A stretch of DNA of 64,000 bases, taken from positions 1 through 64,000 of the forward strand of contig JAGAAS010000062.1 in the NCBI GenBank assembly GCA_017615125.1, read 5' to 3'. Under the pieces are notes generated by a model. The model was not told the origin of the DNA and searched no databases. It saw only the letters and a program-made list of their open reading frames with translations. The first letter of the stretch is position 1. The number at the start of each line of letters is the position of its first letter. Positions 1 to 64,000 of this stretch are shown here, piece after piece. A program made the translations under genes and the position numbers. The stretch comes from Bacteroidaceae bacterium. Its GTDB lineage: Bacteria > Bacteroidota > Bacteroidia > Bacteroidales > Bacteroidaceae.

Positions 1-668
1 GTGTCATCGACTTCAACGACAAGAGCGTGACGGAGAACACACGCGTCAGCTACCCCATCTACCACATCAAGAACATCGTTCGCCCGCAGAGCTCAGGCCC
101 CGCAGCCAAGCAGGTGATCTTCCTCAGCGCCGACGCCTTCGGCGTGCTGCCTCCCGTGAGCATCCTCACGCCCGAGCAGACGAAGTATTACTTCCTCTCT
201 GGCTTCACCGCCAAGCTGGCAGGCACCGAGCGCGGCATCACCGAGCCTACGCCTACCTTCAGCGCCTGCTTCGGACAGGCCTTCCTGGAGCTGCACCCGA
301 CGAAGTATGCCGAGGAGCTCGTGAAGCGTATGGAGCAGAGCGGAGCAAAGGCTTATCTGGTGAACACCGGCTGGAACGGCTCAGGCAAGCGTATCTCCAT
401 CCGCGACACACGCGGCATCATCGACGCCATCCTGAACCACAGCATCGACGAGGCTCCCACGAAGCAGATTCCGTTCTTCAACTTCACCGTGCCTACCAAG
501 CTCGAGGGTGTTGACACCGGAATCCTCGACCCGCGCGACACCTACGCCGATCCCGCACAGTGGGAAGAAAAGGCCAAGGATCTCGCAAGCCGCTTCATCA
601 AGAACTTCCACAAGTACGAGAGCAACGAAGCAGGCAAGGCACTCGTAGCCGCAGGACCGCAGCTCTAA
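1..668 (+). CDS. pckA: Phosphoenolpyruvate carboxykinase (ATP), 3' part
   Basis: C-terminal part of the ATP-dependent enzyme that interconverts oxaloacetate plus ATP with PEP, CO2 and ADP in the cytoplasm. The start lies left of the window; the open frame enters at base 3 and gives about 220 of the usual 530-540 residues. Diagnostic stretches are [48 protein letters not shown] and NTGWNG, with the family's normal end AAGPQL. In gut Bacteroidales this enzyme usually runs in the carboxylating direction on the succinate route. A hairpin terminator follows at 687-767, so it ends its own transcript. Identity is secure. Confidence 0.96.
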
Positions 669-686
669 GAGTGTTCTGAGTAAAAG

Positions 687-767
687 TTAGGGATTGGGGA
701 TTAGGGTTTTCACAACAGCGCAGCTTGTCTGCCACTCTAATCCTCAATCTCTAATTTATTTTTATTT
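687..767 (+). terminator. Rho-independent terminator after pckA
   Basis: An 18-base arm at 687-704 pairs with 737-754; the only two non-Watson-Crick positions are G-T wobbles. The second arm is followed by a T-rich run. It separates pckA from the GH78 gene. Confidence 0.75.
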
Positions 768-784
768 CTAAAAAGGCTAATATC

Positions 785-3376
785 ATGAAAATCAAAAGAC
801 TCATAAAGAATACAACCCTTGCCCTCACAGCCATCTTGGCAGCCCTGGGCTGCGGAGCACCCGAGAAAGGACCTGTGGGCGAGCGCACCGATGCCCTTGA
901 CAACAGTATCTGGGAGCAGTCGGAATGGATCTCCGCTGCCGACGCCGAAGTGGTGACAGGAACCATCCGCGACGGAAGCCGAGCTGCCGACGGTGCCAGC
1001 TGGTTCGTCAGCACCGTAAAGAACGAGAAGAAAGTGGTCTCTGCCAAGTGGATGACCTGCGGATTGGGCGTCTACGACCTCTACGTCAACGGGCAGCTCG
1101 TGGGCAACGAGGTGCTGAAGCCCGGCTTCACACATCCCTTCAAGACACGCCGCTCCTTCACCTACGACATCACGAAAGCCTTCGCGCTGAAAGCTGGCAA
1201 GGAGAACATCCTCGCTGCACAGGTGACACCCGGCTGGTGGGGCGACAAGATCGTAACCCCTGGAGGCAACGAGGGTATGATAGGCAAGAAGTGCGCCTTC
1301 CGAGGCGTGCTCGAGCTAACCTATGCCGACGGCAGCAAAGCACTCTACGGCACCGACACTGAGCATTGGTTGGCGGGCGTAGCAGGACCTGTGAAGCATG
1401 CGGCCATCTTCGACGGCGAGGACTACGATGCACGCGAGCCGATGGGATATGAAAACATGGACCTGCTCTCCACACCCGAGGTGAACACCGAGTTCACGGG
1501 TGAGATTCTCCCCTCGAACGGAGCTGAGATCTACATGCGTACCGACCTCGCGCTGGCTCCCGTGAAAGCGTATGTGTGGCAGGGCGTCACGGGTAACACC
1601 GACGACGAGTACGGCACCATCAACATCCTGCGCGAATACACCCTCGGAACTCCGATGACGCTGAACCCCGATGAAACACTCGTCATCGACTTCGGACAGA
1701 ACTGCGCGGGCGTGCCCTCCTTCGTCTTCAAGGCAGCAGAGGGAACGACGCTCACCTGCCTGCCTGCCGAGCTTCTCAACGACGGCAACGGCGCCAAGAG
1801 CCGCGGGATGGACGGCCCGGAGGGGAGCTGTCACCGCACCAACCTACGTATTCCCGACACGGGCATGATACTGAACTACACCTTCGCCAACGACAGGGGT
1901 TTCGTATCGTTCTGCCCGCGCAGCACCTTCTTCGGATACCGCTTCGTCTCCATCACAGCTACCGATGAGGTGACCTTCCGCTCCATCCACACCATTCCCG
2001 TCACCTCCATTGCGAAAAACCTTGAAACAGGCTCCATCACAACAGGTAGCGATGATGTGAACAAGCTTATCTCCAACACCGTGTGGGGACAGCGCTCAAA
2101 CTATCTCTCGGTACCCACCGACTGCCCGCAGCGCAATGAGCGACTGGGATGGACAGCCGACACGCAGGTGTTCACCGAAACAGGAACGTTCTTCGCCAAT
2201 ACGTCGGGATTCTTCCACAAGTGGATGCGCGACATGATGGACACGCAGAGCGAGCTGGGCGGATTCCCCGGTGTAGCTCCTCTGGGACAATACGGCAACG
2301 AGATGATGCGCCTGGGATGGGCTGACGCAGGCATCATCGTGCCCTTGACCATCTGGAAGCAGTTTGGTGACACGCAAATCGTGGACGAGACGTGGAACTC
2401 AATGGAGCGCTTCATGACGTGGGTGAACGACACCAAGTACAGCCATCAGGCACACCTCGCCGAGAACGGCAACTACCAGTGGGCCGACTGGCTGAGCTAC
2501 GAGCCGATGGAGAGCTGCAGCGGGCGTAGCCACGGGCACGACAAAGACGGACATTGGGGTCCGCTTCCCGAGACGGTAGAGTACTGGAACTACCTGAGTG
2601 CCTCGTACTGGGCAATCGATGCCAGCATGATGCGCGATATGGCTGCTGCTACTGGACGAGATGCCAGCAAGTACGAAACGATGGTTAACGAAGCCAAGGT
2701 TTACATCAAGGAAACGTTCCTCAACGAGAACGGCACCTTCAAGGTGGACATCCTCAACACTATGCAGACGCCTGCCCTCTTCGCGCTGAAGAACGGAGTC
2801 GTGGAGGGTGAAGCAAAAGAGAATATGCTCGCTCGCCTGCGCGCTAACTTCGCAGAGCACGACGGCTGCCTGCAGACAGGATTCCTCGGCACTTCCATCC
2901 TCATGAACACGCTCACGGAGAATGGGTTGGCCGACATCGCCTGGGACCTCCTCTTTCAGCACAAGAACCCCAGCTGGCTCTACTCCATCGACAACGGCGC
3001 CACCACCATCTGGGAGCGTTGGAACAGCTACACCCTCGAGAACGGTATGGGCCCTGCAGGCATGAACAGCTTCAACCACTACGCCTACGGCAGCGTGTGC
3101 CAATGGATTTGGGAAACGGTAGCAGGCATCGCTGCCGACACAGCCGAGCCCGGATTCAAGCATATCATCATGCGCCCCGTTCCCGACAAACGGCTGGGAT
3201 TCGTGAAAGCCGAGTACAAATCAGCTGCCGGAACCATCAAGAGCGAATGGAAATTCGAAGGCGACAAGTGGATTTGGAACTTCACCATCCCCGAAGGTGC
3301 CACAGCTTCTGTCACCCTCCCAGGAGAAACCGACGCCAAAGAATATACGGCAGGAACCTATATGGTGGAGAAATAA
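785..3376 (+). CDS. Alpha-L-rhamnosidase, GH78 lipoprotein
   Basis: 863-residue exported glycosidase that would release alpha-L-rhamnose from plant polymers such as rhamnogalacturonan or from rhamnosylated glycosides. A signal peptide ends at a lipobox-like ALGC (Cys about 23), so it is probably membrane anchored. N-terminal beta domains span about 35-400, the (alpha/alpha)6 catalytic domain about 420-765, and a C-terminal beta domain follows. The GH78 acid-rich motif DCPQRNERLGWTADTQ lies near residue 446, and TIWERW near 743 carries the expected general base. It is not next to the pectin locus genes (about 4 kb away) but fits the same diet. Terminator-like repeat A follows. No promoter with a good -7 box was seen, so its regulation is open. 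Confidence 0.93.
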   Translation: MKIKRLIKNTTLALTAILAALGCGAPEKGPVGERTDALDNSIWEQSEWISAADAEVVTGTIRDGSRAADGASWFVSTVKNEKKVVSAKWMTCGLGVYDLYVNGQLVGNEVLKPGFTHPFKTRRSFTYDITKAFALKAGKENILAAQVTPGWWGDKIVTPGGNEGMIGKKCAFRGVLELTYADGSKALYGTDTEHWLAGVAGPVKHAAIFDGEDYDAREPMGYENMDLLSTPEVNTEFTGEILPSNGAEIYMRTDLALAPVKAYVWQGVTGNTDDEYGTINILREYTLGTPMTLNPDETLVIDFGQNCAGVPSFVFKAAEGTTLTCLPAELLNDGNGAKSRGMDGPEGSCHRTNLRIPDTGMILNYTFANDRGFVSFCPRSTFFGYRFVSITATDEVTFRSIHTIPVTSIAKNLETGSITTGSDDVNKLISNTVWGQRSNYLSVPTDCPQRNERLGWTADTQVFTETGTFFANTSGFFHKWMRDMMDTQSELGGFPGVAPLGQYGNEMMRLGWADAGIIVPLTIWKQFGDTQIVDETWNSMERFMTWVNDTKYSHQAHLAENGNYQWADWLSYEPMESCSGRSHGHDKDGHWGPLPETVEYWNYLSASYWAIDASMMRDMAAATGRDASKYETMVNEAKVYIKETFLNENGTFKVDILNTMQTPALFALKNGVVEGEAKENMLARLRANFAEHDGCLQTGFLGTSILMNTLTENGLADIAWDLLFQHKNPSWLYSIDNGATTIWERWNSYTLENGMGPAGMNSFNHYAYGSVCQWIWETVAGIAADTAEPGFKHIIMRPVPDKRLGFVKAEYKSAAGTIKSEWKFEGDKWIWNFTIPEGATASVTLPGETDAKEYTAGTYMVEK

Positions 3377-3401
3377 GAGAGTTCCCGCTTGACTTTCCTG
3401 A

Positions 3402-3496
3402 GGAGAAGGGAAAAACTGAGGTTCTTTATCGAAATCAGTTTTTCCCTTCTTCTTTTTGTCTGCTTCTTTCTTCATCTCGCGAGATTACTTCTCCAT
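3402..3496. repeat. Modular intergenic repeat, copy A (divergent)
   Basis: Contains the GAGAAGGGAAAAA / TTTTTCCCTTCT arms and the downstream CTTCTTTCTTCATCTCGCGAGAT...CTTCTCCAT module seen in the other copies, but without the A6T7 core. It is the most divergent member of the family. Confidence 0.6.
3404..3450 (+). terminator. Hairpin after the GH78 gene
   Basis: A perfect 16-base inverted repeat (3404-3419 with 3435-3450) with a 15-base loop lies 28 bases after the stop and is followed by TCTTTTTG. It also forms the left part of repeat copy A. Confidence 0.7.
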
Positions 3497-3842
3497 CTTA
3501 CTCGCTTCCTTTTTCCGCACGCGGGGAGAAGAAGTGGAGAAAGAGTGCTTGCAATGACTGCTGAGAAAAAAGAAGAGTGCTACTTCACAGTAACACTCTC
3601 CAAGTGATTGCTTAACCCAACAATCGAAATCCGGATTATTCAATTACTAACAATATGTTTGTACCTGAATTCTTTTTATGAGGAGGACGATGTTCATTTC
3701 GTTCATCGCCCAAGGTCTGCTTGACTGATTCGCGCTCCATTCATAAGGAAGGAGGGTTCTCTCTCCTCTCTGAGGGTAAGAGGAGGATAGAAGATAGCCT
3801 TTTTGGCTACTTCTGCGAAACAACAGCGAGGCTGTCAAGGCA
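3497..3842. other. Gene-free spacer
   Basis: About 345 bases between repeat A and the end of the leftward DUF4488-like gene. Short open frames exist on both strands but none has a credible start region, codon bias or recognisable product. No RNA gene was seen. Confidence 0.5.
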
Positions 3843-4349
3843 TCAAGGCTTCTTGAACACCTTTTGCTTGAAGAACTGTTGAACATCTTCGGGAGCGTTC
3901 TGCTGCTTGCATCGTTCCACGATGTAGCGAATGACCTCTGCAGGCATCTCCGTTTGCTTCACCCACGCTTCCGTGCGATTCATCCAACGCCCTTGAAAGT
4001 GTGTCTTATCCGTTAACTTCATATCGGAGGGACCAACGGCGGGACGGCCCATCTCGCTGTAAACTCCATCCTTGAAACTATAGGTCCCGTACTCATGAGG
4101 CATTATAACCAGCTGCCCCCCTTTACTTAACCCAATCTCAGCACAGGCATACTCCCCGTCGGCACCGTAGTACTTGAACGAGGAATACGAATTCGCCGCA
4201 CCACAATCAATCTTCTTCTCCCCGTCGTACTGCATCCATTCAAGTGTCCAAGCGCCGATAAGTTCCTTGTCGGCTACGGTTTTTGTCTGGGCGCTCATCC
4301 AATTAGTGCACATCAGCACCATAATCACAGTAAATAACATCTTTTTCAT
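3843..4349 (-). CDS. Small secreted DUF4488-like protein
   Basis: 168-residue exported protein with signal peptide 1-20 (cleavage after SAQ) and a lipocalin-like domain. It contains IGAWTLEWMQY near residue 30, a pattern typical of Bacteroidales DUF4488-type proteins; the biochemical role is unknown. The same pattern (QGAWVLKQLQY) opens the outer domain of the regulator encoded next to it at 4491-5537, so the two are probably paralogous domains. The residues align over about 60 positions by eye. A -7 box at 4399-4406 gives this gene its own promoter. A stand-alone ligand-binding partner of the regulator is possible but unproven. Confidence 0.7.
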   Translation of the reverse strand: MKKMLFTVIMVLMCTNWMSAQTKTVADKELIGAWTLEWMQYDGEKKIDCGAANSYSSFKYYGADGEYACAEIGLSKGGQLVIMPHEYGTYSFKDGVYSEMGRPAVGPSDMKLTDKTHFQGRWMNRTEAWVKQTEMPAEVIRYIVERCKQQNAPEDVQQFFKQKVFKKP

Positions 4350-4398
4350 AAGGCTTTGTTTTTTAGAGATTCAACATTGTTTTTAATTGTTTCGCCGA

Positions 4399-4406
4399 CA
4401 AAGATA
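4399..4406 (-). promoter_or_regulatory. -7 box TATCTTTG for the DUF4488-like gene
   Basis: Read on the minus strand, TATCTTTG matches the Bacteroidota consensus TAnnTTTG and lies 50 bases upstream of the start. Confidence 0.6.
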
Positions 4407-4490
4407 GAGCCCCCTCCTAGCTGTGCCAAGAATTCTTGTTTGCATCTGTTTTGCATTTGACGTGCAAACACTTTGCACTCTTGCTCATGC

Positions 4491-5537
4491 CTACATTGAA
4501 AGAATGAAATCGTCCCATTCGCGAGTGCTTCCTTTCCGCCCGAACACCTTCTTATACAGTCGGCTGCGCACGGTGCTGATAGTGCTGGCTTCGCGGATGA
4601 GCACGGAAGCGATGTCGGATGGAGGGATGCGCAGCTTGATGAGGAGGCACACTTGATATTCCAGTTCCGACATCGGATAAAGACTGCGCAACTGGCTGGT
4701 GAAGCCAGGGTAGACTTTCTTCAGCTGCTCCTCGATGTCAGCCCAGTCAGGCTCCTTCAGCCGCTGCCCCGTAGAAATACGTTTCTGGAGATGGACATAG
4801 GCTTCGGAAGTAAAGAAGTCGTTCTCCATCGTTTTCACTGCCTCCTTGACTCCTTGGGAGCGATTTTCCTGCACCTCAAGGATTTGCTGCAGCTGAAGAT
4901 ACAACTGCCGTTTGGCTCTATGAGCGGCAACAGCAAGGTTGGTGATAATCATCACCACAAGCAAGCCGAGGGCAAGCAGGTAGCTAAACCATTGGAGCTT
5001 TCTCTCTTGCTGCCGCTCTTTCGACGAAAGCACGTAACGGTTCAAAACACCTTTCTTCATGTTTTCTTCTTCTCGGGAAACGATGTCACAAATCTCTGCT
5101 CCCCATTCTCGGTAGATGTCGTCGGCTTGCTCATACTTGTACAGAATGCCGTTTCGCTGAACGACGAGCAAGGGAGAAGCAGAAAAGGAATCGCCCTCAT
5201 GACAGAAATATAAGGGGCGCGGTTTTTCTTTTTCGAGATAGAGCAGTTGGTCGCCTCCTTTATTTATCAGCGTAACGTCAGACTTTGCATTCGGAACGAT
5301 AACCAAGCCTGTAGGAGTCGTTGAAAGCCTACATTCATACACCACGCTGTCACCCTCATAAATGGTGCAAAACGTTTCGTCGCCCTGCGCTGACTTTTCT
5401 GCCTTGTCACCAGAAGCATATTGCAACTGTTTCAGTACCCAAGCTCCCTGCAGGACAAACTGTTGCTCCTTTTCGCGTTTTTCACCACAGGAAGACAGCA
5501 AAAGGACAGGCAGCAGCAATAGAAAAATCTTTCTCAT
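4491..5537 (-). CDS. Membrane-spanning LuxR-type one-component regulator
   Basis: 348 residues that read as a sensor, one membrane helix and a DNA-binding tail. Residues 1-17 are a signal peptide with a lipobox (LLLSSC); about 25-110 is a DUF4488-like domain; about 180-204 (WFSYLLALGLLVVMIITNLA) is a membrane segment; then a coiled region; the last 60 residues (PMSELEYQVCLLIKLRIPPSDIA... RSRLYKKVFG... WDDFIL) are the Bacteroidetes LuxR/sigma-region-4-like helix-turn-helix. Family members usually have TPR repeats outside; here a lipocalin-like domain replaces them. It could carry a periplasmic signal straight to DNA. Targets are unknown; the adjacent small paralogue is a natural candidate. Lipid attachment together with a membrane helix is unusual. 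Confidence 0.8.
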   Translation of the reverse strand: MRKIFLLLLPVLLLSSCGEKREKEQQFVLQGAWVLKQLQYASGDKAEKSAQGDETFCTIYEGDSVVYECRLSTTPTGLVIVPNAKSDVTLINKGGDQLLYLEKEKPRPLYFCHEGDSFSASPLLVVQRNGILYKYEQADDIYREWGAEICDIVSREEENMKKGVLNRYVLSSKERQQERKLQWFSYLLALGLLVVMIITNLAVAAHRAKRQLYLQLQQILEVQENRSQGVKEAVKTMENDFFTSEAYVHLQKRISTGQRLKEPDWADIEEQLKKVYPGFTSQLRSLYPMSELEYQVCLLIKLRIPPSDIASVLIREASTISTVRSRLYKKVFGRKGSTREWDDFILSM

Positions 5538-5602
5538 CGTTTTTTACAAGTTTTATAGTGCACTCTTCTTTGAGAGCAAATTGACTGCTCTGTTTTCGTG
5601 AG

Positions 5603-5610
5603 CAAATATA
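5603..5610 (-). promoter_or_regulatory. -7 box TATATTTG for the LuxR-type regulator
   Basis: Minus-strand TATATTTG, 66 bases upstream of the regulator's start. No clear -33 TTTG. Confidence 0.5.
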
Positions 5611-5702
5611 TTGTTATTCTCCCTTAAAAACCCTGATAATAGTTTGCATTTTATTTGCACGTGGGACTTCAGACTTCTTTTTTTAAAAAAAACAAGCAAA
5701 AA

Positions 5703-5735
5703 TTTGTCCGTATCGGAAAAAACCCGTTACTTTGC
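5703..5735 (+). promoter_or_regulatory. Promoter upstream of tRNA-Thr
   Basis: TTTG at 5703-5706 and TACTTTG at 5728-5734 are separated by 21 bases, close to normal Bacteroidota -33/-7 spacing. A transcript starting near 5742 would carry about 100 bases before tRNA-Thr. Confidence 0.5.
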
Positions 5736-5839
5736 AGCGGGTAAGTCCTATCCGGCCAGCTCCCTGCGAATCCTCCAGGGCTTGATCGCAGCAAAGGTAG
5801 TTTGGTTGTAGCGGCGCGATATAGATCGCTTACCCACCT
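5736..5839 (+). other. Structured leader before tRNA-Thr
   Basis: No coding region. GGGTAAG at 5739-5745 is an exact complement of CTTACCC at 5829-5835, with smaller internal hairpins (CCCTG/CAGGG, GCGAT/ATCGC). It may be a processed leader or a small RNA; it matches no RNA family I recognise. A minus-strand TACCTTTG also lies inside it. Confidence 0.35.
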
Positions 5840-5913
5840 GCCTCTTTAGCTCAGTTGGCCAGAGCACATGATTTGTAATCTTGGGGTCGTTGGTTCGAAT
5901 CCGACAAGAGGCT
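5840..5913 (+). tRNA. tRNA-Thr (anticodon UGU)
   Basis: Complete cloverleaf: acceptor GCCTCTT pairs with AAGAGGC, D arm GCTC...GAGC, anticodon loop TTTGTAA with TGT at 5874-5876, and T arm GTTGG/CCGAC with loop TTCGAAT. CCA is not encoded. Confidence 0.95.
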
Positions 5914-6021
5914 CAAAAAAAGCAAGTCGTGAGACTCCTTCCCCGCGTTGGGGGTAAAACCCCGACATCATTAGGTTATTTCATAGTATTTTAATTAAAG
6001 TTAATAAGTTTGTGTTTTTAA

Positions 6022-6063
6022 TTGTGGCGTAGCCTGCGAAGGTAGCGCCACAAGTTTTTTTCT
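6022..6063 (+). terminator. Terminator downstream of tRNA-Thr
   Basis: TTGTGGCG at 6022-6029 pairs with CGCCACAA at 6046-6053 and is followed by a T7 run. It lies 110 bases after tRNA-Thr, so the tRNA transcript would include an unexplained spacer holding a second hairpin (GGGG/CCCC near 5956). Confidence 0.65.
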
Positions 6064-6108
6064 AATAGGAAAAGAAAGGGATTCCTGAACTTCCCAACGC
6101 GAAGGCCA

Positions 6109-7632
6109 TTATTTTTCCCAGCCCTTGAAGATCTCAGGACCATAGATATTTTCCTCGCCAGCATGCAGGGGAGACCAAAGCTGGGAAACAAACGGATTGC
6201 CTTTTGCCAGCCTGTCCCACTCCCAAGGATGAGGGGCAGGAGAAGAAGCATAGGGATAAGGGAAACACTCAGGGCACCAATGTCCCCCAAGCAGCACCTG
6301 ACGCGGGGAAGCTTGGAACGTATGCCCTTCGGCACAACGCCACTCAAGAGGAGTATCAACATCGCCCTGCTGCATAGAAACAGAAAGGCAGTCACCTCCG
6401 CGAAAAGCTGCCGCCTGCTGCATATCCGCAAGGGATAGCTCCTCAAGCCGTTTGGATTCGTCGTACCCGTGATGAAGGACGACAGGCTTCTTGCTCAGGG
6501 CAGCATATTGCAGATGTTTCCAGTCGGGAATGGCTTCGTAAGCCTCAAGAGAGCCGTAGAAAGCATGGATGCGAGGCTCGACACGATGCCGAATCCACCA
6601 CTGTGTTCCGTGCTCCCGCGTGTTTGCCAAATGCCGCATGATACCTTTTATTATATGTGGGAACAGCCGAGCAACGTGAGTCTTGGCAGCAAAACGCAGC
6701 GGGAGAGACAGAGAATGCGACTTCGCCAGTTGCTTGAAGTACTCCTCTACAGGAATGTTGGCGCGGAAGTGAAGGTAGTCTTCCAGCTTGTCTGCATCGA
6801 GATACCACATCCCATGAAAATTGCGCGTCGCAAACCAACGGGGCTCGAAGATGCGCTCGGGGCGCGGGCAGCCGACAGCCTTCAGCAGGAGGCACTCAAA
6901 CTCATAGTTGGAGAGCCGATACGAAGCGCCGGAGCTGATATTATAAAAATTGTTCCAGAAGTCGTCAGGCACATCAGGGCGGCATACTCGCTCCAGGAGA
7001 CGCCCGCTATCTTCCACCGTAGCCCACTCCAGCACGCCCCTCAGAGGAACGTGAAACATAATGGGATCGAAGTTCGACAAGATGCCCGGATAAAGGATGC
7101 CCGGCTGCCGAAGGCTCACCCAGCGCCGAATGGGATAGTCGGAGAGGATTCGCTCCGCCATCACCTTCGTAACTCCGTAATGATCGTAGGGACTCACACA
7201 AAGCGGGTCTCCCGCCCTGCCCCAATGGAAAGGTTCGCGCCTGTCGCCCATCTGAGCCACGCTGCTGATGTAGACAACCTTCGGCTGCCTCTCTTCAGGT
7301 TGGGCAAGAACGGCACGACGGATGTTCTCAGCAGCAGAGAGGTTGACACGACGGGTAGCCTCAGGACAATAATCGGCACGAGGAGAAACCATTCCGCCCA
7401 CATGAAGCACGACATCGGAGCCTGTAACACCTTTGAGAACGTCTTCATAACGCGTCAAGTCGCCCCACACTATCTCCACCTTGCCGGAGAGCGGGCTCAG
7501 CATCTCCCGGTTCTTCTTGCTGGGACGCACAAGGATTCGCAGACGATACCTGTCAGGAAACCGGAGTATCTCCTGCATCCCCTGCCAACCCATCGTGCCT
7601 GTGGCACCCGTAAGAAAAACCGTCGTCATCAT
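6109..7632 (-). CDS. NAD(P)-dependent epimerase/dehydratase with zinc-ribbon tail
   Basis: 507-residue extended SDR enzyme. The Rossmann motif GATGTMG sits at 9-15, and the active-site YxxxK (HYGVTK) near residue 152-156 follows an ISSVAQMG serine strand. The nearest well-known relatives are NAD-dependent nucleotide-sugar epimerases; the substrate cannot be read from sequence. It is about 170 residues longer than a usual epimerase. The extra C-terminal part holds WRCAEGHTF (about 428) and WCPEC (about 451), a CxxxH...CxxC set like treble-clef or zinc-ribbon domains. It has its own promoter at 7657-7664. It is not obviously part of the pectin locus. Confidence 0.85.
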   Translation of the reverse strand: MMTTVFLTGATGTMGWQGMQEILRFPDRYRLRILVRPSKKNREMLSPLSGKVEIVWGDLTRYEDVLKGVTGSDVVLHVGGMVSPRADYCPEATRRVNLSAAENIRRAVLAQPEERQPKVVYISSVAQMGDRREPFHWGRAGDPLCVSPYDHYGVTKVMAERILSDYPIRRWVSLRQPGILYPGILSNFDPIMFHVPLRGVLEWATVEDSGRLLERVCRPDVPDDFWNNFYNISSGASYRLSNYEFECLLLKAVGCPRPERIFEPRWFATRNFHGMWYLDADKLEDYLHFRANIPVEEYFKQLAKSHSLSLPLRFAAKTHVARLFPHIIKGIMRHLANTREHGTQWWIRHRVEPRIHAFYGSLEAYEAIPDWKHLQYAALSKKPVVLHHGYDESKRLEELSLADMQQAAAFRGGDCLSVSMQQGDVDTPLEWRCAEGHTFQASPRQVLLGGHWCPECFPYPYASSPAPHPWEWDRLAKGNPFVSQLWSPLHAGEENIYGPEIFKGWEK

Positions 7633-7656
7633 ACCTTGCCGTCAAACAACTTTCTG

Positions 7657-7664
7657 CAAAGATA
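7657..7664 (-). promoter_or_regulatory. -7 box TATCTTTG for the epimerase gene
   Basis: Minus-strand TATCTTTG, 25 bases upstream of the start codon. Confidence 0.65.
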
Positions 7665-7754
7665 TGGATATCTACGGATAACTCAAATTGCGGAATTATT
7701 TTATTTTCCAGTTTCTCTTCTTTGCCTGCATTTTTTCGGGCATAAGGGAGACAT

Positions 7755-7855
7755 CTTTTTCCCTTCTCGAAAAAAATTTATGGAGAAGGGAAAAAATTTT
7801 TTTCTTTCTACATCTCGCCGGCTTCTTTCTTCATACGGCGAGATTCCTTCTCCAT
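7755..7855. repeat. Modular intergenic repeat, copy B
   Basis: Order in plus reading: CCCTTCTC, 13-base spacer, GAGAAGGG, A6T7, CTTTCTACATCTCGCC, then GGCGAGATTCCTTCTCCATA. There are two perfect 8-base hairpins (CCCTTCTC/GAGAAGGG and ATCTCGCC/GGCGAGAT). It overlaps the last 16 codons of the sialidase-fold gene and supplies its stop. Confidence 0.8.
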
Positions 7856-9070
7856 AATTTTTCGGCTTGTTTCTTCTGCCTGTGTGGCATTCTCATTCCC
7901 AAGAGAAATTGCATTGATAGGCACACGGGTATATTCAACATCTTCTTTGTTGGTGGAATAGCTGACATAAAGCCATCCGTTGTGTACAAAAGCCTTTGGA
8001 TAGCTATAGCCAAGTGTCTTCGCTTTGCCTTCATAACGACGACGGGGATAGTCACCGTCTTCGCCTGAGCGTAACAGATAGCTGCGGTTGAAGGTTTTTC
8101 CATCAATGCTGAGCGTCAGAGCCAAAGGAATGCGCCACACTTTATTCGAATCGTTGAAGATACGACCCGGATTGTTCACTATGAATGCCGTTCCGTCGGG
8201 TAGGTTTCCGGCACACTGTTTGGAGCGAGAATCGGGCATATTGGTCTTAACAGCGTTTGTCCAAGTCACACCTTCATCATCGCTGAAAGCTGCCAATACG
8301 GTATAACTGCTTTTCTGATCTCGCATTGTCATTATCCATCTTCCTTCTTGATTTTGAAAGAAACTGGGTTCCAACTCCGCCGACTGTACTCCGTTGTCTG
8401 TATACTGGAAGCTACCCTTGTGCCAACCTGTTCGTCCTGTCGGATCTTCTGTGTAGATGGGACAGAGTTTAAGACCTGGCTGGAAATGAGCGGCTCCAAC
8501 AATACGCCCATCGTTTACTATATGAAAGTCTTGCTCAATGATTCCGTCCATTCGGGTACCGTCATTCATAGTAACATCCTCAGGATCAGTCCACTTCAGC
8601 CCGTCAAGGCTCTCCACGAACTGCGTGTAACCTCCTTCCGGGATGTCTTGAGGATGGACGTTAACAAATCCGATGAGCCTGTCGTCCGTCGACAGCCAGC
8701 CTCCTGAGGCACAGTAACCGTTGCTGATAGAAGGACATAGCACCATAGGCTTGCTCCACGTCTTCCCTTCATCGGAACTACAAGCATAAGCCACCCAAGT
8801 ATCTTCAGCATCCTCGTCCACAGAAGAAGTCTGCCACATACAATAAAGGCGTCCTTTGAAGGCAGTCAGTACCACACCGTTGGAATAATGCGGCCCCTCG
8901 TCTGCGGCAGCATAAATTGTCACAGTTTCCTCTCCAGGGATTCGACTGAGCCCCAGCGTCTCTTTGACGGTAGCATCAAACAAGCCTTCAACGATGCTGA
9001 AGGGGGCGTCTTCTGCCAATATCGTCATGCTCAATAAGAAGCAGAATAGCGAAGGAAACATCCTTTTCAT
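7808..9070 (-). CDS. Sialidase-fold exo-glycosidase, pectin locus
   Basis: 420-residue secreted beta-propeller hydrolase (signal peptide 1-19). Two Asp-boxes are visible, SSDEGKTW near 93 and SDDEGVTW near 266. The standard GH33 FRIP arginine motif is not clear, so true sialidase activity is not supported. As the last gene of a pectin operon, an acidic plant sugar such as a rare residue of rhamnogalacturonan II (a sialidase-fold GH143 acts there) is a better guess; this is inference. The final residues EKESRRMKKEAGEM are encoded by repeat copy B, so the native end was probably replaced. It is 58 bases downstream of the CE8 gene in the same direction. Confidence 0.75.
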   Translation of the reverse strand: MKRMFPSLFCFLLSMTILAEDAPFSIVEGLFDATVKETLGLSRIPGEETVTIYAAADEGPHYSNGVVLTAFKGRLYCMWQTSSVDEDAEDTWVAYACSSDEGKTWSKPMVLCPSISNGYCASGGWLSTDDRLIGFVNVHPQDIPEGGYTQFVESLDGLKWTDPEDVTMNDGTRMDGIIEQDFHIVNDGRIVGAAHFQPGLKLCPIYTEDPTGRTGWHKGSFQYTDNGVQSAELEPSFFQNQEGRWIMTMRDQKSSYTVLAAFSDDEGVTWTNAVKTNMPDSRSKQCAGNLPDGTAFIVNNPGRIFNDSNKVWRIPLALTLSIDGKTFNRSYLLRSGEDGDYPRRRYEGKAKTLGYSYPKAFVHNGWLYVSYSTNKEDVEYTRVPINAISLGNENATQAEETSRKIMEKESRRMKKEAGEM

Positions 9071-9128
9071 CTTTCTGTCATAGAGCTTATTATAGACGAA
9101 CTATCTGGATTGTCATTTACCAGAGGTA

Positions 9129-10940
9129 TCAGTTCTTGTTCAAAAATCTCCTCGTCTCCACAGAACCGTCGGAAAGGATACGGTGCTCTATGTACACGCC
9201 TTTATATCCAGCATTCACGCGTCGTCCCGACAAGTCAAAATAATCTCTTCCGACGACAACCGGCTTCTCTGCCTTGGGCGATGCAACCTGTGTGCCGGCA
9301 CCTGCTGACAAATTGCCGCGTGCTCCAAACTCGTTGACAGCAAGAACTTGCCATTCCGATGCTGCTCCTGAAAACTCATAACTGGTTTCCAGAGTGAAGC
9401 CTACGAAACGATTGTTCCTACGGACTTCATAGCAAATGGCGTAAGGAACGGCTTCCCACGTGATAAGCGCGCCATCAACTTTCAAGACAGGAGCCGGAAG
9501 GCGCTGAGTCATGATATCAGGACGCCAGGAATCTGTTCCGGGAATAATGTTGTCAAACGTATAGCGGGAAGCCTCCTCATCGGAAATGTACTGCCGGGCA
9601 TATCCTTCGATGATGCCCTGCCCGCCTTCATACCAATAATAATTGTTTCGCTTGCTATTATCGTTGAAAGTTCCGTCGGCATTGCGCGTGTGCCAGTCGG
9701 CAAATACTACAGGAATGGCATTGCCGAAATGGCTGTCCCAGCCCTCGGGACGAAGATAGATCTTATCATCGAGCTGAAGGTTGAGGAAAACGGTTTTTGG
9801 CTGAGCTATCCACGCTCTACCAAAATAAATGGAGTCATTTGCCTCTTCAGCCGACAGATAACAATCGTTGAATACATACCCCCATTTCACTCCGTCGTGT
9901 GAAGGAGCCACAATCCACCCGGCTTCTTCTGTAGGCAAGTGATTTTTAACGATGTTAATATGGCAGGAATCAAAGAATACATCTCCATTGCAATAAATGA
10001 AATCCACATTTCCTTCAATGAAGCAGTTTTTCACATATTGCCTGTCACTTGCAGCAGACGGCGTGCGCCAAGTATCCTGATAGCTTCGGGCACGACAGTT
10101 GTAGAACGCCGTACGGTCTTTCGTACATTGCACAGCTAGCGCCTGAGGATAGTTTCGCTCGTCCACTCCCCACAAATTGTTGTAGGTGATGCTTTCTGAA
10201 TAGAAGTTCTTTGCATCAATGTGCGCCATAACGTCTATTCCCTTCGAGTTCTTTGCATGCCCGGCATTGAATGACAGAGCATACTGCCCCCACTCTTCCG
10301 CTGTGGCAAAACGCTCTGTGTCGTGCCCAGTATATCCTCCAGTAGGGCTAAAGTCACAGCAAATCTTGTACTGGATAATGGTGCTGTCGCGGTCTTCTCC
10401 AATCAGATGAAGATAAGGTTTATCTTCCGGAATACGTATGAGTTCGTTATACACGCCGTTTCGCACGAAGATGAGCCAAGGCTTGGTGCGGTTCGAAGGG
10501 GCTGCGTTGACAGCAGCTTGCACCGAGTTGTAATCCCCTGTTCCGTCAAGAGAAACGACAGCATCGAACAGGCGCGGCTCTGGCATAGGACGGGCTTTTG
10601 TAGTAAAAGAGAAGGTGATGACTTCGTTCGTCTTCGACTTATCATTTTTTGAAACGAAGACACCTTCGGGGACATACACCGTATAAGTAGTGCCGTAATC
10701 GAGAGCCGGTATTTCGAGCGAGGCAATAACAGCTGTTACCGACGATGCAATAGGGGCTCCGTTGAACAGACACTGTCCTTCGCCCAAAGCGATGTTTTCC
10801 GTGAAGATTATCTTTACGGCTGCGTTGATGTCCACGTCTTTTGAACCATCAAGAGGAAGACATTGACGGACGGTAAGATTTGCAGCTGACGCACAAAGCG
10901 TCTGGATAAAGAATAGCGAAAGAAGAAGTCTTATTTTCAT
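9129..10940 (-). CDS. Pectin methylesterase, CE8, multidomain
   Basis: 603-residue secreted enzyme that removes methyl esters from homogalacturonan, preparing it for PL1 and GH28. Signal peptide 1-19 is followed by an SbsA/Ig-like beta domain at about 22-115, the CE8 right-handed beta-helix at about 125-470, a fibronectin-like module at about 490-560 and a C-terminal YFDLSGRRV...GVYIEH motif resembling Bacteroidota type-A sorting tails. Active-site blocks are visible: QALAVQ, SYQDTW (acid), GNVDFIYC (nucleophile Asp) and FGRAW (Arg/Trp). It has the same layout as the second CE8 at 32813-34615, though they are clearly separate genes. Operon position is between SusD and the sialidase-fold gene. 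Confidence 0.93.
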   Translation of the reverse strand: MKIRLLLSLFFIQTLCASAANLTVRQCLPLDGSKDVDINAAVKIIFTENIALGEGQCLFNGAPIASSVTAVIASLEIPALDYGTTYTVYVPEGVFVSKNDKSKTNEVITFSFTTKARPMPEPRLFDAVVSLDGTGDYNSVQAAVNAAPSNRTKPWLIFVRNGVYNELIRIPEDKPYLHLIGEDRDSTIIQYKICCDFSPTGGYTGHDTERFATAEEWGQYALSFNAGHAKNSKGIDVMAHIDAKNFYSESITYNNLWGVDERNYPQALAVQCTKDRTAFYNCRARSYQDTWRTPSAASDRQYVKNCFIEGNVDFIYCNGDVFFDSCHINIVKNHLPTEEAGWIVAPSHDGVKWGYVFNDCYLSAEEANDSIYFGRAWIAQPKTVFLNLQLDDKIYLRPEGWDSHFGNAIPVVFADWHTRNADGTFNDNSKRNNYYWYEGGQGIIEGYARQYISDEEASRYTFDNIIPGTDSWRPDIMTQRLPAPVLKVDGALITWEAVPYAICYEVRRNNRFVGFTLETSYEFSGAASEWQVLAVNEFGARGNLSAGAGTQVASPKAEKPVVVGRDYFDLSGRRVNAGYKGVYIEHRILSDGSVETRRFLNKN

Positions 10941-10998
10941 ATTTGTGCAATGAATGTTTTTTACTCAGAAAAAGCAGAAGGAATAAAAGTCAACGTTC

Positions 10999-12792
10999 TT
11001 ATTGCTTGACGATGTCTTCCATTTTGAGGTCCCATTTCACCCAATAGTTGCCTGCAAGAATGGCTGCACGTACTTTCTCGTAATAAGGAGTACCGCGATA
11101 TTTCTCTGCCACCTTATCCACAACATATTCAGGTCCGTAGCGACGTGCCATACGACAAATCCACCCATACGAACGTCCTTCTCCGGCATACTCGCTCAGC
11201 GCCTCGTCGGTGATGAGGAGGTCATACTGACGAATTCGCTCCTCTTCGTTGTATTGCTTGCCCGTGCTGTCGTAGAACGGCCCTGTGCCGTCGGACTTCT
11301 TGTTAACAGGATTGAGAGCACGAACGGGGAAATCATGCGTGTTACCGTACACACAATAGGCTACGCCGATGTCACCATAGCCTCCTGCGGGGCAGAACCA
11401 TGAGTTGTAGTTTTTGCTCCAGTAATCGGGCAACGTCTTGTCGGCAAACTCGTTGGTGACGCCTTTGTTCATGATGACCTCGGCTTGGTGCCATTGGTGT
11501 AAGTGATTCTCTGCTTCTGCAACCCAGAAATGATAGTCATGTCCTCGATAGAGAGGGATTACGGGCTGTATCTCGACAATACGTGAACGGAGCCACTCCC
11601 CACGATGATAATAGTATTTCACGAAGCATGTGTCGCCATTCAGCACGTCGATGTTATTCTTCTGCACGATGCCGCGCAAGTCGCTTTCGTTATATTTGCC
11701 GATGGCATAGTGCGACGGGCGCAGGTAGTACTTTCCCGGAGCTTCGGGACAGAAGTATTCCACAATACGGTTGCGCTGATTGTTGTCGTAGTCATACATA
11801 ATGCCTGTCACCACCTGATAAAGGTTTGTCCAGTTGCTGGCATTATAGAGTTCGTTGAAGAACGTGGTATAGTATTCTGTAGCGCACACATTGTCGGCTC
11901 CTGTCCGGATGGGAATGTTGCAGGCATAACGATAGTCATTATAAACCACTTCAACTCCATCGTTTATTGTTCCCATGTGGCATTTGTAGAGATAATCCAG
12001 AATGTGGTCTCTCACCCACCGGTAGTCGGCATCTTGTCCTCGCCAGATCAGCAGTTCACAGCGTAGAGAAAGATATTCCGGTACCATATACCGCCAATGG
12101 TCATAGTTTGTGGTAACATCCTCTTCGTTAATCCACGAAGCCCAGTCCATTAGTAGCTGAGATGAGATTGTTTCTTCATTGTACAAAGTAATCCCATTGT
12201 CGAGTAAGCCCAGACAACGCTCAATGAGTTCGTCCATATTGCAGTAGGTGAACACCGTCTTGTCTGAAAGGTCTTTGCGCTCTTTCAGAGGATCATCAAA
12301 CCAGACAGCCTCGCCGTAGATAGAACCCAACTTAAGGTAAGCCCACACCTTTAGGCGGAGTGCATTGCTGATGAGTGCCTTGAAGTTCTTTGCAGCACTC
12401 TCGTCCATATTGTCGCCCACTTTCATGCGGTATTCCTTCATCTTGTCAATGTAGTCGTTGCATGCAATGACGACGGCATAGAATGGCGAAGGGTCGGCAT
12501 AGGAGTTGCCTTCGGTAGGCTCATACTGCCAGATGTGTTGCAGTTCAAGGGGTGCATTCGACGTTGCATCAAAATAGTCGCCGCGCGTATCTGTGAGAAT
12601 AATTGCCACATCGGCGGCTTTCTGCATACGTGTCATAATGCCCATAAAGCCCTTGTACATTTCATCGTCGGTAGAAATATAGTCGTCAGAGTTGATGATG
12701 TTATCAGGGTCTGTAGCAAACAAATCTTCGCAAGAAATAAACCCGACTATGCAGACAACCACAAGAGCCAACTGAGATAGTATTCTTTTCAT
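10999..12792 (-). CDS. SusD/RagB-family glycan-binding lipoprotein (pair 1)
   Basis: 597-residue surface lipoprotein acting as the lid and glycan-binding partner of the adjacent SusC. The start is placed at 12792 rather than the longer frame at 12840, because this gives a clean signal peptide, MKRILSQ...GFISC, with the lipid cysteine at 21 and a purine-rich AAAGGAAG upstream. Typical SusD features follow: D-rich start after the lipobox, TPR-like helices, ALRLKVWAYLKLGSIYGEAVW near 170-190. It lies 47 bases after the SusC stop. It is larger than the second SusD (523 residues) and not close to it in sequence, so the two pairs probably bind different pectin fragments. Confidence 0.9.
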   Translation of the reverse strand: MKRILSQLALVVVCIVGFISCEDLFATDPDNIINSDDYISTDDEMYKGFMGIMTRMQKAADVAIILTDTRGDYFDATSNAPLELQHIWQYEPTEGNSYADPSPFYAVVIACNDYIDKMKEYRMKVGDNMDESAAKNFKALISNALRLKVWAYLKLGSIYGEAVWFDDPLKERKDLSDKTVFTYCNMDELIERCLGLLDNGITLYNEETISSQLLMDWASWINEEDVTTNYDHWRYMVPEYLSLRCELLIWRGQDADYRWVRDHILDYLYKCHMGTINDGVEVVYNDYRYACNIPIRTGADNVCATEYYTTFFNELYNASNWTNLYQVVTGIMYDYDNNQRNRIVEYFCPEAPGKYYLRPSHYAIGKYNESDLRGIVQKNNIDVLNGDTCFVKYYYHRGEWLRSRIVEIQPVIPLYRGHDYHFWVAEAENHLHQWHQAEVIMNKGVTNEFADKTLPDYWSKNYNSWFCPAGGYGDIGVAYCVYGNTHDFPVRALNPVNKKSDGTGPFYDSTGKQYNEEERIRQYDLLITDEALSEYAGEGRSYGWICRMARRYGPEYVVDKVAEKYRGTPYYEKVRAAILAGNYWVKWDLKMEDIVKQ

Positions 12793-12839
12793 ATTCTTCC
12801 TTTTCTTTATCATAGTAAATGGAATATGTTTTTTACACA

Positions 12840-15800
12840 TTAGAAATTGAGGTTGAACCCAACCTTAACCGTTCGGGGGACGCCGACTTTCGCATAGTCA
12901 ATACCATACATAGAATCATCATAGCTGTATGCAAACTCAGGATTGTTTCCGAGGTAACGTGTAAGGTAGAACAGATTCTCTCCAGAAACCCACAATGTGC
13001 CTGAGCGGAAGAAATGCATGATGGGGCGGTTGATGTCGTAACCTAACGAGAGAGAGCCCAACTTCATATAAGAGCCGTCTTCAACAAACCGGTCTGAAAA
13101 AGCATTGTTTGCGCTAGGGTCACCATAGTTTGCACGAGGCATAGAGGTCTGGTGCCCTTCCGTCTGCCAACGGTTGACAACAGCTACCGACTGATTGTGG
13201 AAAGCATCCATCGACTCCAGGTTTCGCCGTACTGCATTGTACACCTTTCCTCCATAGCTCCCATCGAAACGAGCAGTAAGTGTAAACTGCTTAAAGCGTA
13301 GCGATGTAAAAACGGACCCAAAAGCCTCTGGGCGACTGCTGCCGAGAAGCACTTTATCGCGTTCATTAATGACACTGTCGCCATTCTGGTCGATGAAGCG
13401 CACATCTCCTGCCTGATAGCGAGTTCCGTTTATGGAGGTAAATCCATCGGCATTGGCTTCTGCTGTTGTGGTATATATACCATCGGTCTGATACCCATAG
13501 AACTGGTAAGGGGTCTCTCCTACTTGCAGACGAACGATGCAGTCTTCGTCTTCTGCGAACACACTCTGTTCAATATCGTAATAATCACGCTCTCCCAATG
13601 CATCAACAACGCTTCGGAGCCGTGTCACGTTCCCTCCTATGCTCCAGCTAAAATCTTTTGTCTCAACAGGCGTTAACCGAACCGAAAGTGTAACACCTCG
13701 TGTGGAAACAGCCGCATCGTTCTCATAATAGTCCGTTGCTGCATAAATGCTAGAGATTTTCTGAGGAATAATCAGATCCCAAGCATGCGAATAAAAACCT
13801 GTCATTCCCATCTGCAGGCGGTGTCTCCAGAGGCTCACATCCAATCCTCCCATCAGCGTCCGCTGTTTTTCAGGCTCTAGTAACGTGTTGGGTATATCGC
13901 CACGCAGAATAGAACCCATCGAGAAGAAGTTCGACGAAATGTAATAGTTCTTTGCATAATTGCTCGAGAAACGGCTATTGCCGCTCCGTGCATACTGCAC
14001 ATTCACATCCATCCTGTTCACCCAATCGGGCATTGCCGATAGAGAGGCAGCCATAAAAGTAAGCTTCCCCGATGGATAGACATACCACCGCGGGGCATCC
14101 ACACCGCTTACCGACGACCCATCCACAACAACATTGGCGTCAGCTGCTATCAAACGCTTCCATGTATATCCTGCATGAGCATACATGTTTGCCCATCGCC
14201 AGAGGTCGTTATATCCGTCGGTATGTTTCTCATCGGATGTCTTGTCCAATGTCTTGTAAAAGTCATTAGCGGTGTTGTAACCCGATGAGATGTCATACTC
14301 TGCCGATGTCGCCATATAGCGAATTCCCGCATCGGCGCGCACCTCGTGCACTTGCCCCAATGTGCGGGCATAGTCGGCGTTCAAACTATAATAATTGTTC
14401 CGGTTCTCACTGGCAGCCTTACGTACCGTGTTTCGCCCAATGCCGTAGTATTGCGGGCAGATAGCTTGGTTGCTCATGCCGGGAATGAACATGTTCTCTT
14501 CTGTATAGCGATACTGAAGGCTGAACTGCCCCGTCAGACGAAGGTAGCTGTTCACATGATAGTTCAATCCCAAACGAACATTTACGTCATACACCTTATC
14601 TCCAGCCTCAAGGGTTTTGACAAGAGCTGTAGGGTTGCTCACATTCTCGTATGGAAACAAGGGGTAGTCGTTGACGTTAGCGAAATTGTACTGCGCGTAT
14701 GTTCCCGTCAGCCTTCCGTCGGTATCGGCAAAATAAGGATTCAGAACAGGCATCTGCTGCCAGGCAGCAAGCATCGGATTGGTCTCGGCGCTCATGCCCT
14801 GCTCCTGCAAGTCGCTAAGCATGTAAGCAAGCCCGATGGATGTGAAGATGTCCACCTTACGGCTTACCATAATGTTTGAATTGAGCAACGTGTGATACCG
14901 CTCGTTCCGGGTTCCACGGATAACACCGCCATCGGAAGCATATCCGACACTCATGTTGTACTTGGCAATCTCGTCACCTCCTTCCACACGAAACACATTG
15001 TCTGTAAGGAAGGAAGGACGATATATTTCCCCCTGCCAGTCGGTGTTATTATTGAAGATATAGGCCGAGGGATAATCAGAAGATGTCTGCAGAAAAGGAT
15101 AGTCTGTGGTCAGAAGACCTATCTGTGGGTAACGAGTCATGCCCACGCTGCGCAAATAGTTCTTGTATCCGTTCGCATCCAGCACGTCGATGGTCCGTCC
15201 TCGCAAGTGGGCACCGTACTGCCCCGAGAAAGAAATCCGGGTGTCGAGGTTATCGCTTGTGGCCTGCTCCGTTTCAATAGAAATAACACCGCCAGCTCCA
15301 AGCGATCCATAACGAGCTGCATCCGCCCCCGTCAGCACCGATATACTACGAATGTCGTCTACCGTAAGGGCCGACAGCACACTTCGGCTATAGCCTGTAA
15401 TGGCTGTAGATACCTTTTCGTCTTTCAGATAGGGAACTCCGTCAACAACGATAAGCGGCATATTAGAGGCCTCCAGCGAATGGATACCTCCTATGTTTAG
15501 ATAAGCACCTTCTGCCGGCATACCGCTTTTCAACGTCACCAGCAAGCCTGGCAAGTCATCCTGAAGCGCTTCGTCCACCGTGAGAGCCCTTCGCATGTCT
15601 TTTTTGAGCAACGACCCCTCCTCGGCGTAATGAACCCAGCTTTCCGGCACCAGCACCACCGTAGCGGGCCTGTTCCCCTCGCTCACTGCCAGTGTGGTGG
15701 GAAAGAAGCCATTGCAGGTGACAGAAACGATACCTTCAGAATGAATCATCGTCAGCGTCGCATACCCGTCAGCATCGGCATAGGCAGAAGCTTCAGCTCC

Positions 15801-15953
15801 TTCAGAAGCCAACACAGCACCTTCGAGGGGGAGCCCCTTCGTATCTACGACACGGGTAGAGAAAACGAATCTTTGCGCATCGCTGGCTAACGTATGGCTG
15901 GCGAACAAACCCGCAAGGAAAAGTGTCCTGATTATATAGTGTATTTGTTTCAT
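12840..15953 (-). CDS. SusC-family TonB-dependent transporter (pair 1)
   Basis: 1037-residue outer-membrane importer of oligosaccharides. Signal peptide 1-26, carboxypeptidase-like beta domain at about 30-105, plug with NIGGIHSLEASNMPLIVVDGVPYL at about 150-175 and GADAARYGSLGAGGVISI at about 208-225, then the 22-strand barrel ending in the usual aromatic VKVGFNLNF. The stretch between beta domain and plug is short and unusual (SWVHYAEEGSLLKKDMRRAL) and lacks the EVVV-type TonB box seen in the second SusC. It is preceded by the FAS1 lipoprotein gene (18 bases) and followed by its SusD. Confidence 0.93.
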   Translation of the reverse strand: MKQIHYIIRTLFLAGLFASHTLASDAQRFVFSTRVVDTKGLPLEGAVLASEGAEASAYADADGYATLTMIHSEGIVSVTCNGFFPTTLAVSEGNRPATVVLVPESWVHYAEEGSLLKKDMRRALTVDEALQDDLPGLLVTLKSGMPAEGAYLNIGGIHSLEASNMPLIVVDGVPYLKDEKVSTAITGYSRSVLSALTVDDIRSISVLTGADAARYGSLGAGGVISIETEQATSDNLDTRISFSGQYGAHLRGRTIDVLDANGYKNYLRSVGMTRYPQIGLLTTDYPFLQTSSDYPSAYIFNNNTDWQGEIYRPSFLTDNVFRVEGGDEIAKYNMSVGYASDGGVIRGTRNERYHTLLNSNIMVSRKVDIFTSIGLAYMLSDLQEQGMSAETNPMLAAWQQMPVLNPYFADTDGRLTGTYAQYNFANVNDYPLFPYENVSNPTALVKTLEAGDKVYDVNVRLGLNYHVNSYLRLTGQFSLQYRYTEENMFIPGMSNQAICPQYYGIGRNTVRKAASENRNNYYSLNADYARTLGQVHEVRADAGIRYMATSAEYDISSGYNTANDFYKTLDKTSDEKHTDGYNDLWRWANMYAHAGYTWKRLIAADANVVVDGSSVSGVDAPRWYVYPSGKLTFMAASLSAMPDWVNRMDVNVQYARSGNSRFSSNYAKNYYISSNFFSMGSILRGDIPNTLLEPEKQRTLMGGLDVSLWRHRLQMGMTGFYSHAWDLIIPQKISSIYAATDYYENDAAVSTRGVTLSVRLTPVETKDFSWSIGGNVTRLRSVVDALGERDYYDIEQSVFAEDEDCIVRLQVGETPYQFYGYQTDGIYTTTAEANADGFTSINGTRYQAGDVRFIDQNGDSVINERDKVLLGSSRPEAFGSVFTSLRFKQFTLTARFDGSYGGKVYNAVRRNLESMDAFHNQSVAVVNRWQTEGHQTSMPRANYGDPSANNAFSDRFVEDGSYMKLGSLSLGYDINRPIMHFFRSGTLWVSGENLFYLTRYLGNNPEFAYSYDDSMYGIDYAKVGVPRTVKVGFNLNF

Positions 15954-15971
15954 CTTTTTCGGTCCTCCTCG

Positions 15972-17777
15972 TTAATAGTTATTTTTCGTCGGGCGCAAAC
16001 ACCAGTGATACATCATCAGCTGTTTCACATTGCTTGTGTTGCGTTCGGCCGTATAGTCATAGAGTCGGCTCATATCCGATGAGGTGATGGTAATTGTAAA
16101 GTTCCCGTCATGTTTCATCTGCACTATGCCCACCTGAAAGCCGTCCGTATCGTAGGCCTGCGCCTTCTCGCTGAGCGACGACCAGTCGTGCCAGTTGTAG
16201 CCTTCCGGATAGCCGATGCTCGAAGCCCCGTAGTTGTCGATGACAGAAACAGAACCTCTGTCAAAATGATAGTTGGAACCCTGTGCATACATCACCATGT
16301 CTTTTATGAGAAGTGTGTCGCAGAACTGAATGCTAAGGGAATAAAGTAGGCTATGTTTGAAGCCCATGCGCAAATAATACTCCCCTGCCGGGATGTAGCA
16401 CTCCCTGATGCGCTGTTCTCGCGGATTGGACGGGTTGTACAAAACCCCATCGTATGTCACACTGCACTCCAGTGTGTCACGACGAGCCTCCCCGTCGGGG
16501 ATGGCGGTAAGAACGTGATAATACATCGTAGGCAACGTCTCGCTCAGCGTAAACGAGCCCTGCGCATCGTTCAGCACCATCGGGTCTATCCAGTGGCTCC
16601 AGCGGAAATAGGTATCGCGCTGCTCTTGGGTCATATTGTTCCAAAGCTCATAAAATCGGCTTTTCAAACGGTAGATGATCACATTGTTCGGCACCTTCAG
16701 ATAGTCGCAGAAAAACACTGTCCCGTTACTTGCCGGAATGGCATCGCTAGTGCGAACCGTCTGTACCGTCGGGCGCCACAGGGCTGCGTCCGCAACCGTG
16801 AATTTTGTCCCATCAACCGTATCTTTTGTGCAGCCGCCCACACAGTCTATGTCATCCTTTCCCGTCACTTTGAATGGTGTCAGGCGCTGATTGACAAAGC
16901 AAGCACGAACAATCCATTTCTCGAATTTCTCTCTGTCGGCAGCCGTAGCCTTGCGCCCCAGCCAGAGGGGAACGCGCGACAGAGCCGTGTCGATGCAAGC
17001 AGAAATAATATCATTGTCGGGAACGAACAATGTGCTTGCATAGTCCTCGCTACGCATATTCCACAGTTCCTGTCCGTCTTCGGTATAACGGTCCATAAGA
17101 ATATTCTTCACGCTCCATCCCTTCACCGAATCGCTATAAATGGTGTTTCCTTGTTCATTTGTCCCAGAGGGAGTACACAAATCGGGATTGAACCACGTGC
17201 GCTCATACCGGCGAACAAGACTTTTGAAGGTAGAATAGCGAGTGTCGTCGAGATTTTGAAGTACTTCGTAAATGGACTGGCGGATAGGGACGATGCCGTC
17301 GCTTATACAATAGATATACGCATCTGTAGTGCGTATTACCTTATCATATCCGTAACTGTCAATAAACATTTGACCATTACGTTCACTTATCCAGATGTTC
17401 TTCCCTAGCCATGTGTTGATGCCCAGACCATCGCGAAGTTCTGTGGGTGCGAAGGCAACGTCGCTTATACAATAGCTTGCGTATGCCGTGTCGGACGCTT
17501 CTGAAGATGTTTTCAAAACGGCATCAGGATAGGCTAATATGGTATAGTCGTGTCCTTCCTCCATCCTGTCATAGATGCTTTGCTTCACAAAAAGGGTGTT
17601 CTCCGTACTATAGTCAAGCCGGCTTTGCAGATACTCCTTTGCCGAACCTTGGAAGACCTGCACGATCCCGTCTGTCTGAAGTTGCTGCTGCCCGTAATGC
17701 TCGTTCCAGGCATCTTCGCAAGCTGCCAGGCACATGCACAAAAGAGCCACAAGGGTTTTTTTCATCTCTTTATTCAT
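15972..17777 (-). CDS. FAS1-related surface lipoprotein C
   Basis: About 601 residues from the start at 17777; a start at 17765 is equally possible. Signal peptide with lipobox LAAC (Cys 20). Fasciclin-like features are weak but present: YTILAYPDAVL near 80, STLFVPDNDII near 255 and the LENVL-like helices. The C-terminal third is a beta-rich module. FAS1 lipoproteins next to SusC/SusD pairs are best read as surface glycan-binding proteins; direct sugar binding here is inference. Tight spacing (under 20 bases) to the FAS1 gene before it and the SusC after it indicates one transcript. Confidence 0.72.
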   Translation of the reverse strand: MNKEMKKTLVALLCMCLAACEDAWNEHYGQQQLQTDGIVQVFQGSAKEYLQSRLDYSTENTLFVKQSIYDRMEEGHDYTILAYPDAVLKTSSEASDTAYASYCISDVAFAPTELRDGLGINTWLGKNIWISERNGQMFIDSYGYDKVIRTTDAYIYCISDGIVPIRQSIYEVLQNLDDTRYSTFKSLVRRYERTWFNPDLCTPSGTNEQGNTIYSDSVKGWSVKNILMDRYTEDGQELWNMRSEDYASTLFVPDNDIISACIDTALSRVPLWLGRKATAADREKFEKWIVRACFVNQRLTPFKVTGKDDIDCVGGCTKDTVDGTKFTVADAALWRPTVQTVRTSDAIPASNGTVFFCDYLKVPNNVIIYRLKSRFYELWNNMTQEQRDTYFRWSHWIDPMVLNDAQGSFTLSETLPTMYYHVLTAIPDGEARRDTLECSVTYDGVLYNPSNPREQRIRECYIPAGEYYLRMGFKHSLLYSLSIQFCDTLLIKDMVMYAQGSNYHFDRGSVSVIDNYGASSIGYPEGYNWHDWSSLSEKAQAYDTDGFQVGIVQMKHDGNFTITITSSDMSRLYDYTAERNTSNVKQLMMYHWCLRPTKNNY

Positions 17778-17793
17778 AGTAGTGGTTTTTCTT

Positions 17794-19593
17794 TTATTCT
17801 TCAACAGGAATAAATTTCACGTAGTCCCACATCTGACGATAGGTGGAAGCTGTCGATGCATTAGGATCCATGAGGACAGCCCTGAACGTATGGCTTTCGG
17901 TATCCCCGAACGTCACCTTTTCAAAGAGTGTCTCTCCTTGTACGGATTGCTGCGACGAAGGCCAGCCCTTCCACAGGTAGAGTTGTTTGAGGTAGTCATC
18001 AAGGGTGAACTTGACGGCACTTCCTCCTCCGTAAAACTTCTTTGCTAATGCCTTAGCCCCAGCATAGTAAAACTCAACTCTATATGTACCCCTCACCAAC
18101 GTGGGAGTGGTGAAAGTAATAGACCCAGTATAGCCCAGATTTACAATGAAAAGGTTGTTCAAATAAGCGTCCAACTCATTCGTCCAACTGACAGAAGAAT
18201 CAGTGCTTGCTTTGCATTTCCAAAAACCCACATTCAGCCAGGTACTCGATGTAGCAGCCTTACTATAAGTAAACGAATTAACGGTACCATATTTGCAAGT
18301 TTCCGAGATATCAACTTTATACTCCGCTCCGTCACAAGGGGTGGAGTAAAGGTTGCCGAGACTATTAGCTGCGCCATAACTGTTGGCAATGGAAATAATA
18401 TCCGTACTATTACATAAGTCCCAGATAACAACAGAGGGCTCGGGACACCAGATAGGCATTATTCCACTTATTTTATGAACGACACCGTTGCAAGCCCGTA
18501 TGTTTGAACGTATGAAACGACAGCCGCCGTTGTCGCCTCCATTGATAAACGTTTCGCCTACCAACGTCTGTATGGTCAGAATTTCATGGGGCTCGCGGGT
18601 GTCGTATATTTTCAACTCTCCTTCCGTTGAAGTATAAATCAGTGTACTTTTATCGTTGTTACCATCAATAATATGGTATGAAACATAACGGTGCAACACG
18701 CTGGAGCTATCCGTATCAGCAGCAGAAGGCGAAGCTTCAGTATCTACTCTTTTTAGATAGGTTACCAGCCCGTCCACATCATTTATTCCCTGCTGCTTGT
18801 ATACGTCATCAGGAACGGCAAGAACTGTATGATAGATATAATTGACAGTGTAACCTCCCATCAATTGCCAGACAGTATCGGTAGTAACACGAAGAGTTTC
18901 GTCTATCCCCGTTCGCCCGATGGCATCTAAGAAGATGGTGTATTCGCCATAGTCGTTCAGCTTCTCTAGCACATTCTCGATGAGGGGACGGACTACGCCT
19001 CCCACACGATAGACCATACCGTTAGCGGTCTGGTGTGCCATCTCGACAACAGAAGCCATATTGTTCAGATAGACGGTGAGTGTGTCCTCGGGATGTACGT
19101 TGGGGAGGTCAGCATCGTCGACATCGCTAGGGGTATGGCCGTATGCCAACGCGAGGTAGTCGCCAAAAAGGGTAGGCACGCTGATGCTGCCCTCGTTGAC
19201 ATACTGAATAAACGAGTTCTCGGAGAGGGAGGTACGAAGCAAGTGTACCTGAATAACTTGACGGGCATATTCCTTGCTGAGTTGGTCAAACGAAGTGATG
19301 TTCTTCTGCTCCATGAAATCTTTCATAGCATTGTTGTCGGGAGCAAACACGGTGACCGTCGTGCTGGCATCGTTAAGTGCGTTGTAATAATCGGCATACT
19401 TCAGAAAATCCAGAAACATGGAATACTCTTCTGCATGCTTTTCCATGAATGCGACATTCGTAATTTTCGTGTCGTCACCATCGTCCAACTCAAACATTTG
19501 ACCCATGTAAGGATCTTCACATGCAAAGAGCACCAACAGAGCACTTGCGACGGGAAGAACTGTTCGGAGAATAGTTGAATATGTTTTCTTCAT
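17794..19593 (-). CDS. FAS1-domain surface lipoprotein B
   Basis: 599-residue lipoprotein; start at 19593 is chosen because it follows AAAGGAAAAAA and gives lipobox LFAC (Cys 25), while the longer open frame runs into the upstream SusD gene. Two FAS1 domains: about 40-190 (YADYYNALNDASTTVTVFAPDN, then a conserved QVIQVHLL helix) and about 205-380 (YTIFLDAIGRTGIDETL, VLAVPDDVY). The last 180 residues form a beta-sandwich-like module. Probably a surface glycan-binding partner of a neighbouring SusC/SusD pair. It lies 16 bases after the SusD-2 stop. Confidence 0.82.
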   Translation of the reverse strand: MKKTYSTILRTVLPVASALLVLFACEDPYMGQMFELDDGDDTKITNVAFMEKHAEEYSMFLDFLKYADYYNALNDASTTVTVFAPDNNAMKDFMEQKNITSFDQLSKEYARQVIQVHLLRTSLSENSFIQYVNEGSISVPTLFGDYLALAYGHTPSDVDDADLPNVHPEDTLTVYLNNMASVVEMAHQTANGMVYRVGGVVRPLIENVLEKLNDYGEYTIFLDAIGRTGIDETLRVTTDTVWQLMGGYTVNYIYHTVLAVPDDVYKQQGINDVDGLVTYLKRVDTEASPSAADTDSSSVLHRYVSYHIIDGNNDKSTLIYTSTEGELKIYDTREPHEILTIQTLVGETFINGGDNGGCRFIRSNIRACNGVVHKISGIMPIWCPEPSVVIWDLCNSTDIISIANSYGAANSLGNLYSTPCDGAEYKVDISETCKYGTVNSFTYSKAATSSTWLNVGFWKCKASTDSSVSWTNELDAYLNNLFIVNLGYTGSITFTTPTLVRGTYRVEFYYAGAKALAKKFYGGGSAVKFTLDDYLKQLYLWKGWPSSQQSVQGETLFEKVTFGDTESHTFRAVLMDPNASTASTYRQMWDYVKFIPVEE

Positions 19594-19609
19594 ATTTTTT
19601 TCCTTTCTT

Positions 19610-21181
19610 CTATTTATAATATGGGTTCTGGATAAGAAGCGGATTGTTTTCCAACTCGTCTTCCCATACAGGAAGGAAGAGAGCGTTGTTGTCAGAAAGA
19701 ACAGAACGGAACCAGCTGGTGCTGGCCTGCTTGTTAAAGTCAAGCAACCTAGCAAGGAGGAACGACTCCTTGTACTTAAATCCGTCGCGGCGTCCAAAGC
19801 GGAGCATATCGTACCACGCCTTTCCTTCGCCAGCAAATTCTGTTGCACGCTCATTAAGCAGGCATTCCAACAGTTCAAATTCGGTTGTGTTGGCGGGGTC
19901 GATGTCAACGTCGCCCAGATTGGCGCGGTTGTGAATCTGATTGATGAGAGCTACAGCCTCTGGCCAACGGCTCGAGCCTTGCAGAATCAATGCCTCGGCT
20001 TTCATCAGAACAACGTCGGCCACACGGTAGATAATAAAGTTGGGGTCGTAATGCTCACTGGTGCGCTTTTCGGTTAAGACACCCGACCCGAAATACTTCC
20101 AGCAATAACCTGTTTCAGCGGATACGTAGGCATTGGGCATGGGACAATAGAAGCCTCCATACAACGTGCGCACCTCTTCAACCATATGTTGCCGAGTGTA
20201 GTTTATCTCGTCAATGAACATTTCTGTCATCTTCTTCGAGAAGGCATATACACGTGAAGAACTGCTATTGTCGAACAAATAGGGCAGATTGTTCAGCTGC
20301 TTTTCCTCCTCGTCCCACTGCAGCTCAAAGATAGATTCGTTGGAGTTGCCGGGATTGAAGATAGAAAACCAAGAGGCATGTGAAGGCGTTGCCAGCAACG
20401 TAGGGGCATAAGGCGACGTGGAATGAAGCAGCATGTCGCAATAGCGCTCGGCAGCCGCATAATCCTCACTCCAAAGAGAGACGTCGGCCATCAGAGCATA
20501 GAGAGCCCAGCGTGTGGCACGTCCTTTGTTTTCCCAGCGCTTGTTGAAGTATTCTTTCGCAGCACCTGACTCAAGAGCCGCTGTGATGTCTTTTTTGATT
20601 TGGGCAATGACATCAGCTTCGGACGACTGCCCCACATGATAGCTTTGCGAGTCGTCTTCGTACGGTTCGAGGATGAGGGGGACGTCACGCCAGTTACGGA
20701 CAAGATAGAAGTAGCTGAGTGCCCGAAGAAAACGGGCTTCCGCCTTGTGGGCATTCATCATGTTCTCGTCATACGTGTCGTCGTTTGCCAAAGCCTTGTC
20801 GGCATTGGCTATGACACCGTTTGCCACATTTATGACTTCGTAGAAAGGCCCCCAATTGGCAATGTTCCTATCGGTTTCCTTTATGCGAAATTCCTGAAGA
20901 CTGCTATAGGCACCGCGGCTGAACATATGCCCGGCACGTAGCTCTCCCAACGGGAGAAGCTGGGTGGTTACCATCTGCCGATAATAGTAATAGCCGCCAT
21001 TTAACATGGCTTCTACCTCCTCTTTCGACGACCAATAATAGTCGCTTACTTGGTCGTTTTGTGGATAAACCTCAAGCCATTCTGTGCACGAAGTCTGAGA
21101 CAAGGCAAAGATGAGCACAACGAAGGAAAACCTGAAAATATTCGCAAAGGAAAATTTCTTATTCTTTCTCTTTCTTTCCAT
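19610..21181 (-). CDS. SusD/RagB-family lipoprotein (pair 2)
   Basis: 523-residue SusD protein. The signal peptide is long and basic (MERKRKNKKF...) and ends at lipobox SQTSC (Cys 32). It contains the standard AEARFLRALSYFYLVRNWRDVPLI helix near 150, and WPEAVALINQIHNRA plus the C-terminal RATEFAGEGKAWYDMLRFGRR motif near 440-470 of typical SusD proteins. Operon position directly follows SusC-2 (12 bases). Confidence 0.95.
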   Translation of the reverse strand: MERKRKNKKFSFANIFRFSFVVLIFALSQTSCTEWLEVYPQNDQVSDYYWSSKEEVEAMLNGGYYYYRQMVTTQLLPLGELRAGHMFSRGAYSSLQEFRIKETDRNIANWGPFYEVINVANGVIANADKALANDDTYDENMMNAHKAEARFLRALSYFYLVRNWRDVPLILEPYEDDSQSYHVGQSSEADVIAQIKKDITAALESGAAKEYFNKRWENKGRATRWALYALMADVSLWSEDYAAAERYCDMLLHSTSPYAPTLLATPSHASWFSIFNPGNSNESIFELQWDEEEKQLNNLPYLFDNSSSSRVYAFSKKMTEMFIDEINYTRQHMVEEVRTLYGGFYCPMPNAYVSAETGYCWKYFGSGVLTEKRTSEHYDPNFIIYRVADVVLMKAEALILQGSSRWPEAVALINQIHNRANLGDVDIDPANTTEFELLECLLNERATEFAGEGKAWYDMLRFGRRDGFKYKESFLLARLLDFNKQASTSWFRSVLSDNNALFLPVWEDELENNPLLIQNPYYK

Positions 21182-21193
21182 TTTCTTTCTTTT

Positions 21194-24100
21194 TTAGAAG
21201 TTTATCGTTACACCGCATGAAAGTCTCCTTGAGCGTGGGGTCTGTGCGTTATCGACAGCAATTGACGTAACGTTGCTTGGCAGCGTAACTTCAGGATCCT
21301 GCCCTGTGTAGTTGGTCCAAGTAAACAAATCGTAGCCAGTGAGGAACATATTAGCACTGTTGATGCTTACTTTCCGACAAAAGTCTTTGGGCAGATTGTA
21401 CGAAAGCGACAACGTTTTCAGCCGCAAGAAGGAACAGTCTTCCACAAACCGGTCGGAGCCCAGATAGTTCAAGCCGTATCTCCAAAGGGCACGGGGAATC
21501 TCCGTATTGGCGGCATCGCCTTCGCTGCGCCAGCGTCGCAGGACAGAAAGGCTCTGATTGTCGGTGCCATACATAGCCTCACTGTTCATACGAGCTTGGT
21601 TGACAATCTTCTGCCCCAAACGGTAGTGAAGGAATGTAGTCAACGAAACTTTCCTGTAACGGAGGGTGAAACCTCCCCCCCCCGTAACAACAGGATTGGA
21701 ATTGCCGATATAGACAATGTCGCTCTGGTTGATGACACCATCGTGATTCACGTCTTCGTATCTGGCATCGCCAGGGAAACATACGAAAGTGCCATTTTTC
21801 ATGACGACGGGTTTTCCGTCAATATCCGTCATTACATTACCTTCTGCATCACGGGCATATGTTTCCTGAGTGTTGTCGTAAACGCCCAGATAACGGTAGC
21901 CGAAGAAGCTGCCAACGGGTGCCCCTTCGATGATACGCTGGGCATAGGTACCATTGGACAGGCTGTATGTGCTCTCAGGGAGATTTTCCGGCAACTTCTC
22001 AATGCGGTTGATATTACGGGCAATATTGTAGTTAAGGCTCAACTTCCAGTCTTTGGTATCGAGAGCGGTATAGTCGATACGGAATTCCCAACCTGTATTG
22101 CTCATTTCGCCACTATTGAAGTACTCTATAGTGTTTCCTTGGCTATTATAGCCTGTGGTTGTGGGGACGTTGATTCGTCGCTGCAACAAGTCGGTGACAT
22201 ATTTATAGTAGATGTCGAACGTGGTTGTCAGCCTATCCTCAAAGAACCCCAAGTCGAAGCCCCCATCATATTCCGTAGCTGTCTGCCACTTCAGATTGTT
22301 AAGTTGCACTCTTACAGGAACGATGGCAGGATTGTCCATATAACCGTCGCCCAGCGCCGAGTAGGTTCCCATGTAGGGAGCTGTGCCGCTGGGAGAGGCT
22401 CCGCTTTGTCCATAGCTGGTTCGCAGTTTGAATGTGCTTAGCCAGTCGACATCTGACAGCCACGCCTCCTCTTTCATGTGCCACGCAAGACCAAAGGAGG
22501 GGAATAAACCCCAGCGGTTGGCCTTGCCTAGGGATGAATTGCCTTCCATGTTAAGGGTTGTGCTGACAATATATCTATTCAGCAACGTATAGTTAAGCCC
22601 GACAATACCATTGACTGAACGGACCTGCGACTGCCCTGAGCCGCGACTTACAACAAGTCCGTTGGTGGAGGGGTCGGAAGCATGGGCTGAAGCCACGCCG
22701 CTAATGGTATTGGTATAATTACTGTTCCGGCTGTCGCTGGTGCGCCAAACCCCTGTGGCAACAAGATTGTGGACATCATCCCAATTGTGGCGATAAATAA
22801 GTTTGTTTTCTGTCTGCAAAGCCAAGTTATCGCTATAGGCATCGGTACTTTGGTTTGCATAAGGGCTGTCCATGGTCACTCCAGTAGCAACCTGAGGAAG
22901 GAAAGCACGGTTTTTGATGGTAATGAACTTCATGCTGACATATCCCGTATAGGTGAAGCCGGGGAGAATGTCGTAGTTGATGCGGAAGTTCATCTTCTCC
23001 TCCTGTTGGAGGCTGTTGTTGTAACTTTCGGCGGCCATCGCGATGGGATGGAAGCTGTTGCTGCCGGTAAAGGCTCCTTGGAACTCGCGGCTGTTCTGAC
23101 GATTAAAGTAGCGGGAGGTAGGTTGAAGTGTCTCGTCGTCGATCCAATAGGGACTTTTGTTCGGCATTTTGAGCATGGCCTCGGAGCGGACACGGTCGGT
23201 CCAGTTGGCCTGCTTGTTGGTTTCGGCAAACGAGAAGTCGGCATCGACACGCAGCTTGTCGCTGAACCGGTAGCCGATGTTAAGCGTGGTAGAGAAGCGG
23301 TCGAGGTTGGTGCCAATGGTGGTTCCGTCTTCATCGGCATAGGCAAGGGAGAAACGGTAGGTTGCCTTCTCGCCTCCACCGCTCATGCTGAAGTTGTTGT
23401 CGGTGGTATAGGCATCCTGTACCACGGTGCTGAGCCAGTCGGTGGAGACATTGTATTCGTTGAAGTAACGCCAGTCCTTATTGAAGTTGATTTCGGGAGT
23501 GTCGTAGAGGAGTTCTAGCAGGGCGGCGCTGGTACTGACGCCCTTGGCGTTGGCGGTGTTCCAGATGGCATCCTCGATGAAGGCTACGTATTCCTTTCCG
23601 TCGAGCATGGGGATGGAATGGGGCTCGTATTTTGCCGAAAACTTGGTACTGAACGTGAAGCGGGGCTTGCCCTTGGTGCCGGTCTTGGTAGTGATGAGGA
23701 GCACGCCGTTGGCTCCTGCCGTTCCGTAGATGGCAGTGGAGGCAGCATCCTTCAGCACCTCGATGGACTCTATGTCGTAGGGCGAGAGGTTGAGCATGTC
23801 GGCATAGTCCTCGTTGTTGGCTGTGGCAAAGTCGAAGGAGTCGTCAATGGTGGTGTTGTAACGCACACCGTTGATGACGATGAGCGGGTCGGCACTGGTG
23901 TTGAGGGTAGCTGTTCCGCGGATGCGGATGGAGTTTTTGGCACCTGGATCACCGCTTGCCAGAATGTCAACACCTGCCAGGCGCCCCTGCAGGGCTTCCT
24001 CGACGGATGTAACGGGAGAGATTTCCACAATCTCGTCCAGCTTGATGCGCTGTGTGGCAGCCGTCTGCTCACGATCGGTGATGCCCATCTCGCTCTTGTG

Positions 24101-24460
24101 GACTTGGGATGCTGAGACAACCACTTCTCCCAGCGTCTGCGTGTCCTCGGCCATAGTCACATCGATAGTGCTTTGCCCTGTGTAAGCAAACGTCTGTGTC
24201 TTCATGCCGATGTAGGAGAACACGATGGAGAGCTTCCCCTCGTTCTCGGGAATGCGCAGGCTATATTCACCGTTGAAGTTGGTGATAGTGCCGTCAACGA
24301 CACGGTTCTGCGTGTTGTAGATGGAGACGTTTACTCCTATGGCAGGCTCCTTGTCGTCGCCAAACATCTCATAGACATGTCCCGTGAGCATCCTCTGGGC
24401 AGAGAGTTGAAAGCTGAAAGCCGAAAGGCAGAGCAGTAACAATAATATCTGTTTTTTCAT
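21194..24460 (-). CDS. SusC-family TonB-dependent transporter (pair 2)
   Basis: 1088-residue outer-membrane importer; start at 24460 is chosen because MKKQILLLLLCLSAFSFQLSAQ is a normal signal peptide, and the longer frame adds an unlikely leader. The carboxypeptidase-like domain (MLTGHVYEMFGDDKEPAIGVNV) runs about 22-105, followed by a TonB-box-like GEVVVSASQV, the plug with IRIRGTATLNTSADPLIVINGVRY and EVLKDAASTAIYGTAGANGVLLI, and the barrel ending in LSCGVTINF. A run of nine G (minus strand, 21675-21683) encodes part of a GGGG stretch late in the barrel and could be a slippage site. It lies 32 bases after the first FAS1 gene. Confidence 0.96.
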   Translation of the reverse strand: MKKQILLLLLCLSAFSFQLSAQRMLTGHVYEMFGDDKEPAIGVNVSIYNTQNRVVDGTITNFNGEYSLRIPENEGKLSIVFSYIGMKTQTFAYTGQSTIDVTMAEDTQTLGEVVVSASQVHKSEMGITDREQTAATQRIKLDEIVEISPVTSVEEALQGRLAGVDILASGDPGAKNSIRIRGTATLNTSADPLIVINGVRYNTTIDDSFDFATANNEDYADMLNLSPYDIESIEVLKDAASTAIYGTAGANGVLLITTKTGTKGKPRFTFSTKFSAKYEPHSIPMLDGKEYVAFIEDAIWNTANAKGVSTSAALLELLYDTPEINFNKDWRYFNEYNVSTDWLSTVVQDAYTTDNNFSMSGGGEKATYRFSLAYADEDGTTIGTNLDRFSTTLNIGYRFSDKLRVDADFSFAETNKQANWTDRVRSEAMLKMPNKSPYWIDDETLQPTSRYFNRQNSREFQGAFTGSNSFHPIAMAAESYNNSLQQEEKMNFRINYDILPGFTYTGYVSMKFITIKNRAFLPQVATGVTMDSPYANQSTDAYSDNLALQTENKLIYRHNWDDVHNLVATGVWRTSDSRNSNYTNTISGVASAHASDPSTNGLVVSRGSGQSQVRSVNGIVGLNYTLLNRYIVSTTLNMEGNSSLGKANRWGLFPSFGLAWHMKEEAWLSDVDWLSTFKLRTSYGQSGASPSGTAPYMGTYSALGDGYMDNPAIVPVRVQLNNLKWQTATEYDGGFDLGFFEDRLTTTFDIYYKYVTDLLQRRINVPTTTGYNSQGNTIEYFNSGEMSNTGWEFRIDYTALDTKDWKLSLNYNIARNINRIEKLPENLPESTYSLSNGTYAQRIIEGAPVGSFFGYRYLGVYDNTQETYARDAEGNVMTDIDGKPVVMKNGTFVCFPGDARYEDVNHDGVINQSDIVYIGNSNPVVTGGGGFTLRYRKVSLTTFLHYRLGQKIVNQARMNSEAMYGTDNQSLSVLRRWRSEGDAANTEIPRALWRYGLNYLGSDRFVEDCSFLRLKTLSLSYNLPKDFCRKVSINSANMFLTGYDLFTWTNYTGQDPEVTLPSNVTSIAVDNAQTPRSRRLSCGVTINF
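21675..21683 (-). repeat. G9 homopolymer inside SusC-2
   Basis: Nine C on the plus strand (nine G in the coding sense) within codons for VTGGGGF. Loss or gain of one base would shift the frame in the last sixth of the barrel. Confidence 0.9.
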
Positions 24461-24492
24461 AATTGCAATCTGGTTGAATCGGTTTTCAAAAA

Positions 24493-26844
24493 TCAAAACA
24501 TCCCTTCGATAAACTGCACACATCCGTCGTTGAAGACAAAGGGCAGGTAATGGTAATCAGGGCAGAAGTCTATTTCGCGGTTACTGTCGAGCAGGCGGGC
24601 TGTGAGCTTGCTTCCCTTATCGGCAATAACGACTTTCACCGAGCGATAAGTGACGCGGCTGGTAGCCTCGTCGTAAATCTCTTCGGTGTTAAGCGTTTCC
24701 ATTCCCTTGGAGGTATCCTCGGCCCAGCCGAGATAGGGATAGTTGGTGATGCCTGCGCTGGAAAGAGGGATGAAGAACTGTTTGAGATAAGCCTGCAGGC
24801 TTTCCATATCGAAGACAACGATGCAGTCGAACAGGTTCTCCCCTGCCTCCAGCTTTTCTGCATCAAACGTCATTCCCGGTATGGCGTCAGCCTTGATAGC
24901 TTTGGTAACAGCATCGTTTGTGGGAATGAGCATCAACTGCATGTCGCCTTCCTGGAAGAAATTGTACTTTGCGCCGGTATACATCTCTGCCGTGATGAGC
25001 AGGTTCGTAAAGGCATAGTAGGGTAGCGACTCGTCAATCTTGTTATTCTCAGCCATCTGCTGGAAGCTCTTGTAGACGGTGAGGCTAGGCATTCCGACAA
25101 ACATAGCGCCCTCGTAGCTGTAGGCTTTGCCGTTGCTCCACGTGCCGTCGTCGCGGTAGGATTTCAATTCGTGGAAGGGCAAGAACACCTCTTCGTCGGT
25201 GCGCTGCTGGGGATAGATGCGCTCGTTGAAGCGGAAACTGTTGGAGATTTTTCCGTCCTGCACATACCAGTAGAAGCAGACATCGGGTGAGAAAGCGCGG
25301 AAAACTTGCTGCTTGCCGCTCACGCTGTCGAGCTCGGTGTCGGTGCAGGTGCTTTGCGAGAGGTCTACTAAGTGAGCATACGAGGCACTTGTCTTGAAAT
25401 CGGCACCTAAAGCCCGTCCGTCGCGCACAAGGTATTCGTTCCTAGCATCGTAGGAGATACCCATAGCCTCCACCTGGCTGTTGTCGGGCATAAGCGAAAG
25501 CATGCGAGTCTCGTCGCTCCACAACGTATTCTGAATCTCCCCGATGGAGGTAAGCATCATCAGATAGTAGCTGAAAGCCTTGTACTGATAGGCAGGACCT
25601 GTGACAGCCGCAAACATTGCTGGAACTGCCAGTTCCTCGCATCCGTAGAGCAAGCCGTTTTCGCAGAGGATGCGGTACTTCTGGGGCACAGCGTCGAGGT
25701 CCACGTTGATGACCGTTCCGTAGGAGTTTTCAATGTCGCCGCGCCTGAGTTCCTCGGGGAAGGCAATGTCATCGACGTACACGCAGTTGAACAGCAGCTT
25801 TTGTACGCTCTCGCGGCTCACCTGACTGAGGGAAGCGTAGCCGCCCTTTGCCCAGTAGTTGTTGAAGAAGTTGTCGAGCGCTGCATTTGTCGGAGCAAAA
25901 ATGCTGTATCCTACGCTCGAGAGTGTCGTCAGCTTGCTATAGTCGGTGCTGGGCCATTCACAAGCAATGTTTGCCATAGGCTTGGTGAACAAATGCTGGT
26001 AGAGCCGCTCTCCGTTGCCGTATTCCTGCGTTAGGTCAGGGTCGTAGGCATAGTATTCGTACTGCCGGTAGAGGGCGAGGAACTGGCTGAAGTTTTCGTC
26101 GGCACGCAGCTCGTCGAAGATTGTATTCAGGGGACGCAAAACGTGGTCTATCTCATGCACATAGCCATTCTTCGTAATCTGGTTCCCCTTTGTCACCGCA
26201 GCATTTGCTACGTTGAAGCCGATGCCCGTAGGGTTCCATTCCGTGCCGGGAAAGAAGTAGCGATAGTTCTCTTCGGCGTCTATCAGCTTGGTGTTGAAGT
26301 ACTTGTAGGAGAAGGTTGGCAGGAATCGCTCCTGATGATAGATGGTGACTTCCGTCTGTCGCGTGTTGTCAAACTCCGTCGTGTTCCTGTCGCGGCTTTT
26401 TGTGCGATGCTTGTAGTACATGCCCGCATTGATTTCCTTTTCCTCGTCCGTCACATCGTCTCCTTCTTCGGGGCGGAAGTTGATGAGCTTGTCGGCGCTG
26501 TAGGAATAGTACATCAGATGGAATCCTATGAGCTTGTCCAGCTCGTCGATGTCCATCTCGTCGATGCTGCTGATGCCGTTTTCGGCAAAGTAGGCTCGGA
26601 AGGCGTCGTCGTTGGGTGCCATCACGGTAACGATGCTCTTGCCGTCGACCATATCGCGATAGCCCGCCCTTTCGATGCCGCGAAGGAAGATGGAGTAGTT
26701 GCCGTCGGCCTCAAGCACCTCGTAGCAGTTCCCCTTGATCCAGTCAGGCCGCCGGTAGTATTCCGACATGTAGTCTTGGCAGGCTGTCAGCACCGTTGTC
26801 AGCACTAGCAGGGCGCTCATCCACCGGGTTTTCCTGTTTTCCAT
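24493..26844 (-). CDS. FAS1-domain surface lipoprotein A
   Basis: 783-residue lipoprotein with lipobox LTAC (Cys 22). FAS1 units can be picked out at about 45-250 (YSIFLRGIERAGYRDMV, VTVMAPNDDAFRAYF, GYVHEIDHVLRPL), about 255-400 (FSQFLALYRQYEYY, YSIFAPTNAALDNFF) and near 600-783 (MLIPTNDAVTKAI, then a closing HYLPFVFNDGCVQFIEG). It is the first gene of the SusC-2/SusD-2 set, 118 bases after PL1, with repeat copy C in the gap. I saw no good -7 box in the gap, so readthrough from the GH28 promoter is possible. Likely a surface glycan-binding protein; not an enzyme by any motif I can see. Confidence 0.82.
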   Translation of the reverse strand: MENRKTRWMSALLVLTTVLTACQDYMSEYYRRPDWIKGNCYEVLEADGNYSIFLRGIERAGYRDMVDGKSIVTVMAPNDDAFRAYFAENGISSIDEMDIDELDKLIGFHLMYYSYSADKLINFRPEEGDDVTDEEKEINAGMYYKHRTKSRDRNTTEFDNTRQTEVTIYHQERFLPTFSYKYFNTKLIDAEENYRYFFPGTEWNPTGIGFNVANAAVTKGNQITKNGYVHEIDHVLRPLNTIFDELRADENFSQFLALYRQYEYYAYDPDLTQEYGNGERLYQHLFTKPMANIACEWPSTDYSKLTTLSSVGYSIFAPTNAALDNFFNNYWAKGGYASLSQVSRESVQKLLFNCVYVDDIAFPEELRRGDIENSYGTVINVDLDAVPQKYRILCENGLLYGCEELAVPAMFAAVTGPAYQYKAFSYYLMMLTSIGEIQNTLWSDETRMLSLMPDNSQVEAMGISYDARNEYLVRDGRALGADFKTSASYAHLVDLSQSTCTDTELDSVSGKQQVFRAFSPDVCFYWYVQDGKISNSFRFNERIYPQQRTDEEVFLPFHELKSYRDDGTWSNGKAYSYEGAMFVGMPSLTVYKSFQQMAENNKIDESLPYYAFTNLLITAEMYTGAKYNFFQEGDMQLMLIPTNDAVTKAIKADAIPGMTFDAEKLEAGENLFDCIVVFDMESLQAYLKQFFIPLSSAGITNYPYLGWAEDTSKGMETLNTEEIYDEATSRVTYRSVKVVIADKGSKLTARLLDSNREIDFCPDYHYLPFVFNDGCVQFIEGMF

Positions 26845-26895
26845 TGTTCGATGTTGTTTTATGATGATTGTTGTCTTTCAAAAGTTCGTTTCAAT

Positions 26896-26985
26896 ATGAA
26901 GAAAGAATCTCGCCGTATGAAGAAGGGAAAAAATTTTTTCGAGAAGGAAAAAAATTTTTTCCTCAAAGAATAATTTTTTTCCCTT
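26896..26985. repeat. Modular intergenic repeat, copy C
   Basis: Inverse module order: ATGAAGAAAGAATCTCGCCGTATGAAG first, then GAAGGGAAAAAATTTTTTCGAGAAGG and a second AAAATTTTTT. It covers the last codons and stop of PL1 (GKKIIL is encoded by repeat sequence) and could attenuate transcription between PL1 and the FAS1/SusC genes. Confidence 0.8.
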
Positions 26986-28612
26986 TGTAAATGTATATGC
27001 CTTCTGAGGGATTCACTACGGGACGACCGCAAAGGTCATAGTAGACATCCATCTCCTCTCTGTCCAACTCTGCAATCTCAATGGATGTATCAAGGTCGTT
27101 TACCCCTTCTCCTGTCACAAACTCATAGTCGCCCAGTTCCTGAGCCACGATGTGCTGCACAAGGCTGTTCAGATAGTTCTCGAGATTGGTGTACCCATTT
27201 TCAGCCACAGCTTTTCCGTCGAGCGGATATTTCGGATTCAGCCCGTGAGCCTCTTCCCAAGCATCGGGCATACCATCTCGGTCGGTGTCGAGAGGACATT
27301 CCGTGCTGTTGAGCGTGGGCCAAGGGCTCCAATCGTCGCCGGCGTTGCGCGGCTTCAGGTCGTTTTGGCTGTCAATAATGCCCGGATAGCTGCGCCCCGA
27401 GGGGTCGCTCGTCCCCTGAAAGGTGTAGGAGCCGTTGCGGCACTCCCTCACCAAACGCTCGTCGATTATATCTCGAACCAACGAGCAGCCTGCTGTATTC
27501 ATCACTTTCTCGAAAGCAACCTGAGCCGAGTGCGTGGTAACGGTGCCGGGAGTGTTTGGCTCAGAAAGTCGCATAGCTGCCCGTTCGGCGGCAGTAATAT
27601 CGGAACATTGCACCGACTTGGTGTTCCAGTTGTCAGCCGTAGTGGCCTTTTCCAGCGAGTTGGTGGGTGTCTTATATGTATCCTTCAATGAACTGCACCA
27701 GTTGCCTTCTATATAGTATTTACCCAGGCGCGGGCGCGCGCTATCGTCGTTGTTTACGCCTATACTGATAAGCATAGCCCGTCGGTCGCCTGTCGTGGTG
27801 CCTGGACCTGGCTTGTAGTAGCAGTTGACTATGTTCGCATCCATTCCTTCGGCTCCGTAGCAGCCCACGACTTCTCCATAGTTATAAATCACGTTGTTTC
27901 GAAGGTCAACATTATCCCTTCCGTCCGTGATATCCATAGCGCCCAGTCGGGGAGTGCGGCTGCTGTGATGGGTGAGGAAGTTATGGTGGAACGAAGTCTT
28001 TGCTCCGCCCCAGATGCCTCCGTAGCCGTGTCCGCCTTTCTGGTGATTGCTGTAGCGGAGGCTTTCCGAAACGATGCACCATTGAAGCGTAAGGTTTTCG
28101 TCACCATAAAACGACACACATTCATCCACACTCCATGAACATGAGCAGTGATCGATGATGATATTCTTTATACCTCGTCCCCCCAAGGCATCGTCTTCGA
28201 CATCTGGATGAAGATCACCCATACGGATGCGGAGGAAACGCATGATTATATTGTTTGCGTTGACGTGTACTGGATATCCTGCAATACAGATACCATCGCC
28301 AGGAGCCGTTTGTCCGGCAATCGTCAGGTTTCCGTTGTTGATATTCAAGTAATCCTTTAGGAAAATAGTTCCACTCACGTCAAAGACGATGGTGCGTGTC
28401 TCCGTTTTGTTGATAAAGTAGCGGAGCGATCCGAAGGGAGGATTCGTAGCATCATCTTCAAGGTTCGTGACATGATAGACAACGCCTCCTCGCCCGCCTG
28501 TCACGTAGCGCCCGTGTCCTTCGGCACCCGGGAAAGCTGGCATATGGTCGGCTTGAACGGTAAGAATGGGAAGCAAAGCCAGAATGATTGTGCCGGCTAT
28601 CAGCTTTTTCAT
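26963..28612 (-). CDS. Pectate lyase, PL1 family
   Basis: About 549 residues from the start at 28612 (an upstream ATG at 28636 adds eight residues). Signal peptide ends at VQA. The parallel beta-helix at about 25-400 opens with the PL1 motif FPGAEGHGRYVTGGRGG; NIIIDHCSCSWSVDE and HHNFLTHHSSRTPRLG carry the expected calcium and catalytic Asp/Arg residues. It cleaves polygalacturonate by beta-elimination. Near 445 a calcium-binding DTDRDGMPDAWEE motif is followed by a sorting-like tail (VYYDLCGRPV...GIYIYKG) whose last codons fall in repeat C. It is 37 bases after GH28 in the same operon. Confidence 0.93.
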   Translation of the reverse strand: MKKLIAGTIILALLPILTVQADHMPAFPGAEGHGRYVTGGRGGVVYHVTNLEDDATNPPFGSLRYFINKTETRTIVFDVSGTIFLKDYLNINNGNLTIAGQTAPGDGICIAGYPVHVNANNIIMRFLRIRMGDLHPDVEDDALGGRGIKNIIIDHCSCSWSVDECVSFYGDENLTLQWCIVSESLRYSNHQKGGHGYGGIWGGAKTSFHHNFLTHHSSRTPRLGAMDITDGRDNVDLRNNVIYNYGEVVGCYGAEGMDANIVNCYYKPGPGTTTGDRRAMLISIGVNNDDSARPRLGKYYIEGNWCSSLKDTYKTPTNSLEKATTADNWNTKSVQCSDITAAERAAMRLSEPNTPGTVTTHSAQVAFEKVMNTAGCSLVRDIIDERLVRECRNGSYTFQGTSDPSGRSYPGIIDSQNDLKPRNAGDDWSPWPTLNSTECPLDTDRDGMPDAWEEAHGLNPKYPLDGKAVAENGYTNLENYLNSLVQHIVAQELGDYEFVTGEGVNDLDTSIEIAELDREEMDVYYDLCGRPVVNPSEGIYIYKGKKIIL

Positions 28613-28649
28613 CGAATCTTGTCTTTCGTTTTTCATAGGATTTTTTTCA

Positions 28650-30035
28650 TCAATTCATGCTTTTCCATATACTGTCCTGAGCCGTGAACACAACATTCTG
28701 GAAGCGGATGCGGGCAGTGTCGATGGCCTCAAAAGGTCTATCGCCCGTAATGTGCACGTTGCTGAGCTCTACATCGTGCAGCGGCATCTCGGGCAATCCC
28801 TGCATGATGCCGACACTTCCTGCAGAGGAGCAGGTAATTCCGTCCATATAGATGTGATGGAACGAGGGAGTAGTTTCGTCAACGGGTTTTTCTTCTCTGT
28901 CTCCTTTCGTGAAATAATAGAGGTCAAATAAGATGGCCCTGCTTCGGATGGAATTCATATGGATGTTGCTGCACCAGATATTCTCAACTACACCTCCACG
29001 CCCTCGGCAACTCTTGAAACGCAGCCCGTTATCCGTACCCGTAAACGTGCAGTTCGAAACTTTTATATTACGCACTCCTCCACTCATCTCGCTACCTATC
29101 ACAAAGCCTCCGTGCCCGTTGTAGACAGTACATCCGTCAATCACGACCCGTTCTGTAGGTACACCGCGTTGGCGTCCCTCCTCGTCTTTTCCCGATTTGA
29201 TGCAAATAGCATCATCACCCGCATCGAGGAAACAATCCTTCACCAGCACGTTGCTGCACGACTCAATGTCAAGCGCGTCGCCGTTGGCGGCATACGATTC
29301 GTTGAGCATCTTCACTCCATCGATGATCACATCCCGGCAAAGAACAGGATGCAGGCACCAGGCAGGGCTGTTGCGGAAAGTAATATCCTTTAATAGGACC
29401 TGACGGCAATTCTCCAAGTCCACCATCACAGGGCGAAGGGTGGATTTCTCCATAGGGTACCACGTTTTGCCGTCCTCGTTGAAAAATCCTCCGCGCCGAG
29501 TGAAATCGCGCCAAAGAGAAGGGCTTACGCCCATTTGCTTCACAGGACGCCAATAATCGCCATTTCCATCGAAAATTCCTTCTCCCGTGATAGCAATATT
29601 CTCCGCATCTGTTGCGCTGATTGGCGAAACGGCTTTCTCTCGTTTCTGACCTTCATACCAACGCTCAATGACGGGATAGTCCTCGGGGCTTGTTGAGAAC
29701 GATACAATAGCCCCTTTACTTAAATGCAGTTCCACATTGCTCTTCAGCTCTATAGGAGCGCTCACCCAAGCACCGGCAGGTATCACTACTGTCCCACCGC
29801 CCAAAAAAGCTACCGAGTCGATAGCCTGCTGGATGAAAGCGCTGTCGGTAGCAAATGCCTCGATGGTAAGTGCTGGAAAGACGGGTGCCTCAACAGGCTG
29901 CATATCGAAGGGAAGTGCCTCGAAATAGCGTGAATAATCAGCAGACGACTCTCTCTGATCATTGCACGAAACCATCAGAAAAAGACATCCTGCCAAAAGA
30001 GGCAAACGACTCAGCCAAGTGTATTTGTTTCTCAT
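28650..30035 (-). CDS. Polygalacturonase-type GH28 lipoprotein
   Basis: 461 residues from the start at 30035, chosen because it gives lipobox LMVSC (Cys 24); the long frame upstream crosses the promoter. Right-handed beta-helix with all GH28 blocks: NGDALDIESC, DAGDDAICIKSG (catalytic Asp pair), NGHGGFVIGSEMSG (His) and LRFKSCRGRGG (Arg/Lys substrate site). It hydrolyses galacturonan or rhamnogalacturonan backbones at the cell surface or in the periplasm; endo or exo action is not readable. It heads the leftward operon, controlled by the divergent promoter region at 30075-30131. Confidence 0.92.
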   Translation of the reverse strand: MRNKYTWLSRLPLLAGCLFLMVSCNDQRESSADYSRYFEALPFDMQPVEAPVFPALTIEAFATDSAFIQQAIDSVAFLGGGTVVIPAGAWVSAPIELKSNVELHLSKGAIVSFSTSPEDYPVIERWYEGQKREKAVSPISATDAENIAITGEGIFDGNGDYWRPVKQMGVSPSLWRDFTRRGGFFNEDGKTWYPMEKSTLRPVMVDLENCRQVLLKDITFRNSPAWCLHPVLCRDVIIDGVKMLNESYAANGDALDIESCSNVLVKDCFLDAGDDAICIKSGKDEEGRQRGVPTERVVIDGCTVYNGHGGFVIGSEMSGGVRNIKVSNCTFTGTDNGLRFKSCRGRGGVVENIWCSNIHMNSIRSRAILFDLYYFTKGDREEKPVDETTPSFHHIYMDGITCSSAGSVGIMQGLPEMPLHDVELSNVHITGDRPFEAIDTARIRFQNVVFTAQDSIWKSMN

Positions 30036-30074
30036 ATTCAGGCGTAGATTGAAACATGTATTATTAATCGTTTG

Positions 30075-30131
30075 CAAAATTAGAATGACACGCGCATACG
30101 TAGGTGCATTTTTTTTTTTAATAGGAGGAGT
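30075..30131 (-). promoter_or_regulatory. Leftward pectin-operon promoter with two half-sites
   Basis: Minus strand: -7 box TAATTTTG (30082 to 30075). Half-site AATGCACC (30110 to 30103) begins 28 bases upstream of the -7 box, and ACTCCTCC (30131 to 30124) begins 21 bases further up. Both follow an A-tract. Each matches AGTC(A/C)ACC at six of eight positions, in the same geometry as the rightward promoters. Confidence 0.6.
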
Positions 30132-30189
30132 TTTTAAAGAAATCCCTTTCAAATACTCTTCTTGAAACAAAAAAACAAAAACGTCAAAA

Positions 30190-30246
30190 AGTCAACCCTT
30201 ATAAAAAAATAGTCCACCTCCGTTGATTTTTTCTGCCCTACATTTG
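30190..30246 (+). promoter_or_regulatory. Rightward pectin promoter with AGTC(A/C)ACC direct repeat
   Basis: AGTCAACC at 30190-30197 and AGTCCACC at 30211-30218 are direct repeats 21 bases apart, each after an A-tract. The proximal copy starts 28 bases before the -7 box TACATTTG (30239-30246) and sits where a -33 box would be. This fits an activator-dependent promoter; the hybrid two-component protein at 34757-39043 is the likely activator. Confidence 0.7.
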
Positions 30247-30287
30247 CATCGTAAAAAAATGTATGTCTAACTAATCATAACAAAAAC

Positions 30288-32513
30288 ATGAAAAAATTTA
30301 CTCTTTTCGCTAGTGCATTGCTTGTAGCACTTTTTGCTTCAGCTAATGTAATTGTTGTGGAAACCCCGGAAGACTATGCAGCTGCTTATGGTAGCACCGT
30401 TGATGGTGACACTCTGATGCTTTACAGCGGCGAATATGTCAACCAGAATTTCCCCGCAGGAAAGACCATCACCGTTATGGCTCCCGACACCTGCGAAGTG
30501 TTCCTGAATGGTGAAGTAAGAGGTGACGGTGTCGGCGATGGTTCTGGCATCGTCTTCGAGAATGTCATTATCGGTAATGGTGCTTCCTACCTCTTTAACT
30601 TCACACCTGTTGGGAATATCAAGGTCATCAAGATGAAGAACACCGTGCTTGAGAATGTTTCTCGCTGCACGTTTTATCTTGGAGGTGACGCAGCTACGAC
30701 CTCAGTCGAACTGGTAGAGTTTGACAACTGTGTTCTTCGCAACCTGAACACGGGCAACTGGAACATGTCGTGGCATACTACTCCTATTTATAAATGGGTG
30801 ATTAACGAGAGTACCCTTTACGGCAACGATGGAATGGAATGCTTCTACAACCCCAGAGGAGCAACGGACAAGAGCCATGAGTTCATCTTCACGAAGAACA
30901 CCATGTACAGCGGCTGCCGCGATGCCAATCGTACGATTTGCAACGTTTCCGGCAACTTCTCGGGCGAGGAGTGCGTAGTTAAGTTCACCGACAACATCAT
31001 CGTTTGCCCCGAAGGCAAGAGCGCAGGCAAACTGTGGGACATCCGCGCAGGCTATTGGGATGTTACTGTTGCCAACAACCTGATCATTGGCTGGCTGATT
31101 CCTGATGTAAACGAGGACATCATGGATGCAACCGTTGAGAACAACTACACGCTCGAGGATCTCGGCATTGCTTCCATCGGCGGTATCTGGGCTGACGCTG
31201 CCAATGCTGACTTCACCCTCTACAAAGGCTACACAGCTCTTGACGGAAAAGCTTCCGATGGTGGCGTGCTAGGCGATAGCGAGTGGCTCAAGGAGGTTTC
31301 TGGCAACATGTTCACCCTCACGCAGGGCGTAAGCGAAGGTCAAGACGATATGGGTACCGTTAGCGGCCCCTCCGGCAACATTCCCGAGGGAACCGACGTT
31401 ACTCTCGTTGCTACTCCCGCCTACGGCTATAAGTTCGTGAAGTGGGTGAATGCTGCTGGAGAAACTGTCAGCGAGGATGCCACCTACACTTTCACAATGA
31501 GCGGCAACACCACTGTTTATGCTGTATTTGACGCCCTCACGATGTACGCCCTCAACATTACCTGCACCAACGGCGGAAACTACAATCTTTCTGACAACGG
31601 GCAGGATGGCAAGTACCCCGAAGGAACGGAAGTTGTCGTTTCGGTACGCACGAACCTCATCACCACCTTCACTTATGGCTATATGGCCGATATGTCTGAA
31701 TTCTATTATGGGAACGAGTTCGTTGTCGTAATGGATAAAGACAGAGACATCTGCCTCGAGTTCGAGCAGATTGACTATATCTGCGGATGGGACTTCACCG
31801 ACGGTAACGGCGCAAGCGGCGGCGCAACCCAGAATCGTCCTGCCGACTGGCTCAGCAAGGACTACAAGGATCCCGAGTACGTTCCTCAGCTCGACCTCTA
31901 CTACACGCTCTATCCCGATGCACCTTGGACAAGTGGCTGGTGGAACCGCACCGATACCTACACCGCTGCCGTAACCTGGCTGCGCTGCACCGACAAGGGT
32001 GACGGCACCGAGTTCAAGACCCCCGAAGGCGCTATGGACAGCACCAAGTACTACACCAATCAGGGCTTCTATTGGCAGACGGCTGTTTGCACGAAGGGCT
32101 ACGTGAGCGACATCTCCTTCAACTTCAAGATGAAGCGTACCTACATGGGTCACTACGACTACTTCGTACAGTACAGCTACAACAAACTGTCGTGGGAGAC
32201 TGTTGATACCGTTACCACAACTGGCGGTTGGCAGGATTTCTGCGACACTATCCCCAACACGGCAAACAAGGAGATGGTTTACATCCGTCTGATTCCCGAC
32301 GTTACCAGCGGCTATGATGCAAACCGTATCTTCGACGTATACGGCGTTTATGTGGCTGACATCTTCCTTGTAGCCGACGTTGACCCGAACAGCGTTGAGA
32401 CCATCGAGCTTCCCGAGACGGAAACTGGTTACTTCGACCTGCAGGGCCGTCAAGTAGCCGTTCCTCAGAAGGGCATCTATATCAAGAACGGCAAGAAGGT
32501 GCTTGTGAAATAA
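30288..32513 (+). CDS. Secreted beta-helix protein of unknown function
   Basis: 741 residues, signal peptide 1-19 (FASAN). Residues about 25-330 resemble the DUF4957/DUF5123-type pectate-lyase-like beta-helix found in pectin loci; no PL1 or GH28 catalytic motif is visible, so a binding role is more likely than catalysis. An InlB/Listeria-Bacteroides repeat lies at about 350-420 (GNIPEGTDVTLVATPAYGYKF, TYTFTMSGNTTVYAVF) and a weaker second copy near 425-490. A jelly-roll-like module (GWDFTDGNG...) runs about 497-695, then a sorting-like tail YFDLQGRQV...GIYIKNGKKVL. Codon use is markedly biased to C-ending codons, suggesting high expression. It has its own strong regulated promoter and terminator. 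Confidence 0.75.
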   Translation: MKKFTLFASALLVALFASANVIVVETPEDYAAAYGSTVDGDTLMLYSGEYVNQNFPAGKTITVMAPDTCEVFLNGEVRGDGVGDGSGIVFENVIIGNGASYLFNFTPVGNIKVIKMKNTVLENVSRCTFYLGGDAATTSVELVEFDNCVLRNLNTGNWNMSWHTTPIYKWVINESTLYGNDGMECFYNPRGATDKSHEFIFTKNTMYSGCRDANRTICNVSGNFSGEECVVKFTDNIIVCPEGKSAGKLWDIRAGYWDVTVANNLIIGWLIPDVNEDIMDATVENNYTLEDLGIASIGGIWADAANADFTLYKGYTALDGKASDGGVLGDSEWLKEVSGNMFTLTQGVSEGQDDMGTVSGPSGNIPEGTDVTLVATPAYGYKFVKWVNAAGETVSEDATYTFTMSGNTTVYAVFDALTMYALNITCTNGGNYNLSDNGQDGKYPEGTEVVVSVRTNLITTFTYGYMADMSEFYYGNEFVVVMDKDRDICLEFEQIDYICGWDFTDGNGASGGATQNRPADWLSKDYKDPEYVPQLDLYYTLYPDAPWTSGWWNRTDTYTAAVTWLRCTDKGDGTEFKTPEGAMDSTKYYTNQGFYWQTAVCTKGYVSDISFNFKMKRTYMGHYDYFVQYSYNKLSWETVDTVTTTGGWQDFCDTIPNTANKEMVYIRLIPDVTSGYDANRIFDVYGVYVADIFLVADVDPNSVETIELPETETGYFDLQGRQVAVPQKGIYIKNGKKVLVK

Positions 32514-32543
32514 GCAGACAAATCTTCTTGCTTGACAGACAAT

Positions 32544-32580
32544 GCGGAGAGGCTTCGGCTTCTCCGCGTTTTTTTTTTCT
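32544..32580 (+). terminator. Terminator after the beta-helix gene
   Basis: GCGGAGAGGC at 32544-32553, TTCG loop, GCTTCTCCGC at 32558-32567 and a T10 run. Confidence 0.9.
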
Positions 32581-32690
32581 TCATAATTATTTTTCCCTTC
32601 TCCAAAAAAATTTTTCGAGAAGGGAAAAAATTTTTTTCTTTCTTCATCTCGCGCGCTTCTTTCTTCATACGGCGAGATTCCTTCTCCATA
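32579..32690. repeat. Modular intergenic repeat, copy D
   Basis: Nearly the same as copy B: CCCTTCTC, A7T5, GAGAAGGG, A6T7, CTTTCTTCATCTCGCGCG, CTTCTTTCTTCATACGGCGAGAT and CCTTCTCCATA. It lies directly behind a strong terminator, so termination is not its only role here. Confidence 0.85.
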
Positions 32691-32728
32691 TTTCAGTATT
32701 TATTTATGAAGGGTCGTCATCGGGGATT

Positions 32729-32785
32729 TTTCATCCTATTGCGCTAAAAAGTCCACCCATACGAAGAGATTGGTCTGTATCTTTG
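32729..32785 (+). promoter_or_regulatory. Promoter of the second CE8 gene with shared half-site
   Basis: AGTCCACC at 32750-32757, preceded by an A-tract, starts exactly 28 bases before the -7 box TATCTTTG (32778-32785), as at 30211. A weak second half-site (TTTCATCC at 32729-32736, five of eight) lies 21 bases further upstream. Confidence 0.65.
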
Positions 32786-32812
32786 CCAGCAGATAGATTA
32801 TACACCTAAGAT

Positions 32813-34615
32813 ATGAAACGCATAGCATCCCTATTACTTTGCCTGACGACAGTCCTTGCCGTGCAGGCGCAGGCTGTCAGCCCGAAGGTTCCTTTCGACG
32901 GGCAGACGGACCTTCCCGTCAACCTCAACATTGTTCTGCAGAGCGACGTAGCAATGAAACTCGGCACCGACAGCTGCTTCCTCAACGGCGAATATATTGT
33001 GCCTAGCACCGTTACTTCATACGCCGCCATCTTCATTCCTGGCGAGCTGCAGTATGCGACAGACTACACGCTGGTGGTGCGCGACGGAGCCTTTGCGAGC
33101 AAGGCTTCGGATGAGCCCCTGAAGGGATGTACGGTGAGCTTTTCCACAGCAGGTCCTAAGATGCGCGTGTTCGATGCCATCGTTGCTGCCGACGGGACGG
33201 GCGACTATACCAGCCTTCGCGCTGCTGTAAAAGCCGCCCCCACAAACCGCACGCAGCCTTGGCTCATCTTCGTAAAGAATGGCGACTACGTGGAGCTCAT
33301 CCGCATCGCAAATGATCAACCCTACATCTCGATTGTCGGAGAGGACCCCGACAAGACTATCGTCGAATTCTCCATCACATCCAACGCGGGGCACGAGCGA
33401 GATCAGGCCAACTTCAAGGAAGCCGAAGGACGCGGGCCTGTCCTCTGTACGCTGGCTCCCAACACCTATATTCATAACATTAGCATCATCGACTCTTGGG
33501 GCTACGTGAATCAGGCAGGTCCTCAAGCGCTGGCGCTGGGTTCCTACGCCGATAGGTTCTGCCTTTTCAACAGCAAGCTGAAAAGCTATCAGGACACGTG
33601 GCAGACAGGGTCGGACGAACATAGGCACTATGCCAAACGAAGCTACATTGAAGGGGCTGTCGACTTCATCTACTGCTCGGGCGACGCCGTTTTCGACAGC
33701 TGCACCATCGGTTTCTGCCGCAACGGCTCCGTTCTCACCGCTCCCAGTCACGGAGCCGGCGTGAAGTACGGATACGTGTTCCGTGACTGCAACATTGTCT
33801 CGAGCCGCCCAGGCACAGCCCGCACGAACAACACCTTCGGGCGCCCTTGGCACAACAATCCACGCTGCTCGATAATCAACACCACCCTCTCGCGCGACAT
33901 TACGATGAGCGACGCGGGATGGATAAACCACATGGGCGGACTTCCTGCCGTGTTTGCCGAATACAACACTATGAACTATCAGGGAAAGCCTGTAGATCTG
34001 AGCAAACGGAACAACTGGTATTGGCGAGGCGGAAGCGAGCAGAATCCCGAAGAGACGTGCATCGCCAAAAGCATCCTCACGAAGGAAGAAGCCGACGCGC
34101 TGACGGTGAAGACCGTTCTCAGTGGCAAGGACAACTGGAAACCCGAGATAATCACAACAGAACTTGACGCACCTGCTGTCTTCTACAAGGACAACTTGCT
34201 GACGTGGACTTCCAACAAATCGGCCATTTGCTACGAAGTGCTGCGCAACGACGATTTTCTGATGTTCACCACCGAAACTCAATATACATTCGAAGGAGAA
34301 GCATCGGAATACACCATTCGAGCCGTCAACCAGTATGGAACCTTAGGACATAAGTCCGGCATTCCTACCTACGGTGATGCTACTTCCGTCAAGTCCCTCA
34401 CGGCGCAAAACAACATTGAAGTGTCTTTTAACAAAGGCCAGCTTGTGGCGACTGGCTTTGCAGGACAAGCCACACTTGAGATTTACTCGCTTGGCGGTAT
34501 CCTATGCTCAAGAAACACCCTTTTTAGCGGAGAGCCTGTTAGCATCTCCGACGGGAAGCCCGGTATAGCAAGAATTGTCTGCTCAGACGGCATTCGAGTT
34601 CTCAAATTCAAATAA
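32813..34615 (+). CDS. Pectin methylesterase, CE8 (second copy)
   Basis: 600-residue secreted CE8 enzyme. Signal peptide 1-20 (VQAQA), Ig-like domain at about 22-110, catalytic beta-helix at about 120-440 with QALALG, SYQDTW, GAVDFIYCSG (nucleophile Asp) and FGRPWHNN, then a fibronectin-like module and a C-terminal beta tail related to sorting domains (LEIYSLGG...). FGRPW matches the canonical CE8 motif better than the FGRAW of the first copy. Under its own regulated promoter; a terminator follows. Two methylesterases with different surface loops may serve differently substituted pectins. Confidence 0.94.
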   Translation: MKRIASLLLCLTTVLAVQAQAVSPKVPFDGQTDLPVNLNIVLQSDVAMKLGTDSCFLNGEYIVPSTVTSYAAIFIPGELQYATDYTLVVRDGAFASKASDEPLKGCTVSFSTAGPKMRVFDAIVAADGTGDYTSLRAAVKAAPTNRTQPWLIFVKNGDYVELIRIANDQPYISIVGEDPDKTIVEFSITSNAGHERDQANFKEAEGRGPVLCTLAPNTYIHNISIIDSWGYVNQAGPQALALGSYADRFCLFNSKLKSYQDTWQTGSDEHRHYAKRSYIEGAVDFIYCSGDAVFDSCTIGFCRNGSVLTAPSHGAGVKYGYVFRDCNIVSSRPGTARTNNTFGRPWHNNPRCSIINTTLSRDITMSDAGWINHMGGLPAVFAEYNTMNYQGKPVDLSKRNNWYWRGGSEQNPEETCIAKSILTKEEADALTVKTVLSGKDNWKPEIITTELDAPAVFYKDNLLTWTSNKSAICYEVLRNDDFLMFTTETQYTFEGEASEYTIRAVNQYGTLGHKSGIPTYGDATSVKSLTAQNNIEVSFNKGQLVATGFAGQATLEIYSLGGILCSRNTLFSGEPVSISDGKPGIARIVCSDGIRVLKFK

Positions 34616-34656
34616 AGAAAGAAGCACGGCATTGCGAAATGTCCCTGCGGAAAGAG

Positions 34657-34688
34657 AGGCAGATACAGACTGCCTTTTCTTTTTTTCA
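34657..34688 (+). terminator. Terminator after the second CE8 gene
   Basis: AGGCAG at 34657-34662 pairs with CTGCCT at 34670-34675 and is followed by TTTCTTTTTTT. Confidence 0.75.
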
Positions 34689-34709
34689 CACACTTCTTCG
34701 TTTTGCTGT

Positions 34710-34739
34710 TTTGATTATCAAGTGAAATGCTTATTTTTG
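34710..34739 (+). promoter_or_regulatory. Promoter of the hybrid two-component gene
   Basis: -33 TTTG at 34710-34713, 18-base spacer, -7 box TATTTTTG at 34732-34739, and the start codon 17 bases later. It has no AGTCCACC half-site, so it looks constitutive, as expected for a sensor. Confidence 0.65.
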
Positions 34740-34756
34740 TCCCAAAATAACCACCA

Positions 34757-37700
34757 ATGATGAAAAACTCTCTTCTTCTGACGATAGGGCTGCTGCTATG
34801 GGTACTAGTTATAAAAGGTGCCGAGACAGACTACATGTCTTCCCAGCCTTTCGTCAGCGTCGCCCACTTTGCTGCCGACGACGAGTCCATGCAGGGACGT
34901 TCAACCAGCATTATGCAGGACAGTCAGGGATTCATCTGGGTAAGTTCGTTCAACGGGCTTAACCGCTACGATGGTTACCAGTGGACAAAATACAAGTCAG
35001 GGCGCGGCAAGAACTCGGTGCTTGCCACAAACCGCATTAACAATATTGTCGAGAACAGTCAGGGCGACATCTGGTGCATAACCGTTAACGGGCTTTATGT
35101 GTTCAACAAACGACAGGAGCAGTTCTACGACGTCCAGCCTGTACTCGACAGTCTGGCAGGACACAAGGCACATGTCGCAAAGATTTGGCCTCTCAAAAAT
35201 GGCATCACGTGGATGCAATCGGAGGATGGATTCGTTTTCCGTATCTTAGACAACCATCCCGAGGAGGGTAGCCGGCTCATCCACTTCCGTAACGATGCAG
35301 CTGGAAACGGCTCCACATCGTCTACTTCTATAGAAATTTACGGTGCCGTTCTTGACTATCAGAGCAACGAGTGGGTTCTTGGTAAGCAGGGCTGCTACCT
35401 AAACGGGAATGCTGAGCCTGCTAGCAAGGTCGTTTTTCGTCACATTGCACTGACAGAAGAGGGGCCATGGTTTATTTCATCTAACGGACGACAGATTGCC
35501 CATTACTGCAATGAAACACTCTCTTTCAAGGAATTCTTGCCAGAAAACTGCCGTGTCTACTTTTTCGGCATCGTAGGAGATTCACTTCTCCTGACAGCCA
35601 CAAACCGAGGACTTTACCGTTCGTTAATTGGCGGAGGAAGCCTCTCCCTCCTCACTTCGCAGGACATCCATAGTGTCTTCCTTGACAGCCACGGGGTGCT
35701 ATGGGGACTCTCCGAGCAAGAGGGCGTGCTGCGGCTTACCAGCGACGACAACTACGTCCACTGCAGGGCCGACAGGGTTATGCTGCCAGCTGACTTGTCC
35801 GACGAATTGCTGGCGCGTCGTTTCCATGAGGACTCTGACGGACAGCTCTGGCTCCTCTCGATGGGCAACAACGACATCCTTTATTTCGACACTCGCACAA
35901 ATAGCTTCAAGCGCCCCTATTGTCGCGAGAACCTCAACAGCAACACTTCCTCCTTCACCATTGACCGCCAGGGCAACGTGTGGTACCAGAGCGAGCGCAG
36001 TGTTGATATGCTCTCACTTCACAGCTGCCCCTTCCGCATCGACAACCGTTTCCGCAACCAAGAGGTACGTTCTCAGTTCATTGATTCCCAAAATCGGCAC
36101 TGGTATGGATTACGGGAAAACAAGGTCGTCGTCTGCGACAGCAATGGGACGGAACTGCAGCAGTTCGCTCTCCCAGGTACCATGTATTGCATCCATGAGA
36201 CGTCAGATGGCGTGGTTTGGATGGGTTCGCGCAACGATGGGCTTTTCCGCCTCACGCCTGAGGGTAACAGCTATTCCATTTCCCATTTCCTCCACGATGA
36301 TGAAGACATCACCTCGCTCAGCAACAACGCCATCTACACTCTATACGAGGATAGTCGAGGACACCTATGGATAGGCACTTTCGGAGGGGGCGTCAATCTT
36401 TGGGACAATGGGCATTTCATCCACCAGCAAAACAGACTGGGATACAACAGCGAGCAGCCCCAAACCATTCGCTTCGTCAGTGAGGTGAAGCCTGGCATCA
36501 TCGCCATCGCCTCTCGCGAAGGACTTTATACATACAGTACGGACTTTTCAAGGCCCGAGGATATCTGTATGTTTCACAATGCCAAGCGGAGCAATGACGA
36601 CACATGTCTTACTGACAACGACATCACATCGGTCTTAATGACTACCGACGGAACCCTTTACGTTTCCACCCAGAGCGGAGGTATCTGCCGTATGATCACA
36701 GACAACCTGCTCAGCAATGACATTCAATTTGAGAGTATCAGCAAAGAAGATGGCCTTGCCTCCGATGTAGCCTATAGCATTGTCGAAGACTATCAGGGCA
36801 TCCTTTGGGTTAGCAGCGAGCGAGCATTGTCGCGCTTGAGTGCCGACCACAAGACAATCACCATCTACGACAATTTCTCGTTTCCGACAGAAGTTGTCTT
36901 TTCTGAAGGCATTCCTCTCCACAAGGGCAATGAACTTGTGTTCGGTACTATGCAGGGAACAGTTTCCATAAATCCCACCGAACTTCGAACTGACATTTAT
37001 GTGCCACCTCTCGTCGTTGACAGCCATCTGGCTTCTTCCGAAGACGATCGTTCGGCAACCCTTCACTTTGCTGCCCTTGACTACCGTAATCGCAGACACT
37101 TGAAGTATGCCTATCGCATGGAAGGTGTTGATGCCGACTGGACAACGAGCAGCGAGAACTCCGTTACATATGTCAACCTACCCCCAGGAAAACATTTATT
37201 CCATGTTCGTTCCACTAATGCCGATGGCCAATGGACTGACAACGAGCAGATTCTCCCCATTTACGTCAAGCCCCGCTTCTACGAGCGGTTTTGGGGCATG
37301 TTGCTCATTCTGTTTGCCGTGTTCACTCTTATCACCCTCGCTGTCTACGAGGCAATGCGTCTCTATCGCCTGCGCCATAGCCTCACGGTGGAGCAAGAAC
37401 TGACGGATATGAAGATTCGGTTCTTTACCGACATTAGCCATGAATTGCGTACGCCTCTAACGCTTGTTGATGGCCCTGTGAGCGAGGTGTTGGAGGATAA
37501 AAGCCTTAGCGACCAGTCACGCTACTATCTTGAAGTGGTTCAGCGCAATGTACGTCGTATGCTTAATCTTGTCAACCAGATTCTTGACTTCCGTAAGTTG
37601 CAGAACCATAAAATGTCACTTCTGATAGAACCCATTGATGTACGTGACACTCTCTCTCGCATCATGGAGAACTTCAACGAAATGGCGGTGCAACATCATA

Positions 37701-39043
37701 TGTCGTTTTCTCTTCAGGCCTCTGACAATCTGCCCACCCTCTGGGCCGATCGGGATAAAATAGAGAAAATCTTCTTCAACTTGCTTGTCAATGCCTTCAA
37801 GTACACCGATGACGGAAAATCAATTACCATCAATGCCACTCAGCCTACATCAGATACGATAGCAATCTCTGTCAGCGACCAAGGAATAGGTATACGGAAA
37901 GAAGACATCAGCAAGCTGTTTACCCGCTTCGAAACTGTTCTCACCGACAACACATCGCGACCCTCTTCGGGCATTGGTCTTTCATTAGTCAAGCAGTTCT
38001 CTGATTTACATCACGCCAACGTTTCCGTTGACAGCAAAGTGGGCGAAGGAAGCACCTTTACCATTACCTTCCGAACAGGCAAAGATCATTTCTCCAACGA
38101 CAAACAAGTTGAGTTCTTCGCTGCTGATACAGCACACCTGGAAGCAACTGACGAGACTTCCCCAGTCGACCTGAATGATAAAAATCCCCTCTCAGAAGTA
38201 ATTGGAACCGAAGAAGACGAAGAGGACGAACGCCCCAAAATCCTCATCGTTGAAGACAACGACGAACTGCGTGATTTCATAGAGCATATCCTCTCCGATA
38301 CTTACCGCATCACGCTTGCAACCGACGGGGAAGAAGGCTTGCGAATGGGCCGTGAGCTATGGCCCGATCTCATCATCACAGACATCATGATGCCTGTCAT
38401 GGACGGTTTCCAGATGATTCAGCAAATAAAGGAAGACGCCGACATCTACGCCGTGCCAATAATCGTCCTTACTGCCAAGGGTACGCTTGACGACCGAATA
38501 CACGGCGTTGAACTCGGCATCGACGACTATGTGCTCAAGCCCTTCAGCGCCAGCTATTTGAAGGCACGTGTCGCTGCTCTTTTGGAACAGCGACAAAGGC
38601 TCCGTCAACGATTCATGCAGATGCTTTCCGATGGTGACAAGGCTCTTGTACGGCGTAGTCTTGAACCCGATATGCCCGTCATTACTCCTGCTGACGAACT
38701 GTTTCTCCAAGATGTTATGGCATTTATGGAAAAGAATATGGACAATGCCGACATCACTATCGACGACTTTGCTAGTGCCGTCAAGCTTGGTCGCACCGTC
38801 TTTTATAATAAGCTGAAAGCCACAGTAGGACTCACGCCCATCGACTTCGTGCAAGAGATGCGCATCAAACGTGCTGTCCAGCTCATGAAAACAGACAACT
38901 TCACCATTTCCGAAATTGCCTACCAAACAGGTTTCAATGACCCGAAATACTTTAGTCGCTGCTTCAAAAAACACCTTGGAGAAACACCTACTGACTATCT
39001 GAAGAAACTGAGGGCTGAAAAGGAAACGAATGCCGACTCGTAA
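34757..39043 (+). CDS. Hybrid two-component system sensor/regulator (HTCS)
   Basis: 1428-residue single-protein two-component system spanning the inner membrane. Signal region 1-22; 14-bladed Reg_prop periplasmic sensor at about 35-740 (repeats such as DSQGFIWVSSFNGLNRYDG, DSRGHLWIGTFGGGVNLWD); Y_Y_Y domain at about 755-840; membrane helix near 845-870; HisKA with DISHELRTPLTL near 895; HATPase with NAFKYTDDG and GIGLSLVKQF; receiver domain with VEDND and phospho-acceptor in LIITDIMMPVMDG near 1210; AraC-type helix-turn-helix at about 1310-1420. All catalytic residues are present. It sits beside the two enzyme arms it would control. The ligand is most likely an oligogalacturonide or rhamnogalacturonan piece, by analogy with other pectin HTCS. 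Confidence 0.96.
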   Translation: MMKNSLLLTIGLLLWVLVIKGAETDYMSSQPFVSVAHFAADDESMQGRSTSIMQDSQGFIWVSSFNGLNRYDGYQWTKYKSGRGKNSVLATNRINNIVENSQGDIWCITVNGLYVFNKRQEQFYDVQPVLDSLAGHKAHVAKIWPLKNGITWMQSEDGFVFRILDNHPEEGSRLIHFRNDAAGNGSTSSTSIEIYGAVLDYQSNEWVLGKQGCYLNGNAEPASKVVFRHIALTEEGPWFISSNGRQIAHYCNETLSFKEFLPENCRVYFFGIVGDSLLLTATNRGLYRSLIGGGSLSLLTSQDIHSVFLDSHGVLWGLSEQEGVLRLTSDDNYVHCRADRVMLPADLSDELLARRFHEDSDGQLWLLSMGNNDILYFDTRTNSFKRPYCRENLNSNTSSFTIDRQGNVWYQSERSVDMLSLHSCPFRIDNRFRNQEVRSQFIDSQNRHWYGLRENKVVVCDSNGTELQQFALPGTMYCIHETSDGVVWMGSRNDGLFRLTPEGNSYSISHFLHDDEDITSLSNNAIYTLYEDSRGHLWIGTFGGGVNLWDNGHFIHQQNRLGYNSEQPQTIRFVSEVKPGIIAIASREGLYTYSTDFSRPEDICMFHNAKRSNDDTCLTDNDITSVLMTTDGTLYVSTQSGGICRMITDNLLSNDIQFESISKEDGLASDVAYSIVEDYQGILWVSSERALSRLSADHKTITIYDNFSFPTEVVFSEGIPLHKGNELVFGTMQGTVSINPTELRTDIYVPPLVVDSHLASSEDDRSATLHFAALDYRNRRHLKYAYRMEGVDADWTTSSENSVTYVNLPPGKHLFHVRSTNADGQWTDNEQILPIYVKPRFYERFWGMLLILFAVFTLITLAVYEAMRLYRLRHSLTVEQELTDMKIRFFTDISHELRTPLTLVDGPVSEVLEDKSLSDQSRYYLEVVQRNVRRMLNLVNQILDFRKLQNHKMSLLIEPIDVRDTLSRIMENFNEMAVQHHMSFSLQASDNLPTLWADRDKIEKIFFNLLVNAFKYTDDGKSITINATQPTSDTIAISVSDQGIGIRKEDISKLFTRFETVLTDNTSRPSSGIGLSLVKQFSDLHHANVSVDSKVGEGSTFTITFRTGKDHFSNDKQVEFFAADTAHLEATDETSPVDLNDKNPLSEVIGTEEDEEDERPKILIVEDNDELRDFIEHILSDTYRITLATDGEEGLRMGRELWPDLIITDIMMPVMDGFQMIQQIKEDADIYAVPIIVLTAKGTLDDRIHGVELGIDDYVLKPFSASYLKARVAALLEQRQRLRQRFMQMLSDGDKALVRRSLEPDMPVITPADELFLQDVMAFMEKNMDNADITIDDFASAVKLGRTVFYNKLKATVGLTPIDFVQEMRIKRAVQLMKTDNFTISEIAYQTGFNDPKYFSRCFKKHLGETPTDYLKKLRAEKETNADS

Positions 39044-39166
39044 TCTTTCTCATTGCAAAGATGGATAATGATACGCCTTTCTCTTTTTCGTGAAAAGTAA
39101 AGTGTAAACCAACAAGGCTCCTCTTTCTTCCGTTTCCAGCAGAACATCAGAACGAGATTTTCTTTT

Positions 39167-40102
39167 TTATTCCAGCACGTGAATGTCCTGTAACCACATT
39201 TCCGTCAGCAAAGGAAAGAGGGCTGCACTTCCAGGGTTGTCACGAAGTGAGATGCTGTGAGCTCCTTCGGGGAAGATGTGAAGCGAAGCCCCTTTTATCT
39301 GGTACTCTCTGAGTTTTCTGTAGTAAAGGAGGCTATTAATGGAAGGAACGGTGTTGTCGTCCTGCGCATGAAACAGGATTGCAGGCGGCGTATCGTCAGT
39401 CACTTGGTTCTGCACAGAAAAGTAACGCTGCCATTCTTCGCTGTCGTCGCTTGCAAGCAGGGCCTGATGACTGCCTCTGTTCTCGTAGCTGGAGCCTGAC
39501 ATATCGATAACGGGCGATACCAGAATGCTGAAGTTTGCACGGAAAGGCAAATCGTCGAGACTGTCGCCAACGGCTGCCCAGTCCTCGCGAATCGTGGAAG
39601 CGCATGCTGCCAGATGCCCTCCTGCCGAGCTGCCCATCACGCCAACCTTCTCCGGGCGGATATCCCATTCCGTTGCGTGGGCACGAATGAGCCGCAGCGC
39701 ACGTTGCGCATCCTGCAAGGGAGCCCTATAGCTTACTTCGACATCCCTTTGATTAGGCAGGCGATGAAAAAGCACACAAGCGGTGATTCCCATCGTGTTG
39801 AACCATTTTGCCAAAGCAAAGCCGCTAATCTCATAGGCCAGCTTCACGTAGCCTCCCCCAGGAATGATGAGCACAGCAGCATGCTTGTTTTCAGCTTTTG
39901 AAGGATGGAACACACTTATGTAAGGATTAGTAACAATGAAAGCCCTTTCCCGTGCGACGCTGTCTTGTAACTGAACACCCACCTTATGATTTGGCATAGC
40001 GTTCTGAGACCATAAGTGGATGATATCCTGCGCCGAAATACGAAGAAATCCAAGGCAAGCGACAATAAGAGCAAGAACACAGATTCGATGAGATTGTTTC
40101 AT
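39167..40102 (-). CDS. Secreted alpha/beta-hydrolase esterase
   Basis: 311 residues; signal peptide 1-24 (RISAQ). Alpha/beta-hydrolase of the BD-FAE/acetylesterase type: oxyanion motif IPGGGYVKLAYE near 82, nucleophile elbow GSSAGG near 156, Asp in FHAQDDNTVP near 250 and His in EGAHSI near 283. It could deacetylate pectin or another plant glycan; position convergent to the HTCS supports a place in the pectin locus, but substrate is inferred. It has its own -7 box at 40139-40146 and lacks the shared half-sites. Confidence 0.85.
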   Translation of the reverse strand: MKQSHRICVLALIVACLGFLRISAQDIIHLWSQNAMPNHKVGVQLQDSVARERAFIVTNPYISVFHPSKAENKHAAVLIIPGGGYVKLAYEISGFALAKWFNTMGITACVLFHRLPNQRDVEVSYRAPLQDAQRALRLIRAHATEWDIRPEKVGVMGSSAGGHLAACASTIREDWAAVGDSLDDLPFRANFSILVSPVIDMSGSSYENRGSHQALLASDDSEEWQRYFSVQNQVTDDTPPAILFHAQDDNTVPSINSLLYYRKLREYQIKGASLHIFPEGAHSISLRDNPGSAALFPLLTEMWLQDIHVLE

Positions 40103-40138
40103 AATGACGTATCCAGACAGAGTATTATTTCTTCGCTA

Positions 40139-40146
40139 CAAATATA
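40139..40146 (-). promoter_or_regulatory. -7 box TATATTTG for the esterase gene
   Basis: Minus-strand TATATTTG, 37 bases upstream of the start codon. No good -33 box. Confidence 0.5.
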
Positions 40147-40253
40147 CGGATTTTTTCTGGTTTTCTATCATCGTTTCCATTGATTATTTTCAACGAAAAG
40201 CGAAGAGGAAAAAAGAAAGGCAACAACGGGAGAAATCCTATTGTCGCCTTGCG

Positions 40254-40326
40254 TCGGAAAGAGGCGACTCGAACGCCCGACCCCTACGTCCCGAACGTAG
40301 TGCGCTACCAACTGCGCTACTTTCCG
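40254..40326 (-). tRNA. tRNA-Pro (anticodon CGG)
   Basis: Acceptor CGGAAAG pairs perfectly with CTTTCCG, D arm GCGC/GCGC, anticodon stem CTACG/CGTAG around loop TTCGGGA, T loop TTCGAGT. CCA not encoded. Confidence 0.95.
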
Positions 40327-40400
40327 CTTGAAATTGTCGGACAAAGATAGGGCAACTTCTGCGAAAAGCAAAAAAAAGGAAGAAAAAATTTAAAAAAAAC

Positions 40401-40430
40401 TTGGAGAAAGGAAAAAAATGCCTACCTTTG
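40401..40430 (+). promoter_or_regulatory. Promoter of tRNA-Phe
   Basis: TTGG at 40401-40404, 18-base spacer, -7 box TACCTTTG at 40423-40430, 19 bases before the tRNA. Confidence 0.65.
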
Positions 40431-40449
40431 CATCCGCTTTTAGCACCAA

Positions 40450-40522
<73 letters not shown>

Positions 40523-40528
40523 CTCTGA

Positions 40529-40557
40529 GGAGGTCGAAACGACCTCCCTTTTTTTTA
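40529..40557 (+). terminator. Terminator after tRNA-Phe
   Basis: Perfect 8-base stem GGAGGTCG/CGACCTCC with AAA loop, then a T8 run. Confidence 0.92.
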
Positions 40558-41008
40558 TCTATCACACAGAAAAGCCCTTCTCCAAGCCCGCAGTCCGAAT
40601 GTGCCGACGAACAGGAAGCAGAAGCCTGAAAAGATACTGAAGGCATGAAGGATTTTCGAGAACAAATAATTTTTTTTCGAGAAGGGAAAAAATTTTTTTC
40701 TTTCTACATCTCGCCGTATGAAGAAAGAATCCGGCGAGATTCTTTGAGCATAATTTTTTTTGGAAGAAAACATCATCGGAAGAAGATTCTCCCCCAGCGT
40801 CATCCATGAACCTGCCGACGGGGACAAAGGCTCTTTTATGTTATTAAACATACTGAAATAATTTTTCCTCCCAAATTAAACACCTACCTTAGCAAACAAA
40901 TTAAGCGAAATTTCCTATCATAGTCAACGACTTTACACCCAAAAGAACTGCAAGAGAAGGCTTTCCGCTGTTTTTCGACTCATTTACATTCCATCTTTCG
41001 ACTACATC
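40558..41008. other. Gene-free spacer before manC
   Basis: Holds repeat copy E (40652-40764) and a possible weak manC promoter, TACCTTAG at 40885-40892, one base off the -7 consensus. Open frames here have no recognisable product. Confidence 0.5.
40652..40764. repeat. Modular intergenic repeat, copy E
   Basis: TTTTCGAGAAGGGAAAAAATTTTTTTC, then ACATCTCGCCG, a loop reading TATGAAGAAAGAATC (inverted relative to copy D) and CGGCGAGAT. The inverted loop shows that the inner module can flip between copies. Confidence 0.8.
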
Positions 41009-42106
41009 ATGAACAACTCAAATAAATACTGCGTCATCATGGCAGGCGGCATCGGGAGCCGTTTCTGGCCTACCAGCACTCTGGACGTCCCGAAACAATT
41101 CATCGACTTCTTCGGAGGGGGAAAGACGTTGCTGCAGCAGACCTACGAGCGCGCTGCCAAGCTCTTTCCCGAGGGGCACATCATCGTTACCACCCACCGC
41201 TCGTTCACCCATCTCGTGCGTGAGCAGCTGCCCGAGCTTGACCCGCAATGCATCCTCCACGAGCCGGCATTCAAGAGCACGGCGCCCAGTATGGCGTATG
41301 CGGCCTACTTCCTGCGCAGCATCAACCCGCAGGCAAACATGATTGTGCTCCCTGCCGACCAGCTGGTGTTCGGCGAAGACGCCTACATTGCCGCCCTTGA
41401 CAAGGCCCTCGACTACGTTGCCACCCATCCGCACCTCGTTACGATGGGAATCCGCGCGACATATCCCGAGACGCGCTACGGCTACATCCAGATAGACGGG
41501 ACAAACGGAATAGAGCCCGGATTTGAGGAGTTCCACAAGGTGAGAACCTTCACCGAGAAGCCCCAGGAGGAGTTTGCGCGCCTCTTTGTCGAGAGCGGCG
41601 ACTTCTACTGGAACACGGGCCTCTTCGCCTGGAACGTCAACACCATCATTGAGACGATGCATCCGCTGCTTCCCGAGATGATGGAGAGCTTCGATCATGT
41701 GTTTGCCGGAGAACGCACTCGCGACGAGCGGCGTGCTGATGTCTACCGCATCTACGAATCATTCCCCAGCATATCCGTCGACTACGCCGTCATCGAGAAA
41801 GCACCCAACATGTATCTGCAAGCAGGAAACTTCGGATGGACCGACGTGGGGCGCTGGGAAGACGTCTACCGCGAGGCAGGAAAAGACTCGCAAGGCAACG
41901 TGGCAGAGGGCGGAACGTGTGAATTCTACAACAGCCGCGACAACCTTGTCATCATCCCCAAGGACAAAATCGCCATCATCAAGGACCTTGAGGGCTTCCT
42001 CGTAAACATTACCGACGACGTCATCGTCATCTGCCCCAAAGACGAGGACGACATCCGCAACTTCCGCAACACTATGATGATGAAGCACGGCGACAAGTAT
42101 ATGTAA
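41009..42106 (+). CDS. manC: Mannose-1-phosphate guanylyltransferase
   Basis: 365-residue cytoplasmic enzyme making GDP-mannose from GTP and mannose-1-phosphate, feeding capsule and glycoprotein sugars including GDP-fucose. Nucleotidyltransferase signature MAGGIGSRFWPTS at 11-23, PKQF at 28-31, PADQL near 116, and FTEKP near 185. It lacks the phosphomannose-isomerase domain that bifunctional ManC proteins carry, so it is the short single-function form. Mfd follows 107 bases downstream with its own promoter. Confidence 0.93.
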   Translation: MNNSNKYCVIMAGGIGSRFWPTSTLDVPKQFIDFFGGGKTLLQQTYERAAKLFPEGHIIVTTHRSFTHLVREQLPELDPQCILHEPAFKSTAPSMAYAAYFLRSINPQANMIVLPADQLVFGEDAYIAALDKALDYVATHPHLVTMGIRATYPETRYGYIQIDGTNGIEPGFEEFHKVRTFTEKPQEEFARLFVESGDFYWNTGLFAWNVNTIIETMHPLLPEMMESFDHVFAGERTRDERRADVYRIYESFPSISVDYAVIEKAPNMYLQAGNFGWTDVGRWEDVYREAGKDSQGNVAEGGTCEFYNSRDNLVIIPKDKIAIIKDLEGFLVNITDDVIVICPKDEDDIRNFRNTMMMKHGDKYM

Positions 42107-42185
42107 CGCTTGACGGACTTCCCCGCACGAACGACAACAGAAAGGAAAAGAAAAAAGGCATACCTTTTTAAATATATTTTTTTCG

Positions 42186-42193
42186 TATCTTTG
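42186..42193 (+). promoter_or_regulatory. -7 box TATCTTTG for mfd
   Basis: TATCTTTG, 20 bases upstream of the mfd start codon. Confidence 0.7.
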
Positions 42194-42213
42194 CAGCACT
42201 TTACTGAGAAAGG

Positions 42214-45200
42214 ATGCTGATAGAAGAGTTGGTGAACCTCTATGCCGCGCATGCTGGCATCAAGGCATTTGAGAAAACGTGGAAAGATGGAACTAAAACC
42301 ATCTTTTTGCGGGGACTTGTGTCGTCAGCTCCCGCGCTTTTCTTTGCTGCAGCATCCCGAGCAGGTAGCCTGAAAGGGTGTCCCGTTGTTCTCCTCACGC
42401 TGCGCGATGCGGAAGAAGCCGGGTATCTCTACCACGATTTGACGCAGCTCATGGGAGATCAGCAGGTGCTCTACTTTCCCTCTTCCTACAAGCGCGCCAT
42501 CAAGTACAGGCAGAAGGACGATGCTGCCGAAGTGCTTCGTACCGAAGTGCTGACGCGTCTGGCAGCCAAGGGAGGCCCTTCCGACGACACAACGCTTTTT
42601 GTCATCTCCTTCCCTGAGGCGCTTGCCGAGAGTGTTGTCTCGCAGCAACACCTGCAGGAAAACACGCTTCACCTTTCTGTCGGGCAGACTTTCGAGGCTT
42701 CTGAACTTACCGAAGAGCTTTTCAAACTGGGCTTCCAACGTACCGACTATGTGTACGAGCCCGGGCAATATGCCGTTCGTGGAAGCATTGTCGACGTCTT
42801 CTCCTTCTCTTCGGAATATCCCTTCCGCATTGACTTCTTCGGCGACGACATCGACAGCATACGCACGTTTGAAGTGGAGAGCCAGCTGTCGCGAAGCAAA
42901 GCCAACGACATCTATATCACACCCGAGCTGACTGCTCAACAAGAGGGGCACGCCTCTTTCTTCGACTTCCTGCCGCAAAGTAGCGCTGTCGTTTTCCGCG
43001 ACTATCTCGACGTCTGCAATCTGATTGACATCATCAACAAGGATACCCTTTCCGTTAAGATTGACGAAGCGGAAAGCGCAGTTCTCCCCGTGTTGGTAAG
43101 CAAGGAGGATTTCATGCGGGCAAGCAGCGCTTTTAGACGCATCGAGTACGGCACCCATCCCACAGGCAAGCCTGAGGCAACCATCACCTTCGACACCTCG
43201 GCGCAACCTATCTTCCATAAGAACTTCGACCTCGTGTCGTCAACCTTCTCCGACTACATCAGCAAGGGCTACCGGCTCTACGTCTTGAGCGACAGCGCCA
43301 AGCAATGCGAGCGCCTGCGCACCATCTTCGACGAGCGCGGGGAGTGGGACACAGGCACGCACGAGGAGAAGATGATTCACTTCATCCCCGTCAACAAGAC
43401 GCTGCACGAAGGGTTCTCCGACAACACGCTTCGCTGCTGCTTCTTCACCGATCATCAGATTTTCGACCGCTTCCACAAATACAGCCTCCGTAGCGACAAA
43501 GCCCGGCAAGGGAAGGTTGCCGTTTCGCTCAAGGAACTGGCGCAGTTTGAGATCGGCGACTACATCGTGCACATCGATCACGGCATCGGGCGCTTTGCGG
43601 GGCTCGTTCGCATCCCCAACGGCGACAGCACGCAAGAAGCCATCAAACTTGTCTACGAAGGAGCACGCGGAGGGCAGGACATCGTGCTCGTCTCCATCCA
43701 CTCGCTGCACAAAATCTCGAAGTACAAGGGGAAAGACGGCGTCCAGCCCCGCATGAGCCGCTTAGGAACGGGTGCCTGGGAGAAGATGAAGGAGCGCACG
43801 AAGACCAAAATAAAGGATATCGCCCGCGATCTTATCCTTCTCTACTCAAAGCGCCTCAAGGAGCCCGGCTTTGCCTTCAGCCCCGACTCGTTCCTTCAGC
43901 ACGAGCTGGAAGCCAGCTTCATCTACGAAGACACCCCCGATCAGCTGAAAGCCACGCAGGACGTAAAGGCCGATATGGAAAAGACACGCCCGATGGACAG
44001 GCTCATTTGCGGCGATGTGGGATTTGGGAAGACGGAGGTTGCCATTCGTGCTGCCTTCAAGGCTTGCACAGACAACAAGCAGGTTGCCGTGCTCGTTCCC
44101 ACTACCGTTCTTGCCTATCAGCATTTCCAGACATTCTCCGAGCGCCTGCGCGATTTCCCCTGCCGCATCGAATATCTGAGCCGCGCACGCTCAGCGCATG
44201 ACATCAAGCAGATACTAAAGGACTTGGCCGAAGGCAACATCAACATTATCATCGGAACCCACAAGCTCATCGGCAAGTCTGTCAAGTTCAAGGACCTGGG
44301 CCTGCTCATCATCGACGAGGAGCAGAAGTTCGGAGTCTCTGTTAAAGAGAAGCTGAAGCAGATGAAAGTCAACGTCGACACGCTGACGCTGACAGCGACT
44401 CCCATCCCCCGCACGCTTCAGTTCTCGCTGATGGGCGCTCGAGACCTCTCTATCATGCAGACACCTCCTGCCAACCGCTATCCCATACAGACGGAAGTGC
44501 ATACTTTCAACGAGGACATCATCCGCGATGCCATCAACTACGAAATGTCGCGCAGCGGGCAGACGTTCTTCATCAACAACCGCGTTCAGAACCTCCCTGA
44601 GCTGGCAGCACTTGTCAAGCGCCTCGTTCCTGACGCGAGGATAGCCATCGGGCACGGGCAGATGGACCCGGAAGAGCTTGAGAACGTCATCCTCGGCTTC
44701 ATCAACTACGACTACGACGTGCTAATCGCCACATCCATCGTTGAGAACGGCATCAATATTCCCAACGCCAACACCATCATCATCAATCAAGCTCACATGT
44801 TCGGACTGAGCGACTTGCACCAGATGCGCGGGCGAGTGGGACGCACCAACCGCAAGGCCTTCTGCTACCTGCTGGCTCCTCCCTACAGCAGCATGACCGA
44901 GGAGGCGCACCGCCGACTGATGGCGATAGAGAACTTCACCGACTTGGGAAGCGGCATTCACATCGCCCTGCAGGACTTAGACATACGCGGAGCCGGCAAC
45001 CTGCTGGGAGCAGAACAGAGCGGATTCATTGCCGACTTGGGATACGAGACCTACCAGAAGATTCTCGAGGAAGCCGTGCACGAGCTGAAGACAGAAGAGT
45101 TCACCGACTTGTTCGAGAAAAAACCCGTTGCCCAAGACGGGCAGAACACCCCTTCGGCCGTCTTCTCGGGCGAGGACTTCGTGCAGGAATGCTCGTTTGA

Positions 45201-45627
45201 AAGCGACCTTGAGCTGCTCTTCCCCGATGAGTACATTCCCAGCAGCGGGGAGCGAATACTCATTTACCGGGAGCTGGATTCCTTGGAGACCGATGAGCAG
45301 TTGGCAGCCTTCCGCACGCGCCTTGAAGACCGTTTCGGGCACATCCCTCAGGAAGGAGAAGAGCTTCTAAGGGTTGTTCCGCTCCGACGGATAGCCCGCA
45401 CGCTGGGCATAGAGAAAATAGTGCTGAAGGCAGGACGTATGGTGCTCTATTTCGTAGGAACGGAAGACAGCCCCTACTACCAGAGCGAGGCCTTCGGGCG
45501 CGTGCTCTCCTTCTCTACCATCTGCCCCAACGACTGCCAGTTCCGGCGCACGGGAGGAAGGCAGAACATGCTCATCAAAGACGTCACTTCCGTAGCAGAA
45601 GCGTTGAATTTGGTACGAAGAATGTGA
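42214..45627 (+). CDS. mfd: Transcription-repair coupling factor Mfd
   Basis: 1137-residue DNA translocase that removes RNA polymerase stalled at lesions and recruits UvrA. UvrB-like N-terminal module with FQRTDYVYEPGQYAVRGSIVDVF near 170-190; RNA-polymerase-interaction domain with IGDYIVHIDHGIGRFAGL near 450; helicase motor with Walker A GDVGFGKTE near 600, DEEQ box near 705, LTATPIPRTL near 727 and QMRGRVGR near 870; C-terminal TRCF domain at about 990-1100. Full family length. No unusual feature. Confidence 0.97.
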   Translation: MLIEELVNLYAAHAGIKAFEKTWKDGTKTIFLRGLVSSAPALFFAAASRAGSLKGCPVVLLTLRDAEEAGYLYHDLTQLMGDQQVLYFPSSYKRAIKYRQKDDAAEVLRTEVLTRLAAKGGPSDDTTLFVISFPEALAESVVSQQHLQENTLHLSVGQTFEASELTEELFKLGFQRTDYVYEPGQYAVRGSIVDVFSFSSEYPFRIDFFGDDIDSIRTFEVESQLSRSKANDIYITPELTAQQEGHASFFDFLPQSSAVVFRDYLDVCNLIDIINKDTLSVKIDEAESAVLPVLVSKEDFMRASSAFRRIEYGTHPTGKPEATITFDTSAQPIFHKNFDLVSSTFSDYISKGYRLYVLSDSAKQCERLRTIFDERGEWDTGTHEEKMIHFIPVNKTLHEGFSDNTLRCCFFTDHQIFDRFHKYSLRSDKARQGKVAVSLKELAQFEIGDYIVHIDHGIGRFAGLVRIPNGDSTQEAIKLVYEGARGGQDIVLVSIHSLHKISKYKGKDGVQPRMSRLGTGAWEKMKERTKTKIKDIARDLILLYSKRLKEPGFAFSPDSFLQHELEASFIYEDTPDQLKATQDVKADMEKTRPMDRLICGDVGFGKTEVAIRAAFKACTDNKQVAVLVPTTVLAYQHFQTFSERLRDFPCRIEYLSRARSAHDIKQILKDLAEGNINIIIGTHKLIGKSVKFKDLGLLIIDEEQKFGVSVKEKLKQMKVNVDTLTLTATPIPRTLQFSLMGARDLSIMQTPPANRYPIQTEVHTFNEDIIRDAINYEMSRSGQTFFINNRVQNLPELAALVKRLVPDARIAIGHGQMDPEELENVILGFINYDYDVLIATSIVENGINIPNANTIIINQAHMFGLSDLHQMRGRVGRTNRKAFCYLLAPPYSSMTEEAHRRLMAIENFTDLGSGIHIALQDLDIRGAGNLLGAEQSGFIADLGYETYQKILEEAVHELKTEEFTDLFEKKPVAQDGQNTPSAVFSGEDFVQECSFESDLELLFPDEYIPSSGERILIYRELDSLETDEQLAAFRTRLEDRFGHIPQEGEELLRVVPLRRIARTLGIEKIVLKAGRMVLYFVGTEDSPYYQSEAFGRVLSFSTICPNDCQFRRTGGRQNMLIKDVTSVAEALNLVRRM

Positions 45628-45666
45628 AAATCCCTATTTTCTTGCAACAATTCGCATTTTTCACCC

Positions 45667-45674
45667 TACCTTTG
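45667..45674 (+). promoter_or_regulatory. -7 box TACCTTTG for the marC gene
   Basis: TACCTTTG with a leader of about 125 bases before the start; the leader holds a GAAACC/GGTTTC hairpin. Confidence 0.6.
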
Positions 45675-45804
45675 CACGATTTTAATTAACTGACGAAAAT
45701 CCGAAACCGCAGAGTCTGAAAAAAGCCTATTCAGAAACCCGCACAACAGGTTTCTCCCAGGGAATAGGACTTTCGGTTTCCAAACCTAGTTCAAGAAAAG
45801 ACAA

Positions 45805-46416
45805 ATGATAAAAGAGTTTTTTTGGGCATTTAACATAAAGGAAGTCCTCAGTGCATTCCTTATCCTGTTTGCAATCATCGACGTGCTGGGCTCTATTCCC
45901 ATCGTGCTTGACCTAAAGGCAAAAGGAAAGAAGTTCAGCCCCCTGAAATGCACCGTAGGGGCCCTCATCCTGCTCCTTACCTTCTTTATCGGTAGTGATG
46001 CCGTGCTCCGCTTCTTCAGCGTCGACATCAACTCGTTTGCCGTTGCCGGAGGTTTCCTGCTTTTCCTGATGGCACTCGAGATGCTTCTCGACATTGAAAT
46101 CTTCCGCTACAACGGTCCTACGGCTGAAGCCACATTCGTGCCCCTTGTCTTCCCGCTCATCGCAGGAGCAGGCGCGTTGACGACGATTATCTCGCTGAAA
46201 GCCGAATATGCGGATGTCAACATCCTCATAGGCCTTGTGCTCAACATGATTTGGGTGTACATCGTGCTTGCCTCGATGGACAAGCTGCAGAAGAAGATTC
46301 CGCCTACGGCTATCTACATCCTGCGAAAATTCTTCGGAGTCATGCTGCTGGCGATTTCCATCGGCATGTTTACCTCCAACCTTACCATCCTCATCCACAC
46401 TATCAACCAACCCTGA
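45805..46416 (+). CDS. MarC-family integral membrane protein
   Basis: 203 residues with six predicted membrane helices, typical MarC length. Conserved DVLGSIPIVLDLKAKGKK near 26-43 and VPLVFPLIAGAGALTTIIS near 110-128. The family's role is unsettled; the old link to antibiotic resistance in E. coli was withdrawn. It is followed after 25 bases by a lipoprotein gene, probably co-transcribed. Confidence 0.93.
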   Translation: MIKEFFWAFNIKEVLSAFLILFAIIDVLGSIPIVLDLKAKGKKFSPLKCTVGALILLLTFFIGSDAVLRFFSVDINSFAVAGGFLLFLMALEMLLDIEIFRYNGPTAEATFVPLVFPLIAGAGALTTIISLKAEYADVNILIGLVLNMIWVYIVLASMDKLQKKIPPTAIYILRKFFGVMLLAISIGMFTSNLTILIHTINQP

Positions 46417-46441
46417 TAAAAGAAAACCAACAACAAGACTT

Positions 46442-47137
46442 ATGAAAAAGACGTCAACACTTCTAACCATCATCCTGCTCGTTGCATCCCTGAGCTCCTG
46501 CTCTGTGACGCGCTACACCTCCCAAACCCTTCGGGAGACACCCGTCAACGACATTCCCGTCATCGAGCCCTACTCGTCCATCTACCAGCTGAGCCTGCGC
46601 GACAACGAAGAACTCAGCGACTCGCTCACAAACGTAGCGCACGAGCACCTTCTCGATATCCTCGAGGCAGCAAACAGCTTCCCCACAGGCAGCGTCCTCT
46701 ACATGCAGGATGCCGACTTCTACCAAGAGATAGGCTACGAAGGAGCACAGTTCTTTGACCGCTGCTACGGCAACAAGAAGAAAAACATCGAGGCCCTCTC
46801 CCTGCCCGAGTCGCTCCGCGAGTTTATGCACGACAACAACCTCCCCTACGTGATGCTCATCTTCCAGGACGGCTTCACACGCACCAGCGGCGACTACGCC
46901 CTTGAAGTCGGAGCAGCCGTCGCAGAAGCCATCCTCACAACCGTTCTCTCGCTGGGAACCATAACAGCCTACTCCGTGCCCCTGAAGGACAACCTGAACT
47001 ACCGCGTGCTCATCGCCGACGCCGAAGCAAACCGCGTCGCCTACTTCAACAGGGTAAGCGTCGAGCGAAACCCCACGAGCCGCTCCAACAACTTCTACAT
47101 GATGGAGAGAGCCTTCAGCCGCTACCCCAAGAAGTAA
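46442..47137 (+). CDS. Lipoprotein of unknown function
   Basis: 231 residues from ATG at 46442; the longer open frame starting upstream overlaps marC and is rejected because this start gives a clean lipobox, LSSC (Cys 20). There is no family I can name. A hydrophobic stretch near 160-185 (AAVAEAILTTVLSLGTITAYSVPL) suggests a buried helix rather than a membrane anchor. It lies 25 bases after marC and before a terminator, so it probably shares the marC transcript. Confidence 0.75.
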   Translation: MKKTSTLLTIILLVASLSSCSVTRYTSQTLRETPVNDIPVIEPYSSIYQLSLRDNEELSDSLTNVAHEHLLDILEAANSFPTGSVLYMQDADFYQEIGYEGAQFFDRCYGNKKKNIEALSLPESLREFMHDNNLPYVMLIFQDGFTRTSGDYALEVGAAVAEAILTTVLSLGTITAYSVPLKDNLNYRVLIADAEANRVAYFNRVSVERNPTSRSNNFYMMERAFSRYPKK

Positions 47138-47171
47138 TCCCGCACAAAGAACATAGCCTTTTCTTTCCCCG

Positions 47172-47206
47172 AGCGAATGAACGCCGATGTGCTCATTCGC
47201 TTTTTT
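47172..47206 (+). terminator. Terminator after marC and lipoprotein
   Basis: AGCGAATGA at 47172-47180 pairs with TCATTCGCT at 47193-47201, then TTTTT. Confidence 0.85.
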
Positions 47207-47604
47207 CATCCCCCCAAGCCTGATAGCTGTAGCTTGAGCCAAGCTGGCTTCGGAAACCTTCTGCTCCTTGCCACAAAGCAAAGCCAAAGCACCATCTTCA
47301 GAAACCTCCGAGAGAGTGTTTTTTCAGAGGGGGGTCTATCAACGCGTTGTCACACGTCGAACAACGCGTTGATCGACCTACGAAGTCAAAGAAAAAAAAC
47401 GTATGGAAAAGGAATCGTCTTGGCAACGAAAACTTCCGACTCCGAACGGAAGGTTTCCCCGACAGGAAAAAGCTCTTGAATACTGCTTTCATTCTTCATA
47501 CATCCTGTTACTTTCCCCTTCACGCGTTGTTGTTTTGGCAGGCTGTCGCAAACAAAAAGGGCGGGAGAATGTCTCCCGCCCTGTGAGGTTTATTTCTTCT
47601 CTGA
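47207..47604. other. Gene-free spacer with nested palindrome
   Basis: No credible gene. ATCAACGCGTTG (47338-47349) and CAACGCGTTGAT (47362-47373) are a perfect 12-base inverted repeat, each holding the 10-base palindrome CAACGCGTTG. The right end holds the terminator of the barrel gene. Confidence 0.55.
47553..47582 (-). terminator. Terminator of the outer-membrane barrel gene
   Basis: An 11-base perfect stem, 47558-47568 with 47572-47582, ATG loop, then TTTTT in the minus direction. Confidence 0.9.
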
Positions 47605-48213
47605 TTAGAAGAGGAAGGCGAAGCCCATGTGCAGATAGTTGCGCTTGAAGGTGCCGTTGTCTGTTGCGTCGCGGTCCATCATACCAACGTTGTAGCCGAG
47701 AGCTACGCGGAAGCGGTGTGCATAGTCGAACGCGAAGCCGCCGCCTACGAGCACTTCCATTTTCTTGTAGTTCTCGTTGGCATACAGGTCGCGGGTGGTG
47801 CTTCCGCTAATGCCAGCTACGCTTGCGTCGTACTTGGCTGTGGAAGTAAGGCCATAAGCGAAGGTTGGACCTGCGAAGACGCTGATGCGAAGGTCGCGGG
47901 CGAGGTCAAGGCCATAGTTGAAGTTGAGGGGAACACCTACGTAATCTTCGGTGTAGGTAGCGCTGCCGTTGATGTTGAACAGGCTGGTGCCGCCAGCTCT
48001 GGTACCGAAGGAACGTGAATAGAACACACCAGGAGCTACGCTCAGGTCGCCCGAGAGATTGATGTTGTAGTCAACACCAGCATAAAAACCATTGAGCGTA
48101 TTGTCGGTAGAGATGTGGTTGGGCTGCATATAGCCGACGCCAACGCTAACCTGTGCCATTGCACCAGTTGCGCAGAGAACAACTGCTGCTACAAGAGATA
48201 AGATCTTCTTCAT
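47605..48213 (-). CDS. Small outer-membrane beta-barrel protein
   Basis: 202 residues with signal peptide 1-20 (GAMAQ) and alternating beta strands ending in the aromatic HMGFAFLF typical of eight-stranded barrels (OmpA-like/PF13568 type). Glycine- and tyrosine-rich strands such as GVGYMQPNH, GVDYNINLSGDLSVAPGVFYS and AGPTFAYGL. It probably sits in the outer membrane; function not readable. It has its own promoter and strong terminator. Confidence 0.85.
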   Translation of the reverse strand: MKKILSLVAAVVLCATGAMAQVSVGVGYMQPNHISTDNTLNGFYAGVDYNINLSGDLSVAPGVFYSRSFGTRAGGTSLFNINGSATYTEDYVGVPLNFNYGLDLARDLRISVFAGPTFAYGLTSTAKYDASVAGISGSTTRDLYANENYKKMEVLVGGGFAFDYAHRFRVALGYNVGMMDRDATDNGTFKRNYLHMGFAFLF

Positions 48214-48290
48214 AACTTTGTAACTGATTAAATTGTTAATAAAATACGTTTTCTATTCTTTCGTGTCGATGCCTTTTCCGACATCAACGG

Positions 48291-48298
48291 CAAAGATA
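48291..48298 (-). promoter_or_regulatory. -7 box TATCTTTG for the barrel gene
   Basis: Minus-strand TATCTTTG, 78 bases upstream of the start. Confidence 0.6.
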
Positions 48299-48387
48299 TA
48301 TGATTTTATTGGTTTTCTCCAAATTTTAAAGGTTTTTTTGTCATTATTTATCTTTGGGCTTGCGAGAGGGTGTTTTAGGCTTGCTGA

Positions 48388-48470
48388 ATTATGAAGAAAG
48401 AATCCGGCGAGATGAAGAAGGGAAAAAAATTTTTTCCTTCTCGAAAAATCTTTTTTCTTTCTTCATAATT
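48388..48470. repeat. Modular intergenic repeat, copy F
   Basis: ATGAAGAAAGAATCCGGCGAGATGAAG, then GAAGGGA7T6CCTTCTCG and TTTTTTCTTTCTTCATA. It lies between the 3' end of upp and the promoter of the barrel gene. Confidence 0.8.
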
Positions 48471-48507
48471 TTCGCTGGAGAATACATCCTTCCGCGAGCC
48501 TTCGGAT

Positions 48508-49188
48508 TTACCATTGATATGAAATCGCCGTCTTCTCGCCGTAGGCAAGATCTCCGGCGTCGCCCAATCCCGGCACGATGTAGGAGTGCTCGTTGAGCTG
48601 CTTGTCGATAGCTCCGCACCAGAGGGTCACATCGTCGCGCCCCTTGAAGAGCTTCTCCAGGTATTCCACTCCCGGACGAGCTGCGATAACGCAAGCCAGA
48701 TGGGTGTGACGAGCCTGTCCCTTGCTGTGGAACGCCTCGCAGGCGAGCTCCATACTTCCTCCCGTTGCCAGCATAGGGTCGGCAATGATGAGGACTTTGT
48801 CGTTGAGCACGGGGGAGGCTATATACTCAATCTTGATGCCTACGTCCTTGCACTCTTCATCCTTGTAGTAGCGATATGCGCTTACGAAGGCATTCTCGGC
48901 GCGGTCGAAGACGTTGAGAAACCCTTGATGCAGAGGGAGTCCGGCGCGGAAAATGGTGCCGAGGACAATCTTGTCGGGAGAGAGATGGGTAGGCGCCTTG
49001 CCCAGAGGAGTCTGCACCTTGACGGTCTGGTACGAGAGCGTCTTGCTGATTTCGTAGGCTTCGATTTCGCCTATGCGTTCAAGGTTGCGCCGGAAGCGAA
49101 GGGGGTCTTTCTGAATGTTCACATCGCGCAGGTCTGCTAAGAAGCGTCCCAGCACGGAATAGGTGTCGCTGAGGTTAATGACTTTCAT
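48508..49188 (-). CDS. upp: Uracil phosphoribosyltransferase
   Basis: 226-residue pyrimidine-salvage enzyme joining uracil and PRPP to UMP. PRPP-loop region VLIIADPMLATGGSM near 130-144, uracil-site GLGDAGDLAYGEK near 207-219, and IFRAGLPLHQGF near 79-90. Slightly longer than E. coli Upp (208) at the N-terminus, as in other Bacteroidales. Single gene with its own promoter at 49221-49228. Confidence 0.95.
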   Translation of the reverse strand: MKVINLSDTYSVLGRFLADLRDVNIQKDPLRFRRNLERIGEIEAYEISKTLSYQTVKVQTPLGKAPTHLSPDKIVLGTIFRAGLPLHQGFLNVFDRAENAFVSAYRYYKDEECKDVGIKIEYIASPVLNDKVLIIADPMLATGGSMELACEAFHSKGQARHTHLACVIAARPGVEYLEKLFKGRDDVTLWCGAIDKQLNEHSYIVPGLGDAGDLAYGEKTAISYQW

Positions 49189-49220
49189 ATCCGATATTAT
49201 AAATGGTATCTATCGGAGTG

Positions 49221-49228
49221 CAAATATA
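49221..49228 (-). promoter_or_regulatory. -7 box TATATTTG for upp
   Basis: Minus-strand TATATTTG, 33 bases upstream of the start. Confidence 0.6.
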
Positions 49229-49261
49229 CTTTTTCTTTTTAGACTTTACAAATTCTTGGGC

Positions 49262-49295
49262 AAAAAAACAGCCTTCCCGCTGCAAGGAAGGCTGT
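49262..49295 (-). terminator. Terminator of the korAB operon
   Basis: A 10-base stem, 49268-49277 with 49286-49295, followed by T7 in the minus direction, 54 bases after the korB stop. Confidence 0.92.
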
Positions 49296-49348
49296 GGATG
49301 TAAGATGCGAGAAAGTAAAAATGCTTTCCTCCGACTGAGCGGAAGGTG

Positions 49349-50350
49349 TTACTTAACCTCCCAGGTGTCGTTGGTAAGCAGCAGCTCTTCAAAATTGTGG
49401 TATTTCTTTACTGCCTTTATCTCCTCTATCTGCTCGGCAACAGCGGACTCGTACGTGGGAGCTTCCACGTCGCGGATTACGCCGAGGGCAACAGGGAAGT
49501 CGGGTCCTTCCATCAGCGCGAGCTTCAGGTGAAGGGTGTTGTCCTGACAATGAGCATCGTGCACGAGGATATCCTTTTCCGTGATGCCGTTCTCGCCCAG
49601 CTTGACAACCTTCAGCCCAAAGCCCTCCTGGACAAGGCCGTATTCGTTGTCTGCGCCGAAGAGCATCGGCTGCCCGTGACGCAGGTAGATAGCGTTCTTG
49701 GCTCGCCCTTCCTTATTATAAACGCTCTCGTGCGTGCCGTCGTTGAAGATGACGCAGTTCTGCAGAATCTCGCAAACCGAAGCGCCTTTGTGCGCAGCAG
49801 CGGCTTTCAGTATCTCGATAGTGCCGGGATTGTCGGTAGCGACAGCACGAGCGAAGAAACGCCCGCGTGCTCCGAAGCACAGCTCGGCAGGACGGAAGGG
49901 ATCTTCCACCGTTCCGTAAGGACTTGACTTGCTGACAAAGCCGCGAGGGCTGGTAGGACTGTACTGTCCCTTCGTAAGTCCGTAGATACGGTTGTTAAGG
50001 AGAATCATATTGATGTCAACATTTCGGCGGATAGCATGAATGAAATGATTTCCGCCAATAGCAAGCCCGTCGCCGTCGCCGCTAATCTGCCAAATCGTAA
50101 GAGCGGGATTGGCAACCTTAGCTCCTGTGGAGATAGCAGCAGCTCTTCCATGAATAGTCTGCATAGCGTAGGTATTCATATAATAAGGAAGACGGCTTGA
50201 ACAGCCGATACCGCTGATGACAGCCGTGTTGTAGGGAGCCGTACCTATTTCAGCCATAGCCTTGTGAAGGGATGCGAGGAAGGAGTGATCTCCACAGCCT
50301 GGGCACCAGCGAGGCTGACCTTTCTTGAAATCTTGTTGTGTATATGCCAT
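49349..50350 (-). CDS. korB: 2-oxoacid:ferredoxin oxidoreductase, beta subunit
   Basis: 333-residue thiamine-diphosphate subunit. RWCPGCGDHSFLASL near 14-28 supplies cluster cysteines, GDGDGLAIGGNHFIHAIRRN near 110-129 is the TPP/Mg motif and LLNNRIYGLTKGQ completes it. With KorA it converts 2-oxoglutarate (or a related 2-oxoacid) and CoA to acyl-CoA, CO2 and reduced ferredoxin. In anaerobes without complete respiration it often runs in reverse for glutamate synthesis. It is 12 bases downstream of korA. The choice between 2-oxoglutarate and other 2-oxoacids rests on similarity by eye. Confidence 0.92.
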   Translation of the reverse strand: MAYTQQDFKKGQPRWCPGCGDHSFLASLHKAMAEIGTAPYNTAVISGIGCSSRLPYYMNTYAMQTIHGRAAAISTGAKVANPALTIWQISGDGDGLAIGGNHFIHAIRRNVDINMILLNNRIYGLTKGQYSPTSPRGFVSKSSPYGTVEDPFRPAELCFGARGRFFARAVATDNPGTIEILKAAAAHKGASVCEILQNCVIFNDGTHESVYNKEGRAKNAIYLRHGQPMLFGADNEYGLVQEGFGLKVVKLGENGITEKDILVHDAHCQDNTLHLKLALMEGPDFPVALGVIRDVEAPTYESAVAEQIEEIKAVKKYHNFEELLLTNDTWEVK

Positions 50351-50362
50351 GAAAGAAGAGTA

Positions 50363-52210
50363 TTAGTTGTTGAGAATATGAGTGAAAGCATCAACCAGCT
50401 CCTTTACGACGAAAGGCTGGCCCTTCACTTGATTGAACTGATAAGGAACGAATCCGTCTACCCGCATGCGAAGATATCCGGCAAGCTGCCCCAGATTCTG
50501 CTCTGCAACGACAACCTTTGGGTATTTCTTCAGCACTTCTGCTGTGTTTGCCGGCAGCGGATTGATATACTTGAAATGCGCCAGAGCCACTTTTCGGCCT
50601 GCAGCATTCAGCTCTTCCATAGCGGAATAGAGATGTCCGAAGGTTCCTCCGAAACCAACTATCAGCAATTCTGCATCGTCTTTGCATCCATAGACAGGAA
50701 CATCGGGAACTGGTATCTTGGCAACCTTCTCAGCACGCGCGCGGCACATTGCGTCGTGATTGTCAGGATCGGTAGAAATGGCACCCGTTTTTCCATCCTT
50801 CTCCAAGCCTCCGAGAATGTGCATGAATCCTTCTCGTCCTGGAACTGCCCAATAACGAACTCCTGTCTCGGGATTGCGACGATAAGGCGTGTAGTTGTCC
50901 TTCATCTCCTCGGGAGCATAAGGAGGCTGAATAGCGGGATAGTCAGCCAGCTTAGGCAGTTTCCAAGCACCCGAGCCGTTGGCAACGAAAGCATCTGTGA
51001 GCAGCACGACGGGCGTCATGTGCTCAAGGGCAATCTTACAGGCTTGGTAGGCTGCATCGAAACAGTCGGTTGGGCTGGCAGCAGCAACTACAGGCATAGG
51101 ACTCTCACCATTGCGCCCGAAGAGAGCCTGAAGAAGGTCCGTTTGCTCTGATTTCGTGGGAAGTCCAGTTGAAGGGCCTCCACGCTGCACATCGATGACG
51201 ACAAGAGGCAACTCTTGGATAACGGCAAGGTTCATAGCCTCACTCTTAAGACAGACTCCCGGGCCTGAAGTGGATGTTACTGCCAGAGCTCCGGCAAACG
51301 AAGCACCAACAGCGGAAGCACAACCTGAGATTTCATCTTCACACTGCACGGTGATAACTCCCAGGCTCTTGTGCTTCGAAAGTTCATGAAGGATGTCAGT
51401 AGCAGGCGTAATGGGATAGGAGCCGAGGAAAAGCTTCAGTCCTGCTTTCTCTGCAGCAGCAATAAGTCCGTAAGCCGTTGCCTTGTTTCCGCTGATATCC
51501 ATATATCTTCCAGGAACTTTCACTTTCGACTCAATGGTATACGTGTTTGTTACGCTCGCATGGGTGTTATGTCCGTAATCGTAACCTGAATGAATGACGC
51601 GAATATTAGCTTCAGCAACTGCCGGCTTTTTCGCAAACTTTGTGCGCAGGTAATTCTCGGCAATGGAAAGATCGCGATTGAAAAGCCAGCAGACAAGCCC
51701 AAGGGCAAACATGTTGCGGCACTTAAGCATCGCTTTGTTGTCCATACCGCTGTCAGCAAGGCAATCCTTCACCATCTGCGAGATAGGAGCAGCAATAACT
51801 TCCTGCTTAATGCCCATCTCCTCAATAGGATTGTCGGTCTTGAACTCGGCTTTCTCCAAATCGGACTTACGGAAGCAGTCGGTATCGATAATGATACATG
51901 CCGTAGGCTTTGCAAACTTGTACTGCGTCTTCAACGCAGCAGCATTCATGGCAACGAGAACATCGCATTGGTCTCCGGGTGTAAACACTTTACCTGCTCC
52001 CACATGAATCTGGAAGCCGGAAACTCCTGTCAACGAACCTTGCGGAGCGCGTATGTCGGCAGGATAATCGGGAAACGTGCTGATGTCGTTGCCCACAGTA
52101 GCTGAAACAGTGGAGAAGATGTTGCCGGCAAGCTGCATGCCATCGCCGGAATCGCCCGAAAAGCGCACTATCACCTGCTCCAATTCCTTAACAACGGGTT
52201 GATCACTCAT
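50363..52210 (-). CDS. korA: 2-oxoacid:ferredoxin oxidoreductase, alpha subunit (gamma-alpha fusion)
   Basis: 615 residues: gamma domain about 1-195 (VIVRFSGDSGDGMQLAGNIF near 13-32, CoA/oxidoreductase contact) fused to the pyrimidine-binding alpha domain about 235-615 (LFLGSYPITPATDILHELS near 263, CEDEISGCASAVGASFAGA near 290, TSTSGPGVCLKSEAMNLA near 313). This fused form is normal for Bacteroidota KorA. First gene of the korAB operon with promoter at 52267-52274. Confidence 0.94.
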   Translation of the reverse strand: MSDQPVVKELEQVIVRFSGDSGDGMQLAGNIFSTVSATVGNDISTFPDYPADIRAPQGSLTGVSGFQIHVGAGKVFTPGDQCDVLVAMNAAALKTQYKFAKPTACIIIDTDCFRKSDLEKAEFKTDNPIEEMGIKQEVIAAPISQMVKDCLADSGMDNKAMLKCRNMFALGLVCWLFNRDLSIAENYLRTKFAKKPAVAEANIRVIHSGYDYGHNTHASVTNTYTIESKVKVPGRYMDISGNKATAYGLIAAAEKAGLKLFLGSYPITPATDILHELSKHKSLGVITVQCEDEISGCASAVGASFAGALAVTSTSGPGVCLKSEAMNLAVIQELPLVVIDVQRGGPSTGLPTKSEQTDLLQALFGRNGESPMPVVAAASPTDCFDAAYQACKIALEHMTPVVLLTDAFVANGSGAWKLPKLADYPAIQPPYAPEEMKDNYTPYRRNPETGVRYWAVPGREGFMHILGGLEKDGKTGAISTDPDNHDAMCRARAEKVAKIPVPDVPVYGCKDDAELLIVGFGGTFGHLYSAMEELNAAGRKVALAHFKYINPLPANTAEVLKKYPKVVVAEQNLGQLAGYLRMRVDGFVPYQFNQVKGQPFVVKELVDAFTHILNN

Positions 52211-52266
52211 TCTTATCTGTGATTTTTTGGTAATTATATGGTTCTAAGATAAACTTTTTTCTTAAG

Positions 52267-52274
52267 CAAAATTA
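52267..52274 (-). promoter_or_regulatory. -7 box TAATTTTG for korAB
   Basis: Minus-strand TAATTTTG, 57 bases upstream of korA. It overlaps the left edge of the spacer before the GH92 stop. Confidence 0.55.
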
Positions 52275-52285
52275 GCCATCTCCTC

Positions 52286-55200
52286 TTATTCCCAAAGGAT
52301 TTCATCTGTTAGGAAGAAAGGAGCAGGCATTGCACCGAGAAGATCCTCGGGAATGTCACGCGGGGCACGAACAAACACTTGCAAGTAACGGGCACGAACG
52401 GGGGATGTGAACGGAGCGAAAAGATCGTGGCACTGCACTTCCTCATCAGTAATTGCTACGGTGTGCGTTGCAACACCAAGGCTTCGATAGCTCTTCCCGT
52501 CTTGCGACACAAGGAATTCCACATCACGAGGCATCCATATCCGAGAACTGATATCCTGCAGGAATCCTGCGCCAAAGCGACGGATTTCCTGTACACTCCC
52601 GAGATCTACGATTGCGTGCAAATCTGTTCCCTGATAGCCCTGCCAATTTCCTGCACGCCAACGGGTAGTTCCGCGGAAACCGTCGATTAGAGCCTGAGGG
52701 CCTCCTGCACTATAGTTCGGATAGTACCGTTCCTTCAGCGTGATGGAAAGATTGTCATTCGCCCGATCGAAACGAGCCGTAACGGGGAAGGAACGACGTC
52801 CGTCTTTGTCAACAACTATAGCATCGACAAGACAACGTTTGTCAACAATAATAGCATCCTCATAGGGAACGAACGGAACCGTATCGTTATCATCGTAAAG
52901 GCTACGAATGCGATACAAAATGCTTGCTTCCTCGTCAGCTTTTCCTACGGTAACGCGCAGGGGAGCATCGTCAAGGTTCGTGCTGCCTGCCTCAAACCAA
53001 GGAGAGGTAGGAACGGCATAGGAAGGATCTGAGGATGTGATGTAACGTTCTTCTTCGGCTACACCATAGTCCTCGGAAGGCTTTCCTCCCATAGTGAACC
53101 TGATTTTTCTGCCTTTGATCAACTCGTCCTGATTCAGATAGGAACGCAGGTTGTCGGGATTACCCGAGACATCCAGCCGCTGCACGTAGATTCCGTCTTC
53201 GATGTTGGCATTGATAACGATTGTCTTCCTGTTCTCGAGATGAATCTTTGCCTGCTTGAAATGAGGCGAACCGACAGCATAAGCCGTCTTTCCGGGACAA
53301 ACAGGATAGAAGCCCAGCGTAGAGAAGATGTACCAAGCAGACATCTGCCCGCAGTCGTCGTTTCCGCAAAGGCCGTCGGGTTTAGGCTGATAGAAGAGAT
53401 CTGAAACCTGATGAACGATTTCTGCCGTACGCCAAGGGAGTCCTGCAGCATCAAACAGATATGCATCGTGATGACTGGGCTCGTTTCCGTGTGCATATTG
53501 ACCGATAAGTCCCGTGATATCCGACTGGAAATGTCCCGTCGTCTCGGATGGAGCAGAGAACAAGGCATTCAGCTTGTCGCCATAAGCTTTGTCTCCTCCC
53601 ATCAGCGCAATATGGTCCTTGATGCTGTGCTGTACGTGGAAGCTGTACTGCCACGAGTTGGCTTCCGTGAAGTGACGGTTGACTTCCGTCGGCTCAAACG
53701 GGTCGAGCCAGGCGCCTTTCACCTTCGGGCGCATGAAGCCCGTTGAAGGATCGAAGATATTGCGGTAATAGAGAGCACTCTGATAATACTGCGCAGCGAT
53801 GTCCTTTTTCCCGAGCATGTCGGCGACAGTAGCTATGCACCAGTCGTCGTAGCAATACTCCAGCGTCTTGGATACCGACTCGCGCTCCTTATCGGGATTG
53901 ACGAAGCCCTCTTTGTGGAAAATGTCGATGCCGTACTCCTCCTTGCGGGTGCTTTCCAGCATTGCGTCGAAGAGTTCTTCCATCTCCTTCTCGGGAAGCG
54001 TAATGCCTTTCATCCAGGCATCAGCAATGACGGAAACGGAGTGATAGCCAATCATACAATCTGTTTCGTTGCGGTGGAGCTCCCAGATGGGCAGCTTGCC
54101 GCACTCGCGATAAATGGAGAGGAACGAATAGAGGAAGTCCTTCGTGCGTTCTCTCTCGATGATAGTAAACAGCGGATGCAGTGCGCGATACGTATCCCAC
54201 AACGAGAAGACGGTGTACTGCTCATGTTTTTCGCTCTTGTGTACCACTTTGTCCATACCGCGATATTCCCCGTTCACATCCGAGTAGAGACAAGGGGCGA
54301 TAGCGGTATGATAAAGAGCGGTGTAGAAAGAAGTCAGCTGCTCTTCGGCGGTGAAAACGGTACCGTCGGTGCCGCGAACTCTGTCTTCGGCCTTCACTTC
54401 AATCTTGTTCAGATACTTGTTCCAAGCAGCTTTCGCGCCAGCACGAACAGCCTTGAACTGCTTTGCAAACCGTTTCTTTCCTGCTTTCTTTGCCAGCTCG
54501 GAGCGAAGATTGAGACGGGCGTTTTCTTCCGACACCGAGCTGATGGCGATACGGACATAAATGTCATCCTCTTCGCCGAAGCTGAGCAGAGCCCTTGCCG
54601 GGAGTCTTTGCACTTCGGCACCAGGCTTGAGCGTCTGCAGCTCGATGCGCGTATCCTTGATGGGTGCTGAGAACTCCGCGTAGAAATAGACGAGCTGATC
54701 CGATGCCCACCAGCGGGAACGGCGGAATCCGCATACTGTATAGTCGTCCAAGACCTTGAGGTCTACGTCCAGAAGGTCGTCGCGGTGCGACAGGTCGATG
54801 ATAATCTGGTTGTCGACAGGCTTGCCGTCGGACGGCTTGTTTGCGTACGTATAATGATGCATAGCCGCACGCCTGCCCGTAGTCAGCTCGGCCTGGGCTC
54901 CCCAGCGCTGAAGCTTGACGCTGTAGTATCCCGGGGAGCATGTCTCGTTGCCGTCACCCTCGTGCGAATACTCCGAGCGGTAGTCATCGCCGTAGAGTCC
55001 CTCTGCCGTAAAGTTTACGACGGGCATGAAAAGGATGTCGCACAAATCGGAACATCCCGTACCATTGAGGTGCGTGTGGCTGAAGCCGTAGATATACGGG
55101 TTGTCGTAATGATAACCCGAGCAGACCTCCCATCCCTCGAGCCCGTTGTCGGGGCTGAGCTGGATCATTCCGAAAGGATAGGTAGCTCCGGGGAATGTGT

Positions 55201-55330
55201 GGCCCGTGAACGCTGTTCCAATCATAGGATCGACATACTTCGTCAGATCCGCTTTTTTCTTCGCATTCCCGGCAGTACTGTAACACAGCATGACTGCCAA
55301 CAGAAGAAACAGAGAAAGTAGTTTTTTCAT
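52286..55330 (-). CDS. GH92 alpha-mannosidase with discoidin tail
   Basis: 1014-residue exported exo-mannosidase; signal peptide 1-23. N-terminal beta-sandwich with YVDPMIGTAFTGHTFPGATYPFGM near 32-55, then the (alpha/alpha)6 domain with catalytic blocks TEANSWQYSFHVQHS near 565 and GNDDCGQMSAWYIFSTLGFYP near 660 (general acid/base and calcium ligands). About 870-1010 is an F5/8 type C-like carbohydrate-binding module (RYLQVFVRAP at the end). It inverts alpha-mannosides, most often from N-glycans or yeast mannan; linkage cannot be read. No SusC/SusD or other mannosidase is nearby, so it stands alone. Confidence 0.94.
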   Translation of the reverse strand: MKKLLSLFLLLAVMLCYSTAGNAKKKADLTKYVDPMIGTAFTGHTFPGATYPFGMIQLSPDNGLEGWEVCSGYHYDNPYIYGFSHTHLNGTGCSDLCDILFMPVVNFTAEGLYGDDYRSEYSHEGDGNETCSPGYYSVKLQRWGAQAELTTGRRAAMHHYTYANKPSDGKPVDNQIIIDLSHRDDLLDVDLKVLDDYTVCGFRRSRWWASDQLVYFYAEFSAPIKDTRIELQTLKPGAEVQRLPARALLSFGEEDDIYVRIAISSVSEENARLNLRSELAKKAGKKRFAKQFKAVRAGAKAAWNKYLNKIEVKAEDRVRGTDGTVFTAEEQLTSFYTALYHTAIAPCLYSDVNGEYRGMDKVVHKSEKHEQYTVFSLWDTYRALHPLFTIIERERTKDFLYSFLSIYRECGKLPIWELHRNETDCMIGYHSVSVIADAWMKGITLPEKEMEELFDAMLESTRKEEYGIDIFHKEGFVNPDKERESVSKTLEYCYDDWCIATVADMLGKKDIAAQYYQSALYYRNIFDPSTGFMRPKVKGAWLDPFEPTEVNRHFTEANSWQYSFHVQHSIKDHIALMGGDKAYGDKLNALFSAPSETTGHFQSDITGLIGQYAHGNEPSHHDAYLFDAAGLPWRTAEIVHQVSDLFYQPKPDGLCGNDDCGQMSAWYIFSTLGFYPVCPGKTAYAVGSPHFKQAKIHLENRKTIVINANIEDGIYVQRLDVSGNPDNLRSYLNQDELIKGRKIRFTMGGKPSEDYGVAEEERYITSSDPSYAVPTSPWFEAGSTNLDDAPLRVTVGKADEEASILYRIRSLYDDNDTVPFVPYEDAIIVDKRCLVDAIVVDKDGRRSFPVTARFDRANDNLSITLKERYYPNYSAGGPQALIDGFRGTTRWRAGNWQGYQGTDLHAIVDLGSVQEIRRFGAGFLQDISSRIWMPRDVEFLVSQDGKSYRSLGVATHTVAITDEEVQCHDLFAPFTSPVRARYLQVFVRAPRDIPEDLLGAMPAPFFLTDEILWE

Positions 55331-55380
55331 TTTTCCGAGTGGTTTTTATTTAAAGTTGATATGTTTTTGAGATGTTATCA

Positions 55381-55480
55381 AGATGAAGAAGGGAAAAAAT
55401 TTTTTCGAGAAAGAATCTCGCCGTATGAAGAAAGAATAATTTTTTTTCAAGAAGGGAAAATTTTTTATTTAGAAAGAAAA
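55381..55480. repeat. Modular intergenic repeat, copy G
   Basis: GATGAAGAAGGGAAAAAATTTTTTCGAGAAAGAATCTCGCCGTATGAAGAAAGAAT, then TTTTTTTTCAAGAAGGGAAAATTTTTT. It lies between the dipeptidase fusion and GH92 genes (both leftward). Confidence 0.8.
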
Positions 55481-55527
55481 AATCTGCGTGGAGAAGTCAA
55501 CGTGGAAAAAGCCTTGAGGAAGCCCCT

Positions 55528-57246
55528 CTAAGGCGAAACACCCGCTCGTTGCACTTGGCTCATCACACGCAGGAAGTTCAACCCCCAGATGCGGGCGATA
55601 TCGTCCTCAGACAGTCCTTCGGCTATCAGCCTGCGGGTGATGTTCATCACCTCCGCAGCATTCGCGCAGCCGACGATTCCTCCGTCGCCGTCAAAGTCTG
55701 TTCCTATGCCCACATGCTCAATGCCTGCGACGTCTATCATATGCAGGATGTGCCGCACGGCATCGTCGGCCGTAGCTCCGCCTTCCTGACGGATGAATCC
55801 GTCGTAAAGGCACACCTGCGCCACTCCTCCGCACTCGCGCAGGGCTCGCAGCTGGTCGTCGGTCAGATTTCGGGGATGATTGCACAGAGCCTTGCTGCTG
55901 CTGTGACTGCAGACAATCGGCGTGCTGCTGCAAGCAAGCGCGTCGTAGAAACTCTCCTCTGCCGCATGCGACAAGTCAACCATCATCCCCACTCGGTTCA
56001 TCTCGCGCACTACTTCGCGCCCGAAGGCGCTCAGCCCCTTGTGCGTGAACGTCGGTTCCTCCTCGCGCGGGCGGGCAGAAGCGCAGATAGCGTTGTTTCC
56101 GTTGTGGCAAAGCGTCATATAGACGACTCCGCGCCTGCGGAAATGCTCCACGAGCGACAAGTCTTCACCTACCGCATAGCCGTTTTCTATCCCGAGCATG
56201 ATGGATTTCTTCCCTTCCTTTTTATTCTTGAAAAGGTCCTCGGGAGTGCGGGCGATAGCGATGCGCGCGGGATTGTCCTTTGCCAGTTGCTCTATCCCGT
56301 CAAGCAGAGACTCCGCCTTTCGGGCAGCTGCCGCATAGTCGTAGTGCCCGGGAAGGTCCTGCTGCAGGTAGGCAACCATAATTGTGGCGTCGAGACGCCC
56401 GTCGGTCATGTTTGGAAGGTTCACGAGAATGCGCGAGTCACGCTCGTTGAAGGCGATGTTCTGATGGAAGAACATCGGAGTGTCGCAATGCGTGTCGAGA
56501 ATAAGGTGCTCGTTGTGGAACTTTCTCGTGAGAGCATAGACGACAGCTTCTCCCACAAGCCAGCGGAAGACGGGGAGCATGGAGTCGTCGCCTCCCAGAA
56601 TCATGCATTCAGGATGCCACTGAACGCCCAACAAAGGCTTGCCTTCGGTGCTTTCAACCGCCTCGATGATGCCGTCGGAAGAGCGCGCCGACACCCTGAA
56701 TCCGGGCGCTGGCTCTCGTACCGCCTGATGGTGAAAACTATTGACGGGCAAAGAGAAGCCTTCCGGATGCCCGAAGATACGGGCAAGCAGCGAATCGGAA
56801 GCGATATCGACACGATGGGAAGTCATATACCGCTCGGTGTCCTGCTCGTGATGGATTTGCGCCTGCGCCTGAACGTATATGTCCTGATAGAGCTTGCCTC
56901 CCAGCGCCGCAGTCAACATTTGTATTCCGCGACAGATGCCGAGAACGGGCATCTGCTTGCGCACAGCCATCTGCACGAGGGGCCATTCCTGCTCGTCGCG
57001 CGGGACATTGGGGGCTCCCACTTCGGGAAGGGGTTCCTCGCCCAGCAGACTACAGGCGATGTCTCCTCCTCCGCTGAAAATGATACCATCAGCCGCTTCG
57101 AGCAACGATTCCAGAGCAGCCTCATCGCTAAAAGGAGGCACGACGAGAGGAACGCCTCCCGCTGCCAGCACAGACTGATAATAGCCTTCCAGCAACGTGC
57201 ATTTCCCTTCGCCGTAGTTTCCGGTAATTGCGATAATCGGTTTCAT
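55528..57246 (-). CDS. Glutamine-amidotransferase-like peptidase fused to M19 dipeptidase
   Basis: 572 residues from the start at 57246. Residues 1-240 are a class I amidotransferase/gamma-glutamyl hydrolase (peptidase C26) with nucleophile GICRGIQ near 105 and VQWHPEC near 212. Residues about 250-570 are an M19 renal-dipeptidase metalloenzyme with metal motifs THCDTP near 258, MLGIENGY near 350, LSHAAEESFYD near 425, SHSSSKAL near 445 and GIGTDFDGDGG near 515. Together they may break gamma-glutamyl compounds and dipeptides such as glutathione products. No signal peptide, so cytoplasmic. The start is only five bases after the -7 box, so the mRNA may be leaderless. Confidence 0.87.
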   Translation of the reverse strand: MKPIIAITGNYGEGKCTLLEGYYQSVLAAGGVPLVVPPFSDEAALESLLEAADGIIFSGGGDIACSLLGEEPLPEVGAPNVPRDEQEWPLVQMAVRKQMPVLGICRGIQMLTAALGGKLYQDIYVQAQAQIHHEQDTERYMTSHRVDIASDSLLARIFGHPEGFSLPVNSFHHQAVREPAPGFRVSARSSDGIIEAVESTEGKPLLGVQWHPECMILGGDDSMLPVFRWLVGEAVVYALTRKFHNEHLILDTHCDTPMFFHQNIAFNERDSRILVNLPNMTDGRLDATIMVAYLQQDLPGHYDYAAAARKAESLLDGIEQLAKDNPARIAIARTPEDLFKNKKEGKKSIMLGIENGYAVGEDLSLVEHFRRRGVVYMTLCHNGNNAICASARPREEEPTFTHKGLSAFGREVVREMNRVGMMVDLSHAAEESFYDALACSSTPIVCSHSSSKALCNHPRNLTDDQLRALRECGGVAQVCLYDGFIRQEGGATADDAVRHILHMIDVAGIEHVGIGTDFDGDGGIVGCANAAEVMNITRRLIAEGLSEDDIARIWGLNFLRVMSQVQRAGVSP

Positions 57247-57251
57247 CGTAG

Positions 57252-57259
57252 CAAAGGTA
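57252..57259 (-). promoter_or_regulatory. -7 box TACCTTTG for the amidotransferase-dipeptidase gene
   Basis: Minus-strand TACCTTTG ends five bases before the ATG at 57246; the expected transcription start falls at or next to the start codon. Confidence 0.6.
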
Positions 57260-57294
57260 CTGCTTTTTCTCCTACGATGTATCGGAAAACAGCA

Positions 57295-57335
57295 TAAAAA
57301 ATGCGAGAAATCCCGAAGGGGACTTCCCGCATTGT
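57295..57335 (-). terminator. Terminator of the FKBP operon
   Basis: Imperfect stem AATGCGGGAA / TTTCTCGCATT around CCCCTTCGGGA, followed by TTTTT in the minus direction. Confidence 0.75.
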
Positions 57336-57358
57336 AAAAAACCGACAATGAAGCCTGT

Positions 57359-58225
57359 TTATTTCTCTATGCTCAGAAGCTCAACGTCAAATACGAGCGT
57401 TGAGAAAGGCTTGATCTGACCCTGATTACGATCGCCGTAAGCCAGATCCTGAGGAATGAAGAGCTCCCACTTGGAGCCAACGGGCATCATCGTGAGGGCC
57501 TCGGTCCAACCGGTAATAACCTGGTTTGCACGGAAGGTCGTCGGGTCGTTGCGCTTGTAGCTGCTGTCGAACTCGGTTCCGTCGATGAGCGTACCGCGAT
57601 AGTTAACTTTCACCTTGTCAGTCTTGGCAGGAACATCGCCCTTGCCTTCGGTGATAATTCTGTAGCAGAGTCCGCTCTCGGTCTTGATGACGCCGGGAAC
57701 CTTAGCGATGCTATCCATGAAAGCTTCGCCTGCTGCCTTGTTGTCGCCAAACTCAACGAGAAGGCTTTCCTTGTGGAACTCTTCCATCAGGCGCTGAGCG
57801 GTAGCCTGAGCTTCTGCGGGCTCCATCTTCAGATCTTTGCCTGTGGTGCCGGCAATGAAGCCTGCGAGGAAGTTGTCCTTGTCGAGGACTTTCGTTGAAT
57901 CGTTGCCGAAAGCTTCGCGGCTTACGCCGGGAATAATCTGGTTAGCAACCTGCTGGCCAATCTGAACGCCCGACATGTAGGCTGTCTGCTTGGCGTCGTC
58001 GCCACTCTTCACGCCCTCGAGGAGGCCCTTGATGAAGCTGTCCATATAGGTAGTATCCACGCCCATACGGTTTACGAGATATTCCTTCAGACCCTGAGTC
58101 TGAGCGATACCCATAGTGTAAGATAAGGAATCAACCTTGTCGGAGATGTTTGCTTTGGGTGCTGTCTGGCAGGAAGCAAGAACTGCCACGATGGCTACAG
58201 CCATCAGAATGAACGATTTTTTCAT
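57359..58225 (-). CDS. FKBP-type peptidyl-prolyl isomerase lipoprotein
   Basis: 288-residue periplasmic or membrane-anchored prolyl isomerase. Lipobox LASC at about 19. FkpA-like dimerisation helices at about 30-165, then FKBP domain at about 190-285 with KVNYRGTLIDGTEFDSSY near 210 and VITGWTEALTMMPVGSKWELFIPQDLAYG near 235-265. It assists folding of exported proteins. 12 bases after the second FKBP gene, same transcript. Confidence 0.93.
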   Translation of the reverse strand: MKKSFILMAVAIVAVLASCQTAPKANISDKVDSLSYTMGIAQTQGLKEYLVNRMGVDTTYMDSFIKGLLEGVKSGDDAKQTAYMSGVQIGQQVANQIIPGVSREAFGNDSTKVLDKDNFLAGFIAGTTGKDLKMEPAEAQATAQRLMEEFHKESLLVEFGDNKAAGEAFMDSIAKVPGVIKTESGLCYRIITEGKGDVPAKTDKVKVNYRGTLIDGTEFDSSYKRNDPTTFRANQVITGWTEALTMMPVGSKWELFIPQDLAYGDRNQGQIKPFSTLVFDVELLSIEK

Positions 58226-58237
58226 TGTTGTTTGAGA

Positions 58238-58822
58238 TTATAAAACGTTTAATAGTTCCACATCGAAAACGAGCGCTGCTCGGGGAGGAATGGCGTCGCC
58301 GGCTCCCTGCTCGCCGTAAGCCAGCTGGTAGGGGATGAAAAGGCGCCATTTGTCGCCTTCCTTCATCAGCTGGAGGGCTTCCACCCAACCCTGGATGACT
58401 TGTCCCACGCCGAAAACGGCAGGTTCTCCGCGCTGGATGCTGCTGTCGAAGACGGTACCGTCGACAAGACGGCCCTCGTAATGGCATCGAACTCGGTCCG
58501 TAGCCTTCGGCTGCTGCCCGTTGCCCTGTTTCAGCACCTGATACTGCAGTCCGCTGGGCAGCGTGACAACTCCCGGGCGTTCCTTGTTCATTCGCAGGAA
58601 GGTCTCGCCCTGCTCCTGCGACGCAGCAGCGGCTTTCTCCTGAATGGCGGCAAAGTGCTTCTGCACGATGTCCTGCGCCTCGCCGAACGAGATAGCCGGC
58701 TGCTTGCCCTCGAAGATATCCTTGACGGCCTGCATGAAATCATCCACGCAGATATCCTCGGCACCCATCGAGCGCAAGTTCTGGGCAACGCCCATGCCTA
58801 ATCCGTAGCTGTATTTATCCAT
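58238..58822 (-). CDS. FKBP-type peptidyl-prolyl isomerase, FklB-like
   Basis: 194 residues from ATG at 58822. The longer open frame to 58873 is rejected because the -7 box TACCTTTG (58848 to 58841) lies inside it; the start at 58822 also matches the usual MDKYSYGLG beginning of this family. Helical N-domain about 1-85, FKBP domain about 100-193 with CHYEGRLVDGTVFDSS and VIQGWVEALQLMKEGDKWRLFIPYQLAYG. No signal peptide is seen, so probably cytoplasmic. First gene of the FKBP pair. Confidence 0.92.
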   Translation of the reverse strand: MDKYSYGLGMGVAQNLRSMGAEDICVDDFMQAVKDIFEGKQPAISFGEAQDIVQKHFAAIQEKAAAASQEQGETFLRMNKERPGVVTLPSGLQYQVLKQGNGQQPKATDRVRCHYEGRLVDGTVFDSSIQRGEPAVFGVGQVIQGWVEALQLMKEGDKWRLFIPYQLAYGEQGAGDAIPPRAALVFDVELLNVL

Positions 58823-58840
58823 TTTTTCAAGAAAATCGTG

Positions 58841-58848
58841 CAAAGGTA
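58841..58848 (-). promoter_or_regulatory. -7 box TACCTTTG for the FKBP operon
   Basis: Minus-strand box 18 bases upstream of the 58822 start; decides that start. Confidence 0.7.
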
Positions 58849-58891
58849 ATTCTTTTTCGTTAAAAACAAACACTTATTCCTATTATTTAAT

Positions 58892-58899
58892 TATTTTTG
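58892..58899 (+). promoter_or_regulatory. -7 box TATTTTTG for the sirtuin gene
   Basis: Plus-strand box 24 bases before ATG 58924, divergent to the FKBP promoter 44 bases away. Confidence 0.65.
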
Positions 58900-58923
58900 C
58901 AGTTGAATGAAAAACTGTTGGAC

Positions 58924-59631
58924 ATGAAAAAAGTAGTGATTCTGACTGGCGCAGGCATGAGCGCCGAGAGTGGGATAAGTACCTTCCGCGATGCAGGAGG
59001 ACTGTGGGACAAGTACCCTGTGGAACAAGTGGCAACGCCCGAGGGCTACGAACAGAACCCTGAGCTGGTGCTTGGATTCTATGCCGCGCAGCGCGAAGGA
59101 ATGCTGAAAGCGAATCCCAACGAGGGGCACCGCCTCGTTGCTGCCCTCGAGGAGGACTACGACGTTACCGTCATCACGCAGAACATTGACAATCTGCACG
59201 AAAGGGCTGGAAGCACGCACATCATCCACCTTCACGGAGAGCTCACGAAGGTCACCTCTACCTGGAATCCCAACGACAGCCGATACATTCGCACGCTCCG
59301 CGACGACGAGCCCTATCCCATCGTAGGCGACAAAGCCGGCGACGGAAGCCAGCTTCGCCCCTTCATCGTATGGTTCGGCGAGGCGGTTCCCAACATCGAG
59401 CTGGCTGTCGACTACTGCCAGCAGGCCGACATCTTCATCATCATCGGCACCAGCCTGAACGTCTATCCCGCAGCCGGGCTCCTTCAGTACGTGCCCTCAA
59501 AGGCCGACGTCTATCTCATCGACCCGAAGCCTGTCGACGTGCACTCCCATCGGCACGTGCACATCATCCAGAAGGGTGCGTCGGAAGGGATGCGCATCCT
59601 CCGGAGCCTTCTCGCCGAGCAGGAGAAGTAA
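58924..59631 (+). CDS. Sir2-family NAD-dependent deacylase
   Basis: 235 residues from ATG at 58924 (an upstream in-frame TTG overlaps the -7 box and is rejected). NAD fold motifs GAGMSAESGISTFRDAGG near 8-25, TQNIDNLHERAG near 89-100 and catalytic HLHGE near 105; GTSLNVYPAAG near 180 and the closing nucleotide loop. The small domain lacks the four zinc cysteines normally found between HLHGE and WFGE: there is no CxxC before RPFIVWFGE. Deacetylase or other deacylase activity is likely; the Y/R pair that marks desuccinylases is ambiguous (FYAAQR). Confidence 0.93.
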   Translation: MKKVVILTGAGMSAESGISTFRDAGGLWDKYPVEQVATPEGYEQNPELVLGFYAAQREGMLKANPNEGHRLVAALEEDYDVTVITQNIDNLHERAGSTHIIHLHGELTKVTSTWNPNDSRYIRTLRDDEPYPIVGDKAGDGSQLRPFIVWFGEAVPNIELAVDYCQQADIFIIIGTSLNVYPAAGLLQYVPSKADVYLIDPKPVDVHSHRHVHIIQKGASEGMRILRSLLAEQEK

Positions 59632-60009
59632 CGCCTCCTCTCGAAAGGGGGGCGCGCGGAACACACGATAAAGGAACGGGCAGCCCTCGTTCGTGAGCCG
59701 GCTGTAGAGTGAGTCATCAACATTCCCTTTTTCGGCAAGCCGGAATTTTACTTTGTCGAAAAAAATTTTTTCTTTCTTCATACGGCGAGATGTAGAAAGA
59801 AAAAAAATTTTTCCCTTCTCGAAAATTCACCCCTCTCAGAACACCCTCTCGGGGCAGCAAAAAAGGGGCTCCGAAACTCTTCCCTAAACGGAGGTTTTTC
59901 CCGCGAAAAAACTTTTTTCGCAAGAATTTAACAATTATTTGGCGCTCTGCTTTCTTTGCACTACCTTTATAGCCGAATTTGAGGAATCCGTCCTCACCGT
60001 TACTTTTCT
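59632..60009. other. Spacer with repeat H and Na/Pi gene promoter
   Basis: No gene seen. It holds repeat copy H (59755-59825) and a likely promoter: TTTG at 59938-59941, 20-base spacer, TACCTTTA at 59962-59969 (last base off consensus). Confidence 0.5.
59755..59825. repeat. Modular intergenic repeat, copy H
   Basis: GTCGAAAAAAATTTTTTC, TTTCTTCATACGGCGAGAT, GTAGAAAGAAAAAAAATTTTTCCCTTCTCG. The two A/T cores flank one CGGCGAGAT module, a different order from copies B and D. Confidence 0.8.
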
Positions 60010-61752
60010 ATGGATACTTTCTACCAGATTCTCAAGATGCTAGGCTGCCTCGGCATGTTCCTCTTCGGCATGTCGCTGATGAGCAGCGGTCTCCAGAAAT
60101 TTGCAGGAAACTCCCTGCGCAACTTCATCTCGAAGATGACGTCGAACACGGGAAAGTGCCTGCTCACGGGCTTTGTGGTTACGGCACTCGTGCAGTCGTC
60201 GACGGCAACGACGCTTATGCTCGTGAGCTTCGTAAACGCGGGGCTCATGTCGCTCTACAACGCCATCGGCGTCATCATGGGCGCCAACATCGGCACGACT
60301 GTCACCGCGTGGCTCTTCGCCCTCTCCTTCGACGGTTCGTTCAGCCTGGGCGCCATCGCCATTCCCGTCATGTTCTTCGGCTTCCTCTTCTACTCCCTGA
60401 AGAGCCAGCGCATGAAGAGCTTCGGCGAGTTCCTCATGGGCTTCGCCTTCCTCTTCCTTGGCCTCGCAACGCTGAAGGACACCTCCTATCCGCTGCTCGC
60501 CAGCGAGGGAATGCGCCAGCTGCTCGCGCCCCTCACGGGCTACGGCTACGGAAGCATCCTGCTCTTCATCGTCATCGGCGCCATCATGACGCTGATGCTC
60601 CAGTCGTCGGCAGCAACTACCAGCATCACGATGCTTCTGCTGGCGTGCGGCGTCGTTCCCTTCGACCTCGCGGTAGCAATGGTGCTGGGCGAGAACATAG
60701 GCACCACCATCACCTCGAACCTTGCCGCGTCGGTAGCGAACGTCAGCGCCAAGCGTACGGCTCGCGCCCATCTGGTATTCAATCTCTTCGGCTCCATACT
60801 CGTCATCGCCCTCTTCCACCCGTACCTGAAGCTCAACGCCACGATAGTGGAAGCCTTCGGATTCCCCAACCCCCTCACAGCCGACTTCAGCGTGCTCAGC
60901 ATGAGCGACGCCGAGGGAGGAGAGCTGAAGGCGCAGCTCGCTGCCAGCCTTCCCTACAGCGTAGCCATCGTTCACTCGCTGTTCAACATCATTACCACCC
61001 TCATCCTCGTGGGCTTCATCCCCACTATCGAGAAGCTCGTCATCCGCATGGTTCCCTCCAAGGAGGGAGAGAAGGAAGAGTACCGCCTCATCTACATCGA
61101 GAAGGGCGTGCAGGGCACTGCCGAGCTGTCGCTGGTGGAAGCCCGGCGCGAGATTATCCACTTCGGAGAAATCTGCAAGAAGGACTTCGGATACGTGCAG
61201 GAGGCTGTTCACACGAAGGACGAGGAGGAATTTGAGCCGCTGCGCGAGAAACTGGTGAAGTACGAGGAAATAACCGACAGGATTGAATACGAAATAGCAG
61301 CTTATCTGAATCACGTCAGCGAGGACGAGATTTCCGAAAAGGCACGCCTCACTATCAAGTCGATGTACAAGATTATCGGCGAGATGGAGAGTCTTGGCGA
61401 CTCGGGCGAAGCTATCAGCCGCCTGCTGAACCGCAAGTTCGAGCACGGGAAGACGTTTGACGACGACATGCTCGTGCGGCTCAACGAGATGCTCAGCGTT
61501 GTCCAGCGCGCCTTCGACATCATGCAGGAGAACCTTTCCAACGACTCTCTCTCTAATATCTTCAATGCCTACGAGGCGGAGGAGGAAATCAACAAGTGCC
61601 GCGACAGGCTGCGCGAGGAGCATATCGCCAACATCGAGAACGGAAGCTACGACTACACGTCGGGCGTCTACTACATCGACTTGGTTTGCGAGTTGGAAAA
61701 GATTGGCGACTTCATCATCAACATCTCGCAGGCTGCCCTGAAGATGAGTTGA
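60010..61752 (+). CDS. Na/Pi-cotransporter family protein with PhoU-like tail (copy 1)
   Basis: 580-residue inner-membrane protein. Two inverted NptA/PNaS repeats carry the QSS motifs: ALVQSSTATTLMLVSFVNAGLM near 61-82 and LMLQSSAATTSITMLLLACGVV near 196-217, with MGANIGTT and LGENIGTT after them. Eight to nine membrane helices to about 350, then a cytoplasmic PhoU-like helical domain about 385-580. It probably moves phosphate with sodium; the PhoU part may regulate it. Convergent with a paralogue at 61841-63556. Confidence 0.93.
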   Translation: MDTFYQILKMLGCLGMFLFGMSLMSSGLQKFAGNSLRNFISKMTSNTGKCLLTGFVVTALVQSSTATTLMLVSFVNAGLMSLYNAIGVIMGANIGTTVTAWLFALSFDGSFSLGAIAIPVMFFGFLFYSLKSQRMKSFGEFLMGFAFLFLGLATLKDTSYPLLASEGMRQLLAPLTGYGYGSILLFIVIGAIMTLMLQSSAATTSITMLLLACGVVPFDLAVAMVLGENIGTTITSNLAASVANVSAKRTARAHLVFNLFGSILVIALFHPYLKLNATIVEAFGFPNPLTADFSVLSMSDAEGGELKAQLAASLPYSVAIVHSLFNIITTLILVGFIPTIEKLVIRMVPSKEGEKEEYRLIYIEKGVQGTAELSLVEARREIIHFGEICKKDFGYVQEAVHTKDEEEFEPLREKLVKYEEITDRIEYEIAAYLNHVSEDEISEKARLTIKSMYKIIGEMESLGDSGEAISRLLNRKFEHGKTFDDDMLVRLNEMLSVVQRAFDIMQENLSNDSLSNIFNAYEAEEEINKCRDRLREEHIANIENGSYDYTSGVYYIDLVCELEKIGDFIINISQAALKMS

Positions 61753-61783
61753 CGCTTCCATCATCCCGCATCGTGCATTCATA

Positions 61784-61823
61784 ACAGAAGGGGAAGGAAC
61801 TTCAGCAGTTTCTTCCCCTTCCT
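61784..61823. terminator. Bidirectional terminator between the Na/Pi genes
   Basis: Long imperfect inverted repeat with arms AGAAGGGGAAGGAAC and GTTTCTTCCCCTTCCT; it lies between two convergent stops. Confidence 0.65.
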
Positions 61824-61840
61824 GTATGGCTGAGAGCGAA

Positions 61841-63556
61841 TCAAACCGTGAGCTTCACTTGCGTGTGAGCCTCAACGACGTTGATAACGTAGTCGCCTAG
61901 TTTCTCGCAGTCGCCGATGATGTCCATATAGTGCACGCCCATCTGATAGTCGTACTTCTGTGCGTTGATGTCGACGATGTTTGCCTCCTTCAGGAGCGAG
62001 CGATAGTTGTTGATTTCGTTCTCGATGTTAAGGCTCTGCAGCGGGTCGACTTTGTGGGTGGTATCCTCGAGGATTGCCAGCATCTGGTCCATGCTCTTGT
62101 CGCAGAGCGAGAACATGTGCCGTATGTGTTCGTACTGCTCGGGGGTGAAGTCCTCCTTCGAGCGGAACTTATGGTCGATGTGCCGCGCCATATTGTAGCA
62201 GCTGTCGCAGATGCTCTCTATCTCGCTTATCTCGCGGAGCATGCTCTGCAGCTTGAGCTTGCTCTCCTTGCTCAGGCGCCCTTCCGATACCTTATTAAGA
62301 TAGTTGGCTATCTCTATTTCCATATTGTCGGAGATGCCCTCGTACTTCTCCGTGCGTGCAAAGAGCTTCGTGAACTCCTCCTCGTTTGTCATTTCCAGCA
62401 GCTCGGGAATGAAGCGGAACATGCGCTGGGCGCGGGTGGCAAAGTGGTTGATCTCCTTCTGAGCCTCGAGCAGCGAGAGCTCCGCCGTCGAAAGCATGCC
62501 TGCCGAGATGAACTTCAGGCGCAGCGTCTCCTCTTCGTCCTCCTTGCCCTTGATGATGCGGCACACCAGCTTCTCAAGGGGCTTGATGAACCAGATAAGG
62601 ATGAGCACGTTGCATACGTTGAAGCAGGTGTGGAAGGCGCAGAGCGCGTAGTTCACCATAATGCTGTTGTGCGCGATATCTGCCTCGCCCACAGGCTTGT
62701 ACATCGGGTCGAAGCCCACAAGGGAGCATACGAGGTTGATGAAGGGCTTGAAGATGCAGAGCACCCATATCACGCCGAAAAGGTTGAACAAGAGATGCGT
62801 GAAGGCAGCACGCCTCGCCTGCGTCGTTGCCGACAGCGCCGCGACGTTGGAGGTTACCGTCGTGCCGATGTTCTCGCCCATCACGAGGGCAATACCCTGA
62901 TAGATAGGCATCACGCCTGCCGAACAGAGAAGCATCGTGATAGCCATAATAGCTGCCGACGACTGCACGCACATTGTCAGCAGTCCTCCGATGAGCAGGA
63001 ACAGCAGCGTCGTCCAAATGCTGTCGGGATTGAAGCTCTGGAAAAAGTTGACGACTGCCGAGTTGTTTGCCAAATCCATATCGCGCGCATTCTCGCGCAG
63101 CGTGCATAGCGCCAGGAACATAAAGGAGAAACCGAAAAGGAACTCCCCGACGGACTTCCCGCTAGCCTTCTTCTGGAAAAGGAGCAGTATTCCCACGAGG
63201 AACATAGGCCACACGAAGCTGCTCATGTTGAGCTGGAAGCCGAAGACTGCCATAATCCACGCGGTGACTGTCGTTCCGATGTTGGCACCCATGATGACGG
63301 ATATCGCCTGAGCAAGGGTGAGCATTCCCGCATTAACAAAACTTACGGTAAGCACCGTTGTAGCTGTCGACGACTGCACGGCAGCCGTGATGAACGTTCC
63401 CGTGAGCAAGCCCGTGAACCTATTTCGCGTCATCGCTCCCATCACGTGCCGCAGCTGCCCTCCGGCAAGCTTTTGGAGCCCTTCGCTCATCACCTTCATA
63501 CCATACATCAGGAGAGCCAGACAACCGAAAAGTTTTAAAAATGTGTAAACATTCAT
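61841..63556 (-). CDS. Na/Pi-cotransporter family protein with PhoU-like tail (copy 2)
   Basis: 571 residues from the start at 63556, which aligns with the paralogue's start; the long frame to 63757 is rejected. QSS motifs AAVQSSTATTVLTVSFVNAGML near 60 and MCVQSSAAIMAITMLLCSAGVM near 195, followed by MGANIGTT and MGENIGTT. PhoU-like domain about 375-570. Same length and domain order as copy 1, but sequence is clearly diverged, so an old duplication. The -7 box at 63626-63633 gives a 69-base leader. Confidence 0.92.
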   Translation of the reverse strand: MNVYTFLKLFGCLALLMYGMKVMSEGLQKLAGGQLRHVMGAMTRNRFTGLLTGTFITAAVQSSTATTVLTVSFVNAGMLTLAQAISVIMGANIGTTVTAWIMAVFGFQLNMSSFVWPMFLVGILLLFQKKASGKSVGEFLFGFSFMFLALCTLRENARDMDLANNSAVVNFFQSFNPDSIWTTLLFLLIGGLLTMCVQSSAAIMAITMLLCSAGVMPIYQGIALVMGENIGTTVTSNVAALSATTQARRAAFTHLLFNLFGVIWVLCIFKPFINLVCSLVGFDPMYKPVGEADIAHNSIMVNYALCAFHTCFNVCNVLILIWFIKPLEKLVCRIIKGKEDEEETLRLKFISAGMLSTAELSLLEAQKEINHFATRAQRMFRFIPELLEMTNEEEFTKLFARTEKYEGISDNMEIEIANYLNKVSEGRLSKESKLKLQSMLREISEIESICDSCYNMARHIDHKFRSKEDFTPEQYEHIRHMFSLCDKSMDQMLAILEDTTHKVDPLQSLNIENEINNYRSLLKEANIVDINAQKYDYQMGVHYMDIIGDCEKLGDYVINVVEAHTQVKLTV

Positions 63557-63576
63557 AGGGATGTCAATTAAATTAG

Positions 63577-63584
63577 TATTTTTG
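63577..63584 (+). promoter_or_regulatory. -7 box TATTTTTG for the nucleoside kinase
   Basis: Plus-strand box. It faces the minus-strand box at 63626-63633, so the two promoters overlap in opposite directions. Confidence 0.55.
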
Positions 63585-63608
63585 CAATGAAAAAACTCAT
63601 TGAGCAAA

Positions 63609-64000
63609 ATGGCATCATCGCGTTGCAAAGATATAAACAATTCGGAATTTTCCCAAACGGGAAGCATTCTTTTGGAAATAAATAATGGATTCAACTTCGA
63701 CGGCTCCTTTCCCATCGACAGCCAGAATGTGAATCCGCAGATCCTGGAAGTGCTCAACGCCCATCACCGCCTTCAGGAAATCACCGGCGTCACCAACGTC
63801 GAGGACTTCTGCCGCGCCGTGAAGGAAAAGCGCGCCACAGAAATCATCAACGTTGCCGAAGTCATCCAGGCGAGACGTATGGCCCAGATTGCCGACGACA
63901 TCGCCTCCCGTCCCGACGTGCATGTCGTCCTCATCGCAGGACCCTCCTCGTCGGGCAAGACGACAACCAGCAAGCGGCTCTCCATCCAGCTGATGGCAGC
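63609..64000 (+). CDS. Nucleoside (uridine-type) kinase, 5' part, apparently short N-terminus
   Basis: Open to the window end; about 130 residues visible. ILEVLNAHHRLQEITG and EIINVAEVIQARRMAQIADDI followed by the P-loop LIAGPSSSGKTTTSKRLS match the middle of the Bacteroidales nucleoside kinase family (about 550 residues). Those proteins have some 250 residues before this point (TGS and ThrRS-like domains); here the frame is closed by a stop at 63588-63590, and the visible start is ATG 63609. Either this is a short form, or the gene lost its 5' part. The first 20 residues look non-homologous. Confidence 0.7.
   Translation, partial: MASSRCKDINNSEFSQTGSILLEINNGFNFDGSFPIDSQNVNPQILEVLNAHHRLQEITGVTNVEDFCRAVKEKRATEIINVAEVIQARRMAQIADDIASRPDVHVVLIAGPSSSGKTTTSKRLSIQLMA
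63626..63633 (-). promoter_or_regulatory. -7 box TATCTTTG for Na/Pi copy 2
   Basis: Minus-strand box, 69 bases upstream of the 63556 start and inside the kinase frame. Confidence 0.55.

Follow-up and report, generated by a model that had tools for sequence, protein, structure and literature searches.

Probable tandem half-site operators at three promoters of a Bacteroidaceae pectin locus and the adjacent HTCS as their probable reader

How might the divergently oriented genes of a pectin locus be switched on together? The question is raised by a stretch of 64,000 nucleotides (C24:1-64000, hereafter the window) from a Bacteroidaceae genome, G000, which comprises 3.03 Mb in 107 contigs and is incomplete (87% complete). 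Two presumed target genes of the locus lie on the forward strand. The first, designated 'pel' by its position only (30288..32513, +), encodes a secreted protein of 741 aa that NCBIfam and PDB sequence searches matched to no lyase family. The second encodes a pectinesterase (PME; 32813..34615, +; Pfam PF01095) and is followed by the gene of an HTCS (34757..39043, +). On the opposite strand, a divergent gene run extends from a GH28 gene (30038) down to the gene of a BNR protein (7808) (7808..30038, -). It includes SusC/SusD relatives, a second TonB receptor, a second pectinesterase, and one protein with a weak similarity to PelZ that falls far under the cut-off. This run is probably a single transcription unit; within it, the -7 box upstream of GH28 is the only TAnnTTTG occurring shortly upstream of any ORF by the criteria of the box survey given below. 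The nearest genome carrying the same locus is G015. The window also harbours a dispersed repeat, whose copies (26897-26952, 40658-40709, 48389-48434, 55383-55461, and 59743-59832) match the same two places on a G015 contig.

Probable operator sites at three promoters

The original prediction placed AGTC(A/C)ACC half-sites 28 bases before the -7 boxes at 30239 and 32778, starting at 30211 and 32750, respectively; these coordinates and distances were found to be exact. In the pel promoter, the proximal half-site AGTCCACC (30211..30218, +; TGTCCACC in G015) is located 28 bases before the box TACATTTG (30239..30246, +; TAAATTTG in G015), and the second copy noted 21 bases further upstream is indeed present, as the distal half-site AGTCAACC (30190..30197, +; AATCAACC in G015), 49 bases before the box. 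The PME promoter has the same proximal half-site, AGTCCACC (32750..32757, +; AATCCACC in G015), 28 bases before the box TATCTTTG (32778..32785, +; same letters in G015). Its distal half-site TTTCATCC (32729..32736, +; AAACCCCC in G015), 49 bases before the box, is degenerate and weak, with 5/8 matches, and had not been part of the prediction. The divergent GH28 promoter displays the same geometry on the other strand, as had been proposed. There, the distal half-site ACTCCTCC (30124..30131, -; ACTCCTCT in G015) and the proximal half-site AATGCACC (30103..30110, -; same letters in G015) each exhibit 6/8 matches to AGTC(A/C)ACC, each is preceded by an A-run, and they stand 49 and 28 bases before the box TAATTTTG (30075..30082, -; TATCTTTG in G015). 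The pel, PME, and GH28 boxes, for which TAnnTTTG was placed from sequence alone, lie 27-41 bases ahead of the start codons.

Could A-rich promoter DNA simply share a few octamers by chance? The octamer taken by itself is compatible with this: AGTCMACC has 6 matches in the window against a shuffle mean of 3.36, and 13/100 shuffles reach 6. It is thus not enriched there, and the strength of the motif resides in its geometry. With no mismatch, AGTCMACC-N20-TANNTTTG occurs at two places in the 3.03-Mb genome, both at this locus, and AGTCMACC-N13-AGTCMACC at a single place. When up to two mismatches were allowed, the former pattern was found at 23 places, compared with 16 for the reversed pattern, which indicates that the loose pattern is mostly noise. 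More generally, loose patterns (2-3 mismatches) are about as frequent as their reversed controls, a result that also leans towards chance, and they are unable to list a regulon. The comparison of the promoters with one another argues the other way. The pel and PME upstream regions share, in register, 8 consecutive identical bases; 23 of 20000 dinucleotide shuffles did as well, and 246 of 20000 did when any two of the three promoters were allowed to form the pair. Across all three promoters, 17/60 columns are identical, the A-runs contributing to this number, against a shuffle mean of 4.4, and none of 5000 shuffles reached this value.

The motif is also not scattered at random positions, a point on which the original prediction depended. 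Among 19 genus genomes, TCMACC-N15-TCMACC-N20-TANNTTTG with zero mismatches was only found at the pel promoters of G000 and G015; the best place in a further genome, G018, has 2 mismatches.

Conservation of the register across loci and families

In G015, all three promoters have retained the half-sites with their A-runs, the period of 21 bp, and the distance of 28 bases, and the spacers diverge. Identical columns between the two genomes amount to 39/48 in the half-sites versus 46/93 in the spacers (Fisher p 1.8e-4, the column classes having been defined after the motif was seen), with 14/16 identical half-site columns for pel, 10/16 for PME, and 15/16 for GH28.

A profile (R1) derived from the six promoter sequences of G000 and G015 was applied to three loci found via the pel protein (L177, goat; L178, roe deer; L179, yak), in which pel is 61-66% identical. 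The HTCS is about 49% identical in L177 and L178, and the L179 sequence ends before the HTCS. R1 detected the pel promoter in 3/3 loci (22.1-24.1 bits) and the divergent promoter in 3/3 (26.0-26.5 bits). The PME promoter was detected in L178 (13.7 bits) and missed in L177, where the site was added by eye. At these promoters, the three loci differ little from one another, and they should be counted as about one lineage. All 14 aligned promoters have T-N-C-A-C-C as the core of the proximal half-site and TA..TTTG as the letters of the box, and the distance from half-site to box is 28 in 9 of them and 29 in 5. When the proximal 8-mer was compared with upstream 8-mers, identity was highest at 21 bp (5.1/8), the next value being 3.5 at 24. 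In two of these loci (L177:12246-12311 and L178:12251-12316), the PME distal half-site sits in the stem of a hairpin that follows pel (GGGGACGGATAATCCGTCCCC).

A search for the pel protein in 393 genomes of the order, its own genome included, also revealed its presence in three genomes of another family. In L192, the pair occurs at 49/28 in the pel and divergent promoters, and the PME promoter has no pair. In L193, the pel and divergent sites are at 28 and the PME site at 29. The pel promoter of L195 has CGTGAACC at both half-sites, exactly at 49 and 28, as part of a longer repeat whose period is 21, and the divergent gene of this locus is devoid of the pair. L194 stems from the same genome as L195 and represents a second copy, in which pel has neither a promoter of its own nor a pair. 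The core is less strict in this second family, with proximal half-sites including AATCCACT, AATCCACA, and CGTGAACC, and the six second-family sites score 12.6-25.7 bits with profile R2. The simultaneous change of both half-sites in L195 is as expected if one protein reads both.

Overall, the 21-bp pair was found in the pel promoter of 8/9 loci, in the divergent promoter of 7/8, and in the PME promoter of 5/6, in two bacterial families, so that the geometry is kept in orthologous pectin loci as anticipated. The half-sites form direct repeats spaced about 21 bp, as illustrated by the identity peak at this spacing and by the exact repeat in L195, and they are conserved in relatives upstream of genes of the HTCS-linked locus. 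The three-way identity of the promoters, the recurrence of the pair in register at independent loci, and the joint change of both half-sites at one of these loci make a chance origin extremely improbable; it is already contradicted by the R1 test loci and the second-family sites.

Promoter logic and the proposed reader

In G000 and G015 sequence, 47 distinct boxes located upstream of ORFs were surveyed, and a TTG 21-23 bases before the box was present in 16/42 non-target boxes versus 0/5 target boxes, these being small numbers. The proximal half-site spans the bases 28-21 before the box, which include the position at which TTG is concentrated elsewhere. It had been proposed that this half-site stands in place of the -33 box, and the survey bears this out, since the half-site covers the TTG-enriched position and the targets have no TTG. 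A site that replaces or overlaps the upstream promoter element is the arrangement of class II-type activation. The promoter of the HTCS itself (34711..34739, +) was said to lack the sites; it has no half-sites and carries instead a TTG 21 bases before TATTTTTG (34732).

The sites, their register, their conservation, and the absence of TTG at -33 are plain in the DNA, and a regulatory scheme can be proposed from them. The periplasmic sensor of the HTCS would bind a pectin oligosaccharide, upon which the HTCS would be phosphorylated. Two of its AraC-type output domains would then bind, from the same side of the DNA, the two half-sites (core T-N-C-A-C-C), which form a direct repeat with a 21-bp period, and the proximal half-site would substitute for the -33 promoter element. 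RNA polymerase would be positioned by TAnnTTTG, which presumably sets the start sites, and the location of the proximal half-site leads us to propose that initiation needs the bound regulator (class II-type activation). In this manner, the three operators would turn on pel, PME, and the GH28-to-BNR run together. The three sites are likely to be operators of the adjacent HTCS, at which two AraC-type domains bind in tandem and activate from -33.

The overlap of the site with the core promoter would also suit a repressor, either the HTCS or another factor, that blocks polymerase by occupying -33, induction then being a matter of release. A B. thetaiotaomicron HTCS, BT2391, is reported in the accessible text of PMC11253607 to repress its PUL. 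However, targets without a TTG at -33 suggest a need for help rather than blocking, and HTCS regulation is described as predominantly activation in the accessible part of PMC10766802. Repression is thus considered very unlikely, and activation by the HTCS is retained as the preferred reading.

The proposed reader combines a propeller sensor, Y_Y_Y, HisKA, HATPase, a receiver, and an AraC-type HTH in one polypeptide, all with Pfam matches above cut-off, and its REC-AraC part resembles the solved chain 12aw, an HTCS protein. Among the best 5 of 9 HTCS matches in G000, only the HTCS of the window is full length. A relative of its sensor at E 1e-100 or better was found in 1/18 other genus genomes, namely G015; within the genus, the sites too were found outside G000 in G015 only. 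As the whole locus is shared by G000 and G015, this co-occurrence of sensor and sites does not single out the HTCS. An HTCS is found within the stretch examined in 6/9 pel-homologue loci, and it is absent from the 20 kb examined around L193 and L194. In G259 (L134), a homologous HTCS whose AraC part is 60% identical adjoins a GH28 gene, the promoter of which has AATACACG and AGTCCACA at 49 and 28 bases (12.3 bits with R1, 10.3 with R2). L134 is the only one of 11 other family HTCS loci (L132-L142) that fits the 28/49 register. L136 has ATGCACG-N14-ATCCACC upstream of GH28, yet 62 bases before the box, a lone AATCCACC site that points away from the HTCS gene occurs in each of L137 and L138, and nothing convincing was found in the remaining seven loci. 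Half-site pairs in the intergenic DNA of these 11 loci are few, with 3 at 21 bp and 0-2 at other spacings. Sites of the AATCCACC type that face away from the gene occur upstream of other family HTCS genes at L136:9192-9165 (-), L137:11280-11325 (+), and L138:9489-9461 (-).

These observations also bear on whether the operators, although real, belong to another AraC-type regulator encoded elsewhere. The main rival reader is a stand-alone REC-AraC protein (G000:C32:25689-26456; 262 aa, L051:1498-2286 (-)), which has a close counterpart in G015, and a genome that is 87% complete leaves room for a regulator that was not seen. However, the C32 protein is unlinked to the locus and its HTH helices are clearly unlike those of the HTCS; the presence of an HTCS in the stretch examined around 6/9 pel homologues and the homologous HTCS of G259, whose neighbouring GH28 promoter shares the geometry, also count against it. 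Another regulator is thus an unlikely owner of the operators, and the HTCS is very probably their reader, as suggested by linkage and precedent.

Scans with R1 and R2 of the 19 genus genomes revealed no further clear target outside the locus. The best extra profile hit (C41:56701-56747) belongs to an operator-like pair with TATCTTTG in the same register (G000:C41:56748-56684, -; L118:14749-14578 corresponds to C41:56748-56577). The pair is followed by about 100 nt without ORF that end in a strong hairpin (fold z -3.8; 1/200 shuffles as good), and there is no ORF start nearby. With R1, the site scores 22.9 bits against a best of 15.9 in 17 genus genomes without an HTCS orthologue; with R2, the margin is thin (21.6 versus 19.1 in the same genomes). 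A fixed-register matrix over 1.04 Mb gave 44.8 for this site, 28.0 for fucI (see below), and 26.5 for the next non-orthologous locus. Its proximal half-site AGTCCCTC is poor and lacks the CACC core, and the site is located about 73 bases from the contig end. G015 matches the neighbouring gene only, with no conserved counterpart of the site, and Rfam returned one hit for this stretch, far under the gathering score. An extension of the HTCS regulon beyond the locus to a small RNA at C41 is a doubtful suggestion; if true, a pectin sensor would switch on a small RNA along with pectin genes.

The promoter of an L-fucose isomerase gene (C70:4989-4925 (-), L117), with AGTCAACC-N13-AATCCTCC-N20-TACTTTTG, looked like a fourth target and is not claimed as such. 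A direct-repeat regex found no pair upstream of fucI in 12 other genus loci, including G015, some of these upstream stretches being short or beginning inside the gene itself, and the profile scores of the fucI site (14.8 and 15.4 bits) are within the background of other genomes.

Comparison with known systems

E. coli AraC at araI1-I2 is an example of class II activation, in which two direct half-sites are about 21 bp apart and the proximal one overlaps the upstream promoter element. The operators described here resemble this system in both respects, with two direct half-sites at about the same spacing and the proximal one at the upstream promoter element. In contrast to AraC, a soluble sugar-binding activator, the proposed regulator is a membrane-bound hybrid kinase, and the promoters would be those of a Bacteroidota sigma factor with -7/-33 elements. 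According to the accessible text of PMC7366714, the sigma-ABfr promoter of Bacteroides has TAnnTTTG at -7 and TTTG near -33, the latter being documented in B. fragilis, and Flavobacterium johnsoniae is said to have shown no such -33 motif. The letters of the -7 box are common to all 14 aligned promoters, whereas the target promoters have no TTG at -33 and carry the proximal half-site there instead.

Within the HTCS family, response-regulator fragments bind promoter DNA once phosphorylated, as stated in the accessible part of PMC11253607. The predicted motifs of HTCSs take the form of direct repeats of 21 bp on average (Ravcheev et al. 2013, PMC3878776, accessible text), and the same source gives for HTCS_Rgu-1 of B. 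thetaiotaomicron (BT4111/BT4124, pectin) two 12-bp sites with a 9-bp spacer. As with HTCS_Rgu-1, a 21-bp direct repeat occurs here upstream of pectin genes and beside an HTCS with an AraC-type output domain. The genomes are other ones, the half-site is read here as T-N-C-A-C-C, and the likeness drawn concerns the architecture. An operator that is readable from sequence and traceable through two families yields, for one group of pectin HTCSs, a half-site code open to testing. Its strict register to the -7 box, where a -33 element would otherwise stand, would reveal the way in which HTCSs turn on Bacteroidota promoters and would aid the prediction of HTCS targets in uncultured rumen bacteria. 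Neither a fixed distance to the -7 box nor a replacement of the -33 element was described for an HTCS in the accessible texts of the literature searched. As direct repeats averaging 21 bp were already predicted for HTCSs in 2013, the operators of this locus belong to a known type, of which they are a further clear example, and what they add to HTCS_Rgu-1 is the register to the -7 box and the placement at -33.
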